Assembly (NCBI GenBank): GCA_016790285.1
Contig: JAEUPJ010000016.1
Coordinates: 62,001 to 126,000, forward strand
Direction of reading: 5' to 3'
Length of the DNA stretch: 64,000 nt
From: Roseateles sp.
GTDB taxonomy: Bacteria; Pseudomonadota; Gammaproteobacteria; Burkholderiales; Burkholderiaceae_C
Shown: one piece after another, positions 1-64,000 of the stretch
Layout of the letters: each line of letters opens with the position of its first letter
Numbering within the stretch: the stretch's first letter is position 1
Program-made: the position numbers and the translations under genes
The notes under the pieces: model-generated
The model's database searches: none
Seen by the model: only the letters and a program-made list of their open reading frames with translations
Told to the model about the DNA's origin: nothing

Positions 1-329
1 GGCACCACGGCGATCTCGAAGCACTCCCAGCAGCCCTTCAGGCGCGAGAGGTCCAGGCCCGCGGCGTCGATGCGCGGGTGCCGCCCGGCCGTGCCGACCC
101 AGATCTGCACTGGGCCATGCTGGCCCGCCGTCGCGCGCAGGCCCAGGCGCTTGAGGTCGTCGGCCAGGTCCTGGGCGACAAAGGCCTCCAGCGGATCGGC
201 GTCGGGCGCGGCGACGATGACGGCTCCGTCCAGTGGCAGGCTGCCGGGGCCGGCGCGTGTGGAAACCTCGATGGCGGCTCGGGCCGGGCCCGCCACCACG
301 AGCAGCAACGCCAGCAGCAGCAGGCGCAT
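1..329 (-). CDS. GH115-family glycoside hydrolase, N-terminal part (cut by window edge)
   Basis: About 109 residues are visible and the gene runs off the left edge. The start ATG (329-327) overlaps the stop of the upstream gene as ATGA. The first ~18 residues (MRLLLLALLLVVAGPARA) form a signal peptide, so the enzyme is exported. The next segment contains LEAFVAQDLADDLKRLGL, IWVGTAGRHPRIDAAG and LKGCWECFEIAVV, which follow the N-terminal domain of GH115 enzymes (alpha-glucuronidases acting on xylan or pectin side chains). The catalytic domain lies outside the window. Its place downstream of a GH43-like lipoprotein and a rhamnogalacturonan lyase fits removal of glucuronic acid decorations from plant cell-wall polysaccharide. 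The family call rests on the N-terminal pattern only. Confidence 0.7.
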   Translation of the reverse strand, partial: MRLLLLALLLVVAGPARAAIEVSTRAGPGSLPLDGAVIVAAPDADPLEAFVAQDLADDLKRLGLRATAGQHGPVQIWVGTAGRHPRIDAAGLDLSRLKGCWECFEIAVV

Positions 330-1333
330 CACCGCGCCCGGAAGGCCGCACGCAGGTCGGGCGGCGGCGCGTGGCGGTCGACGCTGAGCCAGCCATCCTG
401 CAGCTTGAGCTCAGCGACCTGGACGACGGTGCGCTGGTGCCAGCGGTCGTCCGCCGCGGCCTCGGGCTCGCCGCCCTGGTGCACGAAATAGAAGAGGTAG
501 GCCCGGCCGTCCACCACCTGCACGTCGGGGTGCTGGCCCTTGGCGCGGTCGGTGGGCGCAGTGCCCACGTCGGCCAGGAGGCGGGCGGGCTGCTCCTGCC
601 AGTGCTCGGCATCGTCGGAGCGCAACACGAGCAGCCCCTTCCACAGGTCGGCCACCAGCCACCAGTGGCCGGCGAAGCGGAACACCTTGGGCCCTTCGGC
701 CGGCAGCGGGCTCACCGCGCCGCGCACCGTCCAGGCCCGCAGGTCGGGGCTGTCGGCGAACTTGAGCTTGCTGCCGCCTTGTTCGTCCTTGAACCACAGC
801 CGCCAGCCGCCGCCAGGCAGGCGCACGACGGACGCGTCGATCACCTTGGGCGAGCCGAGGTCCAGGCGGCCGGCGCAGCGCCAGCGTCGCAGGTCGGTGC
901 TCGTGAGGTGCTCGATGCGCCGCTCGCCCGTCCAGCGGCTGTGCACGCCGGGCACGACGGTGAGCCAGAGGTGGTAGGTGCCGCCGTCGTCAAGGAGCTC
1001 CGGCGCCCAGAGCGTGGGCCCGGTGCATTCGGCCGGGAACTGCGCCTCGCCCACCGGCTGCCAATGGTTGCCGTCCCGCGTCGTGGCGATGCCGATGGGC
1101 GTGGCGTGCACCCAGCTCACGTCCTTGGGGTCCGGCAGCCGCAGCGTGGCACGCCGGTTCGTGTAGAACATCTCCCAGCGGCCCACGCCGCGGTTGAAGA
1201 CGAGGCTCACGTCCGCCGCACCATCCAGCACGGGGTCTCGGTACAGCGGCCGCGGCGCGGGCTCGACGCTGGCACAGCCGGCGAGTGCAGCGATCAGCAG
1301 CGGCAGCAGCGCCCGAAGGGAAGCCCGCTTCAT
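329..1333 (-). CDS. GH43-like five-bladed beta-propeller lipoprotein
   Basis: 334 aa. The N-terminus MKRASLRALLPLLIAALAGC ends in a lipobox (LAGC), so this is probably a lipoprotein. The body shows repeated beta-propeller blades of the GH43/GH62/GH117 superfamily type: VSLVFNRGVGRWEMFYTN, WAPELLDDGGTYHLWLTV, VIDASVVRLPGGGWRLWFKD and GPKVFRFAGHWWLVADLW. Enzymes with this fold usually remove arabinose, xylose or galactose side chains; the exact substrate cannot be read here. The gene overlaps its neighbours by 4 bp on both sides (ATGA), so it forms one operon with the PL11 lyase upstream and the GH115 gene downstream, consistent with pectin side-chain removal. Confidence 0.7.
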   Translation of the reverse strand: MKRASLRALLPLLIAALAGCASVEPAPRPLYRDPVLDGAADVSLVFNRGVGRWEMFYTNRRATLRLPDPKDVSWVHATPIGIATTRDGNHWQPVGEAQFPAECTGPTLWAPELLDDGGTYHLWLTVVPGVHSRWTGERRIEHLTSTDLRRWRCAGRLDLGSPKVIDASVVRLPGGGWRLWFKDEQGGSKLKFADSPDLRAWTVRGAVSPLPAEGPKVFRFAGHWWLVADLWKGLLVLRSDDAEHWQEQPARLLADVGTAPTDRAKGQHPDVQVVDGRAYLFYFVHQGGEPEAAADDRWHQRTVVQVAELKLQDGWLSVDRHAPPPDLRAAFRAR

Positions 1334-3180
1334 GGCGTGCGGATGGGCAGGTAGCGCGGCGGCTTCATGCCGTGCCCGAGGTGGTAGCTGGTGTGCGGCG
1401 GCTGGTTGTAGCCGGCGTTCTGGTTGGCCACCTGCACGCGGTACTGCGGGTCGTGCATCAGCGTGGCCAGGCGGTGCGCGGTGGGGGCCGCCGTGGAGAA
1501 GACAAGCAGCGCCGTGCTGTCCTCATTGCGCCACACCACCTCCTCGCGCCAGTCGCCAAAGAGGTCGGCCGACAGCACGGGGTTGCCCTTGGTGCCGTTG
1601 TTGGCCGCGGCGCCGAAGGTCTTGCCGTTCAGCAGGTTCTCGAACTTGAAGGCGGCGGGGTTCCACTTGTCGATGGCGACATGGTCCAGCGACTCGCGCA
1701 GCAGGTCGCCATCCCACCACACGGCGAAGTTCATGCGGTTCGGGTGCTGCTCGCTGATCAGCTGGCCACCCGCGCTCATCAGGCCACCGACCGAGCCCCA
1801 GCATTCGGCGCCCGGGTAGGCAGGGTCGATGTCGAAGCACACGCCACGGCCCACATCGGTGTTCCTGCCGGACATGCGCCACAGCACCTGGCCCGTGGCC
1901 GCGTCGTGCATCTCCAGGCCGTTCTCGCCGTAGCAGCGCGGGCTCTCGTGCACCATGAACACCTGCTGGCCTTCGCGCGCCGGGTCGAAGGCGCTGACGT
2001 GCAGCGCGTCGCCATGGCACAGGCCCGTGCTGTAGAGCAGCCGCCCCGTGCTGGCGATGGTGGCGGCGCCGTAGATGATGTCGTCGCGCCCGTCGCCGTC
2101 GACATCCGCCACCGAGAACCAGTGCGCGCCCTGCCCGGCCGCGGGCTTGGCTGCAGCGTCGGCGTCGCTGTCGAACACCCAGCGCTGAGTGAGGCGGCCG
2201 TCGCGCCAGTCCCAGGCGGCGAGCACGGCGCGGGTGTAGTAGCCCCGGGCGAAGACGGCGCTGGGCCGCTCGCCGTCGAGGTAGGCCACGCCGGCGAGGA
2301 AGCGGTCCACGCGGTTGCCGTAGCTGTCGCCCCAGGCGGCCACGTCGCCGCGCGGCGGCGTGTAGGGCACCGTGTCCATGGCCGCCCCCGTCGGGCCGTT
2401 GAAGACGGTGAGGAACTCAGGCCCAGCCAGCACGTAGCCGGTGCCGTTGCGGTGGTCGGCTTGGGGCTCACCGATGACGCGCCCGGTGCCGTCGAGCGTG
2501 CCGTCGGCCGTCTTCATCATGACCTCGGCGCGGCCGTCGCCGTCGAAGTCGTAGGCGAGGAAGGTCGTGTAGTGCGCGCCGGCGCGGATGTTGGCCCCCA
2601 AGTCGATGCGCCACAGCCGCGTGCCGTCGAGCCGGTAGGCGTCGATCAGCGTGGGGCCGGTGTGGCCGCGCTGGGAGTTGTCCTTGGCATTGCTGGGCTG
2701 CCACTTGACGATGAGTTCGTACTGCCCGTCGCCATCGAGGTCGGCGGCCGCGCCGTCATTGAGGTCGTAGTGGTAGGCCACGCCGTCTGGCGTGACGCCT
2801 CCCGCGGGCTTTTGCACCGGCACGCGCAGGTAGGGCTGGGCCCAGGGCGACACGGCGGCGGACGCCGGCTGCTCCTGGCCGTTGACGACCGCGCGGACGC
2901 TGTAGCGGCTGTCGGCCTGCCCTTGTGGGTCGACGAGGTTGGTCAGCGCCTGCGGCTCGGCGTTGACGCGCCGGCCGTCACGGTAGACGTTGAAGCGCAC
3001 GGCCGCAGGCTCGGTGCCCAGCAGCCGCCAGCTGACGAAGGCGCCCGCTGGCGTCTGCAGGGCGACGACGCCGCGGTCCAGCCACTCCACCTGCTTGGGG
3101 CGCAGCGGGGCCTGGGCCTGGGCCAGGCCTGCACAGCTCAGGGCCAGGGCAACAAGGCAGGAAGCACGGTGCAGGTGCAT
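1330..3180 (-). CDS. rhamnogalacturonan lyase, polysaccharide lyase family 11
   Basis: 616 aa. PL11 enzymes cleave the rhamnogalacturonan-I backbone by beta-elimination (YesW/YesX type). The protein starts with a signal peptide (MHLHRASCLVALALSCAGLAQA), followed by the family's N-terminal beta domain (EWLDRGVVALQTPAGAFVSW, FNVYRDGRRVN). An eight-bladed propeller follows with calcium-binding DxDGDG repeats (DLDGDGQYELIVKWQPS, DFDGDGRAEVMMKTADG, DVDGDGRDDIIYGA). I chose the ATG at 3180 because the longer frame (from 3213) would start inside the terminator hairpin of the receptor gene. It overlaps the downstream lipoprotein gene by 4 bp. Family assignment is strong; activity on rhamnogalacturonan is family knowledge. 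Confidence 0.92.
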   Translation of the reverse strand: MHLHRASCLVALALSCAGLAQAQAPLRPKQVEWLDRGVVALQTPAGAFVSWRLLGTEPAAVRFNVYRDGRRVNAEPQALTNLVDPQGQADSRYSVRAVVNGQEQPASAAVSPWAQPYLRVPVQKPAGGVTPDGVAYHYDLNDGAAADLDGDGQYELIVKWQPSNAKDNSQRGHTGPTLIDAYRLDGTRLWRIDLGANIRAGAHYTTFLAYDFDGDGRAEVMMKTADGTLDGTGRVIGEPQADHRNGTGYVLAGPEFLTVFNGPTGAAMDTVPYTPPRGDVAAWGDSYGNRVDRFLAGVAYLDGERPSAVFARGYYTRAVLAAWDWRDGRLTQRWVFDSDADAAAKPAAGQGAHWFSVADVDGDGRDDIIYGAATIASTGRLLYSTGLCHGDALHVSAFDPAREGQQVFMVHESPRCYGENGLEMHDAATGQVLWRMSGRNTDVGRGVCFDIDPAYPGAECWGSVGGLMSAGGQLISEQHPNRMNFAVWWDGDLLRESLDHVAIDKWNPAAFKFENLLNGKTFGAAANNGTKGNPVLSADLFGDWREEVVWRNEDSTALLVFSTAAPTAHRLATLMHDPQYRVQVANQNAGYNQPPHTSYHLGHGMKPPRYLPIRTP

Positions 3181-3191
3181 GTCGTCGGCTC

Positions 3192-3228
3192 GCAAAAAAG
3201 ACGGCCCCGGCAAAGCTGCAGGGGCCGG
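3192..3228 (-). terminator. rho-independent terminator after the TonB-dependent receptor gene
   Basis: On the minus strand a GGCCCC...GGGGCC stem (arms near 3203-3208 and 3221-3226) is followed by a run of six T (3194-3199). It lies 50 bp past the receptor stop and just before the PL11 start, so the receptor transcript probably ends here and the PL11-GH43-GH115 genes depend on read-through or their own start. Confidence 0.8.
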
Positions 3229-3279
3229 TGCGCAGTCAGCGCAACAAAGAGGCCATGCCGGCCAGTGAAACCCGGTGGA

Positions 3280-6200
3280 TCAGAGCTTGTAGCCCAGCGT
3301 GACGTAGTAGCGGCGGCCCGACCAGGCCAGCTCGTTGGGGCGGCTGAGGTCGCCAGCGTAGGTCAGCTCGGCCTGGTCGGTCAGGTTCTTGCCCTCCAGC
3401 GAGATGGTCAGGTTGGACGTCACGCGCAGCTGCAGCTTGGCGTCGAGATAAGCGGTCTTGTCGCGGAAGTTGGGGTTGCCCGTCACATCGTTGGCGCCGG
3501 TGTAGTACTTGTCGCGGTGGTGGTAGGCCAGGCGGGCGTTGACCATGCCCTGGTCGTACCACAGGCCCACGTTGTAGGCGTTCTTGGACATGCCGGGGTA
3601 GGGCAGGATCGAGCCGTCGAGCGTGTTGATCAGCTCCTTGCCGCTGCGGTACTTGAAGCTCATGCGCGTGTAGTTCACGTCCACGCCAAAGCCGCTGGCC
3701 CAGCCGGGCAGGAAGGTCAGTGCCTTGCGCGCAGCGAGCTCCACGCCTTGCGTGATGGCGCCTTCGCCGTTGGCCCACATCGTCACGTCGAACAGCCGGC
3801 CGTCGTTGAAGAAGTCCGTCTGCGTGAACAGCTGGCGCGCCGGCAGCACATAACTCTTGATGTCGTTGCGGAACAGGCCCAGGCTGAACTGGTCGCTCTT
3901 GCTCGGGTAGAGCTCGAAGCTCAGGTCGTACTTGGTGGCGCGGTAGGGCTTCAGGCCCGGGTTGCCGGCCGTGCAGTCGTCGACGCCATCGCCACCGTTG
4001 GCCGTGTCGGAGCCCTGGCCGATGGTGCAGGTGACGTTGGGGGCGATCTGCGACAAGTTCGGACGGGCCAGCACCTTGCCCCAGCCGGCACGGGTGATGA
4101 ACGTCCCACCCAGGGCCGTCAAGGACGCGTTGGCACTGGGCAGCACGTCGTTGTAGGTGCGGTCCAGCGTCACGATGTTGGTCTCGTTGCCGGAGATCAC
4201 GAAGGCACGGGTCGTCGGGTTCCAGACGGCCGTCTTGATGTTGACGGTGCCGGTGGAGTGCACCTGGGTGCGGGCATAGCGCGCACCGAAGTTGCCGTCC
4301 AGCTCCAGGTCGCCGAAGTTCGTGCCCCAGTCCAGCCGTGCATACGCAGCCGACACCTTCTCGCGGATGTCGAACGTCGGCAGCTGCGGGTAGGTCTTGC
4401 CGTCGTTGGCCGGCGAGTTGTAGACGTGGTCGAGGTTGAACAGCGAGGTGTCGAAGGACTTGGAGGCCACCGAGTAGTTGGGCGACAGCCAACCCGACGG
4501 GTAGCCGGACACGCCGCTGTAGCCCGAAAAGAAGCCGCTGCCGCCGGTGGGCTGCAGCGCCGACTGGGCCAGCGCGGCCATGGTCGCCTTGTCCACGTAC
4601 TGCGTGTAGTTGCTGGGCGAGCCGAAGGGGCTGGACAGTGTGGGCGCCACCGCCGGCGCCAGACGGTCGTACACCAGGGCGCCATTGACGTTGCCGGACA
4701 TCGTCAGCACGTCGTCGGACGTGGCCGTCGTCGCACCATTGCTCACGGTGCGTTGGCCACCGCCATAGGACTTGGTGTGCTTGCTGGTGAACTGGCCGCC
4801 AAACCACAGGCGGTTGAGCAGCGGCAGCTCGGTGATGGCGCGCTGGAAGTCCAGCTTGGCCGTGTTCTCGGCATCACTGGTCTGGATGGGGCGGTACTGG
4901 ATGTCGGCGCGGTAGTAGGAGGCCGGGTCCGCCGGGTCATAGCCCGCCGGGAACGTGAAGTGCGGCAGGTGCTGGTCGTCCAGCGACACCTTGAGCCCCG
5001 GCGCGCTCATCGACATCGAGATGTTGTTGGTCTGGTTGTCGTAGTCGGCCTTGGAGGTGCCAGCCATGCCTTCGATCAGCCAGAGGTCGTCCTTGTAGCG
5101 CGCGCCCGTGCGCAGGTACTTGGACTCGATGCCCAGCCTGAAGTCGCGCGCGGACGTGCTGAAGGCGTTGTAGCCGCCGAAGGGGCCCGTGCCGTTGGAC
5201 TCCACGTTCATGCAGTTGCCCACCGTGTAGCCGGTGACCACATGGTTGTCGAAGGTCATCCCGGCCGGCGTGGCCGTCGTCGAGACCGCGCCGCAGGTAC
5301 CGGCCGTGCGCAGCGTGCCGTTGGCGTTGTAGACCGGTGCCGTGCCGCCCGCCTGCGTGGCCAGGCGCTGATGGGCCGCGTTGAGCGAGGTCGAGTTGTT
5401 GGCGTTGTTGCCGAAGCTCGTGCCGTAGTTGCGGTCGTTCAGGCGCTGGTCTTGCGAGTTGGTCTGGTAGCTGATCTCGGCGTCGAAGTTGCTGGAGAAC
5501 TTGTACTGCGCCGCGAGGTCGACCGTGGTGCGCTTGTGGTCGCGCGTCCAGATGCCCACGCGGGGCGTGTTGGGGGCGTAGTCGAACCACTGCTGCAGGC
5601 AGCCCGCCTGCTTGGCCGTGGCCAGCGAGGAGCAGCCCGTCTTGGCCGTGACGGCGGCGATTTCGGCGTCGAGGCTGGTGCGCGTCTTCTCGGCCGAGTT
5701 GTCCCAGTCGCGCAGATAGGTCCAGCCGGTGTTGCGGGCGAAGTCACCCCGGGTGTAGACCTTGTCGTAGACCAGATTGGCCATCAGGCCCAGCTTGCCG
5801 TCCAGGAACTTGTCGGCCATCAACAGTGAGGCCCGCGGTTGCATGCCGCCGCGCAGCGAGGCCTGCTCACCCGCCACGCTGAGCGCAACAGTGCGCTTGA
5901 CGAAATCCAGCGGCTTGCGCGTGTTGATGCGCACCGTGCCGCCGATGCCGCCTTCGGTCACGTTGGGCAGCACGCCCTTGTAGACGTCGATGGAGGCGAT
6001 CAGCTCGGACGCCAGCTCGCGCAGGTCGGCGCCGCGGTTGCCGCCCGCGCCGTTGGCGCTGAGCACCGACATGCCATTGATCTCGACCCGGTTCAGATCA
6101 GGCTCCACGCCGCGGATGGCCACTTGCACGCCCTCGCCGAAATCGCGGGTCAGCTGCACACCCGTGATGCGGGACAGGGCCTCGCCGACGTTCTTGTCCG

Positions 6201-6489
6201 GGAACTGGTCGATGTCCTCCGCCACGATGCTGTCCGTGACGGTGGCGGCGTTGCGCTTGCGCTCGATGGCGCTCTGGATGGAACGGCGAATGCCTGTGAC
6301 GACAACGGTATCCAGCTGCTGCGCGGCCTTGTCGGCCGCCTTCGCGGCGGGCTTGGCCGAGGCCTTGTCACCTTCGGCCGGCGCGGCCGCCTGCTGGGCT
6401 TGGGCCTGGCCGGCAAGCGCTGCCGAAATGGCCAGGGCCAGGGGTGTCCAACGCGAAACCGGCGTCACGCCGTGAATCTTCTTCAGCAT
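3280..6489 (-). CDS. TonB-dependent outer-membrane receptor for oligosaccharide uptake
   Basis: 1069 aa. A signal peptide (to about residue 31) precedes an Ala/Lys-rich linker and a TonB-box-like segment (LDTVVVTGIRRSIQSAIE). The plug domain shows DQFPDKNVGEALSRITGVQ, RGVEPDLNRVEINGM and GGIGGTVRINTRKP, and a large beta-barrel ends in GRRYYVTLGYKL. The length and the VVVTGIRRS/FPDKN signatures match the proteobacterial TonB-receptor subfamily of carbohydrate-use loci (TIGR01782-like). Flanking pectin lyases suggest the ligand is a rhamnogalacturonan or galacturonan oligomer; this is inference. The start is backed by a GGAGAC ribosome site 9 nt upstream. Two palindromes in the 5' region suggest repressor control. 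Confidence 0.92.
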   Translation of the reverse strand: MLKKIHGVTPVSRWTPLALAISAALAGQAQAQQAAAPAEGDKASAKPAAKAADKAAQQLDTVVVTGIRRSIQSAIERKRNAATVTDSIVAEDIDQFPDKNVGEALSRITGVQLTRDFGEGVQVAIRGVEPDLNRVEINGMSVLSANGAGGNRGADLRELASELIASIDVYKGVLPNVTEGGIGGTVRINTRKPLDFVKRTVALSVAGEQASLRGGMQPRASLLMADKFLDGKLGLMANLVYDKVYTRGDFARNTGWTYLRDWDNSAEKTRTSLDAEIAAVTAKTGCSSLATAKQAGCLQQWFDYAPNTPRVGIWTRDHKRTTVDLAAQYKFSSNFDAEISYQTNSQDQRLNDRNYGTSFGNNANNSTSLNAAHQRLATQAGGTAPVYNANGTLRTAGTCGAVSTTATPAGMTFDNHVVTGYTVGNCMNVESNGTGPFGGYNAFSTSARDFRLGIESKYLRTGARYKDDLWLIEGMAGTSKADYDNQTNNISMSMSAPGLKVSLDDQHLPHFTFPAGYDPADPASYYRADIQYRPIQTSDAENTAKLDFQRAITELPLLNRLWFGGQFTSKHTKSYGGGQRTVSNGATTATSDDVLTMSGNVNGALVYDRLAPAVAPTLSSPFGSPSNYTQYVDKATMAALAQSALQPTGGSGFFSGYSGVSGYPSGWLSPNYSVASKSFDTSLFNLDHVYNSPANDGKTYPQLPTFDIREKVSAAYARLDWGTNFGDLELDGNFGARYARTQVHSTGTVNIKTAVWNPTTRAFVISGNETNIVTLDRTYNDVLPSANASLTALGGTFITRAGWGKVLARPNLSQIAPNVTCTIGQGSDTANGGDGVDDCTAGNPGLKPYRATKYDLSFELYPSKSDQFSLGLFRNDIKSYVLPARQLFTQTDFFNDGRLFDVTMWANGEGAITQGVELAARKALTFLPGWASGFGVDVNYTRMSFKYRSGKELINTLDGSILPYPGMSKNAYNVGLWYDQGMVNARLAYHHRDKYYTGANDVTGNPNFRDKTAYLDAKLQLRVTSNLTISLEGKNLTDQAELTYAGDLSRPNELAWSGRRYYVTLGYKL

Positions 6490-6602
6490 TTTGTATGTCT
6501 CCGGAAAATATCGTCGAGAAAGAGGGCTCGCATGGCCCCTCTTATCCGCCCCGACGGCAGTCTAGAGTCGGGGTTTCACGCGGTGTTCACATGTCAGCAA
6601 AG

Positions 6603-6618
6603 AATCACGGCCGTGATT
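6603..6618. promoter_or_regulatory. 16-bp perfect palindrome upstream of the TonB receptor gene (operator candidate)
   Basis: AATCACGGCCGTGATT is fully self-complementary and lies about 115 bp upstream of the receptor start, in the gene-free stretch 6490-6839. That stretch otherwise holds a second palindrome and the terminator of the oligogalacturonate lyase gene. No regulator gene is present in the window, so the cognate protein is unknown. Confidence 0.5.
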
Positions 6619-6658
6619 GCTTCCCCTCCGAGAAAACCCTTGATTGGCGCAGGCTTCG

Positions 6659-6672
6659 ATCAAGCGCTTGAT
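6659..6672. promoter_or_regulatory. 14-bp LacI-type palindrome (operator candidate)
   Basis: ATCAAGCGCTTGAT is a perfect palindrome with the central CG and AAGCGCTT core typical of LacI/GalR-family operators. It lies about 170 bp upstream of the TonB receptor start. LacI-type repressors commonly govern carbohydrate receptors; the assignment to that family is inference from the core sequence. Confidence 0.5.
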
Positions 6673-6738
6673 TGCTCCCGTCGCAGAGGTGCCGCACAGG
6701 GGCTGGGGCGGCGCCACCATGGAGATTTCGTCAAGCAT

Positions 6739-6763
6739 GAAAAAACCCGCACGCGGCGGGTTT
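6739..6763 (-). terminator. rho-independent terminator after the oligogalacturonate lyase gene
   Basis: AAACCCGC-5 nt-GCGGGTTT forms an 8-bp stem. On the minus strand it runs into six consecutive T (6740-6745). It lies about 75 bp past the stop of the lyase gene and separates it from the receptor gene. Confidence 0.85.
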
Positions 6764-6839
6764 CATTGGCGTATTTCGAATATCAATATTCGCTCAAGCG
6801 CGAGTTTCATGAAACCGCTCCACTGGCCCACAGATACTC

Positions 6840-8192
6840 TCAAGGGCGGCGCTTCAACCACGCCTCGGGAACCGGGACGATGCAGATATTCATCTCGCGC
6901 CCGTCCGCAGCCAGCATGGCGGACTGGATCTGGATCCTGCGGCCATCCGGGCTGAAGGTTGGGTGCGGGTGGTCGCGCGCCGTGGTCTTGTGACCGGTGG
7001 TGAGCAGCAGCATCTCGCGCGTCTTGCGGTCGATGAGGTAGAGGCTGCGGCTGAAGTCGTCGCCCACCGCGAAGCGGCCATCCGGCGAGCCATGCACATG
7101 CCACAGGCCGCTGCCCGATGGCGTCTGGCCCACCAGGTTCATCTCGCGGGTGCGCAGGTTCACGATGGCCAGGCCGGTGGGCTTCTCGCGGGTGCCGGTG
7201 TTGCCCCAGGCGTCGTCCTGGCCCGGGTTCGCGCCGCCGACCTCGGTGCCCGCGGGCCGGTTCGGGTCGACCACGCCCGGGATGGCGCGGTGGCCCATGA
7301 TGGCCAGCGCCACCTCATCCTTGCCGATGACGGCCTCGTGCGTGACCCACTCGTAGGGCGCCTCGGGGTAGAGCGGGCGCAGGCCGGTGCCGTCACCCCG
7401 CACCGTCCAGGTCCGCTGCGGCGACTTGCCGCCCGTCTCCCAGCTGAACACCAGCTCGCCCGGGTTCCACAGGTTGGACTGGATGTGTCCGATCTGGAAG
7501 GGCACCGAGACCACGTGCCGGACCTCGCCCGTCTGCACGTTCACCTTGCCGATGGCATGCGGCCCGGCGCCCATGCCGCGCGGCCCGAACGGCGGCTCGA
7601 CCTTGGTACCGGCGGGCAGCCTCGCGCCCGCGTAGGCCTTGCCGGTGATGCGGAAGTAGAACCACTGGCCATCGGCGTCCAGCGCGTTGTCGCCCACCGC
7701 CTCCAGCTCCGGCGGCAGCGTGGCGAACACGCGCTGGTAGGCATGGGCCGGCTTCATGACGCCCGCGCGGCTGTCGGCGAACACGCGGTCCAGGTCCACC
7801 TCCACCGCCTGCATCGCCTTGGGCGCGCCCTTGCGGTCGGGCCGCAGGAAGTAGAGCTTGTTGCCGCCCGACTGCGACAGGTTGAGCATGCCGTCGTAGC
7901 CCCCCTCGGTGACCTGGATCATCTCGCCGCTGGCCTCGTTCACGGCGATGGCCTCGCCCTTGACGCGGTTGGAGCGGAACACCAGCCACTGGCCGTCGGC
8001 CGTCCACTGCGGATGGCTGGGGTAGATCTTGGAGTCACCGCGCGGCTGCGTCGTCAGGAAGGTCAGCGGCGTGCCGGTGACCGGGTCGTTGACGACGCGC
8101 TTCTCGGACGGGAATTGCTGGCCGATCTGGGCCCAGGCGGGCAACAGCGCCAGCGCGAGGGTCAACAGCAGGGAGGTCTTGCGAAGCGACAT
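6840..8192 (-). CDS. oligogalacturonate lyase, PL22 family, with signal peptide
   Basis: 450 aa. Oligogalacturonate lyases split unsaturated digalacturonate and short pectin oligomers into deoxy-ketouronate. The sequence shows the propeller start typical of the family (FPSEKRVVNDPVTGTPLTFL, YPSHPQWTADGQWLVFRSNR), the metal-site region IGHIQSNLWNPGELVFSWET, YEWVTHEAV, and SGLWHVHGSPDGRFAVGDDF, with Gln, His and paired His residues as in PL22. The chosen ATG (8192) gives a signal peptide (MSLRKTSLLLTLALALLPAWA), so this copy is probably periplasmic, whereas classical Ogl is cytoplasmic. The longer upstream frame is antisense to the acetylesterase and was discarded. Divergent from the acetylesterase gene, sharing a 145-bp intergenic region. 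Confidence 0.9.
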   Translation of the reverse strand: MSLRKTSLLLTLALALLPAWAQIGQQFPSEKRVVNDPVTGTPLTFLTTQPRGDSKIYPSHPQWTADGQWLVFRSNRVKGEAIAVNEASGEMIQVTEGGYDGMLNLSQSGGNKLYFLRPDRKGAPKAMQAVEVDLDRVFADSRAGVMKPAHAYQRVFATLPPELEAVGDNALDADGQWFYFRITGKAYAGARLPAGTKVEPPFGPRGMGAGPHAIGKVNVQTGEVRHVVSVPFQIGHIQSNLWNPGELVFSWETGGKSPQRTWTVRGDGTGLRPLYPEAPYEWVTHEAVIGKDEVALAIMGHRAIPGVVDPNRPAGTEVGGANPGQDDAWGNTGTREKPTGLAIVNLRTREMNLVGQTPSGSGLWHVHGSPDGRFAVGDDFSRSLYLIDRKTREMLLLTTGHKTTARDHPHPTFSPDGRRIQIQSAMLAADGREMNICIVPVPEAWLKRRP

Positions 8193-8337
8193 GGTCGGGT
8201 CTCGGGTGGGCAACAGGTCTGCACTGGCCGCGACTCTAGAAGCGCGCAGGTTGCGGGATGTTGCTGGACCCCAATCGCTCAAGAACTTGCGCCATCGCCG
8301 CCGGCCGCCGGGCCTGCGAGCTCCTAGCATCCGCGCC

Positions 8338-9999
8338 ATGAACCGAGCCCTGACCCGCCGCTGCATCGCCACCCTGCTCTCGATGCTGGCCCTGCCGTGG
8401 GCGCAGGCCCAGCAGTTCACCGCCACGACCGACCCGGCCCGGGCGCAGGTCACGCTGCCCACGCCCGCGCGGCCCGAGCTGCCTTCCATCGTGCTCATCG
8501 GCGACTCCACCGTGCGCAACGGCCACGACGACGGCCAGGGCAAGGGCGCCGAAGGCCAGTGGGGCTGGGGCAACCCGATCGCGGCCTATCTGGACGCCGC
8601 CCAGGTCAACCTCGTCAACCGCGCGGTGGGCGGGCTGTCCAGCCGCACCTACCGCACCAGCGGTCACTGGGAGCGCACCAAGGCCCTGATCAAGCGGGGC
8701 GACTGGGTGCTCATGCAGTTCGGCCACAACGATGCCAGCCCCGTCAACGACAACAGCCGCGCCCGCGGCGTGCTGCGCGGCACAGGCCCCGAGACCGAAG
8801 ACATCGACAACCAGCTGACCGGCAAGCGCGAGACGGTGGCCACCTACGGCGCCTACCTGCGCGGTTATGTCGCCGAGATCCGGGCGCTGGGGGCCACGCC
8901 CGTGATCTGCTCGCCCGTCATCCGCAAGCGCTGGGAGGCCGACGGCGTGAAGGTGACGCGCGCGGGTGGCAATTTCGCCGCCTGGGCGGCCGAGGTGGCG
9001 CGGCAGGAGAAGGTCGCGTTCATCGACCTCAACGAGTGGGGGGCGCTGCGCTACGAAGGCCTGGGCAAGACCGAGGTGGAGCGGCTCTTCCCCGCCGACA
9101 TGCCGCAGGAGACCGTGCACACCAACTGGCTCGGGGCGGCGGTCAACGCGCAGCTCGTCATTGCCGGGCTGATCCAGAACAAGGTGCTGCCCGAGGGCGT
9201 CTACCTGCGCCGCTTCGCGCCTGACGGCTCGGACGACCGCCCGGTGGTCGATGCGCGCAAGGTCCGCGTGGAGGCGCCCCGCGACCCCAACCTGCCGAGC
9301 CTCGTGATGATCGGCGACTCGACCGTGAAGAGCGGCGGCCAGGGCGGCGCCTGGGGCTGGGGCGAGCGCATCGCGGCGTTCTTCGACACGCAGCGCATCA
9401 ACATCGTCAACCACGCCATCGGCGGGCGCAGCAGCCGCACCTTCTTCACCGAAGGGCGTTGGGCCGCGGTGCTGGCGCAGCTCAAGGCGGGCGACACGCT
9501 GCTCATCCAGTTCGGGCACAACGACGGCGCGCGCATCGGCGACCCGGCGGGCAAGAACCGCGGCTCGGTGCCGGGCATCGGCCCCGAGACGGTGGAGGAC
9601 ACGCGCCCGGACGGCAGCAAGGAGCAGGTGCACAGCTTCGGCTGGTACCTGGCGCGCTACATCGACGAGGCGCGTGCCAAGGGCGCGCGGGTGGTGGTGC
9701 TGTCGCCCATCCCGCACAAGGACCGCTGGCAGCCGGGCCAGCCGCGCGATTTCGAGAGCCACGCGGCCTGGGCCGAGCAGGTGGCCCGCGAGCACGGGGC
9801 GCAGTTCATCGACCTGACGATGCGCGTCGCAGAGGCCTACCGCGCGGTGGGCGCCGAGCGGGTCGACAGCTTCTTCTCCGACGCACGCACCCACACCAAC
9901 GAGGCGGGCGCGATCTTCAACGCGACGCAGGTCGTGGAGGGCCTGCAACGCCTGCCGGGCCAGCCGCTGGCGCCGTTCTTCAAGTCAGCCGCACGCTGA
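8338..9999 (+). CDS. two-domain rhamnogalacturonan acetylesterase (CE12/SGNH tandem fusion)
   Basis: 553 aa. Such SGNH hydrolases remove acetyl groups from rhamnogalacturonan, opening it to lyases. After a signal peptide (MNRALTRRCIATLLSMLALPWAQA) there are two full homologous domains. The first has IVLIGDSTVRNG, VGGLSSRTY, LMQFGHNDAS and the terminal VHTNWLGA; the second has LVMIGDSTVKSG, IGGRSSRTF, LIQFGHNDGA and RTHTNEAGA. Both keep the catalytic Ser (GDST), the Gly and Asn blocks and the C-terminal His, so both look active. Single-domain proteins of about 250 aa are usual, so this is an internal duplication or fusion. The start at 8338 was chosen for the signal peptide. It belongs functionally with the pectin locus. 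Confidence 0.9.
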   Translation: MNRALTRRCIATLLSMLALPWAQAQQFTATTDPARAQVTLPTPARPELPSIVLIGDSTVRNGHDDGQGKGAEGQWGWGNPIAAYLDAAQVNLVNRAVGGLSSRTYRTSGHWERTKALIKRGDWVLMQFGHNDASPVNDNSRARGVLRGTGPETEDIDNQLTGKRETVATYGAYLRGYVAEIRALGATPVICSPVIRKRWEADGVKVTRAGGNFAAWAAEVARQEKVAFIDLNEWGALRYEGLGKTEVERLFPADMPQETVHTNWLGAAVNAQLVIAGLIQNKVLPEGVYLRRFAPDGSDDRPVVDARKVRVEAPRDPNLPSLVMIGDSTVKSGGQGGAWGWGERIAAFFDTQRINIVNHAIGGRSSRTFFTEGRWAAVLAQLKAGDTLLIQFGHNDGARIGDPAGKNRGSVPGIGPETVEDTRPDGSKEQVHSFGWYLARYIDEARAKGARVVVLSPIPHKDRWQPGQPRDFESHAAWAEQVAREHGAQFIDLTMRVAEAYRAVGAERVDSFFSDARTHTNEAGAIFNATQVVEGLQRLPGQPLAPFFKSAAR

Positions 10000-10012
10000 T
10001 TTCAAAACCCAC

Positions 10013-10042
10013 TTGCGCACCCCGAAAAAGTTCGCTTAGAAT
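10013..10042 (+). promoter_or_regulatory. sigma-70 promoter of tRNA-Met
   Basis: TTGCGC (10013-10018), 18 bp, TAGAAT (10037-10042), followed by a GC-rich discriminator (GGCGGGC), which is typical of growth-rate-controlled stable RNA promoters. Confidence 0.7.
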
Positions 10043-10052
10043 GGCGGGCTCA

Positions 10053-10129
10053 GGCGCTTTAGCTCAGTTGGTTAGAGCGATGGAATCATAATCCACAGGT
10101 CCGGGGTTCGAGTCCCTGAAGCGCCACCA
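10053..10129 (+). tRNA. tRNA-Met (anticodon CAT)
   Basis: 77 nt with encoded CCA. The acceptor arms GGCGCTT/AAGCGCC pair fully; the D arm is GCTC...GAGC, the anticodon loop ATCATAA gives CAT, and the T arm is CGGGG-TTCGAGT-CCCTG. The body matches the elongator Met type of betaproteobacteria rather than initiator (no CAACGGG start) or tRNA-Ile2. A promoter lies directly upstream and a strong terminator 8 nt downstream. Confidence 0.95.
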
Positions 10130-10137
10130 AAAACCGA

Positions 10138-10181
10138 ACGGCCCGAGCAGATCACATCGATTGCTCGGGCCGTTTCTCTTT
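10138..10181 (+). terminator. rho-independent terminator of tRNA-Met
   Basis: A 12-bp perfect stem, ACGGCCCGAGCA (10138-10149) with TGCTCGGGCCGT (10162-10173), is followed by a pyrimidine tract TTCTCTTT. It closes the single-tRNA transcription unit. Confidence 0.9.
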
Positions 10182-10229
10182 GCAGCTTCTCTTCGGAGTG
10201 GCTGCCCCTGCAGCCACTGGACACATACC

Positions 10230-10610
10230 ATGTACCGCTGTGCCATCACCTCGCTAGCCCTGGCGACGACCTGCGTCGTGGCCCAGGCCCAGCAGCACCG
10301 CTTCTTCCCGGCCAACGCCCTGCGCGGCGAGCTGGTCGTTACGCAGTTTCCCGACGCCCTGATGAACGGCAAGCCGGCCCGCCTGGCGCCCGGCAGCCGC
10401 ATCAAGAACGACGTCAACCTGTGGGTCCCGCCCGCTGGCCTCACGGGCCAGAAGCTCATCGTGCACTACACCGTCGAGAGCAGCGGCCTCATCATGGACG
10501 TGTGGGTGCTCAACCCCGTCGAGCTGGCCAACAAGCCCTGGCCCACGACGCCGGTCGAGTCGGCCATGTGGCAGTTCAACCCGGGCGACCAGACGTGGGT
10601 GAAGCGATGA
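10230..10610 (+). CDS. small exported protein of unknown function upstream of miaB
   Basis: 126 aa with a cleavable signal peptide ([20 protein letters not shown]). The mature part contains [38 protein letters not shown] and [20 protein letters not shown], i.e. a short beta-rich exported domain. I recognise the pattern only as a conserved hypothetical of Burkholderiales. The stop overlaps the miaB start (ATGA at 10607-10610), so the two are co-translated. The start at 10230 was chosen because upstream codons fall in the tRNA terminator. Confidence 0.75.
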
Positions 10611-11971
10611 GCGAGCCGACCTCCGCCAAGAAGGTCTACATCAAGACCTTCGGCTGCCAGATGAACGAGTACGACTCGGGCAAGATGGCCGACGTCCTCG
10701 AAGCCGCCAAGGGTTACACCCCCACCGACGACCCCGAGCAGGCCGACCTCATCCTGTTCAACACCTGCTCGGTGCGCGAGAAGGCGCAGGAGAAGGTGTT
10801 CAGCGACCTCGGGCGCGTCAAGCACCTCAAGGCCAAGGGCGTCATGATCGGCGTGGGCGGCTGCGTGGCCAGCCAGGAAGGCGCGGCCATCATCGAGCGC
10901 GCGCCGTACGTCGACGTCGTCTTCGGCCCGCAGACGCTGCACCGCCTGCCGCAGATGCTGGAAGCCCGCCGGGAGCAGCGCCGCCCGCAGGTGGACATCT
11001 CCTTCCCCGAGATCGAGAAGTTCGACCACCTGCCGCCCGCCAAGGTCGAGGGCGCTTCGGCCTTCGTGTCCATCATGGAAGGCTGCTCCAAGTACTGCAG
11101 TTACTGCGTGGTGCCCTACACCCGCGGCGAAGAGGTCTCGCGCCCGTTCGACGACGTGCTGACCGAGATCGCCGGCCTGGCCGACCAGGGTGTCATGGAG
11201 ATCAACCTCCTCGGCCAGAACGTCAATGCCTACCGCGGCAAGATGGGCGACACGGCCGAGCACGCCGACCTGGCCCTGCTGCTGGAGTACGCGGCCGAGA
11301 TCCCCGGCATCCGCCGCCTGCGCTTCACCACCAGCCACCCCAACGAGTTCAGCCCGCGCCTCATCGAGGCCTACGGCAAGGTGCCGCAGCTCGTGAACCA
11401 CCTGCACCTGCCCGTGCAGCACGGCAGCGACCGCATCCTGATGGCGATGAAGCGCGGCTACACGGCGCTGGAGTTCAAGAGCATCGTGCGCAAGCTGCGC
11501 GCCATCCGCCCGGACCTGCGCCTGGCCAGCGACTTCATCGTCGGCTTCCCCGGCGAAACCGACGAAGACCACGCCAAGCTCATGAAGCTCGTGCACGACG
11601 TGGGCTTCGACGCGAGCTTCAGCTTCATCTTCAGCCCCCGCCCCGGCACGCCGGCCGCGGCGCTGGAAGACACCACGCCCTACGAGACCAAGGTGAAGCG
11701 CCTGCAGGAGCTGCAGGCCGCCATCGAGGCGCATGCGCTGACGATCTCCCAAGGCATGGTCGGCAGCGTCGAGCGCGTGCTGGTCACCGGCAACGCCCGC
11801 AAGGACGCCTCCGAGCTGATGGGCCGCACCGAGTGCAACCGCATCGTCAACTTCGCCGGCTCGCCGCGCCTGATGAACCAGCTCGTGGACGTGCGCATCA
11901 CGACCGCCTTCGCGCACTCCCTGCGCGGCGAGGTCGTGACGACCGAAGACGTGCTCAGCGCCGGAAGCTGA
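10607..11971 (+). CDS. miaB: tRNA-2-methylthio-N6-dimethylallyladenosine synthase MiaB
   Basis: 454 aa, the usual length. MiaB is a radical-SAM methylthiotransferase that converts i6A37 to ms2i6A37 in tRNAs reading U-starting codons. The N-terminal UPF0004 domain shows [24 protein letters not shown] and GGCVASQEG with its three Cys. The radical-SAM motif is [20 protein letters not shown] (CxxxCxxC), and the C-terminal TRAM domain starts near VERVLVTG. The start overlaps the upstream gene's stop. Confidence 0.98.
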
Positions 11972-12230
11972 GCAGCCACCACTGCGGCACGGCCACGCCC
12001 AGCAGCAGCAGGGCGTAGCCGGCCATCTTGCCGTCACGGCCCAGCAGCACGAGCGACATGACCACGGCCGCACAACCGCCGGCCGCGCCCCACCCCCACA
12101 GCCGCAACCACCGCAAGGACTTCGCCTCCCGCCGCCAGGCCAGCTTGATCGCCCCCGCCAGCAACGCCGCCAGCCCCCACGCCGGAGCGAACAAGTTGGC
12201 AAGATGCCAGAAAGCGTCGAGCAGGCTCAT
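11955..12230 (-). CDS. small inner-membrane protein, conserved hypothetical
   Basis: 91 aa with three hydrophobic stretches ([56 protein letters not shown]). It starts 58 bp before hemA on the opposite strand, and its 3' end overlaps the miaB 3' end by 17 bp tail-to-tail. I recognise it only as a small membrane protein seen beside miaB/hemA in related genomes; function unknown. Confidence 0.7.
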
Positions 12231-12273
12231 GCGGGGATTGATCCTTGTCAGGGGCGGTGAAGGCCGCGAATCC

Positions 12274-12279
12274 TACAAT
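12274..12279 (+). promoter_or_regulatory. -10 element very close to the hemA start codon
   Basis: TACAAT ends only 8 nt before the hemA ATG, and no Shine-Dalgarno sequence is visible in the gap (TCACTTCC). If used, transcription would start at or next to the ATG and give a leaderless mRNA. No good -35 box is visible at 17 bp. Confidence 0.4.
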
Positions 12280-12287
12280 TCACTTCC

Positions 12288-13550
12288 ATGTCGGTCTTTG
12301 CTCTTGGCCTGAACCACAACACCGCCCCGCTGGACCTGCGCGGGCGGTTTGCGTTCACGTTGGAGCAGCTGGCGCCGTCGCTGACCGGCCTGCGCCAGAA
12401 GCTGCCCGGCGCGCCCGAGGCGGCCATCCTGTCCACCTGCAACCGCACCGAGGTCTACGTGGCCGCGCCGAGCGCCCAGGTGCAGCCGGCCATTGCCTGG
12501 CTGGCCCAGGCGGGCGGTGTGGAAGCCGGCGCGTTGCGCGAGCACGCCTACGTCATGCAAGGCAGCGCCGCCGCGCGCCACGCCTTCCGCGTCGCCAGCG
12601 GCCTGGATTCGATGGTGCTGGGCGAACCGCAGATCCTCGGCCAGATGAAGCAGGCCGTGAAGGAAGCCGAAGCCGCGGGCGCCCTGGGCACCACGCTGCA
12701 CCAGCTCTTCCAGCGCAGCTTCTCGGTCGCCAAGGAGGTGCGCAGCTCCACCGAGATCGGCACGCACTCCATCAGCATGGCCGCCGCCGCCGTGCGCCTG
12801 GCCGGCCAGCTGTTCGAGGACCTGGCCCAGACGCGCGTGCTCTTCGTCGGTGCGGGCGAGATGATCGAGCTGACCGCGACTCACTTCGCGGCCCGCACGC
12901 CGCGTCACATGGCAGTCGCCAACCGCACGCTGGAGCGCGGCGAGAAGCTCGCCATCCGCTTCGGCGCCGAAGCCCTGCGGCTGTCGGACCTGACCGAGCG
13001 ACTGCACGAGTTCGACATCGTTGTCTCCTGCACCGCCTCCAGCCTCCCCCTCATCGGCCTGGGCGCCGTGGAGCGGGCGCTCAAGAAGCGCAAGCACCGC
13101 CCGATGTTCATGGTCGACCTTGCCGTGCCGCGCGACATCGAGCCCGAAGTGGCCCAGCTCGACGATGTCTACCTCTACACCGTGGACGAACTCGCCCAGC
13201 AGGTGCAGACCGCGGGCGAAAAGCGCCAGGCCGCCGTCGAGCAGGCCGAGGCCATCGTCGAGACCGGCGTGCAGAGCTTCATGCACTGGCTCGACCAGCG
13301 CCACACCGTGCCGCTCATCCAGGCCCTGCACGCGCAGGCCGACGACTGGCGCGCGCTCGAAATGGCCCGCGCCCGCAAGCTGCTGGCCAAGGGCGCGGAC
13401 GTGGACGAGGTGCTGGACGCCCTCTCCAAGGGCCTGACGCAAAAGCTCCTGCACGGCACCCTTGCCGAGTTGCATGCGAGCGAAGGCGAGCAGCGGCTGC
13501 AATTGGCGCAGACCATCTCGCGCCTGTTCCTGCGCGGCAAGCAGTCTTAG
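12288..13550 (+). CDS. hemA: glutamyl-tRNA reductase
   Basis: 420 aa. HemA reduces glutamyl-tRNA with NADPH to glutamate-1-semialdehyde, the first step of C5 tetrapyrrole synthesis. Visible are the catalytic-Cys block [11 protein letters not shown], the [15 protein letters not shown] signature, the NADPH-binding [16 protein letters not shown] and the C-terminal dimerisation helix. The gene is followed by prfA 66 bp downstream, the common hemA-prfA-prmC order. Tetrapyrrole output also serves haem and sirohaem in this probable diazotroph. Confidence 0.98.
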
Positions 13551-13616
13551 CGGCGCTCTCCTGCCGCCGCCCGGCGCTGCCATGCGCCGCCCCAGACTGC
13601 TTCTTCGCCCGTGCCC

Positions 13617-14702
13617 ATGAAAGACTCCCTGCGCCAGCAGTTCGACCGCCTCGGCTTTCGCCTTGCCGAGCTCGACGCCCTCCTCGCCGACGGCAGCATC
13701 GCCGCCGACATGAAGCGCTACCGCGCACTCACCAAAGAGCAGTCCGAGGTGTCGGGGCTGGTCGAGCGCTACCGGCGCTACCAGCAGCACGAGGCCGACC
13801 TGGCCGACGCCCGCGACATGCTGGCCGACCCCGAGATGGCCGAGATGGCCCGCGAGGAAATCACGGCCAACGAAACCGCCCTCGTCGCGCTGGACCAGGA
13901 GCTGCAGCTCGCCCTCATCCCCAAGGACCCGGACGACGAACGCAACGCCTTCCTGGAAATCCGGGCCGGCACGGGCGGCGACGAGTCGGCGCTCTTCGCG
14001 GGCGACCTGGCGCGCATGTACCTGCGCTTTGCCGAGCGCCAGGGCTGGCGCACCGAGATCCTGTCGGAGAACGTGTCGGACCTGGGCGGCTACAAGGAGC
14101 TCGTCGTGCGCGTGGAGGGCGACGGTGTCTACGGACGCCTCAAGTTCGAATCCGGCGGCCACCGTGTGCAGCGCGTGCCTGCCACGGAGAGCCAGGGCCG
14201 CATCCACACCAGCGCCTGCACCGTGGCCGTGATGCCCGAGCCGGACGAGGCGGAGGAGATCACGCTGAACCCGGCCGACCTGCGCATCGACACCTTCCGC
14301 GCCAGCGGCGCCGGCGGCCAGCACGTCAACAAGACCGACTCGGCCATCCGCGTCACGCACATCCCCACCGGGCTGGTGGCCGAATGCCAGGACGACCGCA
14401 GCCAGCACCGCAACAAAGCCAAGGCCCTGGCCGTGCTGCAGGCGCGGCTGCGCGACAAGGAGCGCATCGAGCGCGAAGCCAAGGAAGCCGCCACCCGCAA
14501 GGGCCTGATCGGCACGGGCGACCGCAGCGACCGCATCCGCACCTACAACTTCCCGCAAGGCCGGCTCACCGACCACCGCATCAACCTGACGCTCTACAAG
14601 CTCGGCCAGATCATGGATGGCGACCTCGGCGACGTCATCCAGGGCCTGCAGGCCGCGCAGGCCGCCGATCAACTGGCTCAGCTCGAAGAAGGCCGCGCAT
14701 GA
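13617..14702 (+). CDS. prfA: peptide chain release factor 1
   Basis: 361 aa. RF1 ends translation at UAA and UAG. Visible are the PxT-type codon-recognition region ([14 protein letters not shown]) and the catalytic GGQ loop ([17 protein letters not shown]). ATG at 13617 is preferred over an in-frame GTG 6 nt upstream because MKDSLRQQF is the usual start. The 3' end overlaps prmC by 4 bp; prmC methylates the GGQ glutamine of this protein. Confidence 0.98.
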
Positions 14703-15502
14703 CGGTGGAGGAGGCGCTCGCCCTGGCCCGCGCCCTGGGCGTGGAGCGCGGCGACGCGCAAACCTTGCTCGGCCACCTGACCGGCCAGAACCGGGCCTGG
14801 CTCGTCACGCACGGCGACGCCCGCGTGCCAGGTGCCGACGCCGCACTGCGCCGGCTGGCAGCCGGCGAGCCCCTGGCCCACCTGACCGGCTGGCAGCCCT
14901 TCCATGGCCTCCTGTTGCAGGTCACGCCCGCCACGCTGATTCCGCGGCCGGATACCGAGACGCTGGTGGACTGGGCGCTGGCGCTGCTGGCTCCCCTGGC
15001 GGGCCGCCCGCGCGTGGTCGACCTGGGCACCGGCAGCGGGGCCATCGCGCTCGCCATCAAGGCCGCGTGCCCGCATGCCGACGTGGTGGCCGTCGATTTC
15101 AGCGCCGACGCCCTGGCCGTGGCCCGCGCCAACGGCGCGCGGCTGGGGCTGGGGGTGGACTGGCGCCACGGCAGCTGGTTCGACCCGCTGGCGGGCGAGC
15201 GCTTCAACCTCGTCGTCAGCAACCCACCCTACATCGCGGGCGACGACCCGCATCTGCCGGCCCTGCGCCACGAGCCGCTGACGGCGCTCACACCGGGCGG
15301 CGACGGTCTGGCCGACCTGCGCACCCTCATCGATGCGGCGCCGCAACATCTGCGCCCGGGTGGCTGGCTGCTGATGGAGCACGGCTGGGACCAGGCCCTG
15401 CCGGTCGCCCAGGCCCTCACGGCCCGCGGCTTTGCCGACGCTTCCCTGCGGCGCGACATCGCCGGCCGGGCGCGGGCCAGCGGCGGGCGCTGGCCGGGCT
15501 GA
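14699..15502 (+). CDS. prmC: peptide chain release factor N5-glutamine methyltransferase
   Basis: 267 aa. PrmC methylates the GGQ glutamine of release factors with S-adenosylmethionine. Motifs are the N-terminal helical domain with ARLL-like segment, [18 protein letters not shown]-binding [16 protein letters not shown] and the NPPY catalytic motif ([12 protein letters not shown]). It overlaps prfA (ATGA), so expression is coupled. Confidence 0.97.
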
Positions 15503-15637
15503 AACCCGCATCCGCCGTTGGCGAACGCCGCCCCGCGATTGCGTGACGTTTTGCCCCCAGTTTGTGATTCCACCGAACGAATTGCGGGCGTAGTATCGAA
15601 TCCCGGTGCCCCCTGAAGCACCGCGCAGGAGACGACC

Positions 15638-16204
15638 ATGACCCGCCTCGCCCGCGCTGCCGCTCTGACCCTGACCGCATTAGCCGTGTCCGCTGCCTGG
15701 GCCGATACCGACGCGAGCCCGCGCTGGCAGGCCCGCCTGCAGCTCAACAGCAGTGACAACGCTGCCGAGCCCACCGCCCACTTCGGCGGCACCCGCGTGC
15801 TCAGCGCCAACCTGCTGGGCGACTACTACCTCACCAGGTCCGGCGTCTCCGGCGTCAACGGCGGCCTGCGGGCGACCGGTGGCGTGTTGCTGGGCCCCCT
15901 GTCGATGGCCCAGAGCAGCGGTGGCCTGGCGCTGGGCAGCGGCCTGGTCGCCGCGGGCCGGCGCAACCTGATGTCGACCCGGCTGGATGCCTACACGCTG
16001 GAGCCGAGCTCCAACCTGTCCTACCTGGGCATCGGCTACACGGGCCGCGTGCGCGGCAGCGGCCTGGCGTTCAGTGCCGACTTCGGCCTGATGTCCGGCA
16101 CCTACGGCGGCCTGCGCCTGGGCCGCAGCAATGACCGGGCCTTCGAGGAGGCCATGCTGCGCTTCAAGCCCCTGCTGCAACTGGGCCTGGCCTACAGCTA
16201 TTGA
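15638..16204 (+). CDS. predicted outer-membrane beta-barrel-like protein of unknown function
   Basis: 188 aa with a signal peptide (MTRLARAAALTLTALAVSAAWA). The mature part alternates short polar/apolar strands (VLSANLLGDYYL, GVNGGLRATGGVLLGP, LSYLGIGYTGRVRGSGLAFSADFG) and ends in an aromatic residue (LGLAYSY), as small outer-membrane barrels do. No enzyme motif is visible. It stands alone between prmC and grxD. Confidence 0.7.
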   Translation: MTRLARAAALTLTALAVSAAWADTDASPRWQARLQLNSSDNAAEPTAHFGGTRVLSANLLGDYYLTRSGVSGVNGGLRATGGVLLGPLSMAQSSGGLALGSGLVAAGRRNLMSTRLDAYTLEPSSNLSYLGIGYTGRVRGSGLAFSADFGLMSGTYGGLRLGRSNDRAFEEAMLRFKPLLQLGLAYSY

Positions 16205-16258
16205 GCCCGCCCCGGGCGCCTCCGGGATAATTGCGGTTTTGCCTTTTCGAGAACTGCA

Positions 16259-16573
16259 ATGAGCGACGTTCAGCAACGCATCGACGACCTGGTCAAGTCC
16301 AACCGCGTGATGCTCTTCATGAAGGGCACCGCGCAGTTCCCGATGTGCGGCTTCTCCGGGCGCGCGATCCAGATCCTGAAGGCAGCCGGCGCCACCGACA
16401 TCAAGACCTTCAACGTCCTCGAAGACGAAGCCGTGCGCCAGGGCATCAAGGACTACGCCAACTGGCCCACCATCCCCCAGCTCTACATCAACGGCGAATT
16501 CGTCGGCGGTTCGGACATCATGATGGAGATGTACGAGTCGGGCGAGCTCCAGCAGGCGCTCGCCGCCGCCTGA
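16259..16573 (+). CDS. grxD: monothiol glutaredoxin, Grx4 type
   Basis: 104 aa. It carries the CGFS active site (FPMCGFSGRAIQIL), the TFNVLEDE block, WPTIPQLYINGEFVGG and the GG(S)D glutathione contact. Monothiol glutaredoxins bind a bridging [2Fe-2S] cluster with glutathione and pass it to carriers of the Fe-S pathway. A GATAAT -10 candidate lies at 16226-16231. Confidence 0.97.
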   Translation: MSDVQQRIDDLVKSNRVMLFMKGTAQFPMCGFSGRAIQILKAAGATDIKTFNVLEDEAVRQGIKDYANWPTIPQLYINGEFVGGSDIMMEMYESGELQQALAAA

Positions 16574-16705
16574 TCAGCCCACCCCGCTCACGCTGCGCGC
16601 GCTCCCTCGAGGGGCACTGCTGGTGGCCTGGCAAAGCCGGTTCCGCGGCAGTCGCTCGGCCATGCACTCTGCCGCCTCGTGTGGCCGCTTCAAAGGTTCG
16701 ATGAC

Positions 16706-17269
16706 ATGACGCAACGGTTGGTGGTGGGACTGACAGGCGCGACCGGGGCGGCCTACGCGCTGCGGCTGCTGCGCCGGGCGCGCGAGGTAGGCGTCGAAAC
16801 CCACCTCATCGCCACGCCCGCGGGCATCCTCAACGCCCACCACGAGCTGGGGCTGGACCGCAGCACGCTGGAGGCCGAGGCCGACCACGCCTACGCGCCC
16901 GGCGACGTCGGGGCCTGCATCGCCAGCGGCAGCTTCGCCACCGCGGCGATGGTGGTGGCGCCCTGCTCCATGAAGTCGCTCGCTGCGATTGCGCACGGCC
17001 TGGGCGACAACCTGCTGACGCGCGCGGCCGACGTCACGCTCAAGGAGCGGCGCCGCCTCATCCTGATGGTGCGCGAGACGCCCTTGAACCTTGCCCACCT
17101 GCGCAACATGGTCGCCGTGACCGAGATGGGCGGCATCTGCTTCCCGCCGTTGCCGGCGTTCTACCACCACCCCAAGTCCATCGACGAGATGGTCGCCGAG
17201 ACCGTCGAACGCGTGCTGGAACTCGCGGGCATCGCCGCCGCGGCGCCGAAGGCTTGGAACGGACTCTGA
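16706..17269 (+). CDS. ubiX: flavin prenyltransferase UbiX
   Basis: 187 aa. UbiX makes prenylated FMN, the cofactor of the UbiD decarboxylase in ubiquinone synthesis. Motifs include VVGLTGATGAAYALRLLR (FMN site), the Ser of ASGSFATAAMVVAPCSMKS, NLLTRAADVTLKERRRL and the C-terminal AFYHHPKS. ATG 16706 (MTQRLVV) was taken instead of a longer frame because conservation begins there. In the 132-bp gap before it lies a GC-rich element with CCCTCGAGGG, similar to spacers often met in related genomes. Confidence 0.96.
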   Translation: MTQRLVVGLTGATGAAYALRLLRRAREVGVETHLIATPAGILNAHHELGLDRSTLEAEADHAYAPGDVGACIASGSFATAAMVVAPCSMKSLAAIAHGLGDNLLTRAADVTLKERRRLILMVRETPLNLAHLRNMVAVTEMGGICFPPLPAFYHHPKSIDEMVAETVERVLELAGIAAAAPKAWNGL

Positions 17270-17285
17270 GGCGCGAGCCGCGCGG

Positions 17286-17900
17286 TCAGCGCACTGGCCG
17301 GCGGCGCCACGCCAGGCCCGCCAGGCCTGCCAGCAGCAAGGCGGCGCTGGTCGGTTCCGGCACGGGGCTCAGGGTGAACGCCATCACGTAGGGCACCGTG
17401 CCCACGCCGGTCTCCTGGATCCACACCGCGTAATTGCCGGCACCCAGCGCGCCGCTGAAGCCGATGGCGCCCGCGCCCGCGCCGATCAGCGGCAGGATGT
17501 TGTTGCCCACGTCGCCGGGCGCGTAGTGGTGCCAGCCCAAAAGCGTGGTGGCCGGGCCCGCGACGGGGGTCGTCACCTGCGTGCCGGCCTCGATGCCGAT
17601 GAAGGCCAGGCCGCCGCTGACCGTGCTGGTGCCGGCCAGCGGCGTGATCGCCGACAACTGCATGCCCACGGGCACGGTGAAGGTGAGGTAGTCGCGGTCC
17701 ACGACGCCGGACACGCGGCCCGTGCTGCCTGTGACGACGTTGGCCCCGGCCGCCAGCGCCACGAAGGTGGGGCTCAGCCCGCTGCCGGACAGGTCGCCGG
17801 ACACCGACTCGTCATACACGGTGGCCGCTTGCGCAGCGGCAGCCAGGCACAGGCAGGCGCTGCCGATGAGGCGTGGCGCCAGGGAACGGGCAATCTTCAT
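17286..17900 (-). CDS. PEP-CTERM sorting-domain protein
   Basis: 204 aa. A signal peptide (to about residue 26, AAAAQA) precedes a Gly/Ala/Thr-rich beta domain. The end is a classic PEP-CTERM tripartite tail: VPEPTSAALLLAGLAGLAW then RRRPVR. Such proteins are processed by an exosortase (EpsH/XrtA type) and linked to exopolysaccharide; no exosortase is in this window. A very strong ribosome site (AAGGAGGT) lies 8-9 nt upstream. It is tail-to-tail with ubiX (16 bp apart). Confidence 0.9.
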   Translation of the reverse strand: MKIARSLAPRLIGSACLCLAAAAQAATVYDESVSGDLSGSGLSPTFVALAAGANVVTGSTGRVSGVVDRDYLTFTVPVGMQLSAITPLAGTSTVSGGLAFIGIEAGTQVTTPVAGPATTLLGWHHYAPGDVGNNILPLIGAGAGAIGFSGALGAGNYAVWIQETGVGTVPYVMAFTLSPVPEPTSAALLLAGLAGLAWRRRPVR

Positions 17901-18005
17901 GGGGGCGACCTCCTTGGGGTGGGCGGCAACGCGTGCGCGCCCGGCCGATGCTAGGCAGCCACACCCGGGCCGCGCACCCCTAGAGTCGCCGTTCCGGCCC
18001 GCGGC

Positions 18006-20192
18006 CTAGTGCTTTTGTAGGACGAGCCCGCGGCGCTCCAGCAGCGGCTTGATGTCGGGCTCGTGGCCGACGAGGTTGCGGAACAGCACCATGGCGTCCT
18101 CGCTGCCGCCGCGCGAGAGCAGCTTGGCTCGCAGCAGGTCGCCGTTGGCGCGCTTCAAGCCGCCGTTGGCCTTGAGCCACTCCACCGTGTCGGCGTCCAG
18201 CACCTCGCTCCAGATGTAGGCGTAGTAGCCGGCCGAGTAGCCGCCCATGATGTGGCTGAAGTACGGCAGCTTGTAGCGCGGCGGCACGGGGCCGAAGTCG
18301 ACGCCCTCTTCCTTCAGCACGCGGGACTCGAAGGCCGTCACGTCGGCAGCGGCGGGGATGTCGCCTGCCTTGAGCTGGTGCAGGCGCTGGTCGACGATAG
18401 CCGCGGACAGGTAGGACAGCGTCGTGTAGCCCTGGTTGAAGCGCTTGGCGCGCGCCACCTTGTCCAGCAGCTCGCGCGGCATGGGCTCGCCGGTCTTGTA
18501 GTGGCGGGCGTAGCTGGCCAGCACGCTGGGCCAGTCGGCCCACACCTCGTTGACCTGGGACGGGTACTCCACGAAGTCACGCGGCACGCGGTTCAGCCCC
18601 GGGTAGCGGCTCTTGTTGAACATGCCGTGCAGGGCGTGGCCGAACTCGTGGAACAGTGTGTTCACCTCGTCCCACGTCATCAGCGTGGGCTCGCCGGCTG
18701 GCGGCTTGGGGATGTTGAGGTGGTTGGCCACGACCGGCTGCGTGCCCTCCAGCGCGTTCTGCCCGACGTAGGCGTTCATCCACGCGCCACCGCGTTTGCT
18801 CGGGCGGGCGTACAGGTCGGCGATGAAGATGGCGAGCTGCCTGCCGTCGGTGTCGAACACGTCGTAGACGCGCACGTCGTCGCGATAGACCGGCAGGTCC
18901 GTGCGGCGCTTGAAGCTGATGCCGTAGAGCTGGTTGGCGGCGTAGAACACGCCCTTCTCCAGCACGCTGGTGAGCTCCAGGTAGGGCTTGAGCTGGCTCT
19001 CGTCGAAGCCGTACCGGGCTGCGCGCAGCTTCTCGGCGTAGTAGCTCCAGTCCCAGGCCTGCAGGGCGAAGCCGGGCTGCTTGCGGGCCGCCTGGTCGCT
19101 GTCGATGAGCTTTTGAAGCTCCGCCGCCTCCTGGCGCGCCGAGGCCACCGCCGCGGGGGCGAGCTGGCGCAGCAGGGCATTGACCGTGTCAGCGGACTTG
19201 GCCGTTTCCTCCTCCAGCACGAAGGCGGCCGGCGTGGCGTAGCCCAGCAGCGCCGAGCGCTCCGCACGCAGCGCCATCACACGCGACAGCGTGGCGCGCG
19301 TGTCGAACTCGTTGCCGCGCGCACCACGCGCAACCGACGCGCGGTGCAGCCGCTCACGCACGGCGCGGTTTTGCAGCTCGGTCTCGAAGGGCTGGATGGT
19401 GGTGTTGAGCAGCGCGATGACGTACTTGCCCTCCAGGCCGCGCTTCTTGGCAGCCTCGGCCGCCGCAGCGATCTGCGCCGCGCTCAGGCCTGCCAGTTCC
19501 TCGGCGCTGTCGACAACGATGGCCGAGTCGTTCACCTCAGACAGCACCGCCCGGTTGAAGCGCGCGCCCAGCGTGGCCAGCTCGCCATTGATGGCCTTCA
19601 TGCGGGCCTTCTGCTCGTCGTTGAGCTGGGCACCCGCGCGTTGCATGTCGCGGTAGTAGCGCTCGATGAGGCGCCTGGCTTCGGCGTTGGGTGCGGCCTG
19701 CTCGCGCTGCGCGTAGAGCGCCTGCACGCGGGCGAACAGCTTGGGGTTGAGCAGCACGGCATCGCGCTGCGCGGCGAGCTTGGCGGCGTAGTCCGTCTGC
19801 AGCTGCTGGCGCGCCGGGTTGGCGTCGGCACCGAGCAGGCTGAACAGCAGCGTCGTCGTGCGGCGCAGCAGCAGGCCGCTGCGCTCAAGGGCGACGATGG
19901 TGTTGTCGAACGTAGGCGAGGCCGCGTTGTCGGCGATGGCCTGAACCTCGGCCAGCTGCTCAGCCATGCCCTTGTCCAGGGCCGGCGCGAAATGCTCGTC
20001 GCGGACCTTGTCGAACGGCGGGTATTGCAGCGGCAGCGGGCTGGGCGTGAACAGCGGGTTGTCTGCGGCAGCCGTGGCGGGAGTGGCGGGCGTAGAGGGC
20101 GTAGAGGGCGTAGAGGGCGTCTGGGCCCAGGCCACACCGCTGGCGAGCAGCGTGGCAAGGAGCAGCGGTTGGAATCGGCGGGAGACGGGCAT
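18006..20192 (-). CDS. exported M3-family metallopeptidase (Dcp/oligopeptidase-A-like)
   Basis: 728 aa. The zinc site HEFGHALH (TLFHEFGHALHGMF) plus the downstream Glu region EYPSQVNEVWADW mark a thimet-type M3 peptidase that trims oligopeptides. Unlike cytoplasmic PrlC, this one has a signal peptide (MPVSRRFQPLLLATLLASGVAWA) followed by a Thr-Pro-Ser repeat linker (residues ~25-42), so it acts in the periplasm, like Dcp-type dipeptidyl carboxypeptidases. The start at 20192 was chosen on the signal peptide; the longer frame runs into the transglycosylase gene. Confidence 0.92.
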   Translation of the reverse strand: MPVSRRFQPLLLATLLASGVAWAQTPSTPSTPSTPATPATAAADNPLFTPSPLPLQYPPFDKVRDEHFAPALDKGMAEQLAEVQAIADNAASPTFDNTIVALERSGLLLRRTTTLLFSLLGADANPARQQLQTDYAAKLAAQRDAVLLNPKLFARVQALYAQREQAAPNAEARRLIERYYRDMQRAGAQLNDEQKARMKAINGELATLGARFNRAVLSEVNDSAIVVDSAEELAGLSAAQIAAAAEAAKKRGLEGKYVIALLNTTIQPFETELQNRAVRERLHRASVARGARGNEFDTRATLSRVMALRAERSALLGYATPAAFVLEEETAKSADTVNALLRQLAPAAVASARQEAAELQKLIDSDQAARKQPGFALQAWDWSYYAEKLRAARYGFDESQLKPYLELTSVLEKGVFYAANQLYGISFKRRTDLPVYRDDVRVYDVFDTDGRQLAIFIADLYARPSKRGGAWMNAYVGQNALEGTQPVVANHLNIPKPPAGEPTLMTWDEVNTLFHEFGHALHGMFNKSRYPGLNRVPRDFVEYPSQVNEVWADWPSVLASYARHYKTGEPMPRELLDKVARAKRFNQGYTTLSYLSAAIVDQRLHQLKAGDIPAAADVTAFESRVLKEEGVDFGPVPPRYKLPYFSHIMGGYSAGYYAYIWSEVLDADTVEWLKANGGLKRANGDLLRAKLLSRGGSEDAMVLFRNLVGHEPDIKPLLERRGLVLQKH
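20089..20121. repeat. short 9-bp tandem repeat (three and a half units) in the M3 peptidase gene
   Basis: GGCGTAGAG is repeated at 20089, 20098 and 20107, followed by a degenerate unit. It encodes the Ser-Thr-Pro repeats of the linker behind the signal peptide. The unit length is a multiple of three, so copy changes keep the frame. Confidence 0.8.
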
Positions 20193-20296
20193 GGTGAGCG
20201 CCAGGGGGCGGCGTCTTGTGGACGAAGCCGGCAAGGCTACCCGCTGGGCGCCGCACAGCCGAAAGCCATCGCCGCCTGACCGGGAAAGTCCGGGGG

Positions 20297-20905
20297 TCAG
20301 CGCTCGCCGGGCAGGAGCCACTGCCGGCGCGCGGCGAACACGGCGTTGGGGTACTCGGCCCGGCCGCGGCTGCCGTTGTAGCGACCCAGCGCCAGGAAGA
20401 GGTCGCCCTTCTCGATGTCGAGGTAGTGACGCAGGATCACGCAGCCGAAGCGCAGGTTGGTCTGCATGTGAAAGAGCCGCGAGGCGTCGCCGTCCCCGAT
20501 GGCGCGCGTCCAGAACGGCATGACCTGCATGTAGCCGCGCGCGCCAGCCACGCTGATGGCGTACTTTCGAAAGCCGCTTTCCACCTGCACGAGTCCCAGC
20601 ACGAGGCTCGGCTCCAGGCCCGCGCGCTTGGCCTCGTACCAGACGGTCTCGAGAAACTCGATGCGGATCTGGGTCTCGGTCTTGCGCTTCTTGAGCCGCT
20701 CGCTCATCTCGCCCAGCCATCGCAGGTAGGCCATGCGCGCGTCGACCTGGTGGGCCTCGAACTTCGGCCGCGGGGGCGCGCTCTGCGCGATGGACGCGCT
20801 GAGCGCCGAGCGGATGGCGTCGGCCAGCGGCTCCTCGACCTGGGCCCCGGCGCGCGCAAGGAGCGGCGCGCCGAGCAGCCCCAGCAGGAGAACCCGGCGC
20901 TTCAA
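20297..20905 (-). CDS. lytic transglycosylase (SLT domain)
   Basis: 202 aa. A signal peptide ([19 protein letters not shown]) precedes an SLT-type muramidase domain: [20 protein letters not shown] contains the catalytic Glu, followed by [11 protein letters not shown] and LGRYNGSRG. It cuts peptidoglycan glycan strands to 1,6-anhydro products. The start codon is TTG (20905) overlapping the proS stop, so it is translationally coupled to proS; no ATG gives a signal peptide. Confidence 0.9.
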
Positions 20906-22644
20906 AGCTTGAGCTTGCCCTTCAGGTGGCCCACGATGTCGGCCACGGCGACCTTGGTCGCGGCGTCGTCACGACGGCCCTGGTACTCGACCTGGCCTTC
21001 CTTCAGCCCACGGTCGCCCAGCACCACGCGGTGCGGCACGCCGATGAGTTCCCAGTCGGCAAACATGGCGCCGGGGCGCTCGCCGCGGTCGTCCAGCAGC
21101 ACGTCCACGCCGAGCGCCTTGAGCTCGCCGTAAAGCTTCTCGGCAGCGGCCTTGACGTCCTCGCTGCGGTCCGCGCCGATGGGGCAGATGACCACCGTGA
21201 ACGGCGCGATCGCATCGGGCCAGATGATGCCGCGCGCATCGTTGTTCTGCTCGATGGCAGCACCCAGGATGCGCGTCACGCCGATGCCGTAGCAGCCCAT
21301 CTCCATGAGCTTGGGCTTGCCGTTCTCGTCCAGGAAGGTGGCGTTCATCGCCGCCGAGTACTTGGTGCCGAGGTAGAAGACATGGCCGACCTCGATGCCG
21401 CGCTGGATGGCAAGCACGCCCTGGCCGTCGGGCGAGGGGTCGCCCGCGACGACGTTGCGGATGTCGGCGACGACGTCCGGTTCCGGCAGGTCACGGCCCC
21501 AGTTCACGCCGGTGAGGTGGAAGTCGGGCTCGTTGGCGCCGCAGACGAAGTCGCTCATCAGCGCGACGGTGCGGTCAGCGACGACCTTGACGTCCTTGGC
21601 GCCGATGGGGCCCAGGTAGCCCGGCTTGCAGGCGAAGTGGGACTCGATCTCGCCGGTCGTCGCGAAGCGGAAACCGCCCTTCAGGCCCTCGACCTTGCCG
21701 GCCTTGACCTCGTTGAGGTCGTGGTCGCCACGCACCAGCAGCAACCAGACCTGGGTCTTGACGATGCTGCCGTGGGCGTCGAGTTCGTCGGTGGCCAGCA
21801 CCAGCGATTTGACGGTCTGCGCCAGCGGCAGCTTCAGCAATTCGGCCACGTCCGCGCAGGTGCTCTTGCCCGGCGTGGGCGCCTTGGTGAGGGCCTGGCT
21901 GGCAGCTGCGCGCGCAGGCAGCAGGGCCACGGCTTCGGCCAGCTCGATGTTGGCGGCGTAATCGCTGGTCGGGCAGTAGACGATGGCGTCTTCCCCCGTC
22001 TCGGCGATCACCTGGAACTCGTGCGAGCGGTCGCCGCCGATGGCGCCCGTGTCCGCCGCCACGGCGCGGTACTGCAGGCCAAAGCGGTCGAAGATCTTGC
22101 AGTAGGCCGCGTACATGTTGTCGTAGCTGCGGCCGGCGGCTTCCACGTCACGGTCGAAGGAGTAGGCGTCCTTCATCGTGAACTCGCGGCCCCGCATCAG
22201 GCCGAAGCGCGGGCGGCGCTCGTCGCGGAACTTGGTCTGGATGTGATAGAAATTCTTGGGCAGCTGGCGGTAGCTGCGCAGCTCCTGGCGGGCGATGTCG
22301 GTGATGACCTCTTCGCTGGTGGGCTGCACGATGAAGTCGCGGCCGTGGCGGTCTTTCACGCGCAGCAGCTCGGGGCCCATCTTGTCGAAGCGACCCGTCT
22401 CCTGCCACAGCTCGGCGGGCTGGATCACGGGCATCAGGCACTCGACGGCACCGGCAGCGTCCATCTCCTCACGGATGATCTTCTCGACCTTGCGGATGAC
22501 CCGCAGGCCCATGGGCATGTAGTTGTAAATGCCCGCACCCAGGCGCCTGATCATGCCGGCGCGCATCATCAGCTTGTGGCTGGCGACCTCGGCGTCGGCA
22601 GGCGCTTCCTTGAGGGTGGAGATGAAGAACTGGGAGGCTTTCAT
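20902..22644 (-). CDS. proS: prolyl-tRNA synthetase
   Basis: 580 aa, the bacterial type with the editing (INS) domain. Class II motifs: [19 protein letters not shown], motif 2 in [20 protein letters not shown], an inserted YbaK-like editing domain ([10 protein letters not shown] region), and motif 3 [14 protein letters not shown]; then the anticodon domain ([14 protein letters not shown]). It charges tRNA-Pro, including that encoded at 37583. ATG 22644 was chosen because [19 protein letters not shown] is the family start. Confidence 0.98.
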
Positions 22645-22664
22645 GGGCGGACCGGAATGCGAAA

Positions 22665-22682
22665 GCCGGGTGAAAACCCGGC
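22665..22682 (-). promoter_or_regulatory. leader hairpin in front of proS
   Basis: On the minus strand GCCGGG-TTTTCA-CCCGGC is followed by TTTCGC, about 20 nt before the proS ATG. It resembles a short attenuator but the T tract is weak. Confidence 0.35.
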
Positions 22683-22785
22683 CGAAGTCACGACAAAACT
22701 GGGACAAATCCCCGGGTTAGCGAGGGCGCTACCGCAACTGCGGCCCGATGCAATAATCGAACCAACTAGAGATTTGAGGTTGATT

Positions 22786-23379
22786 ATGCTCGACCGTGAA
22801 GGCTTCCGCCCCAACGTCGGCATCATCCTGCTCAACCAGCGCAACGAGGTCTTCTGGGGCAAGCGCATCCGGACGCACTCGTGGCAGTTCCCGCAAGGGG
22901 GCATCAAGCACGGTGAAACGCCTGAGCAGGCGATGTTCCGAGAGCTCCACGAAGAAGTGGGGCTCACGCCAGAGCATGTACGCATCATCGCGAGAACTCG
23001 CGACTGGCTGCGCTATGAGGTGCCCGACCACTTCATCCGGCGCGACGCCCGCGGGCACTACCGCGGGCAAAAGCAGATCTGGTTCCTGTTGCAACTGATG
23101 GGCCGCGACTGCGACATGAACCTGCGCGCCACCGACCACCCCGAGTTCGACGCCTGGCGCTGGAACGACTACTGGGTGCCGCTGGAGGCCGTCATCGAGT
23201 TCAAGCGTGGCGTCTACGAGATGGCGCTCACCGAGCTGGCCCGCTACCTGCCGCGCATCAACCACCACAACCGCTACCTGCGCGCCGGCATGCGCCCGCC
23301 TCACCGCGAGCGCCACAGCGGGCCGATGCCTTTGGAACCTGCCGCCAGCACGCCGCCCGAGGGCGAACCGCCCGCTTGA
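22786..23379 (+). CDS. rppH: RNA pyrophosphohydrolase (Nudix)
   Basis: 197 aa. RppH removes pyrophosphate from 5'-triphosphate RNA, triggering RNase E decay. N-terminal [17 protein letters not shown] and the Nudix box ([20 protein letters not shown]) are intact. A C-terminal Pro-rich tail (about 30 residues) is lineage-specific. Divergent from proS (142-bp gap). The long frame that begins at 20926 is antisense to proS upstream of this ATG. Confidence 0.97.
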
Positions 23380-23396
23380 GCTGACGACCGCCCTGC

Positions 23397-24512
23397 CTAG
23401 CGCAGGACGAGGTTGTCGCGGTGGATGAGTTCAGGCTCCGCGGCATAGCCGAGCACTGTCTCGAACTCCGACGACGGCTTGCGCGCGATCAGGCGCGACT
23501 CGACGCCTGAATAGTTGGCCAGGCCGCGCGCCAGTTCGGTGCCGTCCGGCGCCAGGACGGCGATGACGTCGCCACGGTGGAAGTCGCCCTGCACTTCGGT
23601 GACGCCGATGGGCAGCAGGCTCTTGCCCTCGCCGCGCAGCTTGGTGACCGCGCCGGCATCCACCTTGACCGCGCCGCGCATCTGCAGGTGGTCCACCATC
23701 CACTGCTTGCGCGCCTGCAGCTTGGCCGTGGCCGCGTGCAGCGCGGTGCCGATGGCTTCACCGCGCGCCAGGCGCAGCAGCACGTCGGGCTCACGGCCCC
23801 AGGCGATGACGGTGCCGGCGCCGCTGCCGGCCGCCCGCTTGGCCGCGAGGATCTTGGTGATCATGCCGCCCCGGCCGATGCTGGAACCGGCGCCACCGGC
23901 CATGCGCTCCAGCTCGGCGTCGCCGGCCTGGGCGTTGTCGATGAACCGGGCGGTGGGGTCCTTGCGCGGGTCGGCCGAATACAGGCCACGCTGGTCGGTC
24001 AGGATGACGAGGGCGTCGGCTTCCACGAGGTTGGCCACCAGGGCACCCAGCGTGTCGTTGTCGCCGAACTTGATCTCGTCGTTGACGACGGTGTCGTTCT
24101 CGTTGATGACGGGCAGCACACGGTGGGCCAGCAGCGTCAGCAGCGTGGAGCGGGCGTTGAGATAACGCTCGCGGTCGGCCAGGTCGGCATGGGTGAGCAG
24201 CACCTGGGCGCTGCGCATGCCATGCGCGCTGAGCTGGCTCTCGTACATCTGCGCCAGGCCCATCTGGCCCACGGCCGCAGCGGCCTGCAGTTCGTGCAGT
24301 TCCTTGGGGCGCGTCGTCCAGCCCAGTCGCTTCATGCCCTCGGCGATGGCGCCACTGGACACCATGACCAGCTCGCGCCCCTCACCCGCCAGTGCCGCCA
24401 GCTGGCGGCTCCAGTTGGCGATCGCCTCGGCGTCCACGCCACGGCCCTCGTTCGTGACGAGGCTGGATCCGACCTTGACAACGATGCGGCGCGCGCTGGA
24501 CAGCATAGTCAT
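23397..24512 (-). CDS. proB: glutamate 5-kinase
   Basis: 371 aa. ProB phosphorylates glutamate in the first step of proline synthesis. Visible: [17 protein letters not shown], the feedback/substrate loop [19 protein letters not shown] and [15 protein letters not shown], then a C-terminal PUA domain (about residues 275-360). It follows obgE in the conserved rplU-rpmA-obgE-proB order. Confidence 0.98.
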
Positions 24513-24585
24513 GGGTGCACTCTTCGGCCCGCGGCCTGTCCCGCCAAGTGGGAGGGAGCTTGCTTGGGACGGCCCGGCGCGGCGC

Positions 24586-25713
<1,128 letters not shown>

Positions 25714-25717
25714 TCAG

Positions 25718-25746
25718 AAATGACAAAGCCCCGGCAGGCCGGGGCT
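25718..25746 (-). terminator. terminator after rpmA
   Basis: AGCCCCGG-CAGG-CCGGGGCT is a perfect 8-bp stem. On the minus strand it is followed by TTTGTCATTTC. It lies 40 bp past rpmA and before obgE, so obgE may be partly uncoupled from the ribosomal protein genes. Confidence 0.7.
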
Positions 25747-25785
25747 CAGGGATACGGGCGATTCGCTCGCCCGTGGAGGCTGCAA

Positions 25786-26049
25786 TTAGGCAGCCAGCGG
25801 CGTGATGACCACGGTCGAGCGGTTGCTCGGGCCCTTGGTCGTGAAGCTGACGTGGCCGTCAACCAGTGCGAACAGGGTGTGGTCCTTGCCGATGCCGACG
25901 TTCACACCGGGGTGGAACTTGGTGCCGCGCTGGCGAACGATGATGGAACCAGCGGAGATCAGTTCACCGCCGTAAGCCTTGACGCCCAGCATCTTGGGCT
26001 TGGAGTCGCGGCCGTTCCGTGTAGAACCGCCGCCCTTTTTCTGTGCCAT
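25786..26049 (-). CDS. rpmA: 50S ribosomal protein L27
   Basis: 87 aa; [20 protein letters not shown] is the standard L27 start, with [12 protein letters not shown] and [10 protein letters not shown] downstream. Its flexible N-terminus reaches the peptidyl transferase centre. Second gene of the rplU-rpmA operon, 36 bp after rplU. Confidence 0.99.
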
Positions 26050-26085
26050 GAGTAGCTCCTAGAAATTAGCGTAAGAAGGGAGGGA

Positions 26086-26397
26086 TCAGCCGTTGACCGC
26101 GCTGATTTCCAGCTCGGTGTAGTTCTGGCGATGGCCCTGGCTCTTCTTGTAGTGCTTGCGACGGCGCAACTTGAAGATGCGAACCTTGTCGTGCTTGCCG
26201 TGGCTGACGACCTTGGCGCTGACGGTGGCGCCAGCGACCAGCGGAGCGCCGACCTTCAGGCCGTCGCCGCTGCCCAGGGCCAGAACCTGGTCCAGGGTGA
26301 CTTCAGCGCCGACTTCCGCGTCGAGCAGCTCGACCTTGATCTTTTCGCCAGCAGCAACCTTGTACTGCTTGCCGCCGGTTTTGATGACCGCGTACAT
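26086..26397 (-). CDS. rplU: 50S ribosomal protein L21
   Basis: 103 aa; [20 protein letters not shown] is the canonical start, so ATG 26397 was taken rather than the longer frame. C-terminal [19 protein letters not shown] is typical. Transcribed from the sigma-70 promoter at 26548-26576. Confidence 0.99.
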
Positions 26398-26547
26398 GGA
26401 ACTTCCTTTCGCACCTTGCGGTGCCTTCACCGGGCTTCAGCTGCGATGGACTCGCGGCGCTGGTACCTGGCCTTTTTGTGGATTTTCGGTTTTCTCCTGC
26501 GCTGCCCGGACGGCCCAAAGGCACCCCCAAGCTGCGAAGAGCCCGCG

Positions 26548-26576
26548 AGTATACCCTGACGCTCCAATGCGGGCAA
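26548..26576 (-). promoter_or_regulatory. sigma-70 promoter of rplU-rpmA
   Basis: On the minus strand TTGCCC (26576-26571), 17 bp, TATACT (26553-26548): near-consensus boxes at ideal spacing, about 150 bp before the rplU ATG. It begins only 21 bp past the stop of the ABC gene of the exporter operon, with no clear terminator between. Confidence 0.85.
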
Positions 26577-26596
26577 GCCGGCCGTGACGGTGGCCC

Positions 26597-28747
26597 TCAC
26601 GGATGGGCGATCACGAGCAAGGCGCCGGTGCGGTGGCGCACGCAGGCCAGGCACTGGGCCAGGTGCTCGGGGTCCAGGGCCGCGAAGCTTTCGTCCAGCA
26701 CGGTGAGCGGCGCCCGCTGCAGCAACGCCCGCGCCAGGAAGATGCGGCTGCGCTCGCCGTGGGAGAGCTGCCAGCCCGTTTCGCCGATGCGCTGCTGCAG
26801 CCCTGCGGGCATGCGACGCAGCAACTCGCCCAGACCCAGTTCTTCGCACAAGGCCTCGGCCTCTCGCAGCGACGCGGGCGTTGGCGGCCACTGGCTGCCC
26901 ATCAGGAGATTGAAGGCGACGGTGTGCGAGACGATGTGGTTTTCGTGGAACTGCGGTGCCGAGGCCGCGTTCGCCTGCCAGCGCTCGCCCAGCGTCGGTG
27001 CGTCCAGCCCGCCCTGCAGCAAAAGCCCGGACTGTGGGCGGCGCAGCCCGGTGAGCAGTGCCGCCAGCGTCGACTTGCCCCCGCCCGACGCCCCCTGCAG
27101 CAACAGCCGGTCGCCACGATGGATGGCCAGGTCCACGCCCTGCAGGACGGCCGGGCCTGCAGCGTGCGCGAACCGCAGCCCCTGCGCGTCCAGCAGCGGC
27201 GCGCCGTCGTCGGTCGGGCGCATGCCGTACACCGCAGGCACCCGCGACGGGTCGCGCTTTCCCGCGGCATACAGGGCCGACACCTGCTGCCACGCCACCG
27301 CCGCCCGGGCCAGGCTGCCCAGGCCATGCGCCAGGCCTGCCAGTGCCCGCTGGGCCAGCAGCAGGCCGCCCACGCTGATGGCCAGCGCGGGCGCTGACGG
27401 GCCAGCGCCCTCTCGCATGAAGCCGGGCACCAGCACGGCCAGAGACACGGCCAGCCAGCCCGCCGGCAGCCACACCTGCAGCCGCAGGCCGGCGCCGTCC
27501 ATGCCGCGCGACGCGGTCAGGTAGGCTGACAACCCGGCGTCCTCCTGCTGCGTACGGCGCTCTGGCTGCTCCTGCGCCAACCGGGTGCGGTGACCGACCA
27601 TCTGCTCGATCAAGTCGTGGGTGAGCGCCAGGCGCTGGCGCGTCCAGCCAGCCAGTCGCCCGCCGAAGGCCGAGCAGGCCCACGCGACCAGCATCGCCCA
27701 GGCCAGCAGCAGCGCCACGTGGGCGCCACCCGCGGCGCCCATGGACAGCACGCCGGCGGCCACCGTCAGCTCGATGAGAGCCAGCAGCGTCGCCAGCCCA
27801 CCACCGACCGCGAGCGATTCCAGCGCAGAACTCTCGATGACACGCCCGAGCAAGGCGCCCACGCCCTCGCGCCGCACGCGGTCGACATCCATCTGCAAGG
27901 CCCCCACCAGCAAACGCGCCTTGAGCAGCGTGGCCGCGCGACGCGCGAAGCCGGCGTGCAGCGTCATCCCGGCGAGCCGCAAGGGCAGGAGGGTGAACAG
28001 CAGCAGCACCCAGCCCATGAGCCAGCCCGCATCCAGCCGCCCGGCCAGCACGCCCTGCCCGACCATGGCCCAACCGCCCACTTCACCGGCGTAAAAGACC
28101 GCGAACAGCCCCATCATGCCCAGCAGCCGCTGCGGCAGCCGGGCCTGGCGCGCCTGCGCATCCAGCGGTGCCGACGGCGGCAGGCGCAGCTGCCACCAGG
28201 GCGCCAGGCGCGTGTCGGCGAATCGCTCGCGCCGCCAGGCCGCGCTCACCGCCGCGCGGCGACGTGGGGGCACGGCTGCCGTCGCCAGCAGCTCGTCGAG
28301 TTCATGCTGCAGCGGGGCCACCGCCGGCTGGCACAAGGCCGCTGACAAGGCCGCCCGCGGCAGGTGGTGGACGCGGCCATCGGGGCCGAGCAGCGCGACC
28401 CGGCCTCGCCGCCGCCATGTGGGCGCGCCAGCCAGCAACAGCAGCACGCCCGGCGCTCCGCCTGCATCGGTCCAGGGCACGAGGGCGGGCCCCGCCTGGC
28501 GCAGTGAGGCATCGGCATCGGGCACGGCGGTGTAGGCGGGCTCCAGTTCCAGCTGCAGACGGCTTGCCGCCCAGTGAAGCCAGTCCGCCAGCGGGGCCAG
28601 GCCGGCCACCAGGCCCGCCTGCAAGGCCGCAGGCGGCGGGGGCGCCAGCACCTCACCGCCCGGCGAGGCGAGCCCGGCCGCCTGCGCCAGCGCCTCCAAT
28701 GCCTCGCCCAGGCGGGCGAGCGGCCAGGCCAGTTCGTCGGGTGTCAT
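26597..28747 (-). CDS. ABC exporter ATPase/permease (second ABC subunit of the polyglycine-peptide operon)
   Basis: 716 aa. About 200 N-terminal residues without a peptidase motif are followed by a transmembrane domain ([52 protein letters not shown]) and a C-terminal nucleotide-binding domain. That domain has Walker [10 protein letters not shown], a signature variant [15 protein letters not shown] and Walker [13 protein letters not shown]. The non-peptidase ABC with a long N-terminal region beside a C39-ABC and an HlyD protein recalls the NHLM/NHLP-type bacteriocin export set; this is family-level inference. It overlaps the C39-ABC gene by 4 bp. The signature Gly-to-His change (LSGGE to LSHGE) may weaken this ATPase site. 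No terminator is visible before the rplU promoter. Confidence 0.85.
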
Positions 28748-31440
28748 CGCCCGCTCTCCACTTCGGCCAGCCGCCCGTCATGCAGCACCAGCCGGCGCCA
28801 GGCGTCGCCGCCCCAGGCGCCCGACTGCAGGGCTGACTCGGCGTCCAGCAACTGGCGGTAACGCGACGCCTGAGCGGCGAGTACCTGCGGTGGCCCATCT
28901 TCCAGCAACTGGCCGCCCTCGATGACGAGCACGCGCGGAAAGTCGAGCGTGTGGGCGATGTCGTGCGTCACGCACAGCAGCGTGCTGCCTTGCCACCACT
29001 GCCGCGCCTCGCCGAGCAGCGCCTGGCGCTGCGGGCGGTCGAGCCCGCGGAAGGGCTCGTCCAGCAGAACGAGCCGCGGGTCGGCCTGCATCAAGGCGCG
29101 TGCCAACCTGACACGCTGACCTTCACCGCCCGAAAGCAGCCCGCCCCCCTCGCCCAGCACCGTCTGCAACCCCTGCGGCAGGCGCGCGGCAAGCTCGCGC
29201 AGCCGTGCCAGCCGGGTCACGTCGCCGATACGGTCCAGCGCCTCGCCGGGTGTCGCGTAGCGCAGGTTGTCGAGCAGGCTGCGGTTCCAGAGTTGCACCG
29301 CGGGGTCCACCCAGGCCATGTGCCTGCGCATGCCGTCGAGCTCGCGAGCCTGCCCGCCGCTGACCTGCCGGCCGCCGACGTGCAACTCGCCCGCGGCAGG
29401 CCGGTGCCAGCCGAGCAGCAAGCCGACCAGGGTCGACTTGCCCGCACCGGACACCCCCACCACCGCGACATGCTCGCCCGCCTCGATGCGCACATCGAGC
29501 CCGTGCAGGATCTCGTGCCCGCCGGCCAGCACCTGCACGCCGCGGGCCTCGACGGCCCAGGCCCTGCCCTCGCCCACCACCGGCGCATCTGACGCGCCTG
29601 CCGCAGCGCCGGGCGCGGTCAACGGCTCCATCAGGCGCGACAAGGCGTTGCGCTGCGCCACGAGCTGCTCGCCGAGCTGCACGAGCCGGCGCCCCAGGGC
29701 GGGGAGCTTCAGCGTCCAGAAGACGAGCAGCAGGTCGCCGCCGGTCACGCCGCCCTGCAGCTGGAAGTGGCGGGCGATGAACAGCGTGGCCAGGCCGAGC
29801 GCCAATGCGCCCTGCCACGCCTCCACGCCCAGCACGCCACGGATCCACACCTGCAGCGAGCGCGACCACTCCACCAGCAGCGCCTCGTGCTCCCGGCGCA
29901 TCGCCCGCTCGGCCCGGTGCGCGCGCACCGGCACGAGCCCCAGCAGCGCATCCAGGTAGAAGCCGGCCAGCGCCGCGGCGTGCGTGCGCACGCGCAGGTC
30001 GCTCTCGCCAAGCAGCGGCAGCGCCGCCAGCGCAATGGCCAGCGAGACCACCGCGAGCGCCACCGCCCAGCCGCCCGCTGCGGGCGACAGCCACACCAGC
30101 CCCGCCGTGGTCAGCAGCACCTCCAGCAGCCCCTGGCCGAGCCCGAGCAGCGTCGGCGTGAGAGCCCGCACGCCCTGCATGCCGTGGGCGCGGTCGGCCA
30201 TGTCGGACACCGGGCGGCTCTGGAAGTAGCGGTCGTGCAGCCGGGGCAGGCGCTGCAGCAGCGCCGCCCGCAACCGCAGGTCGAGCTGCCGCCCCAGCCG
30301 CAGCACTTCGCACTGCGTGGACGCATCCCACACCGGGCGCAGCAACAGGAAGGCCAGCAAGGCCGCCGCGGCCGCCAGGCGCTGGCCGGTGCCGCCGAGC
30401 TGAGGCGCCAGGTCGAAGAGCCCCCGCAACAGCAGCAATTCCAAGCCGACCGCCAACGTCGTGAAGGCGGCGGCGATGCAGAGCATCCAGGGCATCCAGC
30501 GCGCCGTCGTCGAGTCCTCGCGCAGCAGGCGCCACAACTGACGCCAGGCGGGCTCGGCCGGCGCTTGCAGCACGGCCGCCAGTTCGGGCGGCAGCGTCAC
30601 CGCAGGGGCTTCGCGGCCGGTGATGCGCAGCAGCACCGCACCGCGCAGGCGCAGGCGCGGGGCGTCGCCCTCACCCACCCCGGCCGGCCGGACGGCCCAG
30701 TGAACGGCGGGCACGACCTGCTCCGGCTGCGCCTGCGGCCCCAGGCACCGCTGCAGGCTGGCAACCACGAGGCGTTGCACCGCCGCCCCGGGCGACAGGG
30801 CGCCGGCCTGCACCACCGACTGCGCGAACCGTGTGGACGCGTCCAGCGCGGCCCAGCCCAGCCAGCCGTCGGCTGCGGCCGCCGCGGCCAGGGCACCCTG
30901 CGTCGCAGCGGGCTGCAGACCCAGCGCCTGCAACCGCGCCGCGAGCGCCTGCCGGTTCTCCGCGCCCGCCGCCCAAGCGGCCCAGTCCGCGGCATCGACC
31001 TCCACCTCGTGTCGGTAGAGCTTGCGACGCAGCGCTGCCACGCGCATCCAGCGGCGCCCCACTGACGGGTCCATCACCTGCACCCAGGGGCCGAGCCTGC
31101 GCCAGATGACGACGAAATGCGCGCCGAGGTCGGCGTGCTGCACCACGGCGATGGCCGGCGCGTCGCTCACGCCGGCCAGGGCGACATGGTCCACCGGCAC
31201 GAGCACCTGTTCCGCTGCGAGCCCCAGTTGTTGCGCCACCTGCTCCAGCGTGTCGATGGAGGTGCCGTCCACGCTGGTCTGGCAAGCTTCACGCAGGCGG
31301 CCATAACTGGCCGGCTGGCCGAAGCCGTCGAGCACGCAGGCCAGTGCCGCCGGCCCACAGTCCATGGACGAGGTCTGCACCACCTCGGCCACCCGCCAGC
31401 GGCGGCGCAGCGCCGCGCCCCCGGACACCGCGGCCGTCAC
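28744..31440 (-). CDS. C39 peptidase-containing ABC exporter
   Basis: 898 aa. The N-terminal C39 protease domain has a full catalytic set: Cys28 ([15 protein letters not shown]), His108 (LGAHFVVIW) and Asp124 (VMDPSVG). Such domains cut leader peptides after Gly-Gly or Gly-Ala while the ABC part exports the core. A long spacer (about residues 140-340) precedes the membrane domain and the nucleotide-binding domain with Walker [25 protein letters not shown] and [12 protein letters not shown]. The start is GTG at 31440, overlapping the HlyD stop; the longer frame upstream is antisense-like and lacks family similarity. The likely substrate is the polyglycine peptide in the same operon. Confidence 0.9.
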
Positions 31441-32582
31441 CGCGCCCCCAAGCTGCGCAGCAGCAGCTGCGCGGGCGACACCGCCTCCAGCGCGATCTCG
31501 ACCTGGCCGCTCAGGCCGTGCTGCAGCGGCAGCCCGGTGCGCGTCTGCACGCCGTCCAGCGCGAGCTCGACGCGCAGCCGCTGGTCGCGCACCTCGCCAG
31601 CCACGCGCTCCACGCGGGCGCCGAGGCTGCCGTGCTGCAGCCACGGGAAGCCCTCCAGCCGCAAGACGGCCACCTGGCCCTCGCGCACACGCCCCAGCGC
31701 GGTGCCGGGCGCGAACTCCGCCACCACGCGCAACCTGTCCACCGGCAGCACGGTGGCCAGGGCCTGGCCTTCGCTCACCCAGGCACCGGCCTGCACAGGC
31801 GCCACCTCGGCCAGCACGCCACCCACCGGCGCGCGCAACTGCAAACGCTCGCGCGCCGCCTGCAAACGCTGCACGCGCGTGGCCAGGGCCTGCGCGTCGG
31901 ACGCGAGGGCGGTGAGTCGCCCCTGCACCGTCTCGCGCTGCGCCTGCAGCTGCGCGGCGCGGGCCCGGGTCTCGCGCATCAGCCGCAGGGCTTCGGCGTC
32001 CAGGCCCGCCTGTTGCGAAGCCAGACGGCGCGACTCCGCGCGTGCGCGCAGCAAGTCCATCTCGGCGACCCCGCCGGCGCGCGCTTCGTCCGCCAGGCGC
32101 CGCTCATGCTCACGCGCCACGGCGAGCTGGGACGCCACCTCGGCACGCCGCTCGCGTGCGACCTGCACGGCCGCGTCGCCAGCCTCGGCCGCCTGCCGCC
32201 CGGCGCTGTGCAGGGCCCGCAATTCGGCCTGCAAGGCCTCGCGGGCCTCGGGCACTGCGGCCAGACGCCCGGACTCTTCGCGCAGCGACAGGGCCGCGGC
32301 CTGGTCGTCCAGCTCGAAGAGCACGTCGCCCGCGTTGACGCGTTCGCCCAGGCGACGGCTGGCGCGCACCAGGCGGCCCGCCTGCGCTGCGGTGACGGGA
32401 TGCGCCGCGGCGACGGCTTCGACGCGCGCCGAGCGGGACGCCTCGAACAAGGTCACCTCGCCGCCGAAGAACCAGGCCAGCCACGCCAGCAGCAGCATGC
32501 CGGCGACGGCCCAACCCATCCAGGAGCGCCCCGGGCCATCGGCGTCGAGGGCACGCAGGGTGCGGGAGAACGGGCTGGCCAT
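31437..32582 (-). CDS. HlyD-family periplasmic adaptor (membrane fusion protein)
   Basis: 381 aa. One N-terminal transmembrane helix ([18 protein letters not shown]) is followed by the biotinyl-lipoyl half motif ([20 protein letters not shown]) and long coiled-coil arms rich in Ala, Arg and Glu (about residues 95-230). The second lipoyl half and beta-barrel follow ([35 protein letters not shown]). It should bridge the ABC exporters to the outer-membrane channel encoded just upstream (1 bp gap). Typical of type I secretion and NHLM-like bacteriocin export. Confidence 0.9.
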
Positions 32583-32583
32583 G

Positions 32584-34056
32584 TCAGTGAAGGCTCGCCG
32601 TCTGGACGGGCGCCGCCTGCCAGCCGCCGCCCAGCGCGTGCATGAGGGCCACGGTCGCCTCGCTGCGGGCGGCCTCGGTCTGGATCCACCGCTGCTGCTG
32701 CTGCAGCACGGCGCGGGAAGCCTGCCAGGCGTCGGTGGCAGGCAGCAGGCCCTGGCGCCACTGCCGGTGCGCGCGCGCCTGGGCTTGCAGCGCGAGTTCC
32801 AGACGCTGCGACTGCAGGTGCGCGGCTTCGCCCAAGGTGCGCAGAGCGACAAGCTGGTCGTCGACCTCGCGCAACGCGGCCACGACCCGGGCACGATGGG
32901 CGGCCGTGGCTTCGGCGAGCTGTGCCTGCGCGCCGGCGCGCTCGGCGTCACGGCGTCCGCCATCGAAGACCGGCAGGCTGAGCAGCAGGCCCAGGCCCGA
33001 GCTGCGGGCCGCTGCGTGCAGCCATTGGCCAAGCTCGGCGCTGGCCTGGCCTGCCTGCGCCGTGAGTGCGAGCGCGGGAAACCAGGCGTCGTGCGCCAGG
33101 CCCAGCCGCAGCCGCGCAGCCTGCACGCGCGCCTGCGCGGCTTCGATGTCGGGCCGGCGTTGCAGCAACTGGCTGGGCAGACCGGGTGGCACTGCGGGCA
33201 AGGTGGGCAAGGCGGGCAGGTCGGCTGCCTGAGGTTGCGCGGGGTCGACGGCAGGCGCCGTCTTGGGGGCGTGCGCCACGGCCAGGGACGCGTCGCCGCC
33301 CGCCAACGCCACCAGCGCATGGTCGAGCTCGGCCTCGCGGCGCAGCAGCGCTTGATGCGCGAGCGCGTCGGCCTGCCGTGTGTTCAGCGCCGCCTCCTGC
33401 TCGGCAGGAGGTGCGAGCCCCGCCGCCACGCGGCGCGCAGCCGTCGCGACGAGGGCCTCGTCGGCCCGCAGCAGGCCGTCCATGACGCCGCGCTCCAGAC
33501 GCACCAGTCGCCACGCCAGGTAGGCCTGGGACACATCGGCCTGCAAGGCCAGGCAGGCCTGGCGGTGCAGCGCCTGCTGTGCCCGCAGGTCCTGCTGTGC
33601 AGCCTGCTGCTGACGGGACAGTTGATGGAAGAGATCAGGGTCCCAGCGCAGCGCCAAGCCCGCCTGGAACAGGTTGCCGCGGCTGCCAGCGTCGTTCACC
33701 AACGCGCCGTCGCGACGGCTCGCCGCCACGCTCGCATCGACGCGGGGCGAAGCAAGCGCAGCCTGCCCGCCGAGCACCGCAGCCGCACGCTCCACGCGGG
33801 CGGCGGCCTGGTCCAGTGAGGGGTTGCCCGCCACGGCCCGTGCCAGCCAGGCATCCAGTGTGAGGTCCTCAAAGGCGCGCCAGTCGGCCGTCGCGGACGA
33901 CGCCGTGGTCTCCGAGGCAGCGGCCTCACGGTAGACCTGCGGCACCGGGCTCGGTGCCAGTGGCGCCAGAGGGCTGGGGCCGCAGCCGACACAAGCGCAG
34001 GCAACCACGGCAGCAAGGCCGCATCGCCAGGCACCGCACATCTCGCGCGCTCGCAT
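32584..34056 (-). CDS. TolC-like outer-membrane efflux lipoprotein (NodT/OprM type)
   Basis: 490 aa. The N-terminus has a lipoprotein signal ending VVACACVGC. Two outer-membrane efflux repeats follow, with coiled segments ADWRAFEDLTLDAWLARAVA, LDQAAARVERAAAV and QLLQRRPDIEAAQARVQAAR (the RPDI block is diagnostic of the NodT family). The start is uncertain: a GTG at 34068 touches its ribosome site (GAGGAG), so the ATG at 34056 was preferred. It lies 87 bp after the polyglycine peptide gene, behind two strong hairpins. It completes a tripartite export channel in one operon. Confidence 0.9.
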   Translation of the reverse strand: MRAREMCGAWRCGLAAVVACACVGCGPSPLAPLAPSPVPQVYREAAASETTASSATADWRAFEDLTLDAWLARAVAGNPSLDQAAARVERAAAVLGGQAALASPRVDASVAASRRDGALVNDAGSRGNLFQAGLALRWDPDLFHQLSRQQQAAQQDLRAQQALHRQACLALQADVSQAYLAWRLVRLERGVMDGLLRADEALVATAARRVAAGLAPPAEQEAALNTRQADALAHQALLRREAELDHALVALAGGDASLAVAHAPKTAPAVDPAQPQAADLPALPTLPAVPPGLPSQLLQRRPDIEAAQARVQAARLRLGLAHDAWFPALALTAQAGQASAELGQWLHAAARSSGLGLLLSLPVFDGGRRDAERAGAQAQLAEATAAHRARVVAALREVDDQLVALRTLGEAAHLQSQRLELALQAQARAHRQWRQGLLPATDAWQASRAVLQQQQRWIQTEAARSEATVALMHALGGGWQAAPVQTASLH

Positions 34057-34085
34057 GCTCAGGTCCACTCCTCAAGGGCCGACGA

Positions 34086-34134
34086 CATGCCCCGAAGGGC
34101 ATGCGCCGGTTGAACGCCAGGCTTGACGCCTGGC
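34086..34134 (-). promoter_or_regulatory. two tandem hairpins between the peptide gene and the exporter genes
   Basis: On the minus strand the first hairpin is GCCAGGC-5 nt-GCCTGGC (34134-34116). The second is CATGCCC-TTCG-GGGCATG (34103-34086), a 7-bp stem closed by a very stable UUCG loop. There is no U tract, so they are unlikely to be full terminators. Their position directly after a small peptide gene suits 3'-end protection or partial attenuation, giving more peptide than exporter mRNA. Confidence 0.6.
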
Positions 34135-34143
34135 ACAGCACCG

Positions 34144-34320
<177 letters not shown>

Positions 34321-34336
34321 GACTCGCTCCGTTTCA

Positions 34337-36262
34337 TCAATGCGTGCTGCATGCACGCGCATCAGCCGGCCCCATGCCGGCCGATTCCTCGGGCCGTGGC
34401 CCGTCGTCCTGCAGCTGGATCACATCGGCATCGATGCGCAGCTGCAGTCCCAATGCACGGTGCAGTTCGTCGGGCAGGAAGGGCACTCGGCCCTGCGTCT
34501 CCTCGGCGAGCTGCACATAGAGGTCGATGTCGGCCACCTCGAAGGGCCGCTCCGGCACCGGCCTGCCCAGCAGCCGGTTGATGTCCGCCTGCGCGGCGCA
34601 GCCGGCGCGCACCAGGGCCTGGGCCTGCACGGCATAGCGCTGCAGTGCCGTACACCAATCGTCCCGGCAGCCTTGTTGCGCAGGCGTGGCGGCGCGCCCG
34701 GCCCGGCGCTGCGTGGCGCGCGCCAGCCGGCAGGCCAGCGCCGTGTCTCCAGGCAGGCTGGCCTCGGCCTGCGCGGAAAGACCCACGGCCGGCAGCTGGC
34801 CCGTGCGGCAGCGCTGCGCCTGCGCGTACATGTCGTCGTAGACGGCGACGCGGTCTGCGCGCCAGGCCGCGGTGGCCAGGTGGGTGCCGCTGCGCAGGCG
34901 TTCAACCAGCGGAGACAGCCAGTCCACCAGCCGCTTCACCGCGGCACTCGGCTCCACCGCCAGCCACCGCTGGGCGATGGCCCACAGCTGCTCGTACGTG
35001 TGCATGGCCAGCGGCCAGTGCGAGAAGGCGGCGGCATAGGACTGCAGGCCCAGCATGGCGTAGTCGATCGCCGGCTCGATGTCGGCCACCGCAGCCTGCA
35101 GCTCGGGGTCGAGCTCGGCCGGCAGGCCGTCGCGCGGCGCCTGGCCGTCGATGAGCACGGCGAGGAACTCGTCGATCATCGCCCTGGGGCCGGCGCACAC
35201 ACCGTGGTCGCCGTGCAAGGAGAACGCGCGCTCGGCATAGGCATGCAACTGTGCGGCGTCCATCGGGGTGTCGGGCCTGCGCGTGGGCTCGCCGAACGGG
35301 ATGAACAGCATGTGGTGCATGGTCATGCGCACGCCGTCGGTGACGCGGAACATCGACGACAGCACCGGGTGCAGCCGCCCATCGGGCACGCGCGCCTCGC
35401 GGCGCATGAGCTGGTAGGCAGGCAAAGCGAGCACGGCCGTGGACAGGCGTTCCAGGTGCCCGACCGTCCAGGCAGCGCGCGCCTCGGGGCAGCGCGCGAG
35501 ATACGCCTCACGCACCTTCAGCAGCATCGCCATCATGGGCAGCCAGTGCGCGCGCATGGCCTTGAGCGCGCTGACGTTCATGGGCTTGTCGTCCTGGTAG
35601 CGCGAGCCGGCGTAGATGCAGCTTCGCCAGCGCGTCGCCACGTCCAGCCGCAGGGCGCGCGGGAACACGTTGGCCTCGCCCACCTGGCGCCCTTCGGCGT
35701 CCAGCGCCATGTGGGCCACGCGGAAAATGGGCACGACGAGTTCGAGCCAGCCGGACTCCAGTGGGCGGCCCGTGAGTTCCTGCATGAGGCCTGGCAGCTC
35801 ATGCCAGCTGCGCGGACACTGGCTGCGCGCAGCCGGCAGCGGAGACGGGCGCAAGCCGGCCTCGCCGACACGGCGCTCCTCGTGCAATTGGCCGGCGGCC
35901 ACCGTGTTCTCATCCGCGCGGCGGAGCACGCCGGCGTCAATGAGTTGGGTCAGCAGGTCTCGCACCCGCGGCCAGTCACCCGGCTCGCCCCAGCCGAGTG
36001 CGTCGCCAGCTCGAAAGAGCGACTGTTGCGCCAGCGTCTCGCCAAACGTGAAGAGCTCGGGCTCATCGAAGGAGATCTGCTGGCTGCCGTAATACAGGCG
36101 CAGCTCGGGCACGCCGGTTTCAGGGTCCTGGTCGCGCTGCGTGATCATGCGCTGGCGATGCGGCAATGCCAGCATGTCGCCGGGCTTGAGCAACGGCTCG
36201 GCGGCCACGGCCCGGGACATCGGGCACGGGTGCACAGCAGGCTCAAGCGCGGTGGCAGACAC
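34337..36262 (-). CDS. 641-aa protein of unknown function, first gene of the polyglycine-peptide operon
   Basis: No family recognised. There is no signal peptide or membrane segment, so it is cytoplasmic. Roughly residues 55-117 (LRLYYGSQQISFDEPELF ... LLTQLIDAGVLRRAD) have the strand/helix rhythm of a small winged-helix or PqqD-like module, which in peptide-modifying systems binds leader peptides; this is a guess. The rest is helical and rich in His and Arg (MFRVTDGVRMTMHHMLFIPF, LHGDHGVCAGPRAMIDEF, YDDMYAQAQRCR). I chose the GTG at 36262 because GAGGAG lies 9 nt before it and both sit just downstream of the start point predicted from the sigma-54 promoter; the ATG at 36289 would be at the start point itself. 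Likely a maturation or dedicated handling protein for the peptide encoded 16 bp downstream. Confidence 0.75.
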   Translation of the reverse strand: MSATALEPAVHPCPMSRAVAAEPLLKPGDMLALPHRQRMITQRDQDPETGVPELRLYYGSQQISFDEPELFTFGETLAQQSLFRAGDALGWGEPGDWPRVRDLLTQLIDAGVLRRADENTVAAGQLHEERRVGEAGLRPSPLPAARSQCPRSWHELPGLMQELTGRPLESGWLELVVPIFRVAHMALDAEGRQVGEANVFPRALRLDVATRWRSCIYAGSRYQDDKPMNVSALKAMRAHWLPMMAMLLKVREAYLARCPEARAAWTVGHLERLSTAVLALPAYQLMRREARVPDGRLHPVLSSMFRVTDGVRMTMHHMLFIPFGEPTRRPDTPMDAAQLHAYAERAFSLHGDHGVCAGPRAMIDEFLAVLIDGQAPRDGLPAELDPELQAAVADIEPAIDYAMLGLQSYAAAFSHWPLAMHTYEQLWAIAQRWLAVEPSAAVKRLVDWLSPLVERLRSGTHLATAAWRADRVAVYDDMYAQAQRCRTGQLPAVGLSAQAEASLPGDTALACRLARATQRRAGRAATPAQQGCRDDWCTALQRYAVQAQALVRAGCAAQADINRLLGRPVPERPFEVADIDLYVQLAEETQGRVPFLPDELHRALGLQLRIDADVIQLQDDGPRPEESAGMGPADARACSTH

Positions 36263-36297
36263 GGTCGCGGGCTCCTCGGCGGGATGCATGACCTGGC

Positions 36298-36312
36298 GCA
36301 AACGCTGTGCCA
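36298..36312 (-). promoter_or_regulatory. sigma-54 promoter of the polyglycine-peptide operon
   Basis: TGGCAC-N5-TTGC on the minus strand (TGGCAC at 36312-36307, TTGC at 36301-36298) gives the invariant GG-N10-GC of -24/-12 promoters. The predicted start point (about 36287) places GAGGAG and the GTG start within 25 nt downstream. Confidence 0.75.
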
Positions 36313-36407
36313 GCTGCGCCCCAGCCCTTCAGCATTGCCGCAAGTACCTGTTCTGAAAGGGAAAAGACGCCGAACCCGACAACGCCCATGCGGCTGGCGG
36401 GCCGGGT

Positions 36408-36445
36408 GGTGGGGCAATTGCCCCACCCACTGGGGCACCTGCCCC
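36408..36445. promoter_or_regulatory. tandem palindromes, likely activator sites for the sigma-54 promoter
   Basis: The first site is a perfect 20-bp palindrome, GGTGGGGCAATTGCCCCACC (36408-36427). The second is GGGGCACCTGCCCC (36432-36445). Both share GGGGCA-N2-TGCCCC, and their centres are 21 bp apart, two helical turns. They lie about 130 and 150 bp upstream of the predicted sigma-54 start, where enhancer-binding proteins bind. They do not match NifA (TGT-N10-ACA) or NtrC sites. Confidence 0.65.
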
Positions 36446-36523
36446 GCCCGACCCAAGGCCGGCGCAAGCGAGCGGACAGCGCCGGGTGGTGCCCCTTCGT
36501 CAGGGCCACGCAATCCCCGTTTC

Positions 36524-36529
36524 TATAAT
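36524..36529 (+). promoter_or_regulatory. -10 box of ispB
   Basis: TATAAT, a perfect -10 element 27 nt before the ispB start codon; no convincing -35 at 17 bp. Confidence 0.6.
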
Positions 36530-36556
36530 CGTTAGATCTTTGCTTGAGAGTCCAGA

Positions 36557-37552
36557 GTGAGCGTCGAGACTGCCTCGCCCCCATCACAAGTTGCCGAGGT
36601 GCTCGCCCTGCTGGCCACCGAAATGGCCCAGGTCGATGCCGTCATCGCCCGACGTCTGAGTTCGGACGTCGCGCTGATCGACCAGATCGCCCACTACATC
36701 GTCCACGCCGGTGGCAAGCGCATGCGGCCCAAGCTCGTGCTGCTGTTCGCCAATGCGCTGGGTTACGACCAGGCCGCGCGCTTCGAACTGGCCGCTGTCG
36801 TCGAGTTCATCCACACCGCCACGCTGCTGCACGACGACGTCGTCGACGAGTCGTCGCTGCGCCGTGGCAAGCCCACGGCCAATGCGCTGTTCGGCAATGC
36901 CGCCAGCGTGCTGGTGGGCGACTTCCTCTACTCGCGCGCCTTCCAGATGATGGTCTCGGTGGACCGCATGCGCGTGCTGGAGGTGCTCGCGGAAGCCACC
37001 AACGTGATCGCCGAGGGCGAGGTCCTGCAGTTGATGAACATGCACGACCCCGACATCACCGTGGAGAGCTATCTGCGCGTGATCCGGTTCAAGACCGCCA
37101 AGCTCTTCGAAGCCAGTGCCCGCCTGGGCGCGGTGCTCGCCGATGCCACACCTGAAGTGGAAGAGGCCTGCGCCGCCTACGGCCGAGCGCTGGGCACGGC
37201 CTTCCAGCTCATCGACGACGTGCTCGACTACGAGGGCGACGCGCACGAGCTCGGCAAGAACATCGGCGACGACCTGCGCGAAGGCAAGACGACGCTGCCG
37301 CTGCTGATCGCCATGGAACGCGGCACGCCGGACCAGCGCGCGCTGCTGCGCCATGCCATCGAGGAAGGCGAGCTCGAGAAGCTGCAGGAGATCGTCACCA
37401 TCGTGCGCTCGACCGGCGCGCTGGAGTCCACCCGCGAGGCCGCCCGCACCGAGGCGCGGCATGCGGCGGACTGCCTCAAGCTGCTGCCTCCGAACAAGTG
37501 GACAGAATCTCTGCTAGAATTCGCAATTCAGTCGGTTGAGCGACATTCCTGA
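36557..37552 (+). CDS. ispB: polyprenyl (octaprenyl) diphosphate synthase
   Basis: 331 aa. IspB builds the C40 side chain of ubiquinone. The two Asp-rich motifs are LLHDDVVDESSLRRGKP and LIDDVLDYEGD, with GGKRMRPKLVLL at the N-terminus. The start is GTG (36557). In most betaproteobacteria this gene faces rplU directly; here about 10 kb of exporter genes lie between. Confidence 0.97.
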   Translation: MSVETASPPSQVAEVLALLATEMAQVDAVIARRLSSDVALIDQIAHYIVHAGGKRMRPKLVLLFANALGYDQAARFELAAVVEFIHTATLLHDDVVDESSLRRGKPTANALFGNAASVLVGDFLYSRAFQMMVSVDRMRVLEVLAEATNVIAEGEVLQLMNMHDPDITVESYLRVIRFKTAKLFEASARLGAVLADATPEVEEACAAYGRALGTAFQLIDDVLDYEGDAHELGKNIGDDLREGKTTLPLLIAMERGTPDQRALLRHAIEEGELEKLQEIVTIVRSTGALESTREAARTEARHAADCLKLLPPNKWTESLLEFAIQSVERHS

Positions 37553-37582
37553 ATCGTCAGGGACGCGCCCAACAACAGACAT

Positions 37583-37659
37583 CGGGGTGTAGCTTAGCCT
37601 GGTAGAGCGCTACGTTCGGGACGTAGAGGCCGGAGGTTCGAATCCTCTCACCCCGACCA
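37583..37659 (+). tRNA. tRNA-Pro (anticodon CGG)
   Basis: 77 nt with CCA. Acceptor CGGGGTG/CACCCCG, anticodon arm CTACG-TTCGGGA-CGTAG (CGG), T arm GGAGG-TTCGAAT-CCTCT. It lies 30 bp after ispB and starts with C as proline tRNAs do. Confidence 0.97.
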
Positions 37660-37754
37660 GGAATTCACTGCTGGATCAAGCATTCACGCTGAGTTTCGCT
37701 AGGCAGCCAAGGTGGGCTGCTGGAGCAGATTCCAGATCTGGCGGCCCCAAAGCT

Positions 37755-37789
37755 GTCCCAAGACCGTGAGGTACTTGGGACTTTTTTTT
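37755..37789 (+). terminator. rho-independent terminator downstream of tRNA-Pro
   Basis: GTCCCAAG (37755-37762) pairs with CTTGGGAC (37774-37781) and is followed by eight T (37782-37789). Probably ends the ispB/tRNA-Pro transcript. Confidence 0.85.
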
Positions 37790-37926
37790 GCCCTGCGCTG
37801 CTGCGCCTTGCGGACCGCGCAGTCGAGGCGCCTGCATGCGCGCAACCTCACGCGGCAGCGCCGATCGCCTCGCCGGCAATCGGCCGTCGGTTCTTGGCGC
37901 AGGGCCCATCGACGCGTCGTCGCGCT

Positions 37927-37942
37927 TGCGACAAAACCGACA
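37927..37942. promoter_or_regulatory. degenerate NifA upstream activator site
   Basis: TGC-N10-ACA differs from the NifA consensus TGT-N10-ACA by one base. It lies about 100 bp upstream of the -24 box at 38041. Weak on its own. Confidence 0.3.
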
Positions 37943-38040
37943 GCCGCCGATGCCCGGCGTTGTGGGCGACAACCTCCCCGGTTGCGCCAAGCGCCTGATC
38001 TAGAAGAAGAAATCAGAACAAGCTCGCGTCAGCCGGGAAC

Positions 38041-38055
38041 TGGCACGCTCCTTGA
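38041..38055 (+). promoter_or_regulatory. sigma-54-like promoter of the nif-type isc operon
   Basis: TGGCAC-N5-TTGA: consensus -24 and correct spacing, but the -12 element is GA instead of GC. It lies 46 bp before iscS. Confidence 0.5.
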
Positions 38056-38100
38056 GTAGGTCGAGGTATCCGCCCCTCGGGCACCGACCAGGAGCCGTGC

Positions 38101-39324
38101 ATGAACTTCAAGCTCGACGCCAAGCCGATCTACCTCGACTACGCAGCCACCACCCCGGTCGACCCGCGCGTGGTGCATGCGATGGTGCCCTTCCTGTACG
38201 AGAACTTCGGCAACCCGGCATCGCGAAGCCACGCCTATGGCTGGGCCGCCGAGGAGGCCGTGGAGATCGCCCGTGAACATGTCGCCAAGCTCATCGGCGC
38301 CGACGCGCGTGAGATCGTGTGGACCTCCGGCGCCACCGAGTCCAACAACCTGGCCATCAAGGGCGCGGCCCAGTTCTACAAGGCACGCGGCAAGCACCTG
38401 ATCACGGTCAAGACCGAGCACAAGGCCGTGCTCGACACCATGCGCGAGCTCGAGCGCGAAGGCTTCGAGGTGAGCTACCTCGACGTGCTGCCCAACGGCC
38501 TGCTCGACCTCGACGTCCTGCGCCAGGCACTGAGGCCCGACACCATCCTCGTGTCAGTCATGGCGGTGAACAACGAGATCGGCGTGGTGCAGGACATCGC
38601 CACCATCGGCGAGTTGCTGCGCAGTCGCGGCATCCTCTTTCACGTCGACGCGGCCCAGGCCGCGGGCAAGATCGGCATCAACCTGAGTGCGCTCAAGGTC
38701 GACTTGATGAGCCTGTCGGCGCACAAGATCTACGGCCCCAAGGGCATCGGCGCGCTGTATGTGCGGCGCAAGCCGCGGGTGCGCATCGAGGCGCAGATCC
38801 ACGGGGGCGGCCACGAGCGCGGCATGCGCTCCGGCACCCTGCCCACGCACCAGATCGTCGGCATGGGCGAGGCCTACCGCCTGGCGCACGAAGGCATGGC
38901 GACGGAGAACGAGCGCATCCGCATGCTGCGCGACCGGCTGCTGCAGGGCCTCTCCGCCATTCCGGAGATCCGCGTCAACGGCGACATGACCCAGCGCGTG
39001 CCGCACAACCTCAACGTCAGCTTCACCTTCGTCGAGGGCGAGTCGCTGCTGATGGGCATGAAAGGCATCGCCGTGTCCTCGGGCTCGGCCTGCACCTCGG
39101 CGAGCCTCGAGCCCAGCTATGTGCTGCGAGCCCTGGGTCTGCCCGACGAGGTGGCCCACAGCTCCATCCGTTTCTCCATCGGCCGCTACACGACCGAGGC
39201 CCACGTCGACACCGCCGTGCAGCGCATGACGCAGACCGTGCAGCGCCTGCGCGAGTTGAGCCCCCTGTGGGACCTGCACTGCGCCGGCATCGACCTCAAA
39301 ACCATTCAGTGGGCCGAGCACTGA
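38101..39324 (+). CDS. iscS: cysteine desulfurase IscS (nif-associated copy)
   Basis: 407 aa. A PLP enzyme that takes sulfur from cysteine for Fe-S assembly. Visible: [16 protein letters not shown], the PLP-Lys loop [19 protein letters not shown] and the active-site Cys loop [18 protein letters not shown]. Length and motifs are ISC-type (group I), unlike the shorter NifS at 56212. It heads an iscS-iscU-iscA-iscA-hscA-fdx operon in a nif cluster, so it likely serves nitrogenase. IscR and HscB genes are absent here. Confidence 0.95.
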
Positions 39325-39365
39325 GCGGTCGACAGCCCTTCATCTGATCACTCACGGAGCCGCAC

Positions 39366-39794
39366 ATGGCGTACAGCGACAAGGTCATCGACCACTATGA
39401 GAACCCGCGCAACGTCGGCGCCTTCCAGGCCGACGATGCCAGCGTTGGCACCGGCATGGTCGGCGCGCCGGCCTGTGGCGACGTGATGAAGCTGCAGATC
39501 AAGGTCAACGCGGCCACCGGCCTCATCGAGGACGCCAGGTTCAAGACCTACGGCTGCGGCTCGGCGATCGCGTCGAGCTCCCTCGTGACCGAGTGGGTCA
39601 AGGGCAAGAGCCTGGACCAGGCCCTGGCCATCAAGAACACCGCCATTGCCGAGGAGCTGGCGCTGCCACCGGTCAAGATCCATTGCTCCATCCTGGCCGA
39701 GGACGCCATCAAGGCAGCCGTGGCCGACTACCGTCAACGCCGTGGTGACGAGATCGAGCAGCCCGCCTGTTCCCCCGTGCAGGCTGCAGCCTGA
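39366..39794 (+). CDS. iscU: Fe-S scaffold protein IscU (nif-associated copy)
   Basis: 142 aa. The scaffold on which IscS builds [2Fe-2S] and [4Fe-4S] clusters. The three Cys ligands are present in [26 protein letters not shown] and [13 protein letters not shown], and the HscA-binding LPPVK motif is present. A C-terminal extension with one more Cys ([13 protein letters not shown]) is about 14 residues longer than E. coli IscU. Confidence 0.96.
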
Positions 39795-39828
39795 CACCCC
39801 TGCCCCCTCCCCGCCCCAGGAGCACGCC

Positions 39829-40248
39829 ATGTCCAACTGCCAGTCCCACGCCGCCGGCTCGTCCTGCGCCAGCTCGGCCAGCTTCCCCCCAGCCACGCCC
39901 TTCGCGCTGCCCGAGGGCGCCGCACCCATCAAGGTCAGCGACGCCGTCGTTTCCAAGGTCAGCGTCATGCTGGCCGAGGAGGGCGACCCCAACCTCAAGC
40001 TGCGCATCTTCGTGACCGGCGGCGGCTGCTCGGGCTTCCAGTACGGCTTCGCCTTCGACGAGGAGAGCAAGGCCGACGACACCTGTGTCGAAGCCGGCGC
40101 GCTCAAGGTCATCGTCGACGCGAGCAGCCTGCAGTTCATGCTCGGCGCCGAGATCGACTACGAGGAGAGCCTGGAAGGCTCGCGCTTCGTCATCCGCAAC
40201 CCGAACGCGGCCAGCACCTGCGGCTGCGGCAGTTCCTTCTCCGTCTGA
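39829..40248 (+). CDS. A-type Fe-S carrier (ErpA/IscA-like)
   Basis: 139 aa. The A-type signature is complete: [18 protein letters not shown] and the C-terminal [10 protein letters not shown] (three Cys ligands). The 35-residue N-terminal extension is Ser/Cys-rich ([17 protein letters not shown]), not usual for ErpA. The core is closest in pattern to ErpA. ATG 39829 follows a CCAGGAG ribosome site. Confidence 0.9.
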
Positions 40249-40262
40249 CGGGAGGCACCGCC

Positions 40263-40586
40263 ATGAGCCTCACCGTCACCCCCAAGGCCGCGCGTCAGAT
40301 CGAGAAGGCCCTGGCCCAGCGCGGCGGCGGCTTCGGCCTGCGCATCGCCGTCAAGACCAGCGGCTGCTCGGGCTATGCCTATGCGCTGGAGTTCGCCGAA
40401 GCCCCGGCGCCCGACGACCACCAGTTCCAGAGCGAAGGTGTGAAGCTGCTCGTGGACGCCCGCAGCCTGCCCATGGTGGACGGCACCCAGCTCGACTGGG
40501 TGCGCGAAGGCCTCAACGAAGGCTTCAAGTTCCACAACCCCAACGCCACCGCCAACTGCGGCTGTGGCGAAAGCTTCGCCGTCTAG
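40263..40586 (+). CDS. iscA: Fe-S carrier IscA
   Basis: 107 aa. MSLTVTPKAARQIEKALAQ, then VKTSGCSGYAYALEF and NCGCGESFAV carry the three Cys ligands. It delivers clusters or iron to apo-proteins. Second A-type carrier in this operon, 14 bp after the first. Confidence 0.95.
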   Translation: MSLTVTPKAARQIEKALAQRGGGFGLRIAVKTSGCSGYAYALEFAEAPAPDDHQFQSEGVKLLVDARSLPMVDGTQLDWVREGLNEGFKFHNPNATANCGCGESFAV

Positions 40587-40616
40587 TCGCAACGCTGCCG
40601 CGCCGGGAGTCGCACC

Positions 40617-42527
40617 ATGGCCCTGCTCCAGATTGCCGAACCCGGCCACGCGGCCGCGCCCCACCAGCATCGCCTGGCGGTGGGCATCGACCTGGGCACC
40701 ACCAACTCCCTCGTCGCGACGCTGCGCAGCGGTGTGCCGACCGTGCTGGAGGACGCCCAGGGTCGGCGCCTGCTGCCCTCGGTCGTGCACTACGGGGCCG
40801 ATGGTGGCGTCATCGTCGGCCACGAGGCCAGCGAGCGCGCCGCAGCCGACCCGCAGAACACCATCGCCTCGGCCAAGCGCCTGATCGGCCGCGCCCTCAC
40901 CGACCTGCCCGCCGGCACCGTGCCCTACGCCGTGCAGGCCCTGGGCACAGGCGCCGTCGCGGTGCCCACGCGTGCCGGGCTGAAGACGCCGGTGGACGTC
41001 GGCGCGGACGTCCTGCGCCAGCTGCGCGAGCGTGCCGAGGCCTCGCTCGGTGGTGCGCTCGTGGGCGCCGTCATCACGGTGCCGGCGTACTTCGACGATG
41101 CCCAGCGCCAGGCCACCAAGGACGCGGCCCGCCAGGCTGGGCTGAACGTGCTGCGCCTGCTCAACGAACCCACGGCCGCTGCCGTGGCCTATGGGCTGGA
41201 CACGGCCAGCGAAGGCACCTATGTCGTGTACGACCTCGGCGGCGGCACCTTCGACGTGTCGCTGCTTCGCCTCACGCGCGGCGTGTTCGAGGTGCTGGCC
41301 ACCAACGGCGACGCCCTGCTGGGCGGCGACGATTTCGACGAAACGATCGCCAGGTGGTTCCGGGGCCAGCAGGATGCCCTCGCCTGGACCGACGCTGACG
41401 CCGCCGCCCTGCGCGGCGCGGCCCGCCAGGCGAAGGAGGCCCTCACCGATGCCGACGAGGTGACCCTGCGCTGCGTACGAGCCGACGGCGTGGCCCAGGT
41501 CGCGCGCCTCACCCGCGCGCATTTCGAGCAGCTGGTACAGCCGCTGGTGGACCGCACGCTGGCGCCCGTCAAGCGTGCGCTGCGCGACGCCGGCCTGCGC
41601 GCGCCGGAGGTCGACGGCATCGTGCTCGTGGGCGGCGCCACGCGCATGCCCGTCGTGCGGCGGGCCGTCGCGGGCCTGTTCAGCCGCGAGCCCTACACCG
41701 GCATCGACCCCGACCTGGCTGTGGCCCTGGGCGCGGCCATCCAGGCTGACCAGCTCGCCGGCAACCGCGCCATCGGCGACGGTGGGCTGCTGCTGCTGGA
41801 CGTCTGCCCGCTGTCGTTGGGGCTGGAGACCATGGGCGGCCTGGTGGAGAAGATCATCCCGCGCAACAGCACCGTGCCGACGGCGCGGGCCCAGGAGTTC
41901 ACCACCTTCAAGGACGGCCAGACGGCCATGGCCATCCACGTCGTGCAGGGCGAACGCGAGCTGGTGAGCGAATGCCGGTCGCTGGCCCGCTTCACGCTGC
42001 ACGGCATCCCGCCGATGGTGGCGGGTGCCGCCCGCATCCGCGTCACCTTCCAGATCGACGCCGACGGCCTGCTGTCGGTGCACGCCGCGGAGCAGACCAC
42101 CGGTGTGCAGACACAGGTCGAGGTCAAGCCCAGCTACGGCCTGGGCCATGACGCCGTGGCCGAGATGCTGCGCCACGCGATGCTCAACGCCGAGGCCGAC
42201 GCCGCCGCACGCATGCTGCGCGAGGCCGAGGTCGAGGCGCGCCGCCTGCTCGACGCCGTCGAGGCCGCCCTTGCCGAGGATCAGCGCCTGCTGCTGCCAC
42301 GCGAGCAGTTCGCCATCCTGCGCGCCATGCAGGACGTGGCCGATGGGCTGGAGCAATGCGCCGAAGCCGACGGCGGCTCGCTGGCCGAACAGAAGGCCGC
42401 GCGTGAAGCGCTGCGCGCCGCGACCGAAGGCCTGAACCTCGCCACCACCGCCTTCGCAGGCCGGCGCATGGATGCCCGCGTGCGCCAAGCGCTGGCTGGC
42501 CGCCGCATGGACCAGATCTCCGCCTGA
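40617..42527 (+). CDS. hscA: Hsp70-type chaperone HscA
   Basis: 636 aa. Hsp70 homologue that helps release clusters from IscU. The ATPase domain begins [18 protein letters not shown], with [31 protein letters not shown] and [16 protein letters not shown]; the substrate domain follows from about residue 395 ([20 protein letters not shown]). Length matches HscA. Its J-partner HscB is not in this operon, so it must use a copy elsewhere. Confidence 0.96.
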
Positions 42528-42540
42528 GCAGGACCGCCCG

Positions 42541-42930
42541 ATGCACCCCGCCCCTTCCCTCCAGACGCCACACGGCGAGACGCACGCTGCGGCCGTCACC
42601 GAGGTGACCGTGCTGCCCCACACGGCGCTCTGCCCCGACGGCATGCGCTTCGCGGCCCGGCCCGGCCGCAAGCTGGTGGACGAACTGCTGCAGGCCGGCA
42701 TCGCCATCGAGCACGCCTGCGAGAAGGTCGGCGCCTGTGCCACCTGCCACGTGCATGTGCGCAGCGGTGCCGAGTCCCTCAGGCCTGCGGACGACGACGA
42801 GGAAGACCAGCTCGACGACGCCTGGGGCGTCGACGCGCAGTCGCGCCTGGCATGCTGCGTGAAGGTCCGCGGCGCGGCGCTGGTGATCGAGCTGCCGCGC
42901 TACACCAAGAACCACGCCCGCGAGAAATAG
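42541..42930 (+). CDS. fdx: [2Fe-2S] ferredoxin, ISC type
   Basis: 129 aa. Cluster ligands lie in EHACEKVGACATCHVHV (CxxxxxCxxC) and SRLACCVKV. The acidic block DDDEEDQLDD is typical of ISC ferredoxin, which supplies electrons to cluster assembly. The first 25 residues are variable. Last gene of the isc operon; a strong hairpin follows. Confidence 0.93.
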   Translation: MHPAPSLQTPHGETHAAAVTEVTVLPHTALCPDGMRFAARPGRKLVDELLQAGIAIEHACEKVGACATCHVHVRSGAESLRPADDDEEDQLDDAWGVDAQSRLACCVKVRGAALVIELPRYTKNHAREK

Positions 42931-42963
42931 GCCGCCGCCTCACCTCTGGCCCTGTGGCCCGCT

Positions 42964-42997
42964 CAGCCCCTCGCGCCGCACAGCGGCCGAGGGGCTG
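42964..42997 (+). terminator. strong hairpin after the isc operon
   Basis: CAGCCCCTCG (42964-42973) pairs with CGAGGGGCTG (42988-42997), with an inner GCCG/CGGC stem. The following bases (ATGCTTTGTG) are only weakly T-rich. Confidence 0.6.
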
Positions 42998-43023
42998 ATG
43001 CTTTGTGCCGAGCTGCGACCGCA

Positions 43024-43039
43024 TGTCGACAAGCCAACA
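43024..43039. promoter_or_regulatory. NifA upstream activator site for nifV
   Basis: TGT-N10-ACA (TGT 43024-43026, ACA 43037-43039), an exact match to the NifA consensus, about 80 bp upstream of the -24 box at 43117. Confidence 0.75.
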
Positions 43040-43116
43040 ATCGACACACGCCGAACAAGCCTCGGTGGCAGCGAGAAAATCACCGTCGAATCAATGGCTT
43101 AGCGACGCCGCCCGCA

Positions 43117-43131
43117 TGGCACAGCCTTTGC
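43117..43131 (+). promoter_or_regulatory. sigma-54 promoter of nifV
   Basis: TGGCAC (43117-43122), N5, TTGC (43128-43131): full consensus. The predicted start at about 43143 excludes the ATG at 43133 and supports the nifV ATG at 43166. Confidence 0.85.
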
Positions 43132-43165
43132 GATGCATGAGGCAGGACACCCTGCCCGCCACATC

Positions 43166-44320
43166 ATGCCTACCGCATCGTCCCCCTGGCCTTGCACACT
43201 GAACGACACCACGCTGCGCGATGGTGAGCAGACGGCGGGCGTGGCCTTCTCCCGCGAAGAGAAGCTCGCCATCGCGCGTGCGCTGGACGAGGCCGGCGTG
43301 CCGGAGCTGGAGATCGGCATCGCCGCCATGGGCGTGCAGGAGATCGACACGCTCCGCGCCCTCACCCACGCCGGGCTGCGTGCCCGCACGATGGTCTGGG
43401 CGCGCATGTCGCAGTTCGACCTGAAGAGTGCGGCGGCCTGCGGCGCCGACATCGTCCACCTGTCGGTGCCCGTGTCCGACCAGCAGCTCGCCCACAAGCT
43501 CGGCCGCGACCGCGCCTGGGCCCTGGCCATGGTGCAGCGCTGTGTGAGCGATGCGCGCGACGCCGGGCTCGTGCCCAGCGTCGGCCTGGAAGACGCCTCG
43601 CGCGCCGAGCTCACGTTCATTGCCCAGGTGGCGCAGACGGCACAGATGGCGGGCGCGATCCGGTTGCGGTTCGCCGACACCCTCGGGCTGCTCGACCCCT
43701 TCAGCACCCACGAGCGCATCGCCGGGCTGCGGGCCGCCACCGACCTGGACATCGAGATCCATGCCCACAACGACCTCGGCCTGGCCACGGCCAACACGCT
43801 GGCCGCCGTGCGCGCTGGCGCGACGCATGCCAGCACGACGGTGAACGGCCTGGGCGAGCGCGCCGGGAACGCGGCGCTGGAGGAGGTGGTGATGGGCCTG
43901 CGCCACCTGCACGGCATCGAGTGCGGCGTGGACAGCCGGGCGCTGGTGGGCCTGTCGCAGCGCGTGGCGCTCGCCTCGGGCCGGCCGGTGCCGCCGGGCA
44001 AGAGCATCGTCGGCGAAGCGGTGTTCTCGCACGAGTCGGGCATCCACGTCGACGGCCTGCTGAAGGACCCGCGCAACTACCAGCCCTTCGACCCCGCCGA
44101 GCTCGGCCGCAGCCATGCGCTGGTGCTGGGCAAGCACAGCGGCTCGGCCGGCCTGCGCAGGGAGCTGCAGCGCCTGCAGCTCCCGGTGCGCGACGACGTG
44201 ATCGAACCCCTGTTGGCCCGCGTGCGCGAGCACGCCACCCAGACCAAGCGACAGCTCGACGGCGCGGAGCTGCGCCGCCTCATCTCGGAAGTCGCGGCCC
44301 GGCAGCCGCACCTGGCCTGA
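43166..44320 (+). CDS. nifV: homocitrate synthase NifV
   Basis: 384 aa. Condenses acetyl-CoA and 2-oxoglutarate to homocitrate, the organic ligand of FeMo-cofactor. Motifs: [37 protein letters not shown], the [20 protein letters not shown] block and [15 protein letters not shown]. The start at 43166 (MPTASSPW) was fixed by the sigma-54 promoter just upstream. It heads the nifV-nifW-fixABCX operon. Confidence 0.95.
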
Positions 44321-44332
44321 AGGAGACCCACC

Positions 44333-44692
44333 ATGGACCTGACGCAGCAACTCAAGGCACTGTCCAGCGCCAACGAGTTCCTGGAGTTCTTCGGCATCGC
44401 CTACGACGAACGCGTCGTCAACGTGAACCGCCTGCACATCCTCAAGCGCTTCTACCAGTACCTGCACCAGGCCCAAGGCCTGCCTTGCGGGTCTGCCGAG
44501 GGCCTGACGGGGCTGGACGAGGTGGACCTGTTCCGCCGCTACCGGGAGTTGCTGCACCGGGCCTACCAGGACTTCACCACCTCCAACGCCTACCGCGAGA
44601 AGGTGTTCAAGGTCTTCCAGGACGCCGACGGCCGCCAGCGCGTGTCGCTCGACAGCCTCCGGCAGAGCCTGCCCCGCCGAGCGGCCGCCTGA
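44333..44692 (+). CDS. nifW: nitrogenase-stabilising/protective protein NifW
   Basis: 119 aa. The pattern LSSANEFLEFFGIAYDERVV, LHILKRFYQYL and YQDFTTSNAYREKVFKVFQD is typical of NifW, which binds MoFe protein and protects it or aids maturation under oxygen. It sits 12 bp after nifV. Confidence 0.93.
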   Translation: MDLTQQLKALSSANEFLEFFGIAYDERVVNVNRLHILKRFYQYLHQAQGLPCGSAEGLTGLDEVDLFRRYRELLHRAYQDFTTSNAYREKVFKVFQDADGRQRVSLDSLRQSLPRRAAA

Positions 44693-44716
44693 GCCGCCAA
44701 ACCCGAGGAGCCCCTC

Positions 44717-45568
44717 ATGCACATCGTCGTCTGCATCAAGCAGGTCCCGGACTCGGCGCAGATCCGTGTCCACCCGGTGACCAACACCATCATGCGCCAG
44801 GGCGTGCCGGCCATCGTCAACCCCTACGACCTGTTCGCGCTCGAAGAGGCGCTGCGCCTGAAGGACCAGTTCGGCGGCCGCGTGACCGTGCTGTGCATGG
44901 GCCCGCCGCAGGCCGAGGACGCGCTGCGCAAGTGCATCAGCTTCGGCGCGAACGATGCGGTGCTCGTGACCGACCGCGCCTTCGCCGGCGCCGACACGCT
45001 GGCCACCAGCTACGCCCTCACCGCGGCCATCCGCAAGATCAGCGAGGAGCAGGCGGTGGACCTCGTCTTCACCGGCAAACAGACCATCGACGGCGACACC
45101 GCCCAGGTCGGCCCCGGCGTGGCCAAGCGCCTGGGCTGGAACCTGTTGACCTACGTCAGCAAGATCAACGAGGTGGACCTCGACGGCCGCAGCATCACCG
45201 TGGAGCGCCGCGCCGAGGGCGGCGTGCAGCGCCTCAAGACCTCGCTGCCCAGCCTCATCACGATGCTTGAAGGCACGAACGAGATGCGCTTCGCGACCAT
45301 GGACGACATGCTGCGCGCCGCGCGCGTGCCGGTGCGCAAGTGGAACAAGGACGACGCCGGCATCGAGGACATCACCAAGATCGGCCTCAAGGGCAGCCCC
45401 ACCATCGTCAGCAAGGTGTTCGCGCCCAAGGCACGCAAGGAGCGCGCCGAGATGCAGACCGTGGACGACGGCGCGAGCCTCAACGACGTCTGCCTGAACC
45501 TGCTGCAGAAGATTTTCACCACCCATCCGACGCTGGAGCAGGAGACGGTCGACCGTCTCAGCGCCTAA
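44717..45568 (+). CDS. fixA: electron transfer flavoprotein beta subunit FixA
   Basis: 283 aa. ETF beta type: MHIVVCIKQVPDSAQIRV, VNPYDLFALEEALRLKD and the FAD/AMP region FTGKQTIDGDTAQVGPGVAK. With FixB/C/X it forms the bifurcating complex that uses NADH to reduce quinone and ferredoxin for nitrogenase. It follows nifW by 24 bp in the same operon. Confidence 0.96.
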   Translation: MHIVVCIKQVPDSAQIRVHPVTNTIMRQGVPAIVNPYDLFALEEALRLKDQFGGRVTVLCMGPPQAEDALRKCISFGANDAVLVTDRAFAGADTLATSYALTAAIRKISEEQAVDLVFTGKQTIDGDTAQVGPGVAKRLGWNLLTYVSKINEVDLDGRSITVERRAEGGVQRLKTSLPSLITMLEGTNEMRFATMDDMLRAARVPVRKWNKDDAGIEDITKIGLKGSPTIVSKVFAPKARKERAEMQTVDDGASLNDVCLNLLQKIFTTHPTLEQETVDRLSA

Positions 45569-45583
45569 CCAGGAGAAGACGCC

Positions 45584-46708
45584 ATGGCTGAACCCGACAA
45601 GCCCGCAATGGCCGCCGCCGCAGCGGCAGGCGCCGCCAAGACCGCCGGCCGCTCCGGCCGCAGCACCGAGCTGCCCGAGCACCTCAAGGCCTACAAGGGC
45701 GTCTGGGTGTTCATCGAGCATGACCGCGGCCAGGTCCACAGCGTCAGCTGGGAGCTGATGGGTGAAGCCCGCAAGCTCGCCGACAAGCTCGGCGTGGACG
45801 TGAGCGGCGTGCTGCTGGGCGGCCCGAACGACCCGCTGGAGGCCTACGCCAAGGAGGCCTATGCCTACGGCGCCGACCACGCCTACGTCATGCGCGACCC
45901 GGTGCTGCAGGGCTACCGCAACGAGCCCTACACCAAGGGCATGACGGATCTCGTCAACCAGTACCAGCCCGAAATCCTGCTGCTGGGCGCCACGACGATG
46001 GGCCGCGACCTGGCCGGCTCCGTCGCCACCACGCTGGCCACCGGCCTGACGGCCGACTGCACCGAGCTGAACATCGACGGCCGCGCGCTGGCCGCCACGC
46101 GCCCCACGTTCGGCGGCTCGCTGCTGTGCACGATCATGACGCTGGCCTACCGCCCGCAGATGGCCACCATGCGCCCGCGCACCGCCGCCATGCCGCGCCG
46201 CGACGAGACGCGCAGCGGCGACATCATCACGATGGCGCTGGGCCTGGTGGAGACCAGCATCGTCACCAAGCTGCTGGAGTTCATCCCCGACGCCAACCGC
46301 AACACCGTCAACCTGGCCTACGCCGACATCATCGTCACCGCCGGCAAGGGCCTGAAGAATGCCGACAACTGCAAGCTGGTGTGGGACCTCGCCCGCGTAC
46401 TCGGTGCCGAGGTGGGCGCCACCCGCGCGGTGACGCAGGCCGGCTGGCTGGAGGCCGAGCGCCAGGTGGGCCAGACCGGCAAGACGGTGCGGCCCAAGCT
46501 CTACATCGCCGCTGGGGTGTCCGGCGCGATCCAGCACCGCGTGGGCATGGAGGCCAGCGACGTCATCGTCGCCATCAACACCGACCCCAACGCGCCCATC
46601 TTCGACTTCGCGCACCACGGCATCGTCGGCAATGCGATGCAGGTGCTCCCCGCGCTGACACAGGCGTTCCGCACCCACCTGGACAAGCGCATCCGCAAGG
46701 TCGCTTGA
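45584..46708 (+). CDS. fixB: electron transfer flavoprotein alpha subunit FixB
   Basis: 374 aa. ETF alpha: VWVFIEHDRGQVHSVSWEL and the FAD-binding C-terminal domain (LYIAAGVSGAIQHRVGMEAS, IVAINTDPNAPIFDFAHHGI). An Ala-rich N-terminal stretch of about 30 residues is variable. Partner of FixA, 15 bp upstream. Confidence 0.96.
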   Translation: MAEPDKPAMAAAAAAGAAKTAGRSGRSTELPEHLKAYKGVWVFIEHDRGQVHSVSWELMGEARKLADKLGVDVSGVLLGGPNDPLEAYAKEAYAYGADHAYVMRDPVLQGYRNEPYTKGMTDLVNQYQPEILLLGATTMGRDLAGSVATTLATGLTADCTELNIDGRALAATRPTFGGSLLCTIMTLAYRPQMATMRPRTAAMPRRDETRSGDIITMALGLVETSIVTKLLEFIPDANRNTVNLAYADIIVTAGKGLKNADNCKLVWDLARVLGAEVGATRAVTQAGWLEAERQVGQTGKTVRPKLYIAAGVSGAIQHRVGMEASDVIVAINTDPNAPIFDFAHHGIVGNAMQVLPALTQAFRTHLDKRIRKVA

Positions 46709-46719
46709 GGAGACCCGAG

Positions 46720-48027
46720 ATGAGCAAGGAAAAGTTCGACGCCATCGTCGTCGGCGCAGGCCCCTCGGGCAACGCCGCGGCCTACACGCTGGCCAAGGCG
46801 GGCCTGAAGGTGCTGCAGATCGAGCGCGGCGAGTACCCGGGCAGCAAGAACGTGCAGGGCGCCATCCTGTACAGCGACGCGCTGGAGAAGATCATCCCGG
46901 ACTTCCGCGAGGACGCACCGCTGGAGCGCCACGTCATCGAGCAGCGCATGTGGATGCTCGATGACAACAGTTTCGTCGGCAGCCACTACCGCAGCGACGA
47001 CTACAACAAGCCGCCCTACAACCGCTACACCATCATCCGCGCGCAGTTCGACAAGTGGTTCTCCAGCAAGGTGCGCGAGGCCGGCGCCCTGCTCATCTGC
47101 GAGACCACGGTGGAGGAACTCATCCTCGACGGCGACCGCGTGGCGGGCGTGCGCTGCGACCGCCTGGGCGGCGAGGTGCATGCCGATGTCGTCATCCTGG
47201 CCGACGGCGTCAACTCCACGCTCGCGCGCAAGGCGGGCTTTCATGGCGAGCTCTCGCCCAAGAACGTGGCACTGGCCGTCAAGGAGATCCTCTTCCTGCC
47301 CGAGGAAACCATCCAGGCGCGCTTCAATGTGAAGGAAGACGAAGGCGTCGTCATCGAGATGATGGGCTCGGTCACCGAAGGCATGGTGGGCACGGGCTTC
47401 CTCTACACCAACAAGGACTCGCTCACGATCGGCGTGGGCTGCATGCTGGCCGACTTCAAGGCCAACCCGCAGCGCACCGCGCCCTATGCGCTGCTGGAGA
47501 AACTCAAGGCCCACCCCTCCATCGCGCCCCTCATCGAGGGCGGCGAGATGAAGGAGTACTGCGCCCACCTGATCCCCGAGGGCGGCTTCAACGCCGTGCC
47601 CCGCATCTACGGTGAAGGCTGGATGATCGTCGGCGACTCGGGCGGCTTCGTGAACGCCGCGCACCGCGAGGGCTCCAACCTCGCCATGACCACCGGCCGG
47701 CTCGCGGCCGAGACCGTCATCAACGCCCGCGCCGCCGGCAAGCCGATGAGCGCCAGGACGCTCAAGGCCTACAAGGACGCGCTCGACGACAGCTTCGTGA
47801 TGAAGGACCTGAAGAAGTACCGCCGGCTGCCCGAGATCCTCGAATCCAGCCCGCAGTTCTTCACGACCTACCCCACGCTGCTCAACCGTGCCGCCAAGAC
47901 CCTCTTCACCGTGGACGGCGTGGACAAGATGACCAAGCAGCGCGAGATCACGGGCAGCTTCACGGCCGCCCGCCGGCTCACCGGCCTGGTGGGCGATGCA
48001 TTCAAGCTCTGGAGGGGCACGCGATGA
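46720..48027 (+). CDS. fixC: FixC, ETF-quinone oxidoreductase-like flavoprotein
   Basis: 435 aa. The N-terminal FAD site is DAIVVGAGPSGNAAAYTLAK; IIRAQFDKWFSSKV and IVGDSGGFVNAAHREGSN are family blocks. It passes electrons from FixAB to quinone with FixX. Start ATG 46720 follows a GAGGAG ribosome site; the gene overlaps fixX by 4 bp. Confidence 0.95.
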   Translation: MSKEKFDAIVVGAGPSGNAAAYTLAKAGLKVLQIERGEYPGSKNVQGAILYSDALEKIIPDFREDAPLERHVIEQRMWMLDDNSFVGSHYRSDDYNKPPYNRYTIIRAQFDKWFSSKVREAGALLICETTVEELILDGDRVAGVRCDRLGGEVHADVVILADGVNSTLARKAGFHGELSPKNVALAVKEILFLPEETIQARFNVKEDEGVVIEMMGSVTEGMVGTGFLYTNKDSLTIGVGCMLADFKANPQRTAPYALLEKLKAHPSIAPLIEGGEMKEYCAHLIPEGGFNAVPRIYGEGWMIVGDSGGFVNAAHREGSNLAMTTGRLAAETVINARAAGKPMSARTLKAYKDALDDSFVMKDLKKYRRLPEILESSPQFFTTYPTLLNRAAKTLFTVDGVDKMTKQREITGSFTAARRLTGLVGDAFKLWRGTR

Positions 48028-48323
48028 GCACCGTCACCGTCAACGTGGAAGAGAAGCTCTTCCAGAACCGCTACAAGGTCGACCCTGGCCGGCCGCACAT
48101 CCGCATCCTGGATGCCGACGTCTGCACCAACGCCTGCCAGGGCCAGCAGTGCACCTTCATCTGCCCGGCCGCCTGCTACAAGGCCGAGGGCAATGGCCGC
48201 GTGACGCTGATCACCGACGGCTGCCTGGAGTGCGGGAGTTGCCGGGTCATCTGCACGGAGCACACCAACGTCGCCTGGGAGTACCCCCGCGGCGGGCACG
48301 GCATCCTGTTCAAGTTCGGGTGA
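48024..48323 (+). CDS. fixX: ferredoxin-like protein FixX
   Basis: 99 aa. Two Cys groups, VCTNACQGQQCTFICPAACY and GCLECGSCRVICTEHTN, fit the FixX/ETF-QO ferredoxin domain that binds a [4Fe-4S] cluster and docks to FixC. Start overlaps fixC stop. Confidence 0.95.
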   Translation: MSTVTVNVEEKLFQNRYKVDPGRPHIRILDADVCTNACQGQQCTFICPAACYKAEGNGRVTLITDGCLECGSCRVICTEHTNVAWEYPRGGHGILFKFG

Positions 48324-48334
48324 GGCAGGTCGTC

Positions 48335-48847
48335 ATGGAGCACTACATGTTGAGCGGTCGGGCCTGCACCGCCGTGGCCGCGATGGTTGACCTCGCCCGC
48401 AGCGCGCAGGCGCAGCCCCAGTGCCTGCCCCTGCTGGCCGCACGCCTGGAGGTGTCGCTGTCCAGCGTCGAGCAGGTCGTCGCACCGCTGCGCCGGCACG
48501 GGCTGGTGCAGTCCGCGCGCGGCCCGGGCGGCGGCTACCAGCTCGCCCGCGCGCCACGCGACATCAGCCTGGCCGAGATCATCGGCGCCGTCGAGCGCGA
48601 GCCCAAGTCTGGCGGCAGCAAGATCCAGGGCAGCTGGCCGGCGCTCAGCCGTGCGCTGGCGCTGTGCCTGGCCGGGGTGTCGCTGCACGAGCTGGTGGAC
48701 GACCTGCCGCACACCGAGGTGCACGAGCCCTCACTTGAAGCAGGCCCCGCACTGCGCCGGGGCATCTCCACCCGCCCGGTGCTCGAGCCGGTGAAGCTTC
48801 CCCGCCACGCCAACAGCGTGTTCACGCTGGCCGACGCCCTGAAATGA
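48335..48847 (+). CDS. Rrf2-family transcriptional regulator without the usual cluster cysteines
   Basis: 170 aa. The N-terminal winged helix is Rrf2-like (LAARLEVSLSSVEQVVAPLR, GLVQSARGPGGGYQLARAPR, ISLAEIIGAVE). In IscR/NsrR three Cys follow this region and hold the Fe-S cluster; here the segment EREPKSGGSKIQGSW has none, and the only later Cys is in LALCLAG. It therefore probably does not bind a cluster in the standard way. It sits between fixX (11 bp gap) and nifA, suggesting a nif-specific regulatory role. An in-frame GTG at 48320 is an alternative start. Confidence 0.8.
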   Translation: MEHYMLSGRACTAVAAMVDLARSAQAQPQCLPLLAARLEVSLSSVEQVVAPLRRHGLVQSARGPGGGYQLARAPRDISLAEIIGAVEREPKSGGSKIQGSWPALSRALALCLAGVSLHELVDDLPHTEVHEPSLEAGPALRRGISTRPVLEPVKLPRHANSVFTLADALK

Positions 48848-48852
48848 TGCAA

Positions 48853-48872
48853 AGAGCCGCTGAAACGGCTCT
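48853..48872 (+). terminator. hairpin after the Rrf2 gene
   Basis: AGAGCCG-6 nt-CGGCTCT, directly after the stop codon, without a T tract; possible weak terminator before nifA. Confidence 0.4.
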
Positions 48873-49026
48873 GGCTTGGCTCCGGATCGGCGGTCGAGGC
48901 TCGCCCCGCACCGGGAGCGCGCGCGCATTCAGGCAGGCGGGCTTCTTGCATGCATCGCTGGTGTCAGCGGGCACGCCCCGGAATGGCGCGCCCCGACCTT
49001 GCACTGACACCGCGAGGAGGTGAACC

Positions 49027-50784
49027 ATGGTTCCCGCGCCGGCGCCCGAGCGCTCCCACGTCGAGCTGATCACCATCTACGAAATCTGTCGCATCCTCGG
49101 TGCGTCGCTCGACCTTCAGCGCAGCTTCCGCGAAGCGCTCAACGTGCTGACCGTGCACCTGCAGCTGGACCGCGCCATGATCGTGCTGGCCGACGAGCCG
49201 GACGAGGGCGAGTCCCCGGAGCCCACGCTGCTGCGCGTGCACAGCGCCGCGGGCCTGAGCCGCGAGCAGATCACGCGTGGCATCTGGACCCGCGGCGAAG
49301 GCATCATCGGCCGCGTGTTCCAGTCGGGCGTGCCGGCCACCGTGCCCAACGTGACCGAATCGCCCGAGTTCGTCGACCGCACCGGTGCCTTCGGCGGCGA
49401 GGCCGGCCGGCGCATGTGCTTCCTGGCCGTGCCGCTGGTGAGCGACGCCAGCGTCGTGGGCGTGCTGGCCGCGCAGCGCGAGGTGGCCGGCAAGACCCGC
49501 CTGAGCGACGACCAGCGCGTGCTGCGCATGGTGGCCACCCTGCTGTCCCAGGCCTGCGTGATGGCCCGCGCGGTGACCGCCGAGCACCGGCGGCTGCAGC
49601 TGGAGACGACACGCCTGCAGAAGGCCCTCGCGCCCGAGCCTCGCGGCCGCTACACCCTGGACAGCGTCGTCGGCACCAGCCCGGAGATGCAGCGCGTCTT
49701 CGCCGAAGTGCACCAGGCCGCGCCCACGCGCGCCACCGTGCTGCTGCGCGGCGAGAGCGGCACCGGCAAGGAAGCCATCGCACGCGCCATCCATTTCCAC
49801 TCCACACGGCGCGACGGGCCCTTCATCAAGGTCAACTGCGCGGCACTCACCGAGAGCCTGCTGGAGAGCGAGCTCTTCGGCCACGAACGGGGTGCCTTCA
49901 CCGGCGCGGCCGGCGACCGCAAGGGCCGCTTCGAGCAGGCGCACGGTGGCTCGCTCTTCCTGGACGAAGTGGGCGACATCAGCGCCGCCTTCCAGGCCAA
50001 GCTGCTGCGCGTGCTGCAGGAACGCGAGTTCGAGCGCGTGGGCGGCAACCGCACCATCAAGGTCGACGTGCGCCTCATCTGCGCCACCAACCGCGACCTG
50101 GAGCGCATGGTGCAGCGCGGCGAATACCGGGCCGACCTCTACTACCGCATCAACGTGGTGAGCATCTTCCTGCCGCCGCTGCGCGAGCGGCGCACCGACA
50201 TCCCGCCCCTGGTGGCCCATTTCCTGGACCGCTACAACAAGGAGAACCGGCGCAAGCTCAAGGTGTCTGCCGACGCGATGGACGTGCTGATGCACTGCTA
50301 CTGGCCGGGCAATGTGCGCGAGCTGGAGAACTGCATCGAACGCACCGCGACGATGGCCGAGGGCGACCTCATCCGCGCGGTCGCCTTCCCCTGCCGCCAG
50401 AACCGCTGCCTGACCCAGACCCTGCACCATCTCGACAAGGCGGACGCAGTGGCGCCCGTGCAGGTGGTGCGCATCCCGATCAAGGAGTCGCCCCGCCAGG
50501 CCGCCCCCCCGCCCCCGGTTGTGGCCGATGAAGCCGCGCCGGACGACGACGAAGCCTGGCCGCCCGAGCAGGACGGCGTCGTGCGCATCGGGCCCACGGA
50601 GCGGCTCAACGGCATGCCGCGCCAGTTCGGCCCCGAGCCCCCCCAGGGCGAGCGCGAGCGCCTCATCTGGGCCATGGAGCAATGTGCCTGGGTGCAGGCC
50701 AAGGCGGCCAGGCTGCTGCATGTGACGCCCAGGCAGCTCGGGTATGCGCTCAGGAAGCACAACATCGAGGTGCACAAGTTCTGA
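49027..50784 (+). CDS. nifA: nif-specific sigma-54 activator NifA
   Basis: 585 aa. N-terminal GAF domain (about 25-175), AAA+ domain with GESGTGKEAIARAIH, the sigma-54 contact ESELFGHERGAFTGA and LFLDEVGDIS, and a C-terminal Fis-type HTH (QAKAARLLHVTPRQLGYALR). The interdomain Cys pattern is complete (HCYWPGNVRELENC, then AFPCRQNRC), as in oxygen-sensitive NifA proteins that do not need NifL. A Pro/Glu/Asp-rich linker (about 470-525) is long. A GGAGGTG ribosome site precedes the ATG. A poor sigma-54-like sequence (AGGCGG-N5-TTGC) at 48935-48949 might allow autoactivation. It should act on the TGT-N10-ACA sites listed here. Confidence 0.97.
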   Translation: MVPAPAPERSHVELITIYEICRILGASLDLQRSFREALNVLTVHLQLDRAMIVLADEPDEGESPEPTLLRVHSAAGLSREQITRGIWTRGEGIIGRVFQSGVPATVPNVTESPEFVDRTGAFGGEAGRRMCFLAVPLVSDASVVGVLAAQREVAGKTRLSDDQRVLRMVATLLSQACVMARAVTAEHRRLQLETTRLQKALAPEPRGRYTLDSVVGTSPEMQRVFAEVHQAAPTRATVLLRGESGTGKEAIARAIHFHSTRRDGPFIKVNCAALTESLLESELFGHERGAFTGAAGDRKGRFEQAHGGSLFLDEVGDISAAFQAKLLRVLQEREFERVGGNRTIKVDVRLICATNRDLERMVQRGEYRADLYYRINVVSIFLPPLRERRTDIPPLVAHFLDRYNKENRRKLKVSADAMDVLMHCYWPGNVRELENCIERTATMAEGDLIRAVAFPCRQNRCLTQTLHHLDKADAVAPVQVVRIPIKESPRQAAPPPPVVADEAAPDDDEAWPPEQDGVVRIGPTERLNGMPRQFGPEPPQGERERLIWAMEQCAWVQAKAARLLHVTPRQLGYALRKHNIEVHKF

Positions 50785-50816
50785 CGCCGCGACTGGCCGC
50801 GCCACAAGGGCCCGAC

Positions 50817-51239
50817 CTACCGGCGCACAACCGCCACGTCGAGCACCGCCCTGCGCCCGATCTGCGCATTCACCTTGCGCCTCACCGTCTCGACCTGAAA
50901 CGGCCGCGCAATCGCCGAGCGCGCGCCGCCTGACAGCGCGGCCAGCACGGCAGCATCCCCCGCCGGTCCGTAGGCCAGCAGCGGCGCATCCGGCCAGGCC
51001 TCGCGCAGCTTGGGCACGACCGCGGGCGTCTCGGCTTCGATGAGGCCTGCGCCCAGCAGCACCACGTCCACGCCGCGCGCCGCCACATGCGCCAGTGCTG
51101 CCGCGCTGGACGTGAACACATGCACCTCCAGTTCGTCCGCCAGCATGAACTGCAGCGCCGTGGCGGCGATGTCGTCCACGTCGAGGATGAAGGCGCGCTT
51201 GGTTTCGACCGCGCGGGCGGTGTCGACGCCGATCTGCAT
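50817..51239 (-). CDS. degenerate response-regulator receiver protein, NifA/sigma-54-linked
   Basis: 140 aa, a single receiver-like domain: AFILDVDDIAATALQFMLAD gives the acidic pair region, but the phosphorylation Asp is replaced by Gly63 (VDVVLLGAGL) and the switch Lys by Arg (IARPFQVE). It should therefore not be phosphorylated in the normal way. No output domain follows. It is transcribed away from nifB behind its own sigma-54 promoter (51275-51289). The ribosome site GGAG precedes ATG 51239. Role unknown; a protein-protein modulator of nif expression is a possibility. Confidence 0.75.
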   Translation of the reverse strand: MQIGVDTARAVETKRAFILDVDDIAATALQFMLADELEVHVFTSSAAALAHVAARGVDVVLLGAGLIEAETPAVVPKLREAWPDAPLLAYGPAGDAAVLAALSGGARSAIARPFQVETVRRKVNAQIGRRAVLDVAVVRR

Positions 51240-51274
51240 GGGGTGCTCCGAAAGTGGCCGATGCCCACACGCGT

Positions 51275-51289
51275 GCAAGCCCCGTGCCG
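51275..51289 (-). promoter_or_regulatory. sigma-54 promoter of the pseudo-receiver gene
   Basis: CGGCAC-N5-TTGC on the minus strand with the invariant GG-N10-GC; predicted start about 24 nt before the ATG at 51239. Confidence 0.65.
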
Positions 51290-51351
51290 CAGCGCCCTGC
51301 CCTGCAAGCGCGCGGTCGCCAGGCCCGCTGCAGCGTCGCGGATGTTGGGTT

Positions 51352-51367
51352 TGTCGGCAACGAAACA
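51352..51367. promoter_or_regulatory. NifA site shared by two divergent sigma-54 promoters
   Basis: TGT-N10-ACA (TGT 51352-51354, ACA 51365-51367). It lies 62 bp from the -24 box of the pseudo-receiver gene and 66 bp from that of nifB, so one site may activate both. Confidence 0.75.
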
Positions 51368-51433
51368 CCCGCCGCCGCTGCGGGCATTCATGCAAGTGAC
51401 TGATTCGTAAGGCTTCGCGCGCCGGCCGCGCCT

Positions 51434-51448
51434 TGGCACGCCTCTCGC
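51434..51448 (+). promoter_or_regulatory. sigma-54 promoter of nifB
   Basis: TGGCAC (51434-51439), N5, TCGC (51445-51448): consensus -24 and GC at -12, one mismatch in the -12 box; 36 bp before the nifB ATG. Confidence 0.75.
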
Positions 51449-51484
51449 AATGAGAGGTCACACGCAACGCCATGAGGTCAGCCG

Positions 51485-53071
51485 ATGTCGCAAGCCACCG
51501 CCTACGTTGACGCCAGCAGCCTGGGCAAGGCCCGCCAAGCCGTCAGCCAGATCCTGGAGACCGTCGCCTCGGGCGGCTGCAGCAGCACGGGGGGCGAGGG
51601 CAAGGCCAGCTGCGGCTCCTCGGGCGGCCCCGACGACATGCCCGCCGAGATCTGGGAGAAGGTGAAGAACCACCCCTGCTACTCGGAAGAGGCCCACCAC
51701 CACTACGCCCGCATGCACGTGGCCGTCGCGCCGGCATGCAACATCCAGTGCAACTACTGCAATCGCAAGTACGACTGCAGCAACGAGAGCCGGCCCGGCG
51801 TCGTCAGCCAGAAGCTCACGCCCGACCAGGCCGTGAAGAAGGTGCTGGCCGTGGCCAGCGAGATCCCGCAGATGACGGTGCTGGGCATCGCCGGCCCGGG
51901 CGACTCCCTCGCCAACCCCAAGAAGACCTTCGACACCATGCGCATGCTTCACGAGCAGGCGCCGGACATCAAGCTGTGCCTGTCCACCAACGGGCTGGCC
52001 CTGCCCGACCAGGTCGACGAGATCGTCAAGTACAACATCGACCACGTCACCATCACCATCAACATGGTGGACCCGGCGGTGGGCGAGAAGATCTACCCCT
52101 GGATCTTCTACAACCACAAGCGCTACACGGGCTACGAGGCAGCCAAGATCCTGCACGAGCGCCAGATGCTCGGCCTGGAGATGCTCACCGCCCGCGGCGT
52201 GCTCACCAAGATCAACTCGGTGCTCATCCCGGGCATCAACGACGAGCACCTGATCGAGGTCAACCGCGAGGTCAAGAAGCGCGGGGCCTTCCTGCACAAC
52301 ATCATGCCGCTCATCTCCGAGCCCGAGCATGGCACGGTGTTCGGCCTGACCGGCCAGCGCGGCCCCACCGCGCAGGAGCTCAAGGCCGTGCAGGACGCCT
52401 GCGCCGGCGGCGCCAACCTGATGCGCCACTGCCGCCAGTGCAGGGCCGACGCGGTGGGCCTGCTCGGCGAAGACCGCAGCGAGGAGTTCACCCTCGACAA
52501 GATCGACGAGATGGAGGTCGTCTACGACCTCGACAAGCGCCGCGCCTACCAGGACCAGGTGGAGTCCGAGCGCCAAGCACAGGTCGCGGCCAAGTCCGAG
52601 GCGCTGGCGGCGCAGACCGCGCACGATGGCATCGACCCTTCCATGAAGCTGCTGGTGGCCGTGGCCACCGAAGGCCATGGCAAGGTGAACCAGCACTTCG
52701 GCCACGCCACCGAGTTCCAGATCTTCGAGGTCAGCCGCGAGCAGGCACTCTTCGTGGGCCACCGCCGCGTGGACCTCTACTGCCAGGGCGGCTATGGCGA
52801 GGACGCGCAGCTGCCCTCCATCGTCAAGGCCATCAACGACTGCCACGCCGTGCTGGTGGCCAAGATCGGCGCCTGCCCGCGCGACGAGCTCAAGGCCGCG
52901 GGCATCGAGCCGGTGGACGCCTACGCCCACGAGTTCATCGAGAAGGCGGCGCTGTCTTGGTTTGCCGATTACTGCGCGCGCATCGCCCGCGGCGACATCG
53001 TGCACCAGCCCCGCGGTGACGCCCACATCCGCCAGGGCGCCTTCTCCGGCGCCACCGAAAAGGTCGCCTGA
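51485..53071 (+). CDS. nifB: FeMo-cofactor biosynthesis radical-SAM protein NifB
   Basis: 528 aa. NifB fuses two [4Fe-4S] units with a carbide from SAM to form NifB-co, the core of FeMo-co. The radical-SAM motif is [20 protein letters not shown]; other Cys groups are [20 protein letters not shown] and [15 protein letters not shown]. The C-terminal third (from about residue 395) is a NifX-like domain ([20 protein letters not shown]). First gene of a long nif operon that likely reaches the FAD gene at 61415. Confidence 0.98.
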
Positions 53072-53103
53072 CCGTCGTCTCACCCACCGCCCAGGAGCCC
53101 ACC

Positions 53104-53298
53104 ATGGCCTTGAAGATCATCGCCTCCACCTGCACCGGCTGCTCCGCCTGCGAGCCCGAGTGCCCCAACGTCGCCATCCGTGAGAAGGGCGGCACTTTCA
53201 TCATCGACCCGGCCAAGTGCACGGAGTGCGAGGGGCAGTTCGATTCGCCGCAATGCGTGGCCGTGTGCCCGGTCGACGGCTGCATCAAGAAGGCTTGA
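53104..53298 (+). CDS. fdxN: [4Fe-4S] ferredoxin FdxN
   Basis: 64 aa. Ligand motifs [15 protein letters not shown] and [19 protein letters not shown] place two [4Fe-4S] clusters, the second with the inserted loop of the FdxN type. It gives electrons to NifB or nitrogenase; 32 bp after nifB. Confidence 0.95.
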
Positions 53299-53425
53299 GC
53301 ACCTCGCCCGGCCCGGCGTTGAACCGCCTGCACGTCGCCCTGCGCGGGCCGGCTTGAAGCGGCCCGGCGCGGCCCGAGACAGCCGACAACCCGAACACCC
53401 TCAAACCCACTCTGGAGACACCGCC

Positions 53426-53827
53426 ATGCTTCAACCCGACTTCACCGTCACCGCCGCCGCCACCAAGTTCATCCGCCGCATGGTGCGCTTCTCCGAACAC
53501 CCCGCCGGGGGGTTCCGGCTGACGGTCACACCGGGCGGGTGCTCGGGCTACAGCGCCGAGTTCACCGTCGAGCAGGCGCCGCGCGCCGGCGACAGCGAGG
53601 TGCAGGTGGACGACATCAAGCTCTACCTGCCTGCCGAGAGCCGGCTGATGCTCGAGGGCGTGACGGTGGACTTCGCCGAGACGCCCACGTCCTCCGGCCT
53701 CACCTTCCTGAACCCAAGGGCCGGCAACTGCGGCTGCAGCAGCTCGGCCGACGCGAGCCCGCCGGCCGAGGCCAGCGTGTCCGTCAGCGCCATCGTGCGC
53801 CGGCACGCGCCCGCTGCGGGGCATTGA
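53426..53827 (+). CDS. nif-cluster A-type Fe-S carrier (NifIscA-like)
   Basis: 133 aa. A-type fold with VTPGGCSGYSAEFTVE and NCGCSSSAD; the last motif is CxC as usual. The C-terminus is extended by about 25 residues. Third A-type carrier gene in the nif region. The 127-bp gap before it contains a GGGCCG/CGGCCC hairpin but no clear promoter. Confidence 0.9.
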   Translation: MLQPDFTVTAAATKFIRRMVRFSEHPAGGFRLTVTPGGCSGYSAEFTVEQAPRAGDSEVQVDDIKLYLPAESRLMLEGVTVDFAETPTSSGLTFLNPRAGNCGCSSSADASPPAEASVSVSAIVRRHAPAAGH

Positions 53828-53858
53828 GGCCCTGCAGGCGACCCACGCAGGCCATGCC

Positions 53859-54446
53859 ATGAGCGCTTCGCCCGACTTCGACGCCGCCGTGCTGGGCCAG
53901 GGCCTGCCGCCCGAGGCCGAAGCCGCGCTGCGCGAGGCTGGCCTGGCCCGCGGCGACGCCACGCGCACCATGGCCGCGCTGATGCGCGCCAGCGCCCTGG
54001 CGCCCTCGCACCCGGCGGTGTTCATCGCCTTCTACCGGCACTACTTCTACGGCCACCGCCCGCGCCTGGCGCGCGCCGTGGCCCGCCGGGCCCTCGTCAG
54101 TGCCGCGCAGGCCCTCGGGCTCCCGCCGCTGTGGCGCGACGTGCCGGACCAGCCCCTGCCCGGGGCCGATGACGACGCAGCCACGCGCTTTTACCTGTGG
54201 GTGCTCAAGGGCCATGCCTACCTGAGCCTGCGTCTGGGCGACGAGCCCGAGGCACGCGCTGCGCTGGCCAAGCTGCGGGCCCTGGACCCCGAGGACCGCG
54301 TCGGCGCTGCCGTCATCGAGGCCGTGAGGCTGCGCCAAGTGCGCCGGCTGCAGGAAGGTGATGACGACGGCGACGGCCCCGCCCTGGCCGCCACTGGCGC
54401 CAAGGCCTGGCGCGCGCTGGACGCCGCCTCCGGGAGGGCCGCATGA
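53859..54446 (+). CDS. nif-cluster protein of unknown function, helical repeat-like
   Basis: 195 aa. Mostly Ala/Leu/Arg helices with a TPR-like rhythm (MAALMRASALAPSHPAVFIA, HAYLSLRLGDEPEARAALAK). No Cys and no catalytic motif. It overlaps the LRV gene by 4 bp. Position between nifB/fdxN and nifZ suggests a protein-binding helper for nitrogenase maturation. Confidence 0.7.
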   Translation: MSASPDFDAAVLGQGLPPEAEAALREAGLARGDATRTMAALMRASALAPSHPAVFIAFYRHYFYGHRPRLARAVARRALVSAAQALGLPPLWRDVPDQPLPGADDDAATRFYLWVLKGHAYLSLRLGDEPEARAALAKLRALDPEDRVGAAVIEAVRLRQVRRLQEGDDDGDGPALAATGAKAWRALDAASGRAA

Positions 54447-55237
54447 CCGACGCCGCCTGGAACGACATCCCGCCCCGCCACTGGCAGGGGGGGCCCCTGG
54501 ACTGTGCCGCCTGCGAGCACGCCGCGCTGCGCCAGGCGCAGGGCTGCGAGCCCGGCCGCGTGTGCATGCAGGACGCCTACGCGCGGCGCATCGACCGCTT
54601 CTTCGCCCGCCACCGTGGCCTGGCGGCACGCCACCTGGCGCACGGCTACTTCGAAGTGCGCGCCATCGCCGCGCGGCATGCCGACGTCTTTCACCTGCCC
54701 GCGCTGATCGGCGACCCCGACGAGACCGTGCGCCTGCAGCTCGCCCTGCGCCTGCCTCAGCGCCAGCTGCTGCGCCTGCGCGATGACCCGCACCGCGAAG
54801 TGCGCATCCGCGTTGCCCAGCGGCTGGCGCCCGAGCACCTCGCCCCGCTGATCGGCGACCCCGACTACCAGGTCCGCGCCATGGTGGCCCGCCGCTTGCC
54901 AGCCGCGTTGCTGCCACTGCTGGCGCAGGACGCCGACACCCAGGTGCGACAGGAAGTGGCGCGCCGGCTGGAGATGCCCGCTCTCTGGCAGATGGCTGGC
55001 GACCGCGAGCCCGAGGTACGGCGCATCGTGGCCCAGCACCTGCCGGCGCCGCTGCTCGGCCGCTTCGGTCGCGACGAGGACCTCATCGTGCGTTGGGAGG
55101 CCGCCAGTCGCGCGGCCGCCGAGGTGCTGGGCGTCTTCCTGGAAGACCCCGACAGCGCCGTGCGCGAGCGGGCCGCCCAGCGGCGCTCCGCCTTGCTGCA
55201 ACCCGCCACTGCTGCCCCGCAGGCCTGCCATGGCTGA
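54443..55237 (+). CDS. LRV-type leucine-rich-variant repeat protein with Fe-S cluster motif
   Basis: 264 aa. The N-terminal CAACEHAALRQAQGCEPGRVC carries four Cys in the pattern of the LRV Fe4S4 domain known from the Azotobacter vinelandii LRV protein. Behind it come about eight tandem helical repeats (LIGDPDETVRLQLALRLPQ, LIGDPDYQVRAMVARRLPA, AGDREPEVRRIVAQHLPA). Function in nitrogen fixation is not established. It overlaps nifZ by 8 bp. Confidence 0.88.
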   Translation: MTDAAWNDIPPRHWQGGPLDCAACEHAALRQAQGCEPGRVCMQDAYARRIDRFFARHRGLAARHLAHGYFEVRAIAARHADVFHLPALIGDPDETVRLQLALRLPQRQLLRLRDDPHREVRIRVAQRLAPEHLAPLIGDPDYQVRAMVARRLPAALLPLLAQDADTQVRQEVARRLEMPALWQMAGDREPEVRRIVAQHLPAPLLGRFGRDEDLIVRWEAASRAAAEVLGVFLEDPDSAVRERAAQRRSALLQPATAAPQACHG

Positions 55238-55565
55238 CATCGCCCGCGACGACGACGAGCTGGAGATCGCCTCGCCGCCGCGCTTTCGCATGGGCGAGCG
55301 CGTCGTGAGCCGCACGGTCATCCGCAATGACGGCACCTACAACGGGATGGACATCGGCCAGGTGCTGGTGGGCAAGGGCGAGGTCGGCTTCGTCACCTCC
55401 ATCGGCACCTTCCTGCAGCAGTTCTACATCTATGCCGTCGAGTTCATCGACAGCGGCCACCGCGTCGGCATGCGCGCCAAGGAGCTCTGCACGCTGGACC
55501 ACCTGCCCGACGAGGTGCTCGCCCAGCTCGGCGACAGGGCCGCACAGCTCCCGCACCTGCGCTGA
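55230..55565 (+). CDS. nifZ: NifZ, P-cluster maturation factor
   Basis: 111 aa. NifZ domain: PRFRMGERVVSRTVIRNDGT, GEVGFVTSIGTFLQQFYIYA and VEFIDSGHRVGMRAKEL. NifZ helps form the second P-cluster of NifDK. Start ATG 55230 overlaps the LRV gene. Confidence 0.93.
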   Translation: MADIARDDDELEIASPPRFRMGERVVSRTVIRNDGTYNGMDIGQVLVGKGEVGFVTSIGTFLQQFYIYAVEFIDSGHRVGMRAKELCTLDHLPDEVLAQLGDRAAQLPHLR

Positions 55566-55586
55566 ACACCGCAAGGAGGATTGGCC

Positions 55587-55871
55587 ATGCTCATCGAACC
55601 CGCCATGCCCAAGTTCCAATGGGGCCAGCCCGTCGTTGCCGCCGTCGACCTCTACAACGACGGCAGCCACCCGGAAGTGGCCGAAGACCAGCTGATGATC
55701 GTCGCCGGCGGCCCCGGCGAGGTCGTGCAGGTGGGCCACCACGCCGAGGCCAACATCCCGGTCTACATGGTGGACTTCGGCCTGGCCGTCATCGGCTGCC
55801 TGGAGCACGAGATCCTGCCCGAGGGCAGCTCACTGCCCTCGGCGCCATCCGAGGCGGAGGCCAGCGCATGA
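55587..55871 (+). CDS. second, short NifZ-domain protein
   Basis: 94 aa. FQWGQPVVAAVDLYNDGSH, GGPGEVVQVGHHAEANIPVY and VDFGLAVIGCLEHEILPE align with the NifZ pattern, so this is a diverged NifZ paralogue. ATG 55587 has AAGGAGG before it. It overlaps the next gene by 4 bp. Confidence 0.8.
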   Translation: MLIEPAMPKFQWGQPVVAAVDLYNDGSHPEVAEDQLMIVAGGPGEVVQVGHHAEANIPVYMVDFGLAVIGCLEHEILPEGSSLPSAPSEAEASA

Positions 55872-56215
55872 ACGCAGAGGCCCGCCTGCCCCAGGCCCCG
55901 ACGGGCGTCGTGGTGCCACTGGACGCGCTGCGCATCCAGCGGGCGCTGGCGCGCCGCCAACGCTACAAGTACGTGCACCCCCGCGTCGTGCCGGAGGGCG
56001 AGGGCTGGAAGGTCGTCAGCCCCAACTGCTCGCGCAACGTGGACCCCGCGGGCGGCGAGATCGACATCGCCTGGTTGCGCCCCGACGACGCCGCCGGCTG
56101 GCAGCTGCACGCCCGCAGCGCCGAACCGGGTGCGTGGCGCCTGAGCCGCCAGGGCCCGCTGCACGAGCTGCTCGACCTGCTGTGCGCCGATCCGGCGCGG
56201 GAGTTCTGGCGATGA
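55868..56215 (+). CDS. DUF3024-like nif-cluster protein
   Basis: 115 aa. IQRALARRQRYKYVHPRVVP, WKVVSPNCSRNVDPAGGEID and IAWLRPDD fit the DUF3024 pattern. No catalytic role known. It overlaps both neighbours as ATGA, so it is tightly coupled to nifZ-like and nifS genes. Confidence 0.75.
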   Translation: MNAEARLPQAPTGVVVPLDALRIQRALARRQRYKYVHPRVVPEGEGWKVVSPNCSRNVDPAGGEIDIAWLRPDDAAGWQLHARSAEPGAWRLSRQGPLHELLDLLCADPAREFWR

Positions 56216-57366
56216 TCTATCTGGACCACAACGCCACCACGCGCCCCTGCCCCGAGGCCATCGAGGAGATGCAGGACGCGCTGCTGCGCCTCTGGGCCAA
56301 CCCCTCGTCCACGCACGCCGCCGGCCAGGCGGCGCGCAGCGCGCTGGCCGACGCCCGGGCGCGCGTCGCAGCCTTCCTGGGCTGCCAGGGCAACGAGCTC
56401 GTCTTCACCAGCGGGGCCACCGAGGCCAACCACATGGCCCTGCTCGGCGGCCTGGCCCTGGGCCGCAGCCGCGGCCGCACGCGCCTGGTGATGAGCAGCG
56501 TGGAGCATCCCGCCGTGCTGGCCCTGGGCCAGCGCCTGCGGGCCGAGGGGCATGTCGTCGACCTCATTCCCGTGCTGGCCGACGGCGCGTTGGACCTGGC
56601 CGCGGCGGAGCGCCTCATCGGCGCGGACGTGGCGCTGGTCAGCGTCATGGGGGCCAACAACGAGACCGGCGTGTGCATGCCGGTCGGTGCCCTGGCAGCG
56701 CTCGCCCACGCGGCCGGCGCGCTGATGCACGTGGACGCGACCCAGCTCGTCGGCAAGCACGGGCTGCGCTTCGACGCCTGCGGCGCGGACCTGTGGTCAG
56801 CATCCGCGCACAAGCTGCACGGCCCCAAGGGCGTGGGCGCCCTGGTCGTGCGCCGCGGCCTGGCCCTGCCTGCGTTGCTGTCGGGCCGGCAGGAGCGCCA
56901 GCGCCGCGGCGGCACCGAGAACCTGCCCGGCATCCTCGGCTTCGCCGCGGCGGCCGAACGGGCGGGGCTCACGCAAGCTGCCGACCTGCAGCACCTGCAG
57001 GCCCTGCAGGCGCGCCTGGAGCGCGGGCTGCTCGGCCTGTCGCCCGCGGTGCACGTCTATGGCCGCAGCCACCCACGCCTGCCCAACACCACCTGCCTGC
57101 GCTTTGGCGAGCTGGACGCCGACCAGGTGCTCACGCGGCTGGAACGTGCCGGCGTGCTGGCTTCCTCGGGCGCAGCCTGCAGCGCCGGTGGCACCCAGCC
57201 ATCCCACGTGCTGCTGGCCATGGGCGAGAGCCCGGTCCGCGCCAAGGCCGCGATTCGCCTGTCCACCGGCCGGGACACCCCCGCCGAGGACATCGACCGC
57301 GCCATCGCCGCCGCAGCCGCCTGCCTGCTGCCCTTGCTGGCCGAGCCCGCCCTCGCCACCTCCTGA
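56212..57366 (+). CDS. nifS: cysteine desulfurase NifS
   Basis: 384 aa. MIYLDHNATTRPCPEAIEEM start, PLP-Lys in LWSASAHKLHGPKGVGALVV, and active-site Cys in LASSGAACSAGGTQPSHVL (short loop typical of NifS). Provides sulfur for nitrogenase clusters, alongside the ISC-type enzyme at 38101. Confidence 0.95.
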   Translation: MIYLDHNATTRPCPEAIEEMQDALLRLWANPSSTHAAGQAARSALADARARVAAFLGCQGNELVFTSGATEANHMALLGGLALGRSRGRTRLVMSSVEHPAVLALGQRLRAEGHVVDLIPVLADGALDLAAAERLIGADVALVSVMGANNETGVCMPVGALAALAHAAGALMHVDATQLVGKHGLRFDACGADLWSASAHKLHGPKGVGALVVRRGLALPALLSGRQERQRRGGTENLPGILGFAAAAERAGLTQAADLQHLQALQARLERGLLGLSPAVHVYGRSHPRLPNTTCLRFGELDADQVLTRLERAGVLASSGAACSAGGTQPSHVLLAMGESPVRAKAAIRLSTGRDTPAEDIDRAIAAAAACLLPLLAEPALATS

Positions 57367-57389
57367 TCCCTCACCTCACGGAGCCTCCC

Positions 57390-57608
57390 ATGAAAGTCAT
57401 GATCCGCAAGAGCGCTGCCGGCGTGCTTAGCGCCTACGTGCCGAAGAAGGATCTCGAAGAGCCCATCGTCGCGCAGGAAAAGCCAGGCCTGTGGGGCGGC
57501 ACCGTGACGCTGGCCAACGGCTGGGAGCTGGCCCTGCCCGACATGGCGGCAGGCACCGGCCTTCCCATCACCGTCGAGGCGCGGCGTCTGTCGGGCGGGA
57601 GCGAATGA
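57390..57608 (+). CDS. nifT: NifT/FixU family protein
   Basis: 72 aa. MKVMIRKSAAGVLSAYVPKK, DLEEPIVAQEKPGLWGG and VTLANGWELALPD are the NifT pattern. Function unclear in the family. Confidence 0.93.
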   Translation: MKVMIRKSAAGVLSAYVPKKDLEEPIVAQEKPGLWGGTVTLANGWELALPDMAAGTGLPITVEARRLSGGSE

Positions 57609-57880
57609 TGGGCCGCCCCGACAGCCCCCGCGTCAACGCGGCGCAGCTCGCCGAAGCCCTTCGGCTGGCCGAGACCGCCAGCACCGCCCGCGACGCCGCC
57701 GCGCTGCTGCGCAAGCACTTCACGTCGCTGCGCATCATCGTCGTCGATGCCTTCGACATGCGCAGCGAAGTGCCCGCCGCGCAGGGCGCGCTGCGGCGCC
57801 TGTACCTCGGCGCCAGCGACGGCCACTGCTGGCGCGTCACGACCGACCTGAGCCAGGTGGCCGGGCTCATCCTGGCCTGA
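57605..57880 (+). CDS. small nif-cluster protein of unknown function
   Basis: 91 aa. Start ATGA overlaps nifT. AEALRLAETASTARDAAALL, RIIVVDAFDMRSEVPAAQGA and LYLGASDGHCWRVTTDLSQV suggest a compact alpha/beta fold. Often a gene of this size follows nifT in related clusters; no function known. Confidence 0.7.
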   Translation: MMGRPDSPRVNAAQLAEALRLAETASTARDAAALLRKHFTSLRIIVVDAFDMRSEVPAAQGALRRLYLGASDGHCWRVTTDLSQVAGLILA

Positions 57881-57883
57881 ATC

Positions 57884-59092
57884 ATGGACGCCACGCTCAC
57901 ACCGCCCGGCCTGGCCGCCGAGGTCGACACCGACGACCTGGACCTGCCCGACGACTGGCTGCGCCTGTCCGACCCCGACCTCAGCGGCGTCGAGCTCCAC
58001 CTCGTGCAGGCCGCGCTGGCAGAGCCCCAGCTCTCCTGCGGACGCATGGTGCAGCACTTCGAGAGCGCCTTCGCTCAGCACCATGGCCGCCGCCACGGCG
58101 TGGCCGTGGCCAGCGGCACCCTCGGCACCTGGCTGCTGCTGCGGGCCCTGGGCATCGGTCCGGGCGACGAGGTGGTGGCCTCGCCCTATGGCTGGCACCA
58201 GGTCGGCCATGCGGTCACGCTGACCGGCGCGCGGCTGGTGTTCGCCGACATCAACTACTGGTCCGGCTGCCTGGACCCCGCGCGCGCCGCTGCCCAGATC
58301 GGCCCGGCCACCAAGGCCCTGCTGGTGGGCAACGTCAACGGCCATCCCGCCGACTGGGGCGCCTTCGAGGCGCTGGCTGCCGAGCGGGGCCTGGCGCTGC
58401 TGGAGGACTCGACGGAGGCCATCGGCTCGCGCTGGCGCGGCCGGCTCGTGGGCAGCTTCGGCCGCGCCAGCGTGTTCGACTTCTCCCAGCCCTCAGCCCT
58501 GTGCTGCGGCGAAGGCGGCATCGTGCTGACCGACGACGACGCCCTCGCCGCCGAGCTGCGCTACCTGCGCGCGCGCTCGCTGAAGGACAGGCGCTCCGTA
58601 TCGGTGGGCTCGCGCGTGCCCCTGCAGGCCGCCATGAGCGAACTCACCGCGGCGGTCGCCGCCGGCCAGCTCGCCCGGCTGCCCGAGATCCTGGCGCGGC
58701 GCCGCGAGGTCGCGGGCTACTACCTGACGCAGATGCAGACCTTCGAAGGCATCAAGCCGCCCTATGTCGGCGCCGACGTCGACGAGGTGCACTGGATGGT
58801 CTACACCGTGCACCTGGGCAAGCGCTTCACGGCCAGCGCCTGCGACGAGATCGTCGAAGACATGGCCGACGAGTCCATCGAGGCCGTCATGTACTGCCAG
58901 CCCCTGCACCAGCAGTTCCACTACGTGCAGCAGGGCTGGGGGCGCGGCCAGTTCCCGCTGGTGGAACGCATCGCCGACCGCGCCGTCGCCCTGCCCTTCC
59001 ACGGCCACCTGCAGCCCGATCACGTCAAGTTCATCGTCAAGACGATGAAGGACAGCTCCGTGAACGTCGGTGCCGGCGCCGCCATCTACTGA
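57884..59092 (+). CDS. DegT/DnrJ/EryC1-fold protein lacking the PLP lysine
   Basis: 402 aa. The fold is clear: GVAVASGTLGTWLLLRALGI, GDEVVASPYGWHQVGHAVTL, LALLEDSTEAIGSRWRGRLV and CCGEGGIVLTDD. At the site where active members have Lys (before xxTGEGG), this protein reads DFSQPSALCCGEGG, so Ser204 stands in its place. Normal transamination is therefore not expected. It lies 3 bp after the small gene in the nifB operon. It could act as a PLP-binding scaffold or catalyse a lysine-independent reaction. Confidence 0.85.
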   Translation: MDATLTPPGLAAEVDTDDLDLPDDWLRLSDPDLSGVELHLVQAALAEPQLSCGRMVQHFESAFAQHHGRRHGVAVASGTLGTWLLLRALGIGPGDEVVASPYGWHQVGHAVTLTGARLVFADINYWSGCLDPARAAAQIGPATKALLVGNVNGHPADWGAFEALAAERGLALLEDSTEAIGSRWRGRLVGSFGRASVFDFSQPSALCCGEGGIVLTDDDALAAELRYLRARSLKDRRSVSVGSRVPLQAAMSELTAAVAAGQLARLPEILARRREVAGYYLTQMQTFEGIKPPYVGADVDEVHWMVYTVHLGKRFTASACDEIVEDMADESIEAVMYCQPLHQQFHYVQQGWGRGQFPLVERIADRAVALPFHGHLQPDHVKFIVKTMKDSSVNVGAGAAIY

Positions 59093-59105
59093 TCGATGCA
59101 GCACC

Positions 59106-59942
59106 ATGAGCTTCACCACCCTGCCCCACCTCCCCGACGACATCGCCCGGGGCCTGCGCGACGGCCGCCTGGCACCCTACCTCGGCCCTGGCCTGCTCAC
59201 GCTGTGCGAAGCCGTGGCACTGCCCGCCGACCCGCCGGCCCTGGCCGCCTTCCTGAGCGGCAAGAGCTCGGTGCCGGGCAAGATCCGCCATCGCGTCACG
59301 GCCGTGGCGCAGTTCATCGAGAACTTCAAGCACCGCAAGACGCTTGTCGCGTTGATGGACGAGGCCTTCGCCACCGCGCCGGCCCCATCGGCGTTGCACC
59401 GGTGGCTGGCCGGCCTGCCTGCGCCGCTGATCGTCGACACCTGGTACGACGACACGCTGCGCCAGGCCCTGGGCGTGCGCGGCGACTGGGCCGAGGTGCA
59501 GGGCCTGTCGCAGAGCGAACACTTCGGTGCCTGGACAGGCTGGTACGGTGCCGATGGCGCCCTCGCTCCCGACCCCGTCGAGGCGCCCACCGTGCTCTAC
59601 AAGCCCTGGGGCGCCCGTCGCCCGGGCAGCAACTACCTGGTGTCGGACACCGACTTCGTCGAGGTGCTGACCGAGATCGACATCCAGACGCCCATCCCCG
59701 AGCTCGTGCAGCGCCGCCGCGCCAGCCTGGGCTTCGTCTTCCTCGGCTGCCGCTTCAACGACCAGCTGCCGCGCGCCTTCGCGCGCCAGATCCTCAAGCG
59801 CTCCGGCGGCCCGCACTACGCGGTGCTGCCGGACGAACCCACGCGCATGGAGGCCCGCTTCCTGGAGGAGCAGGGCATCACGCGCATCGCCCTGCCGCTG
59901 GCCGACGTGGCGGCGTGCCTGACCGTCACGACACCGGCCTGA
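59106..59942 (+). CDS. SIR2-like protein of the nif cluster
   Basis: 278 aa. N-terminal RLAPYLGPGLLTLCE and later IVDTWYDDTLRQAL, GFVFLGCRFNDQLPRAFARQ and YAVLPDEPTRMEARFLEEQG follow the SIR2_2-type NAD-binding fold. The zinc Cys quartet of true sirtuins is missing. NAD hydrolase or ADP-ribosyl-linked control is possible but unproven. Next to a ferredoxin in the same operon. Confidence 0.75.
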   Translation: MSFTTLPHLPDDIARGLRDGRLAPYLGPGLLTLCEAVALPADPPALAAFLSGKSSVPGKIRHRVTAVAQFIENFKHRKTLVALMDEAFATAPAPSALHRWLAGLPAPLIVDTWYDDTLRQALGVRGDWAEVQGLSQSEHFGAWTGWYGADGALAPDPVEAPTVLYKPWGARRPGSNYLVSDTDFVEVLTEIDIQTPIPELVQRRRASLGFVFLGCRFNDQLPRAFARQILKRSGGPHYAVLPDEPTRMEARFLEEQGITRIALPLADVAACLTVTTPA

Positions 59943-59966
59943 ACTTCACCGCCCCTGGAGACCCTC

Positions 59967-60272
59967 ATGCCCACTCTCACCCTCAAACCGTCCGGCAAGA
60001 CCCTGGAGCTGCCGGCCGGCACCCAACTGCTCAAGGCCATCCTCGATGCCGGCGAGCAGCTCATCAGCAAATGCGGTGGCCAGGCCAGCTGCGGCGCCTG
60101 CCACATTTTCGTGACCGAGGGCCGCAAGGGCGTGTCTCGCCTGACGCCGGCCGAGAACGCCAAGCTCGACACGCTGGTGGGCGTCAGCAGCAAGTCGCGC
60201 CTGGCCTGCCAGGCCAACTTCCTCGGCACCGAGGACGTCACGATCGAGCTGCTGGGCGCGCTCAGCGGCTGA
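59967..60272 (+). CDS. [2Fe-2S] ferredoxin of the nif cluster
   Basis: 101 aa. Ligands in KCGGQASCGACHIFVTEG (CxxxxxxCxxC) and SRLACQANF. It resembles plant/adrenodoxin-type or Shethna-like ferredoxins that donate electrons to or protect nitrogenase; which of these is not clear from sequence. Confidence 0.9.
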   Translation: MPTLTLKPSGKTLELPAGTQLLKAILDAGEQLISKCGGQASCGACHIFVTEGRKGVSRLTPAENAKLDTLVGVSSKSRLACQANFLGTEDVTIELLGALSG

Positions 60273-60275
60273 GCG

Positions 60276-61415
60276 ATGCTTGACGTCGCCATCGTCGGGG
60301 GCGGCGTCTGCGGCCTCGCGCTGGCGAGCAGCCTGCAGGCGCGCCGCGTGGACTGGGCGCTGTTCGAGGGCCGCGGCCGCCTCGGTGGCCGTGTGCTCAC
60401 CGTCACCGGGGAGAACGGCGCGCCGCTGGACCTGGGCGCCACGTGGTTCTGGCCGGCCACGCAGCCCGTCATCACGCAGCTCGTGGCGGACCTCGCCCTG
60501 CCAACGCTGGCACAGCCGGACGATGGCCAGCTGCTCGTGCTCGACGATGCTGCGCGGCCGCCGCAGGCCCGCAGCTTTGATGCCGCGACCGGGCAGGCCG
60601 TCGAGGGCCTGCCCCCACAACCGGGCAGCCTGCATGGCGGCGCGCGCCGGCTGGCGGGCGGCATGCAGGCCCTCGTCGACGCCCTGGCCGCACGCCTGCC
60701 GCCGGGCCGCCTGCACCTCGGCCAGCGCCTGCGCCGTCTGCAGGACCTGGGCGATGCCGTGGCACTGCACTTCGACGACGGCACGACGCTTCAGGCCCGG
60801 CGCGTGGTGCTGGCCCTGCCGCCGCGGCTCGCCCTCGATCAGATCCGCTTGACCCCGCCCCTGCCCGATGCCGTGCAGGCAGCCATGCGCGGCACACCCA
60901 CCTGGATGGCCCACGCCGCCAAGGCGGCCCTGCCGTGCCGCAGCCCGGTGTGGCGCGAGCAGGGCCACACCGGCAATGCCTGGGTCACGCATGCGCAGGC
61001 CGTGCTGGCCGAGGTCTTCGACGCGAGCGGCGCGGCCGGCGCCGCGCTGGCGGGCTTCATCGCCCTGCCGGCCGCGCAGCGCGCGCGCTTCGAACGCAGC
61101 CTGCCGCTGCTGCTGGAAAGCCAGCTCGCCATGCTGTTCGGCCACCACCTCCAACCGCTGGGCGCGCACTGGCAGGACTGGGCAGCCGACGAGCTGTGCT
61201 GCAGCGCGGCCGACCGCGAGGAAGACGGCCGCGGCGGGCACCCCGGCCAGCATGCGGCAGAGGTCGCCCAGCTGCAGGCTCCGCTGTGGGCGGGGCGGCT
61301 GTGGCTCGGCGGCAGCGAGACGGCGCGCCAGGGCACCGGCTACCTCGAAGGCGCGCTCCGAGCGGCCGGGCGGCTGCGCGCCGAGCTCGACCGGGCGATG
61401 CTCGCGCACCCCTGA
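60276..61415 (+). CDS. FAD-dependent amine-oxidase-like oxidoreductase
   Basis: 379 aa. FAD site VAIVGGGVCGLALASSLQAR with the family's GRGRLGGRVLTV and a C-terminal RLWLGGSETARQGTGYLEGA. Flavin monoamine oxidase superfamily; substrate unknown. It is 3 bp after the ferredoxin gene, so the ferredoxin may be its redox partner. Ends before the mod operator. Confidence 0.85.
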   Translation: MLDVAIVGGGVCGLALASSLQARRVDWALFEGRGRLGGRVLTVTGENGAPLDLGATWFWPATQPVITQLVADLALPTLAQPDDGQLLVLDDAARPPQARSFDAATGQAVEGLPPQPGSLHGGARRLAGGMQALVDALAARLPPGRLHLGQRLRRLQDLGDAVALHFDDGTTLQARRVVLALPPRLALDQIRLTPPLPDAVQAAMRGTPTWMAHAAKAALPCRSPVWREQGHTGNAWVTHAQAVLAEVFDASGAAGAALAGFIALPAAQRARFERSLPLLLESQLAMLFGHHLQPLGAHWQDWAADELCCSAADREEDGRGGHPGQHAAEVAQLQAPLWAGRLWLGGSETARQGTGYLEGALRAAGRLRAELDRAMLAHP

Positions 61416-61435
61416 GGGCACCAGGCACGAGATCT

Positions 61436-61485
61436 GCATTCCAGCGACGTGAAGTAGCCCGCTACATCACGTTTGACTGGAATGC
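61436..61485. promoter_or_regulatory. large nested inverted repeat over the modB start (probable ModE operator)
   Basis: Inner arms ACGTGAAGTAG (61447-61457) and CTACATCACGT (61462-61472) pair with one mismatch around CCCG. Outer arms GCATTCCAG (61436-61444) and CTGGAATGC (61477-61485) pair perfectly, and the latter contains the modB ATG. As DNA it suits a dimeric repressor such as ModE, whose gene is at the window end; as RNA it would bury the start codon in a stem. Confidence 0.65.
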
Positions 61486-62168
61486 TCCAAACCCTCCACG
61501 ACATCGACTGGGCGCCGCTGTGGCTCACGCTGCGCGTCGCCACCCTGGCCACGGCGGCGGCCTGCTTCGCCGGCGTGGGGCTGGGCTGGCTCTTCGCCCG
61601 CACCCGGCTGCCGGGCCGCCGGCTCCTGGAGGCGGTATGCATGCTCCCCCTGGTGCTGCCGCCCACCGTGCTGGGCTACGCACTGCTGTTGATGATGGGC
61701 CGGCGCGGGCCGCTGGGCAGCTGGCTGCGCGAGCACTTCGACTACAGCCTCATCTTCCACTGGCACGGTGCGGTGCTGGCCTCGGCGCTCGTCGCCCTGC
61801 CCCTGGTGCTGAAGGCGGCGAGCACGGCCTTCGCCCAGGTGGACCGCACGCTGGAGGCCGCAGCCCGAACGCTGCGCCAGTCACGCTGGAGCACCTTCGT
61901 GCGGGTGACCCTGCCGCTGGCCTGGCCCGGCATCCTGGCCGGCACGCTGCTCGCCTTCGCACGCGCCATGGGCGAGTTCGGCGCCTCGCTGATAGTGGCC
62001 GGCTCCATCCCGGGCCAGACGCAGACCGCCTCCATGGCCATCTACGACGCCGTGCAGGCCGGGCGTGACGACCTCGCGCTGCTGCTGTCCCTCGTCATCT
62101 CGGCCCTGTCCGTGTTCATCCTGCTCGCGTCGCAACGCCTCCTGGGTGGGCGCGCGCCCTCTGCCTGA
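61482..62168 (+). CDS. modB: molybdate ABC transporter permease ModB
   Basis: 228 aa. Five or more membrane helices and the EAA loop (EAARTLRQSRWSTFVRVTLP, then GEFGASLIVAGSIPGQTQTA) typical of ModB. Start ATG 61482 lies in the operator repeat; a TTG 9 nt upstream is an alternative. First gene of modB-modA-modC-modE. Confidence 0.95.
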   Translation: MLQTLHDIDWAPLWLTLRVATLATAAACFAGVGLGWLFARTRLPGRRLLEAVCMLPLVLPPTVLGYALLLMMGRRGPLGSWLREHFDYSLIFHWHGAVLASALVALPLVLKAASTAFAQVDRTLEAAARTLRQSRWSTFVRVTLPLAWPGILAGTLLAFARAMGEFGASLIVAGSIPGQTQTASMAIYDAVQAGRDDLALLLSLVISALSVFILLASQRLLGGRAPSA

Positions 62169-62184
62169 GTTGCAAGGAGCCCCC

Positions 62185-62940
62185 ATGCCCGCTCGCCGCC
62201 GCCTGCTTCTTGCCAGCCTCGCGCTGCTGCCCTATGGGGCGCTGGCGCAAGGCACACAGGGCCTGACCGTCTCTGCCGCCGCCAGCCTCACCGAAGCCTT
62301 CAAGGAGATCGGCGCGCGCTTCGATGCTGGCCGCGGCAGCACCACGCGCCTGAACTTCGCCGCCTCCGGCGTGCTGATCGCCCAGATCGCCCAGGGCGCG
62401 CCGGTGGACGTCTTCGTCAGCGCCGACGCCGAGACCGTGGACCGGGGCATGAAGGACAAGCTGCTCGACCCCGCCACGCGGCGCGACTTCGCGACCAACA
62501 GCCTCGTGCTGATCGCGCCGGCCGACAGCGCGGCTGCGCTCACCGGCATGGCCGACCTGACCGGCCCCGGCGTGCGGCGCATCGCCGTCGGCAAGCCCGC
62601 CAGCGTGCCCGTGGGGCGCTACACCCGCCAGGCACTGGAGGCGGCAGGCCTGTGGGCGCGCGTCGAGGCGCGCATCGTCTACGCCGACAGCGTGCGTCAG
62701 GCGCTGGACTACGTGGCGCGCGGCGAGGCCGAGGCCGGCTTCGTCTACCGCACGGACGCGCAGCTGGCCAACGGCAAGGTGCGCATCGTGGCAAGCGTTG
62801 GCGGCCATGCGCCGGTCTGCTACCCCGCGGCCGTCGTGCAGGACAGCCGCCAGCCCGCGGCCGCGCGCGCGTTCGTGGACTACCTGCTCGGGCCCGAGGC
62901 CCAGGCCATCCTCGCCCGCCATGGTTTCGGCAAGCCATGA
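62185..62940 (+). CDS. modA: molybdate-binding periplasmic protein ModA
   Basis: 251 aa. Signal peptide (MPARRRLLLASLALLPYGALA), then LTVSAAASLTEAFKEIG, FAASGVLIAQIAQGAPVDVF and GEAEAGFVYRTDAQ as in ModA. It binds molybdate for import, needed for FeMo-co. Overlaps modC by 4 bp. Confidence 0.96.
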   Translation: MPARRRLLLASLALLPYGALAQGTQGLTVSAAASLTEAFKEIGARFDAGRGSTTRLNFAASGVLIAQIAQGAPVDVFVSADAETVDRGMKDKLLDPATRRDFATNSLVLIAPADSAAALTGMADLTGPGVRRIAVGKPASVPVGRYTRQALEAAGLWARVEARIVYADSVRQALDYVARGEAEAGFVYRTDAQLANGKVRIVASVGGHAPVCYPAAVVQDSRQPAAARAFVDYLLGPEAQAILARHGFGKP

Positions 62941-63728
62941 TCGACATCCATTTGCACGCGGAAGTCCGCGACCGCCACCGGCAGTTCGCGCTGCAGATGG
63001 CTTTCGCCACCGAGGCGCCGGTCGTGGCGCTGTTCGGCCCCTCGGGCGCCGGCAAGTCACTGACGCTACAGGCCATCGCCGGGCTGCTGCGCCCGCGCTC
63101 GGGCCACGTGCGCGTGGCTGGCCGCACGCTGTTCGACAGCCGCGCAGGCATCGACCTGCCTCCCGAAGCGCGCCGCGTGGGCTGCGTCTTCCAGCACTAC
63201 GCGCTCTTCCCGCACCTCAGCATCCGCCAGAACGTGGCGTTCGGCCTCTCCAGCTGGCGCCAGCGTCCGGGTCGCGACGCGCAGGCGCGGATCGACGCGC
63301 TGCTCGATTCCTTCGGCCTGCAGGCGCTTGGCAGCAGCCGGCCCGACACGCTGTCCGGCGGGCAGAAGCAGCGCGTGGCCCTGGCGCGCGCGCTGGCCTG
63401 CGAGCCCCAGCTGCTGCTGCTCGACGAGCCTTTCGCCGCGCTGAACCCGCACTTGCGCGCGCAGCTGCGCGCCGAACTGCGCGACTGCGTGCGCCGCTGG
63501 CAGGTGCCCGCCTTGCTCATCACGCATGACGTGGACGACGTGCTGGCCCTGGCCAACCAGGCCTGCTGCGTCGATGGCGGCCGCGTCACCCGCGTGATCG
63601 ACCTGGACCGGGGCACCGAGCGCGAGCAGTTGCTGCCGGCACTCGGCCTCGCTCGCGCACCAGCGTCGCCCGCGCAGGCTCAGATCCGAGATTGGCTGCT
63701 CTCGGCCGCGCAGGTGCCCCTTGTTTGA
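62937..63728 (+). CDS. modC: molybdate ABC transporter ATPase ModC (short form)
   Basis: 263 aa. Walker A GPSGAGKSLTL, signature LSGGQKQRVALARAL, Walker B LLLLDEPFAALN and ITHDVDDVL. The usual C-terminal molybdate-binding TOBE domain (about 70-90 residues) is absent; the protein ends shortly after the NBD. So Mo feedback on the ATPase may be lost or provided by ModE. Confidence 0.93.
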   Translation: MIDIHLHAEVRDRHRQFALQMAFATEAPVVALFGPSGAGKSLTLQAIAGLLRPRSGHVRVAGRTLFDSRAGIDLPPEARRVGCVFQHYALFPHLSIRQNVAFGLSSWRQRPGRDAQARIDALLDSFGLQALGSSRPDTLSGGQKQRVALARALACEPQLLLLDEPFAALNPHLRAQLRAELRDCVRRWQVPALLITHDVDDVLALANQACCVDGGRVTRVIDLDRGTEREQLLPALGLARAPASPAQAQIRDWLLSAAQVPLV

Positions 63729-64000
63729 TCCGACCGCCAGGGTCGGACGCGACACCAGCCTGCTGTCCGGCGAGCTGCGCCTGGCCGGGCGGCTGGACAC
63801 GCGCTTCTTCAAGCTGCTGCTGGCCGTGCAGGCCTCGGGCTCGCTGCAGAAGGCCGCGCGTGCGGCGGGCTACAGCTACAAGGGGGCGTGGCTGGTGCTG
63901 GAGAACGCCGGCAACCTGGCCCGCACGCCGCTCGTCGCGTCGCAGACAGGCGGCCGGCGGGGCGGCGGCTCGCAGCTCACGCCGGCTGCCCTCGAGCTGC
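63721..64000 (+). CDS. modE: molybdate-responsive regulator ModE, N-terminal part (cut by window edge)
   Basis: About 93 residues are visible; the gene continues past the right edge. It begins at TTG 63721, overlapping modC by 8 bp. LDTRFFKLLLAVQASGSLQK, AARAAGYSYKGAWLVLENAG and QTGGRRGGGSQLTPAALEL are the winged-helix pattern of ModE. It represses mod genes when molybdate is plentiful, probably through the repeat at 61436-61485. Confidence 0.85.
   Translation, partial: MFDPTARVGRDTSLLSGELRLAGRLDTRFFKLLLAVQASGSLQKAARAAGYSYKGAWLVLENAGNLARTPLVASQTGGRRGGGSQLTPAALEL

What the first reader, a model, noticed from the sequence alone, without database searches (positions are those of the whole stretch)
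26597..36312. Undescribed polyglycine-peptide export operon
One minus-strand operon carries an unknown 641-aa cytoplasmic protein, a 58-aa peptide with 30 glycines in a row, a TolC-like lipoprotein, an HlyD adaptor, a C39 peptidase/ABC exporter with full catalytic Cys-His-Asp, and a second ABC protein. The exporter set resembles NHLM-type bacteriocin export (C39-ABC, second ABC, HlyD), but the cargo is neither a nitrile-hydratase-leader nor a Nif11 peptide. A GAGG in the peptide N-terminus could be the C39 cut site. I know of no described family with such a product; a surface polymer, adhesion material or antimicrobial are all open.
Basis: partly seen in the sequence, partly recalled or inferred. 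Interest (0 to 1): 0.92.

Follow-up and report, generated by a model that had tools for sequence, protein, structure and literature searches.

The report
Peptide export operon with new leader
A bacterium carries a compact set of genes that appears to mature and export a small peptide; the peptide's start signal and its exporter recur in other, partly distant bacteria, while the striking run of 30 glycines was seen only in this copy.

Summary
The operon exists as described: 641-aa unknown protein, 58-aa peptide with 30 consecutive Gly, NodT-type outer-membrane factor, HlyD, C39-ABC with intact C/H/D, second ABC. Polyglycine does not define it: a Burkholderiales MAG (L020) has the same parts with two tandem peptides beginning MKVKTNLRAGAG and no Gly tract. 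The exporter type recurs in five further genomes; small ORFs with N-[ILV]-[KR]-[AVL]-G lie in 6 of 7 exporter loci (the seventh is cut by a contig end), against 1 unrelated hit elsewhere and 0 in two controls (pattern widened post hoc). In a Piscinibacter plasmid the exporter sits in a RiPP cluster. The operon is a ~9.9-kb insert between rplU and ispB, absent there in 19 of 19 other congeners examined, with a -24/-12 element shared exactly with L020 and two tandem dyads. Best reading: RiPP-like peptide maturation and export with a very short leader ending NLRAG, C39 cutting after AG, the 641-aa family being a candidate maturation or escort protein. NHLM models are missed widely. Chemistry and product function are untested.

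The parts
34337..36262 (-). 641-aa undescribed protein (candidate peptide maturation/escort factor); core about residues 175-375 shared with a wider undescribed family
34144..34320 (-). 58-aa precursor peptide
34291..34308 (-). leader motif TNLRAG (peptide residues 5-10); proposed C39 cut after G10 (inferred)
34183..34272 (-). 30-Gly tract (imperfect GGY repeat)
32584..34056 (-). NodT-type outer-membrane factor, probable lipoprotein
31437..32582 (-). HlyD/EmrA-type periplasmic adaptor
28744..31440 (-). C39 peptidase - linker - ABC exporter (C28, H108, D124)
26597..28747 (-). second ABC protein with degenerate C39-like N-terminus, ending directly after the H-loop
36298..36312 (-). sigma-54-type -24/-12 element TGGCACAGCGTTTGC, identical 15-mer upstream of the homologue in L020
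36411..36424 (.). dyad GGGGCA-N2-TGCCCC, proposed activator site 1
36432..36445 (.). dyad GGGGCA-N2-TGCCCC, proposed activator site 2, 21 bp centre to centre from site 1
26562..36497 (.). approximate limits of the insert between rplU and ispB

Best explanation
A transferred, probably sigma-54-driven RiPP-like operon. Shown: the gene set; leader and exporter conservation; intact C39 residues; insertion at a site that is empty in congeners; a relative of the exporter inside a RiPP cluster. Inferred: the 58-aa precursor is recognised by its short leader (MKxxTNLRAG), acted on or escorted by the 641-aa protein, cleaved by C39 after AG, and its 48-aa remainder (AGGRCS-G30-ASGGGHNSPDTP) is driven out by the C39-ABC/second-ABC pair through the HlyD adaptor and the NodT-type channel. 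The Gly tract is a lineage-specific expansion of the core. The confidence is for this whole chain; that the peptide is cargo of this exporter type I put at about 0.85, that the 641-aa protein acts on the peptide at about 0.55.
For: L020 holds the 641-aa homologue (48%), two tandem peptides with identical first 13 residues and Shine-Dalgarno sites, an OMF (37%), and divergent HlyD (45%), C39-ABC (52%), second ABC (49%). The string TNLRAG, taken from the Burkholderiales peptides, ranks the in-cluster peptide first among 175, 272 and 311 small ORFs in L051, L052, L053, by 21 vs 20, 25 vs 20 and 25 vs 18 points. TN[ILV][KR][AV]G in small ORFs: 6 hits in 336 kb of 16 sources, all in exporter clusters; reversed control 0. 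Piscinibacter plasmid: exporter of this type with YcaO, TfuA, MNIO, ThiF, ThiS and a 57-aa peptide ...AKVNVKLG-PIPFIAGLSNKARQKPW, whose SNK recalls the core of the characterised std RiPP (PMC13174530 abstract and section 5). C39 triad 7 of 7. Shared promoter 15-mer. Insert filled by the operon.
Against: G191 has a full-length 641-aa homologue but no exporter in the 19.5-kb locus, and is not among the 7 hits of the family exporter search (genomes without a match are not listed there, so its inclusion is presumed); only a 16-aa ORF MEVSVKTRAGRPICRI overlaps its end (about 0.008 such ORFs expected per 300 nt of one strand, post hoc), and the leader HMMs do not report it. No 641-aa homologue is in the loci of the other five exporter clusters (one 28-aa match at E 0.007 in L051), so it is not a general part. 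Its fold is unknown: AlphaFold pLDDT 41 whole, 44 for the N-terminus. If the cut is after AG, the leader lacks Leu-12/Glu-8/Leu-7 and Gly-2 of canonical C39 substrates. The leader HMM and the TNLRAG ranking do not find the Piscinibacter peptide; it fits only a pattern widened after seeing it.
Confidence: 0.58

Rival explanations
1. An unmodified secreted peptide (pheromone or bacteriocin): leader cut and export as above, while the 641-aa protein is immunity, regulation or otherwise unrelated to peptide chemistry.
For: If cut after AG/VG, the L051 and L052 products would be 16 and 15 aa (NALGDFWTKLKNLAPS, GFWEDLKALYPSFSK), signal-peptide-like in size; no known peptide-modifying enzyme among the L051 and L053 neighbours scanned.
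Against: The 641-aa gene comes first and lies 16 nt from (window) or overlaps (L020) the peptide gene; invariant Cys, Glu, Arg, Asn in 8 aligned relatives suggest an active or binding site; one exporter relative is in a RiPP cluster.
Confidence: 0.22
2. Microcin-B17-like azole peptide: the Gly-rich core with Cys15-Ser16 is heterocyclised by enzymes elsewhere in the genome.
For: Gly-rich core after a leader with adjacent Cys-Ser; a YcaO lies beside the related exporter in Piscinibacter.
Against: No YcaO or dehydrogenase match among the operon proteins; only one Cys; L020 cores lack Gly tracts. The rest of the genome was not searched for YcaO.
Confidence: 0.06
3. A polyglycine surface or adhesion material.
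For: 30 consecutive Gly; export route to the outside.
Against: The tract is absent in L020 peptides with the same leader and machinery; a GGY repeat is slippage-prone (established knowledge).
Confidence: 0.07
4. The 58-aa ORF is not a gene but a GC-rich repeat in an intergenic region.
For: Simple-repeat coding sequence; no expression data.
Against: Leader identical at 10 of 13 positions to two tandem L020 ORFs at the same operon position, with ribosome-binding sites.
Confidence: 0.03

Closest known systems
NHLP/Nif11 (NHLM) bacteriocin export, TIGR03794/03796/03797 (Haft 2010, PMC2887384, passages read)
   Same: Three-gene transporter: ABC with C39, ABC without active C39, HlyD-like adaptor
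   Different: Scores 36 vs 156 (HlyD), 170 vs 853 (C39-ABC), 74 vs 709 (second ABC) bits; leader about 10 aa without ELSDEELxxVAGG; NodT-type OMF and 641-aa protein added
Peptidase-containing ABC transporters (PCAT/AMS; LahT, PMC6363468, passages read)
   Same: C39 with C/H/D fused to an exporter; hydrophobic residue at -4 and Gly at -1 if the cut is after AG
   Different: Ala, Val or Leu instead of Gly at -2; no Leu-12/Glu-8/Leu-7; very short leader in the window and L020
std-type MNIO/YcaO-TfuA/carbamoyltransferase RiPP cluster (PMC13174530, abstract and one section read)
   Same: A Piscinibacter plasmid couples such enzymes to a member of this exporter family
   Different: None of those enzymes among the six window proteins
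Microcin B17 (recalled)
   Same: Gly-rich core with Cys/Ser
   Different: No azole synthetase in the operon; different exporter

Membership tests
NHLM bacteriocin export | TIGR03796/03797/03794 above curated cut-offs | tested here: not met
   C39-ABC 170 vs 853; second ABC 74 vs 709; HlyD 36 vs 156 bits; L020: 190 vs 853, 88 vs 709, HlyD no family at 1e-20
NHLM bacteriocin export | NHLP or Nif11-type leader of about 70-87 aa ending ELSDEELxxVAGG | tested here: not met
   peptides read directly; no NCBIfam hit for window or L020 peptides
NHLM bacteriocin export | one ABC with and one without an active peptidase domain, plus HlyD | tested here: met
PCAT/AMS exporter | C39 domain with catalytic Cys-His-Asp fused to ABC | tested here: met
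   PF03412 68 bits vs 22; residues invariant in 7 of 7
PCAT/AMS exporter | substrate with double-Gly leader (GG/GA/GS, Leu-12, Glu-8, Leu-7) | tested here: not met
   read on the peptides with the cut placed after TNLRAG; the true cut is unknown
RiPP biosynthesis | known modifying enzyme in the operon | tested here: not met
   no such Pfam/NCBIfam match
RiPP biosynthesis | RiPP recognition element in the 641-aa N-terminus | tested here: inconclusive
   predicted strands then helices, but pLDDT 44, and no HMM hit
RiPP biosynthesis | modified product | not testable with these tools
   needs mass spectrometry
Microcin B17-type TOMM | YcaO cyclodehydratase and dehydrogenase beside the precursor | tested here: not met
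   six operon proteins

The most novel reading that the evidence does not exclude
The 641-aa proteins are a new class of RiPP-modifying enzyme, built on an undescribed domain with invariant Glu, Arg, Asn and two Cys, acting on precursors with a minimal leader (MKxxTNLRAG); and the exporter with its [TV]N[ILV][KR][AVL]G leaders is an unrecognised peptide-export family across Pseudomonadota, used with at least three different gene sets: the 641-aa protein, a YcaO/MNIO set, and clusters with SPFH and DUF697 proteins (one with a MamK-like actin) that suggest an organelle.
Probability: 0.35. Interest if true: 0.88.

Novelty: new variant of a known kind. Interest (0 to 1): 0.72.

Why it matters
If right, it gives a leader signal by which substrates of an unrecognised C39 exporter family can be found, although they lack the double-glycine leader normally looked for, and it points to an undescribed protein family as a candidate peptide-maturation enzyme. 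The same exporter type serves a YcaO/MNIO cluster in Piscinibacter and clusters with SPFH and actin-like proteins elsewhere, so one signal could assign cargo in several orphan systems.

Tried and rejected
Structure of the 641-aa protein: AlphaFold with two sequences gave pLDDT 41 and 44 for 103 N-terminal residues; no fold search was run on such models. PDB sequence searches gave nothing below E 0.2. Viral contigs: 20 pattern hits, no relative. L002 (G029), a 3e-4 hit to the 641-aa protein with a stop inside, lies over ORFs that read as IspH and a CBS-domain protein (names recalled) and was dropped as spurious. Plasmids: one partial core-domain match, Burkholderia arboris, E 3e-8, not followed. 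NHLM membership rejected on scores. A NifA-type site TGT-N10-ACA was looked for upstream of the operon and not found. Defence-system models hit only ABC ATPase regions. Literature: leader strings searched in 5.39 million open papers gave one unrelated cholesterol paper (listing only) and none; the searches (listings, best 3-15 shown each) showed no paper that I recognised as describing this system; one search listed papers on the Piscinibacter species only. PMC12452194 was searched for six terms and held none. HetC paper PMC10986499: passages only.
Full report
OBSERVATION. The six-gene minus-strand operon is as described. The first gene is best read from GTG 36262 (641 aa): this start lines up with the GTG start of the L020 homologue and lies 36 nt below a TGGCAC-N5-TTGC element. 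The peptide has 30 consecutive Gly (residues 17-46), coded by 16 GGT and 14 GGC. Gaps between genes are 16, 87, 1, -4, -4 nt.

FAMILY SEARCHES. The 641-aa protein (scanned as 650 aa) and the peptide match nothing in Pfam or NCBIfam at E 0.1 or in PHROGs at 0.01, and the protein nothing in PADLOC at 0.001; homologues P0007 and P0008 match no Pfam family at E 10 and P0008 and the L020 peptides no NCBIfam family at E 10. The exporter proteins match OEP/NodT, HlyD, Peptidase_C39 and ABC_tran. NHLM models are far below cut-off: HlyD 36 vs 156, C39-ABC 170 vs 853, second ABC 74 vs 709 bits.

RELATIVES OF THE 641-AA PROTEIN. Counts at E 1e-3 include the query's own genome: 2 of 100 relatives (self and one spurious, G029), 9 of 399 in the family (self, G191 full length at 46%, six partial matches, and G029 again), 1 of 300 in the order (self), 2 of 299 in the phylum (self and G749, core only), 1 of 60 relatives of the L020 genome (L020's own), 1 of 1 in the genus of G191 (itself). 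In the GTDB contig collection 62 stretches matched a pattern and 1 was a relative (L020, 48%). So three full-length members were found. A core of about 200 residues is shared with an undescribed family of about 360-480 aa (starts uncertain); in 8 aligned sequences E183, R201, Q202, G204, E205, N207, P210, C224, R230, N238, R260, A352, C365, F375 and G382 (650-aa numbering) are invariant.

L020. This Burkholderiales MAG contig has the 641-aa homologue, then two tandem peptides, MKVKTNLRAGAGQKRSSSTDSTSLDASGKVVAPPPVSRCLGI and MKVKTNLRAGAGQKRKSSGPESVETVSPPPVPVSRCLGI, each after AGGAG, then an OMF (37%), with HlyD (45%), C39-ABC (52%) and second ABC (49%) divergent. The leader agrees with the window peptide at 10 of 13 positions; the cores do not agree and have no Gly tract. 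G191 has the homologue, no exporter in the 19.5-kb locus, and a 16-aa ORF MEVSVKTRAGRPICRI overlapping the gene's end; ORFs of the form MxxxxxxRAG/KAG are expected 0.008 times per 300 nt of one strand, so this is suggestive only.

THE EXPORTER FAMILY. C39 plus the following linker was the query. Family: 7 of 399 genomes at 1e-10, of which 2 (window, G399) cover the linker. Phylum: 7 of 299 at 1e-12, of which 5 do (window, G821, G892, G812, G862). Class of G812: 1 of 48 at 1e-25, itself. With L020 this makes 7 exporter loci. C28, H108 and D124 are invariant in 7 of 7. The second ABC ends directly after its H-loop (IAHP in 5, ITHP in L052, VAHR in G399) in 7 of 7; its N-terminus aligns with the C39 domain (hhalign probability 73%, 79 columns, pairwise E 3e-5), so I read it as a degenerate C39-like domain. 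No 641-aa homologue lies in the loci of the other five.

THE LEADER. L051, L052 and L053 (G892, G812, G862) each have, among the exporter genes on the same strand, a 50-58-aa ORF with RTNIKAG or RTNIKVG. Scored by BLOSUM62 against the Burkholderiales string TNLRAG, these ORFs rank first of 175, 272 and 311 small ORFs, by 21 vs 20, 25 vs 20 and 25 vs 18; with KTNLRAGAG by 21 vs 18, 24 vs 17 and 25 vs 18. In L050, L028, L029 and L010 the best ORFs were unrelated, and the plasmid peptide in L028 was not among the best four. TN[ILV][KR][AV]G gives 6 small ORFs in 336 kb of 16 sources, all in exporter clusters, and 0 in the reversed sequences. A leader HMM finds the cluster peptide as best hit in G892, G862 and G812 (1.4e-5 to 8.6e-5; any next hit 1.5 or worse), partly circular since they are in the HMM, and nothing convincing in G821, G399 or G191. 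The Piscinibacter plasmid peptide (G399) carries VNVKLG instead. With the pattern widened to N[ILV][KR][AVL]G after seeing it, 9 rows appear in 349 kb of 17 sources: 7 distinct cluster peptides, a duplicate row of the plasmid peptide (L028 and L096 overlap) and one unrelated antisense ORF in L010; reversed and complemented controls gave 0 and 0. Thus 6 of 7 exporter loci have such a peptide; L050 (G821) ends with its contig 189 nt above the HlyD start.

LINK TO RiPPs. The G399 contig has 142,941 bp, the length of NZ_CP136338.1, plasmid unnamed2 of Piscinibacter gummiphilus SBD 7-3, which a plasmid search returned at the same coordinates. G399 is in the family of the window genome, so the window genome is presumably a Burkholderiales member (inference). 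Around HlyD (read across the record start), C39-ABC and second ABC lie MoeB (ThiF-rhodanese), a ThiS-family protein, an MNIO (PF05114), TfuA, a carbamoyltransferase-YcaO fusion, GNAT, DUF6445 and a 57-aa peptide ending SNKARQKPW. The std RiPP cluster has YcaO-TfuA, a carbamoyltransferase and an MNIO acting on an SNKEWQE core (PMC13174530, abstract and section 5). I take this as good evidence that this exporter type serves RiPPs; that it exports that peptide is untested.

PROMOTER AND INSERTION. TGGCACAGCGTTTGC stands at 36298-36312 and, identical, above the L020 homologue, within a 17-nt identical block TGGCACAGCGTTTGCGC in otherwise diverged DNA. With one mismatch allowed such elements are no more frequent than chance (9 seen, 7.5 expected in the window; 3 seen, 3.1 expected in L020), so identity and position carry the argument; none was evident upstream of the G191 homologue. 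Two GGGGCA-N2-TGCCCC dyads, the only two in 64 kb (0.03 expected), lie 21 bp apart, 99-133 nt upstream of the element; L020 has only imperfect counterparts by eye. From rplU start to the first matched ispB residue (1, 3 or 8) there are 269-326 bp in 19 of 19 other same-genus genomes; of 30 loci returned (40 genomes searched), ispB was beside rplU in 28, the misses being the window genome and L085. Against four empty sites the window departs at about 26556-26563 and 36492-36519, so the insert holds the six genes, the element and the dyads; no transposase is among the six.

MECHANISM. Shown: gene set, leader and exporter conservation, intact C39 residues, insertion, promoter match. Inferred: recognition by the leader, cut after AG, role of the 641-aa protein, transport through both membranes. 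In L051-L053 the HlyD-like protein is short (171-215 aa), so export there may stop in the periplasm.

NOVELTY. Leader strings were not found in the open-access library, and none of the libraries scanned has a model for the 641-aa protein. The transporter principle is known; the leader, the accessory protein and the combination are new as far as these searches reach. Hence a new variant of a known kind, with a real chance of a new enzyme class.

Noticed in passing
window 42472-57366: The genome looks like a diazotroph: nifA (657 vs cut-off 529 bits), nifB (692 vs 344) and nifV (527 vs 463) lie in the window; nifV has a -24/-12 element (43117-43131) and a TGT-N10-ACA site (43024-43039) upstream (such sites are not above chance in number).
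   Followed up: partly
L096 1511-13301 and L094 275-547 (NZ_CP136338.1): std-like RiPP cluster on a Piscinibacter plasmid: YcaO fused to a carbamoyltransferase, TfuA, MNIO, MoeB, ThiS, with a 57-aa peptide ending SNKARQKPW.
   Followed up: partly
L051 562-9927, L052 6083-13709, L053 10342-18811: Exporter clusters with SPFH/Band_7 and DUF697 proteins (Pfam-tested in L053, read by eye in L051 and L052), a periplasmic-binding/TSP3/OmpA protein (L051, L053) and, in L051, an actin-like protein (PF06723) that reads like MamK (recalled).
   Followed up: partly
L011 9232-10623, L013 9041-10489, L019 8768-9859: Undescribed family of about 360-480 aa sharing the core of the 641-aa protein; in L011 and L013 followed by a gene that resembles siderophore-type acetyltransferases (recalled, not tested).
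   Followed up: partly
window 26597-28747 and homologues: The second ABC protein stops directly after the switch histidine of its ATPase in 7 of 7 clusters.
   Followed up: partly
L020 11824-12203: Tandem duplicated precursors with near-identical leader and C-terminal SRCLGI but diverged middle.
   Followed up: no
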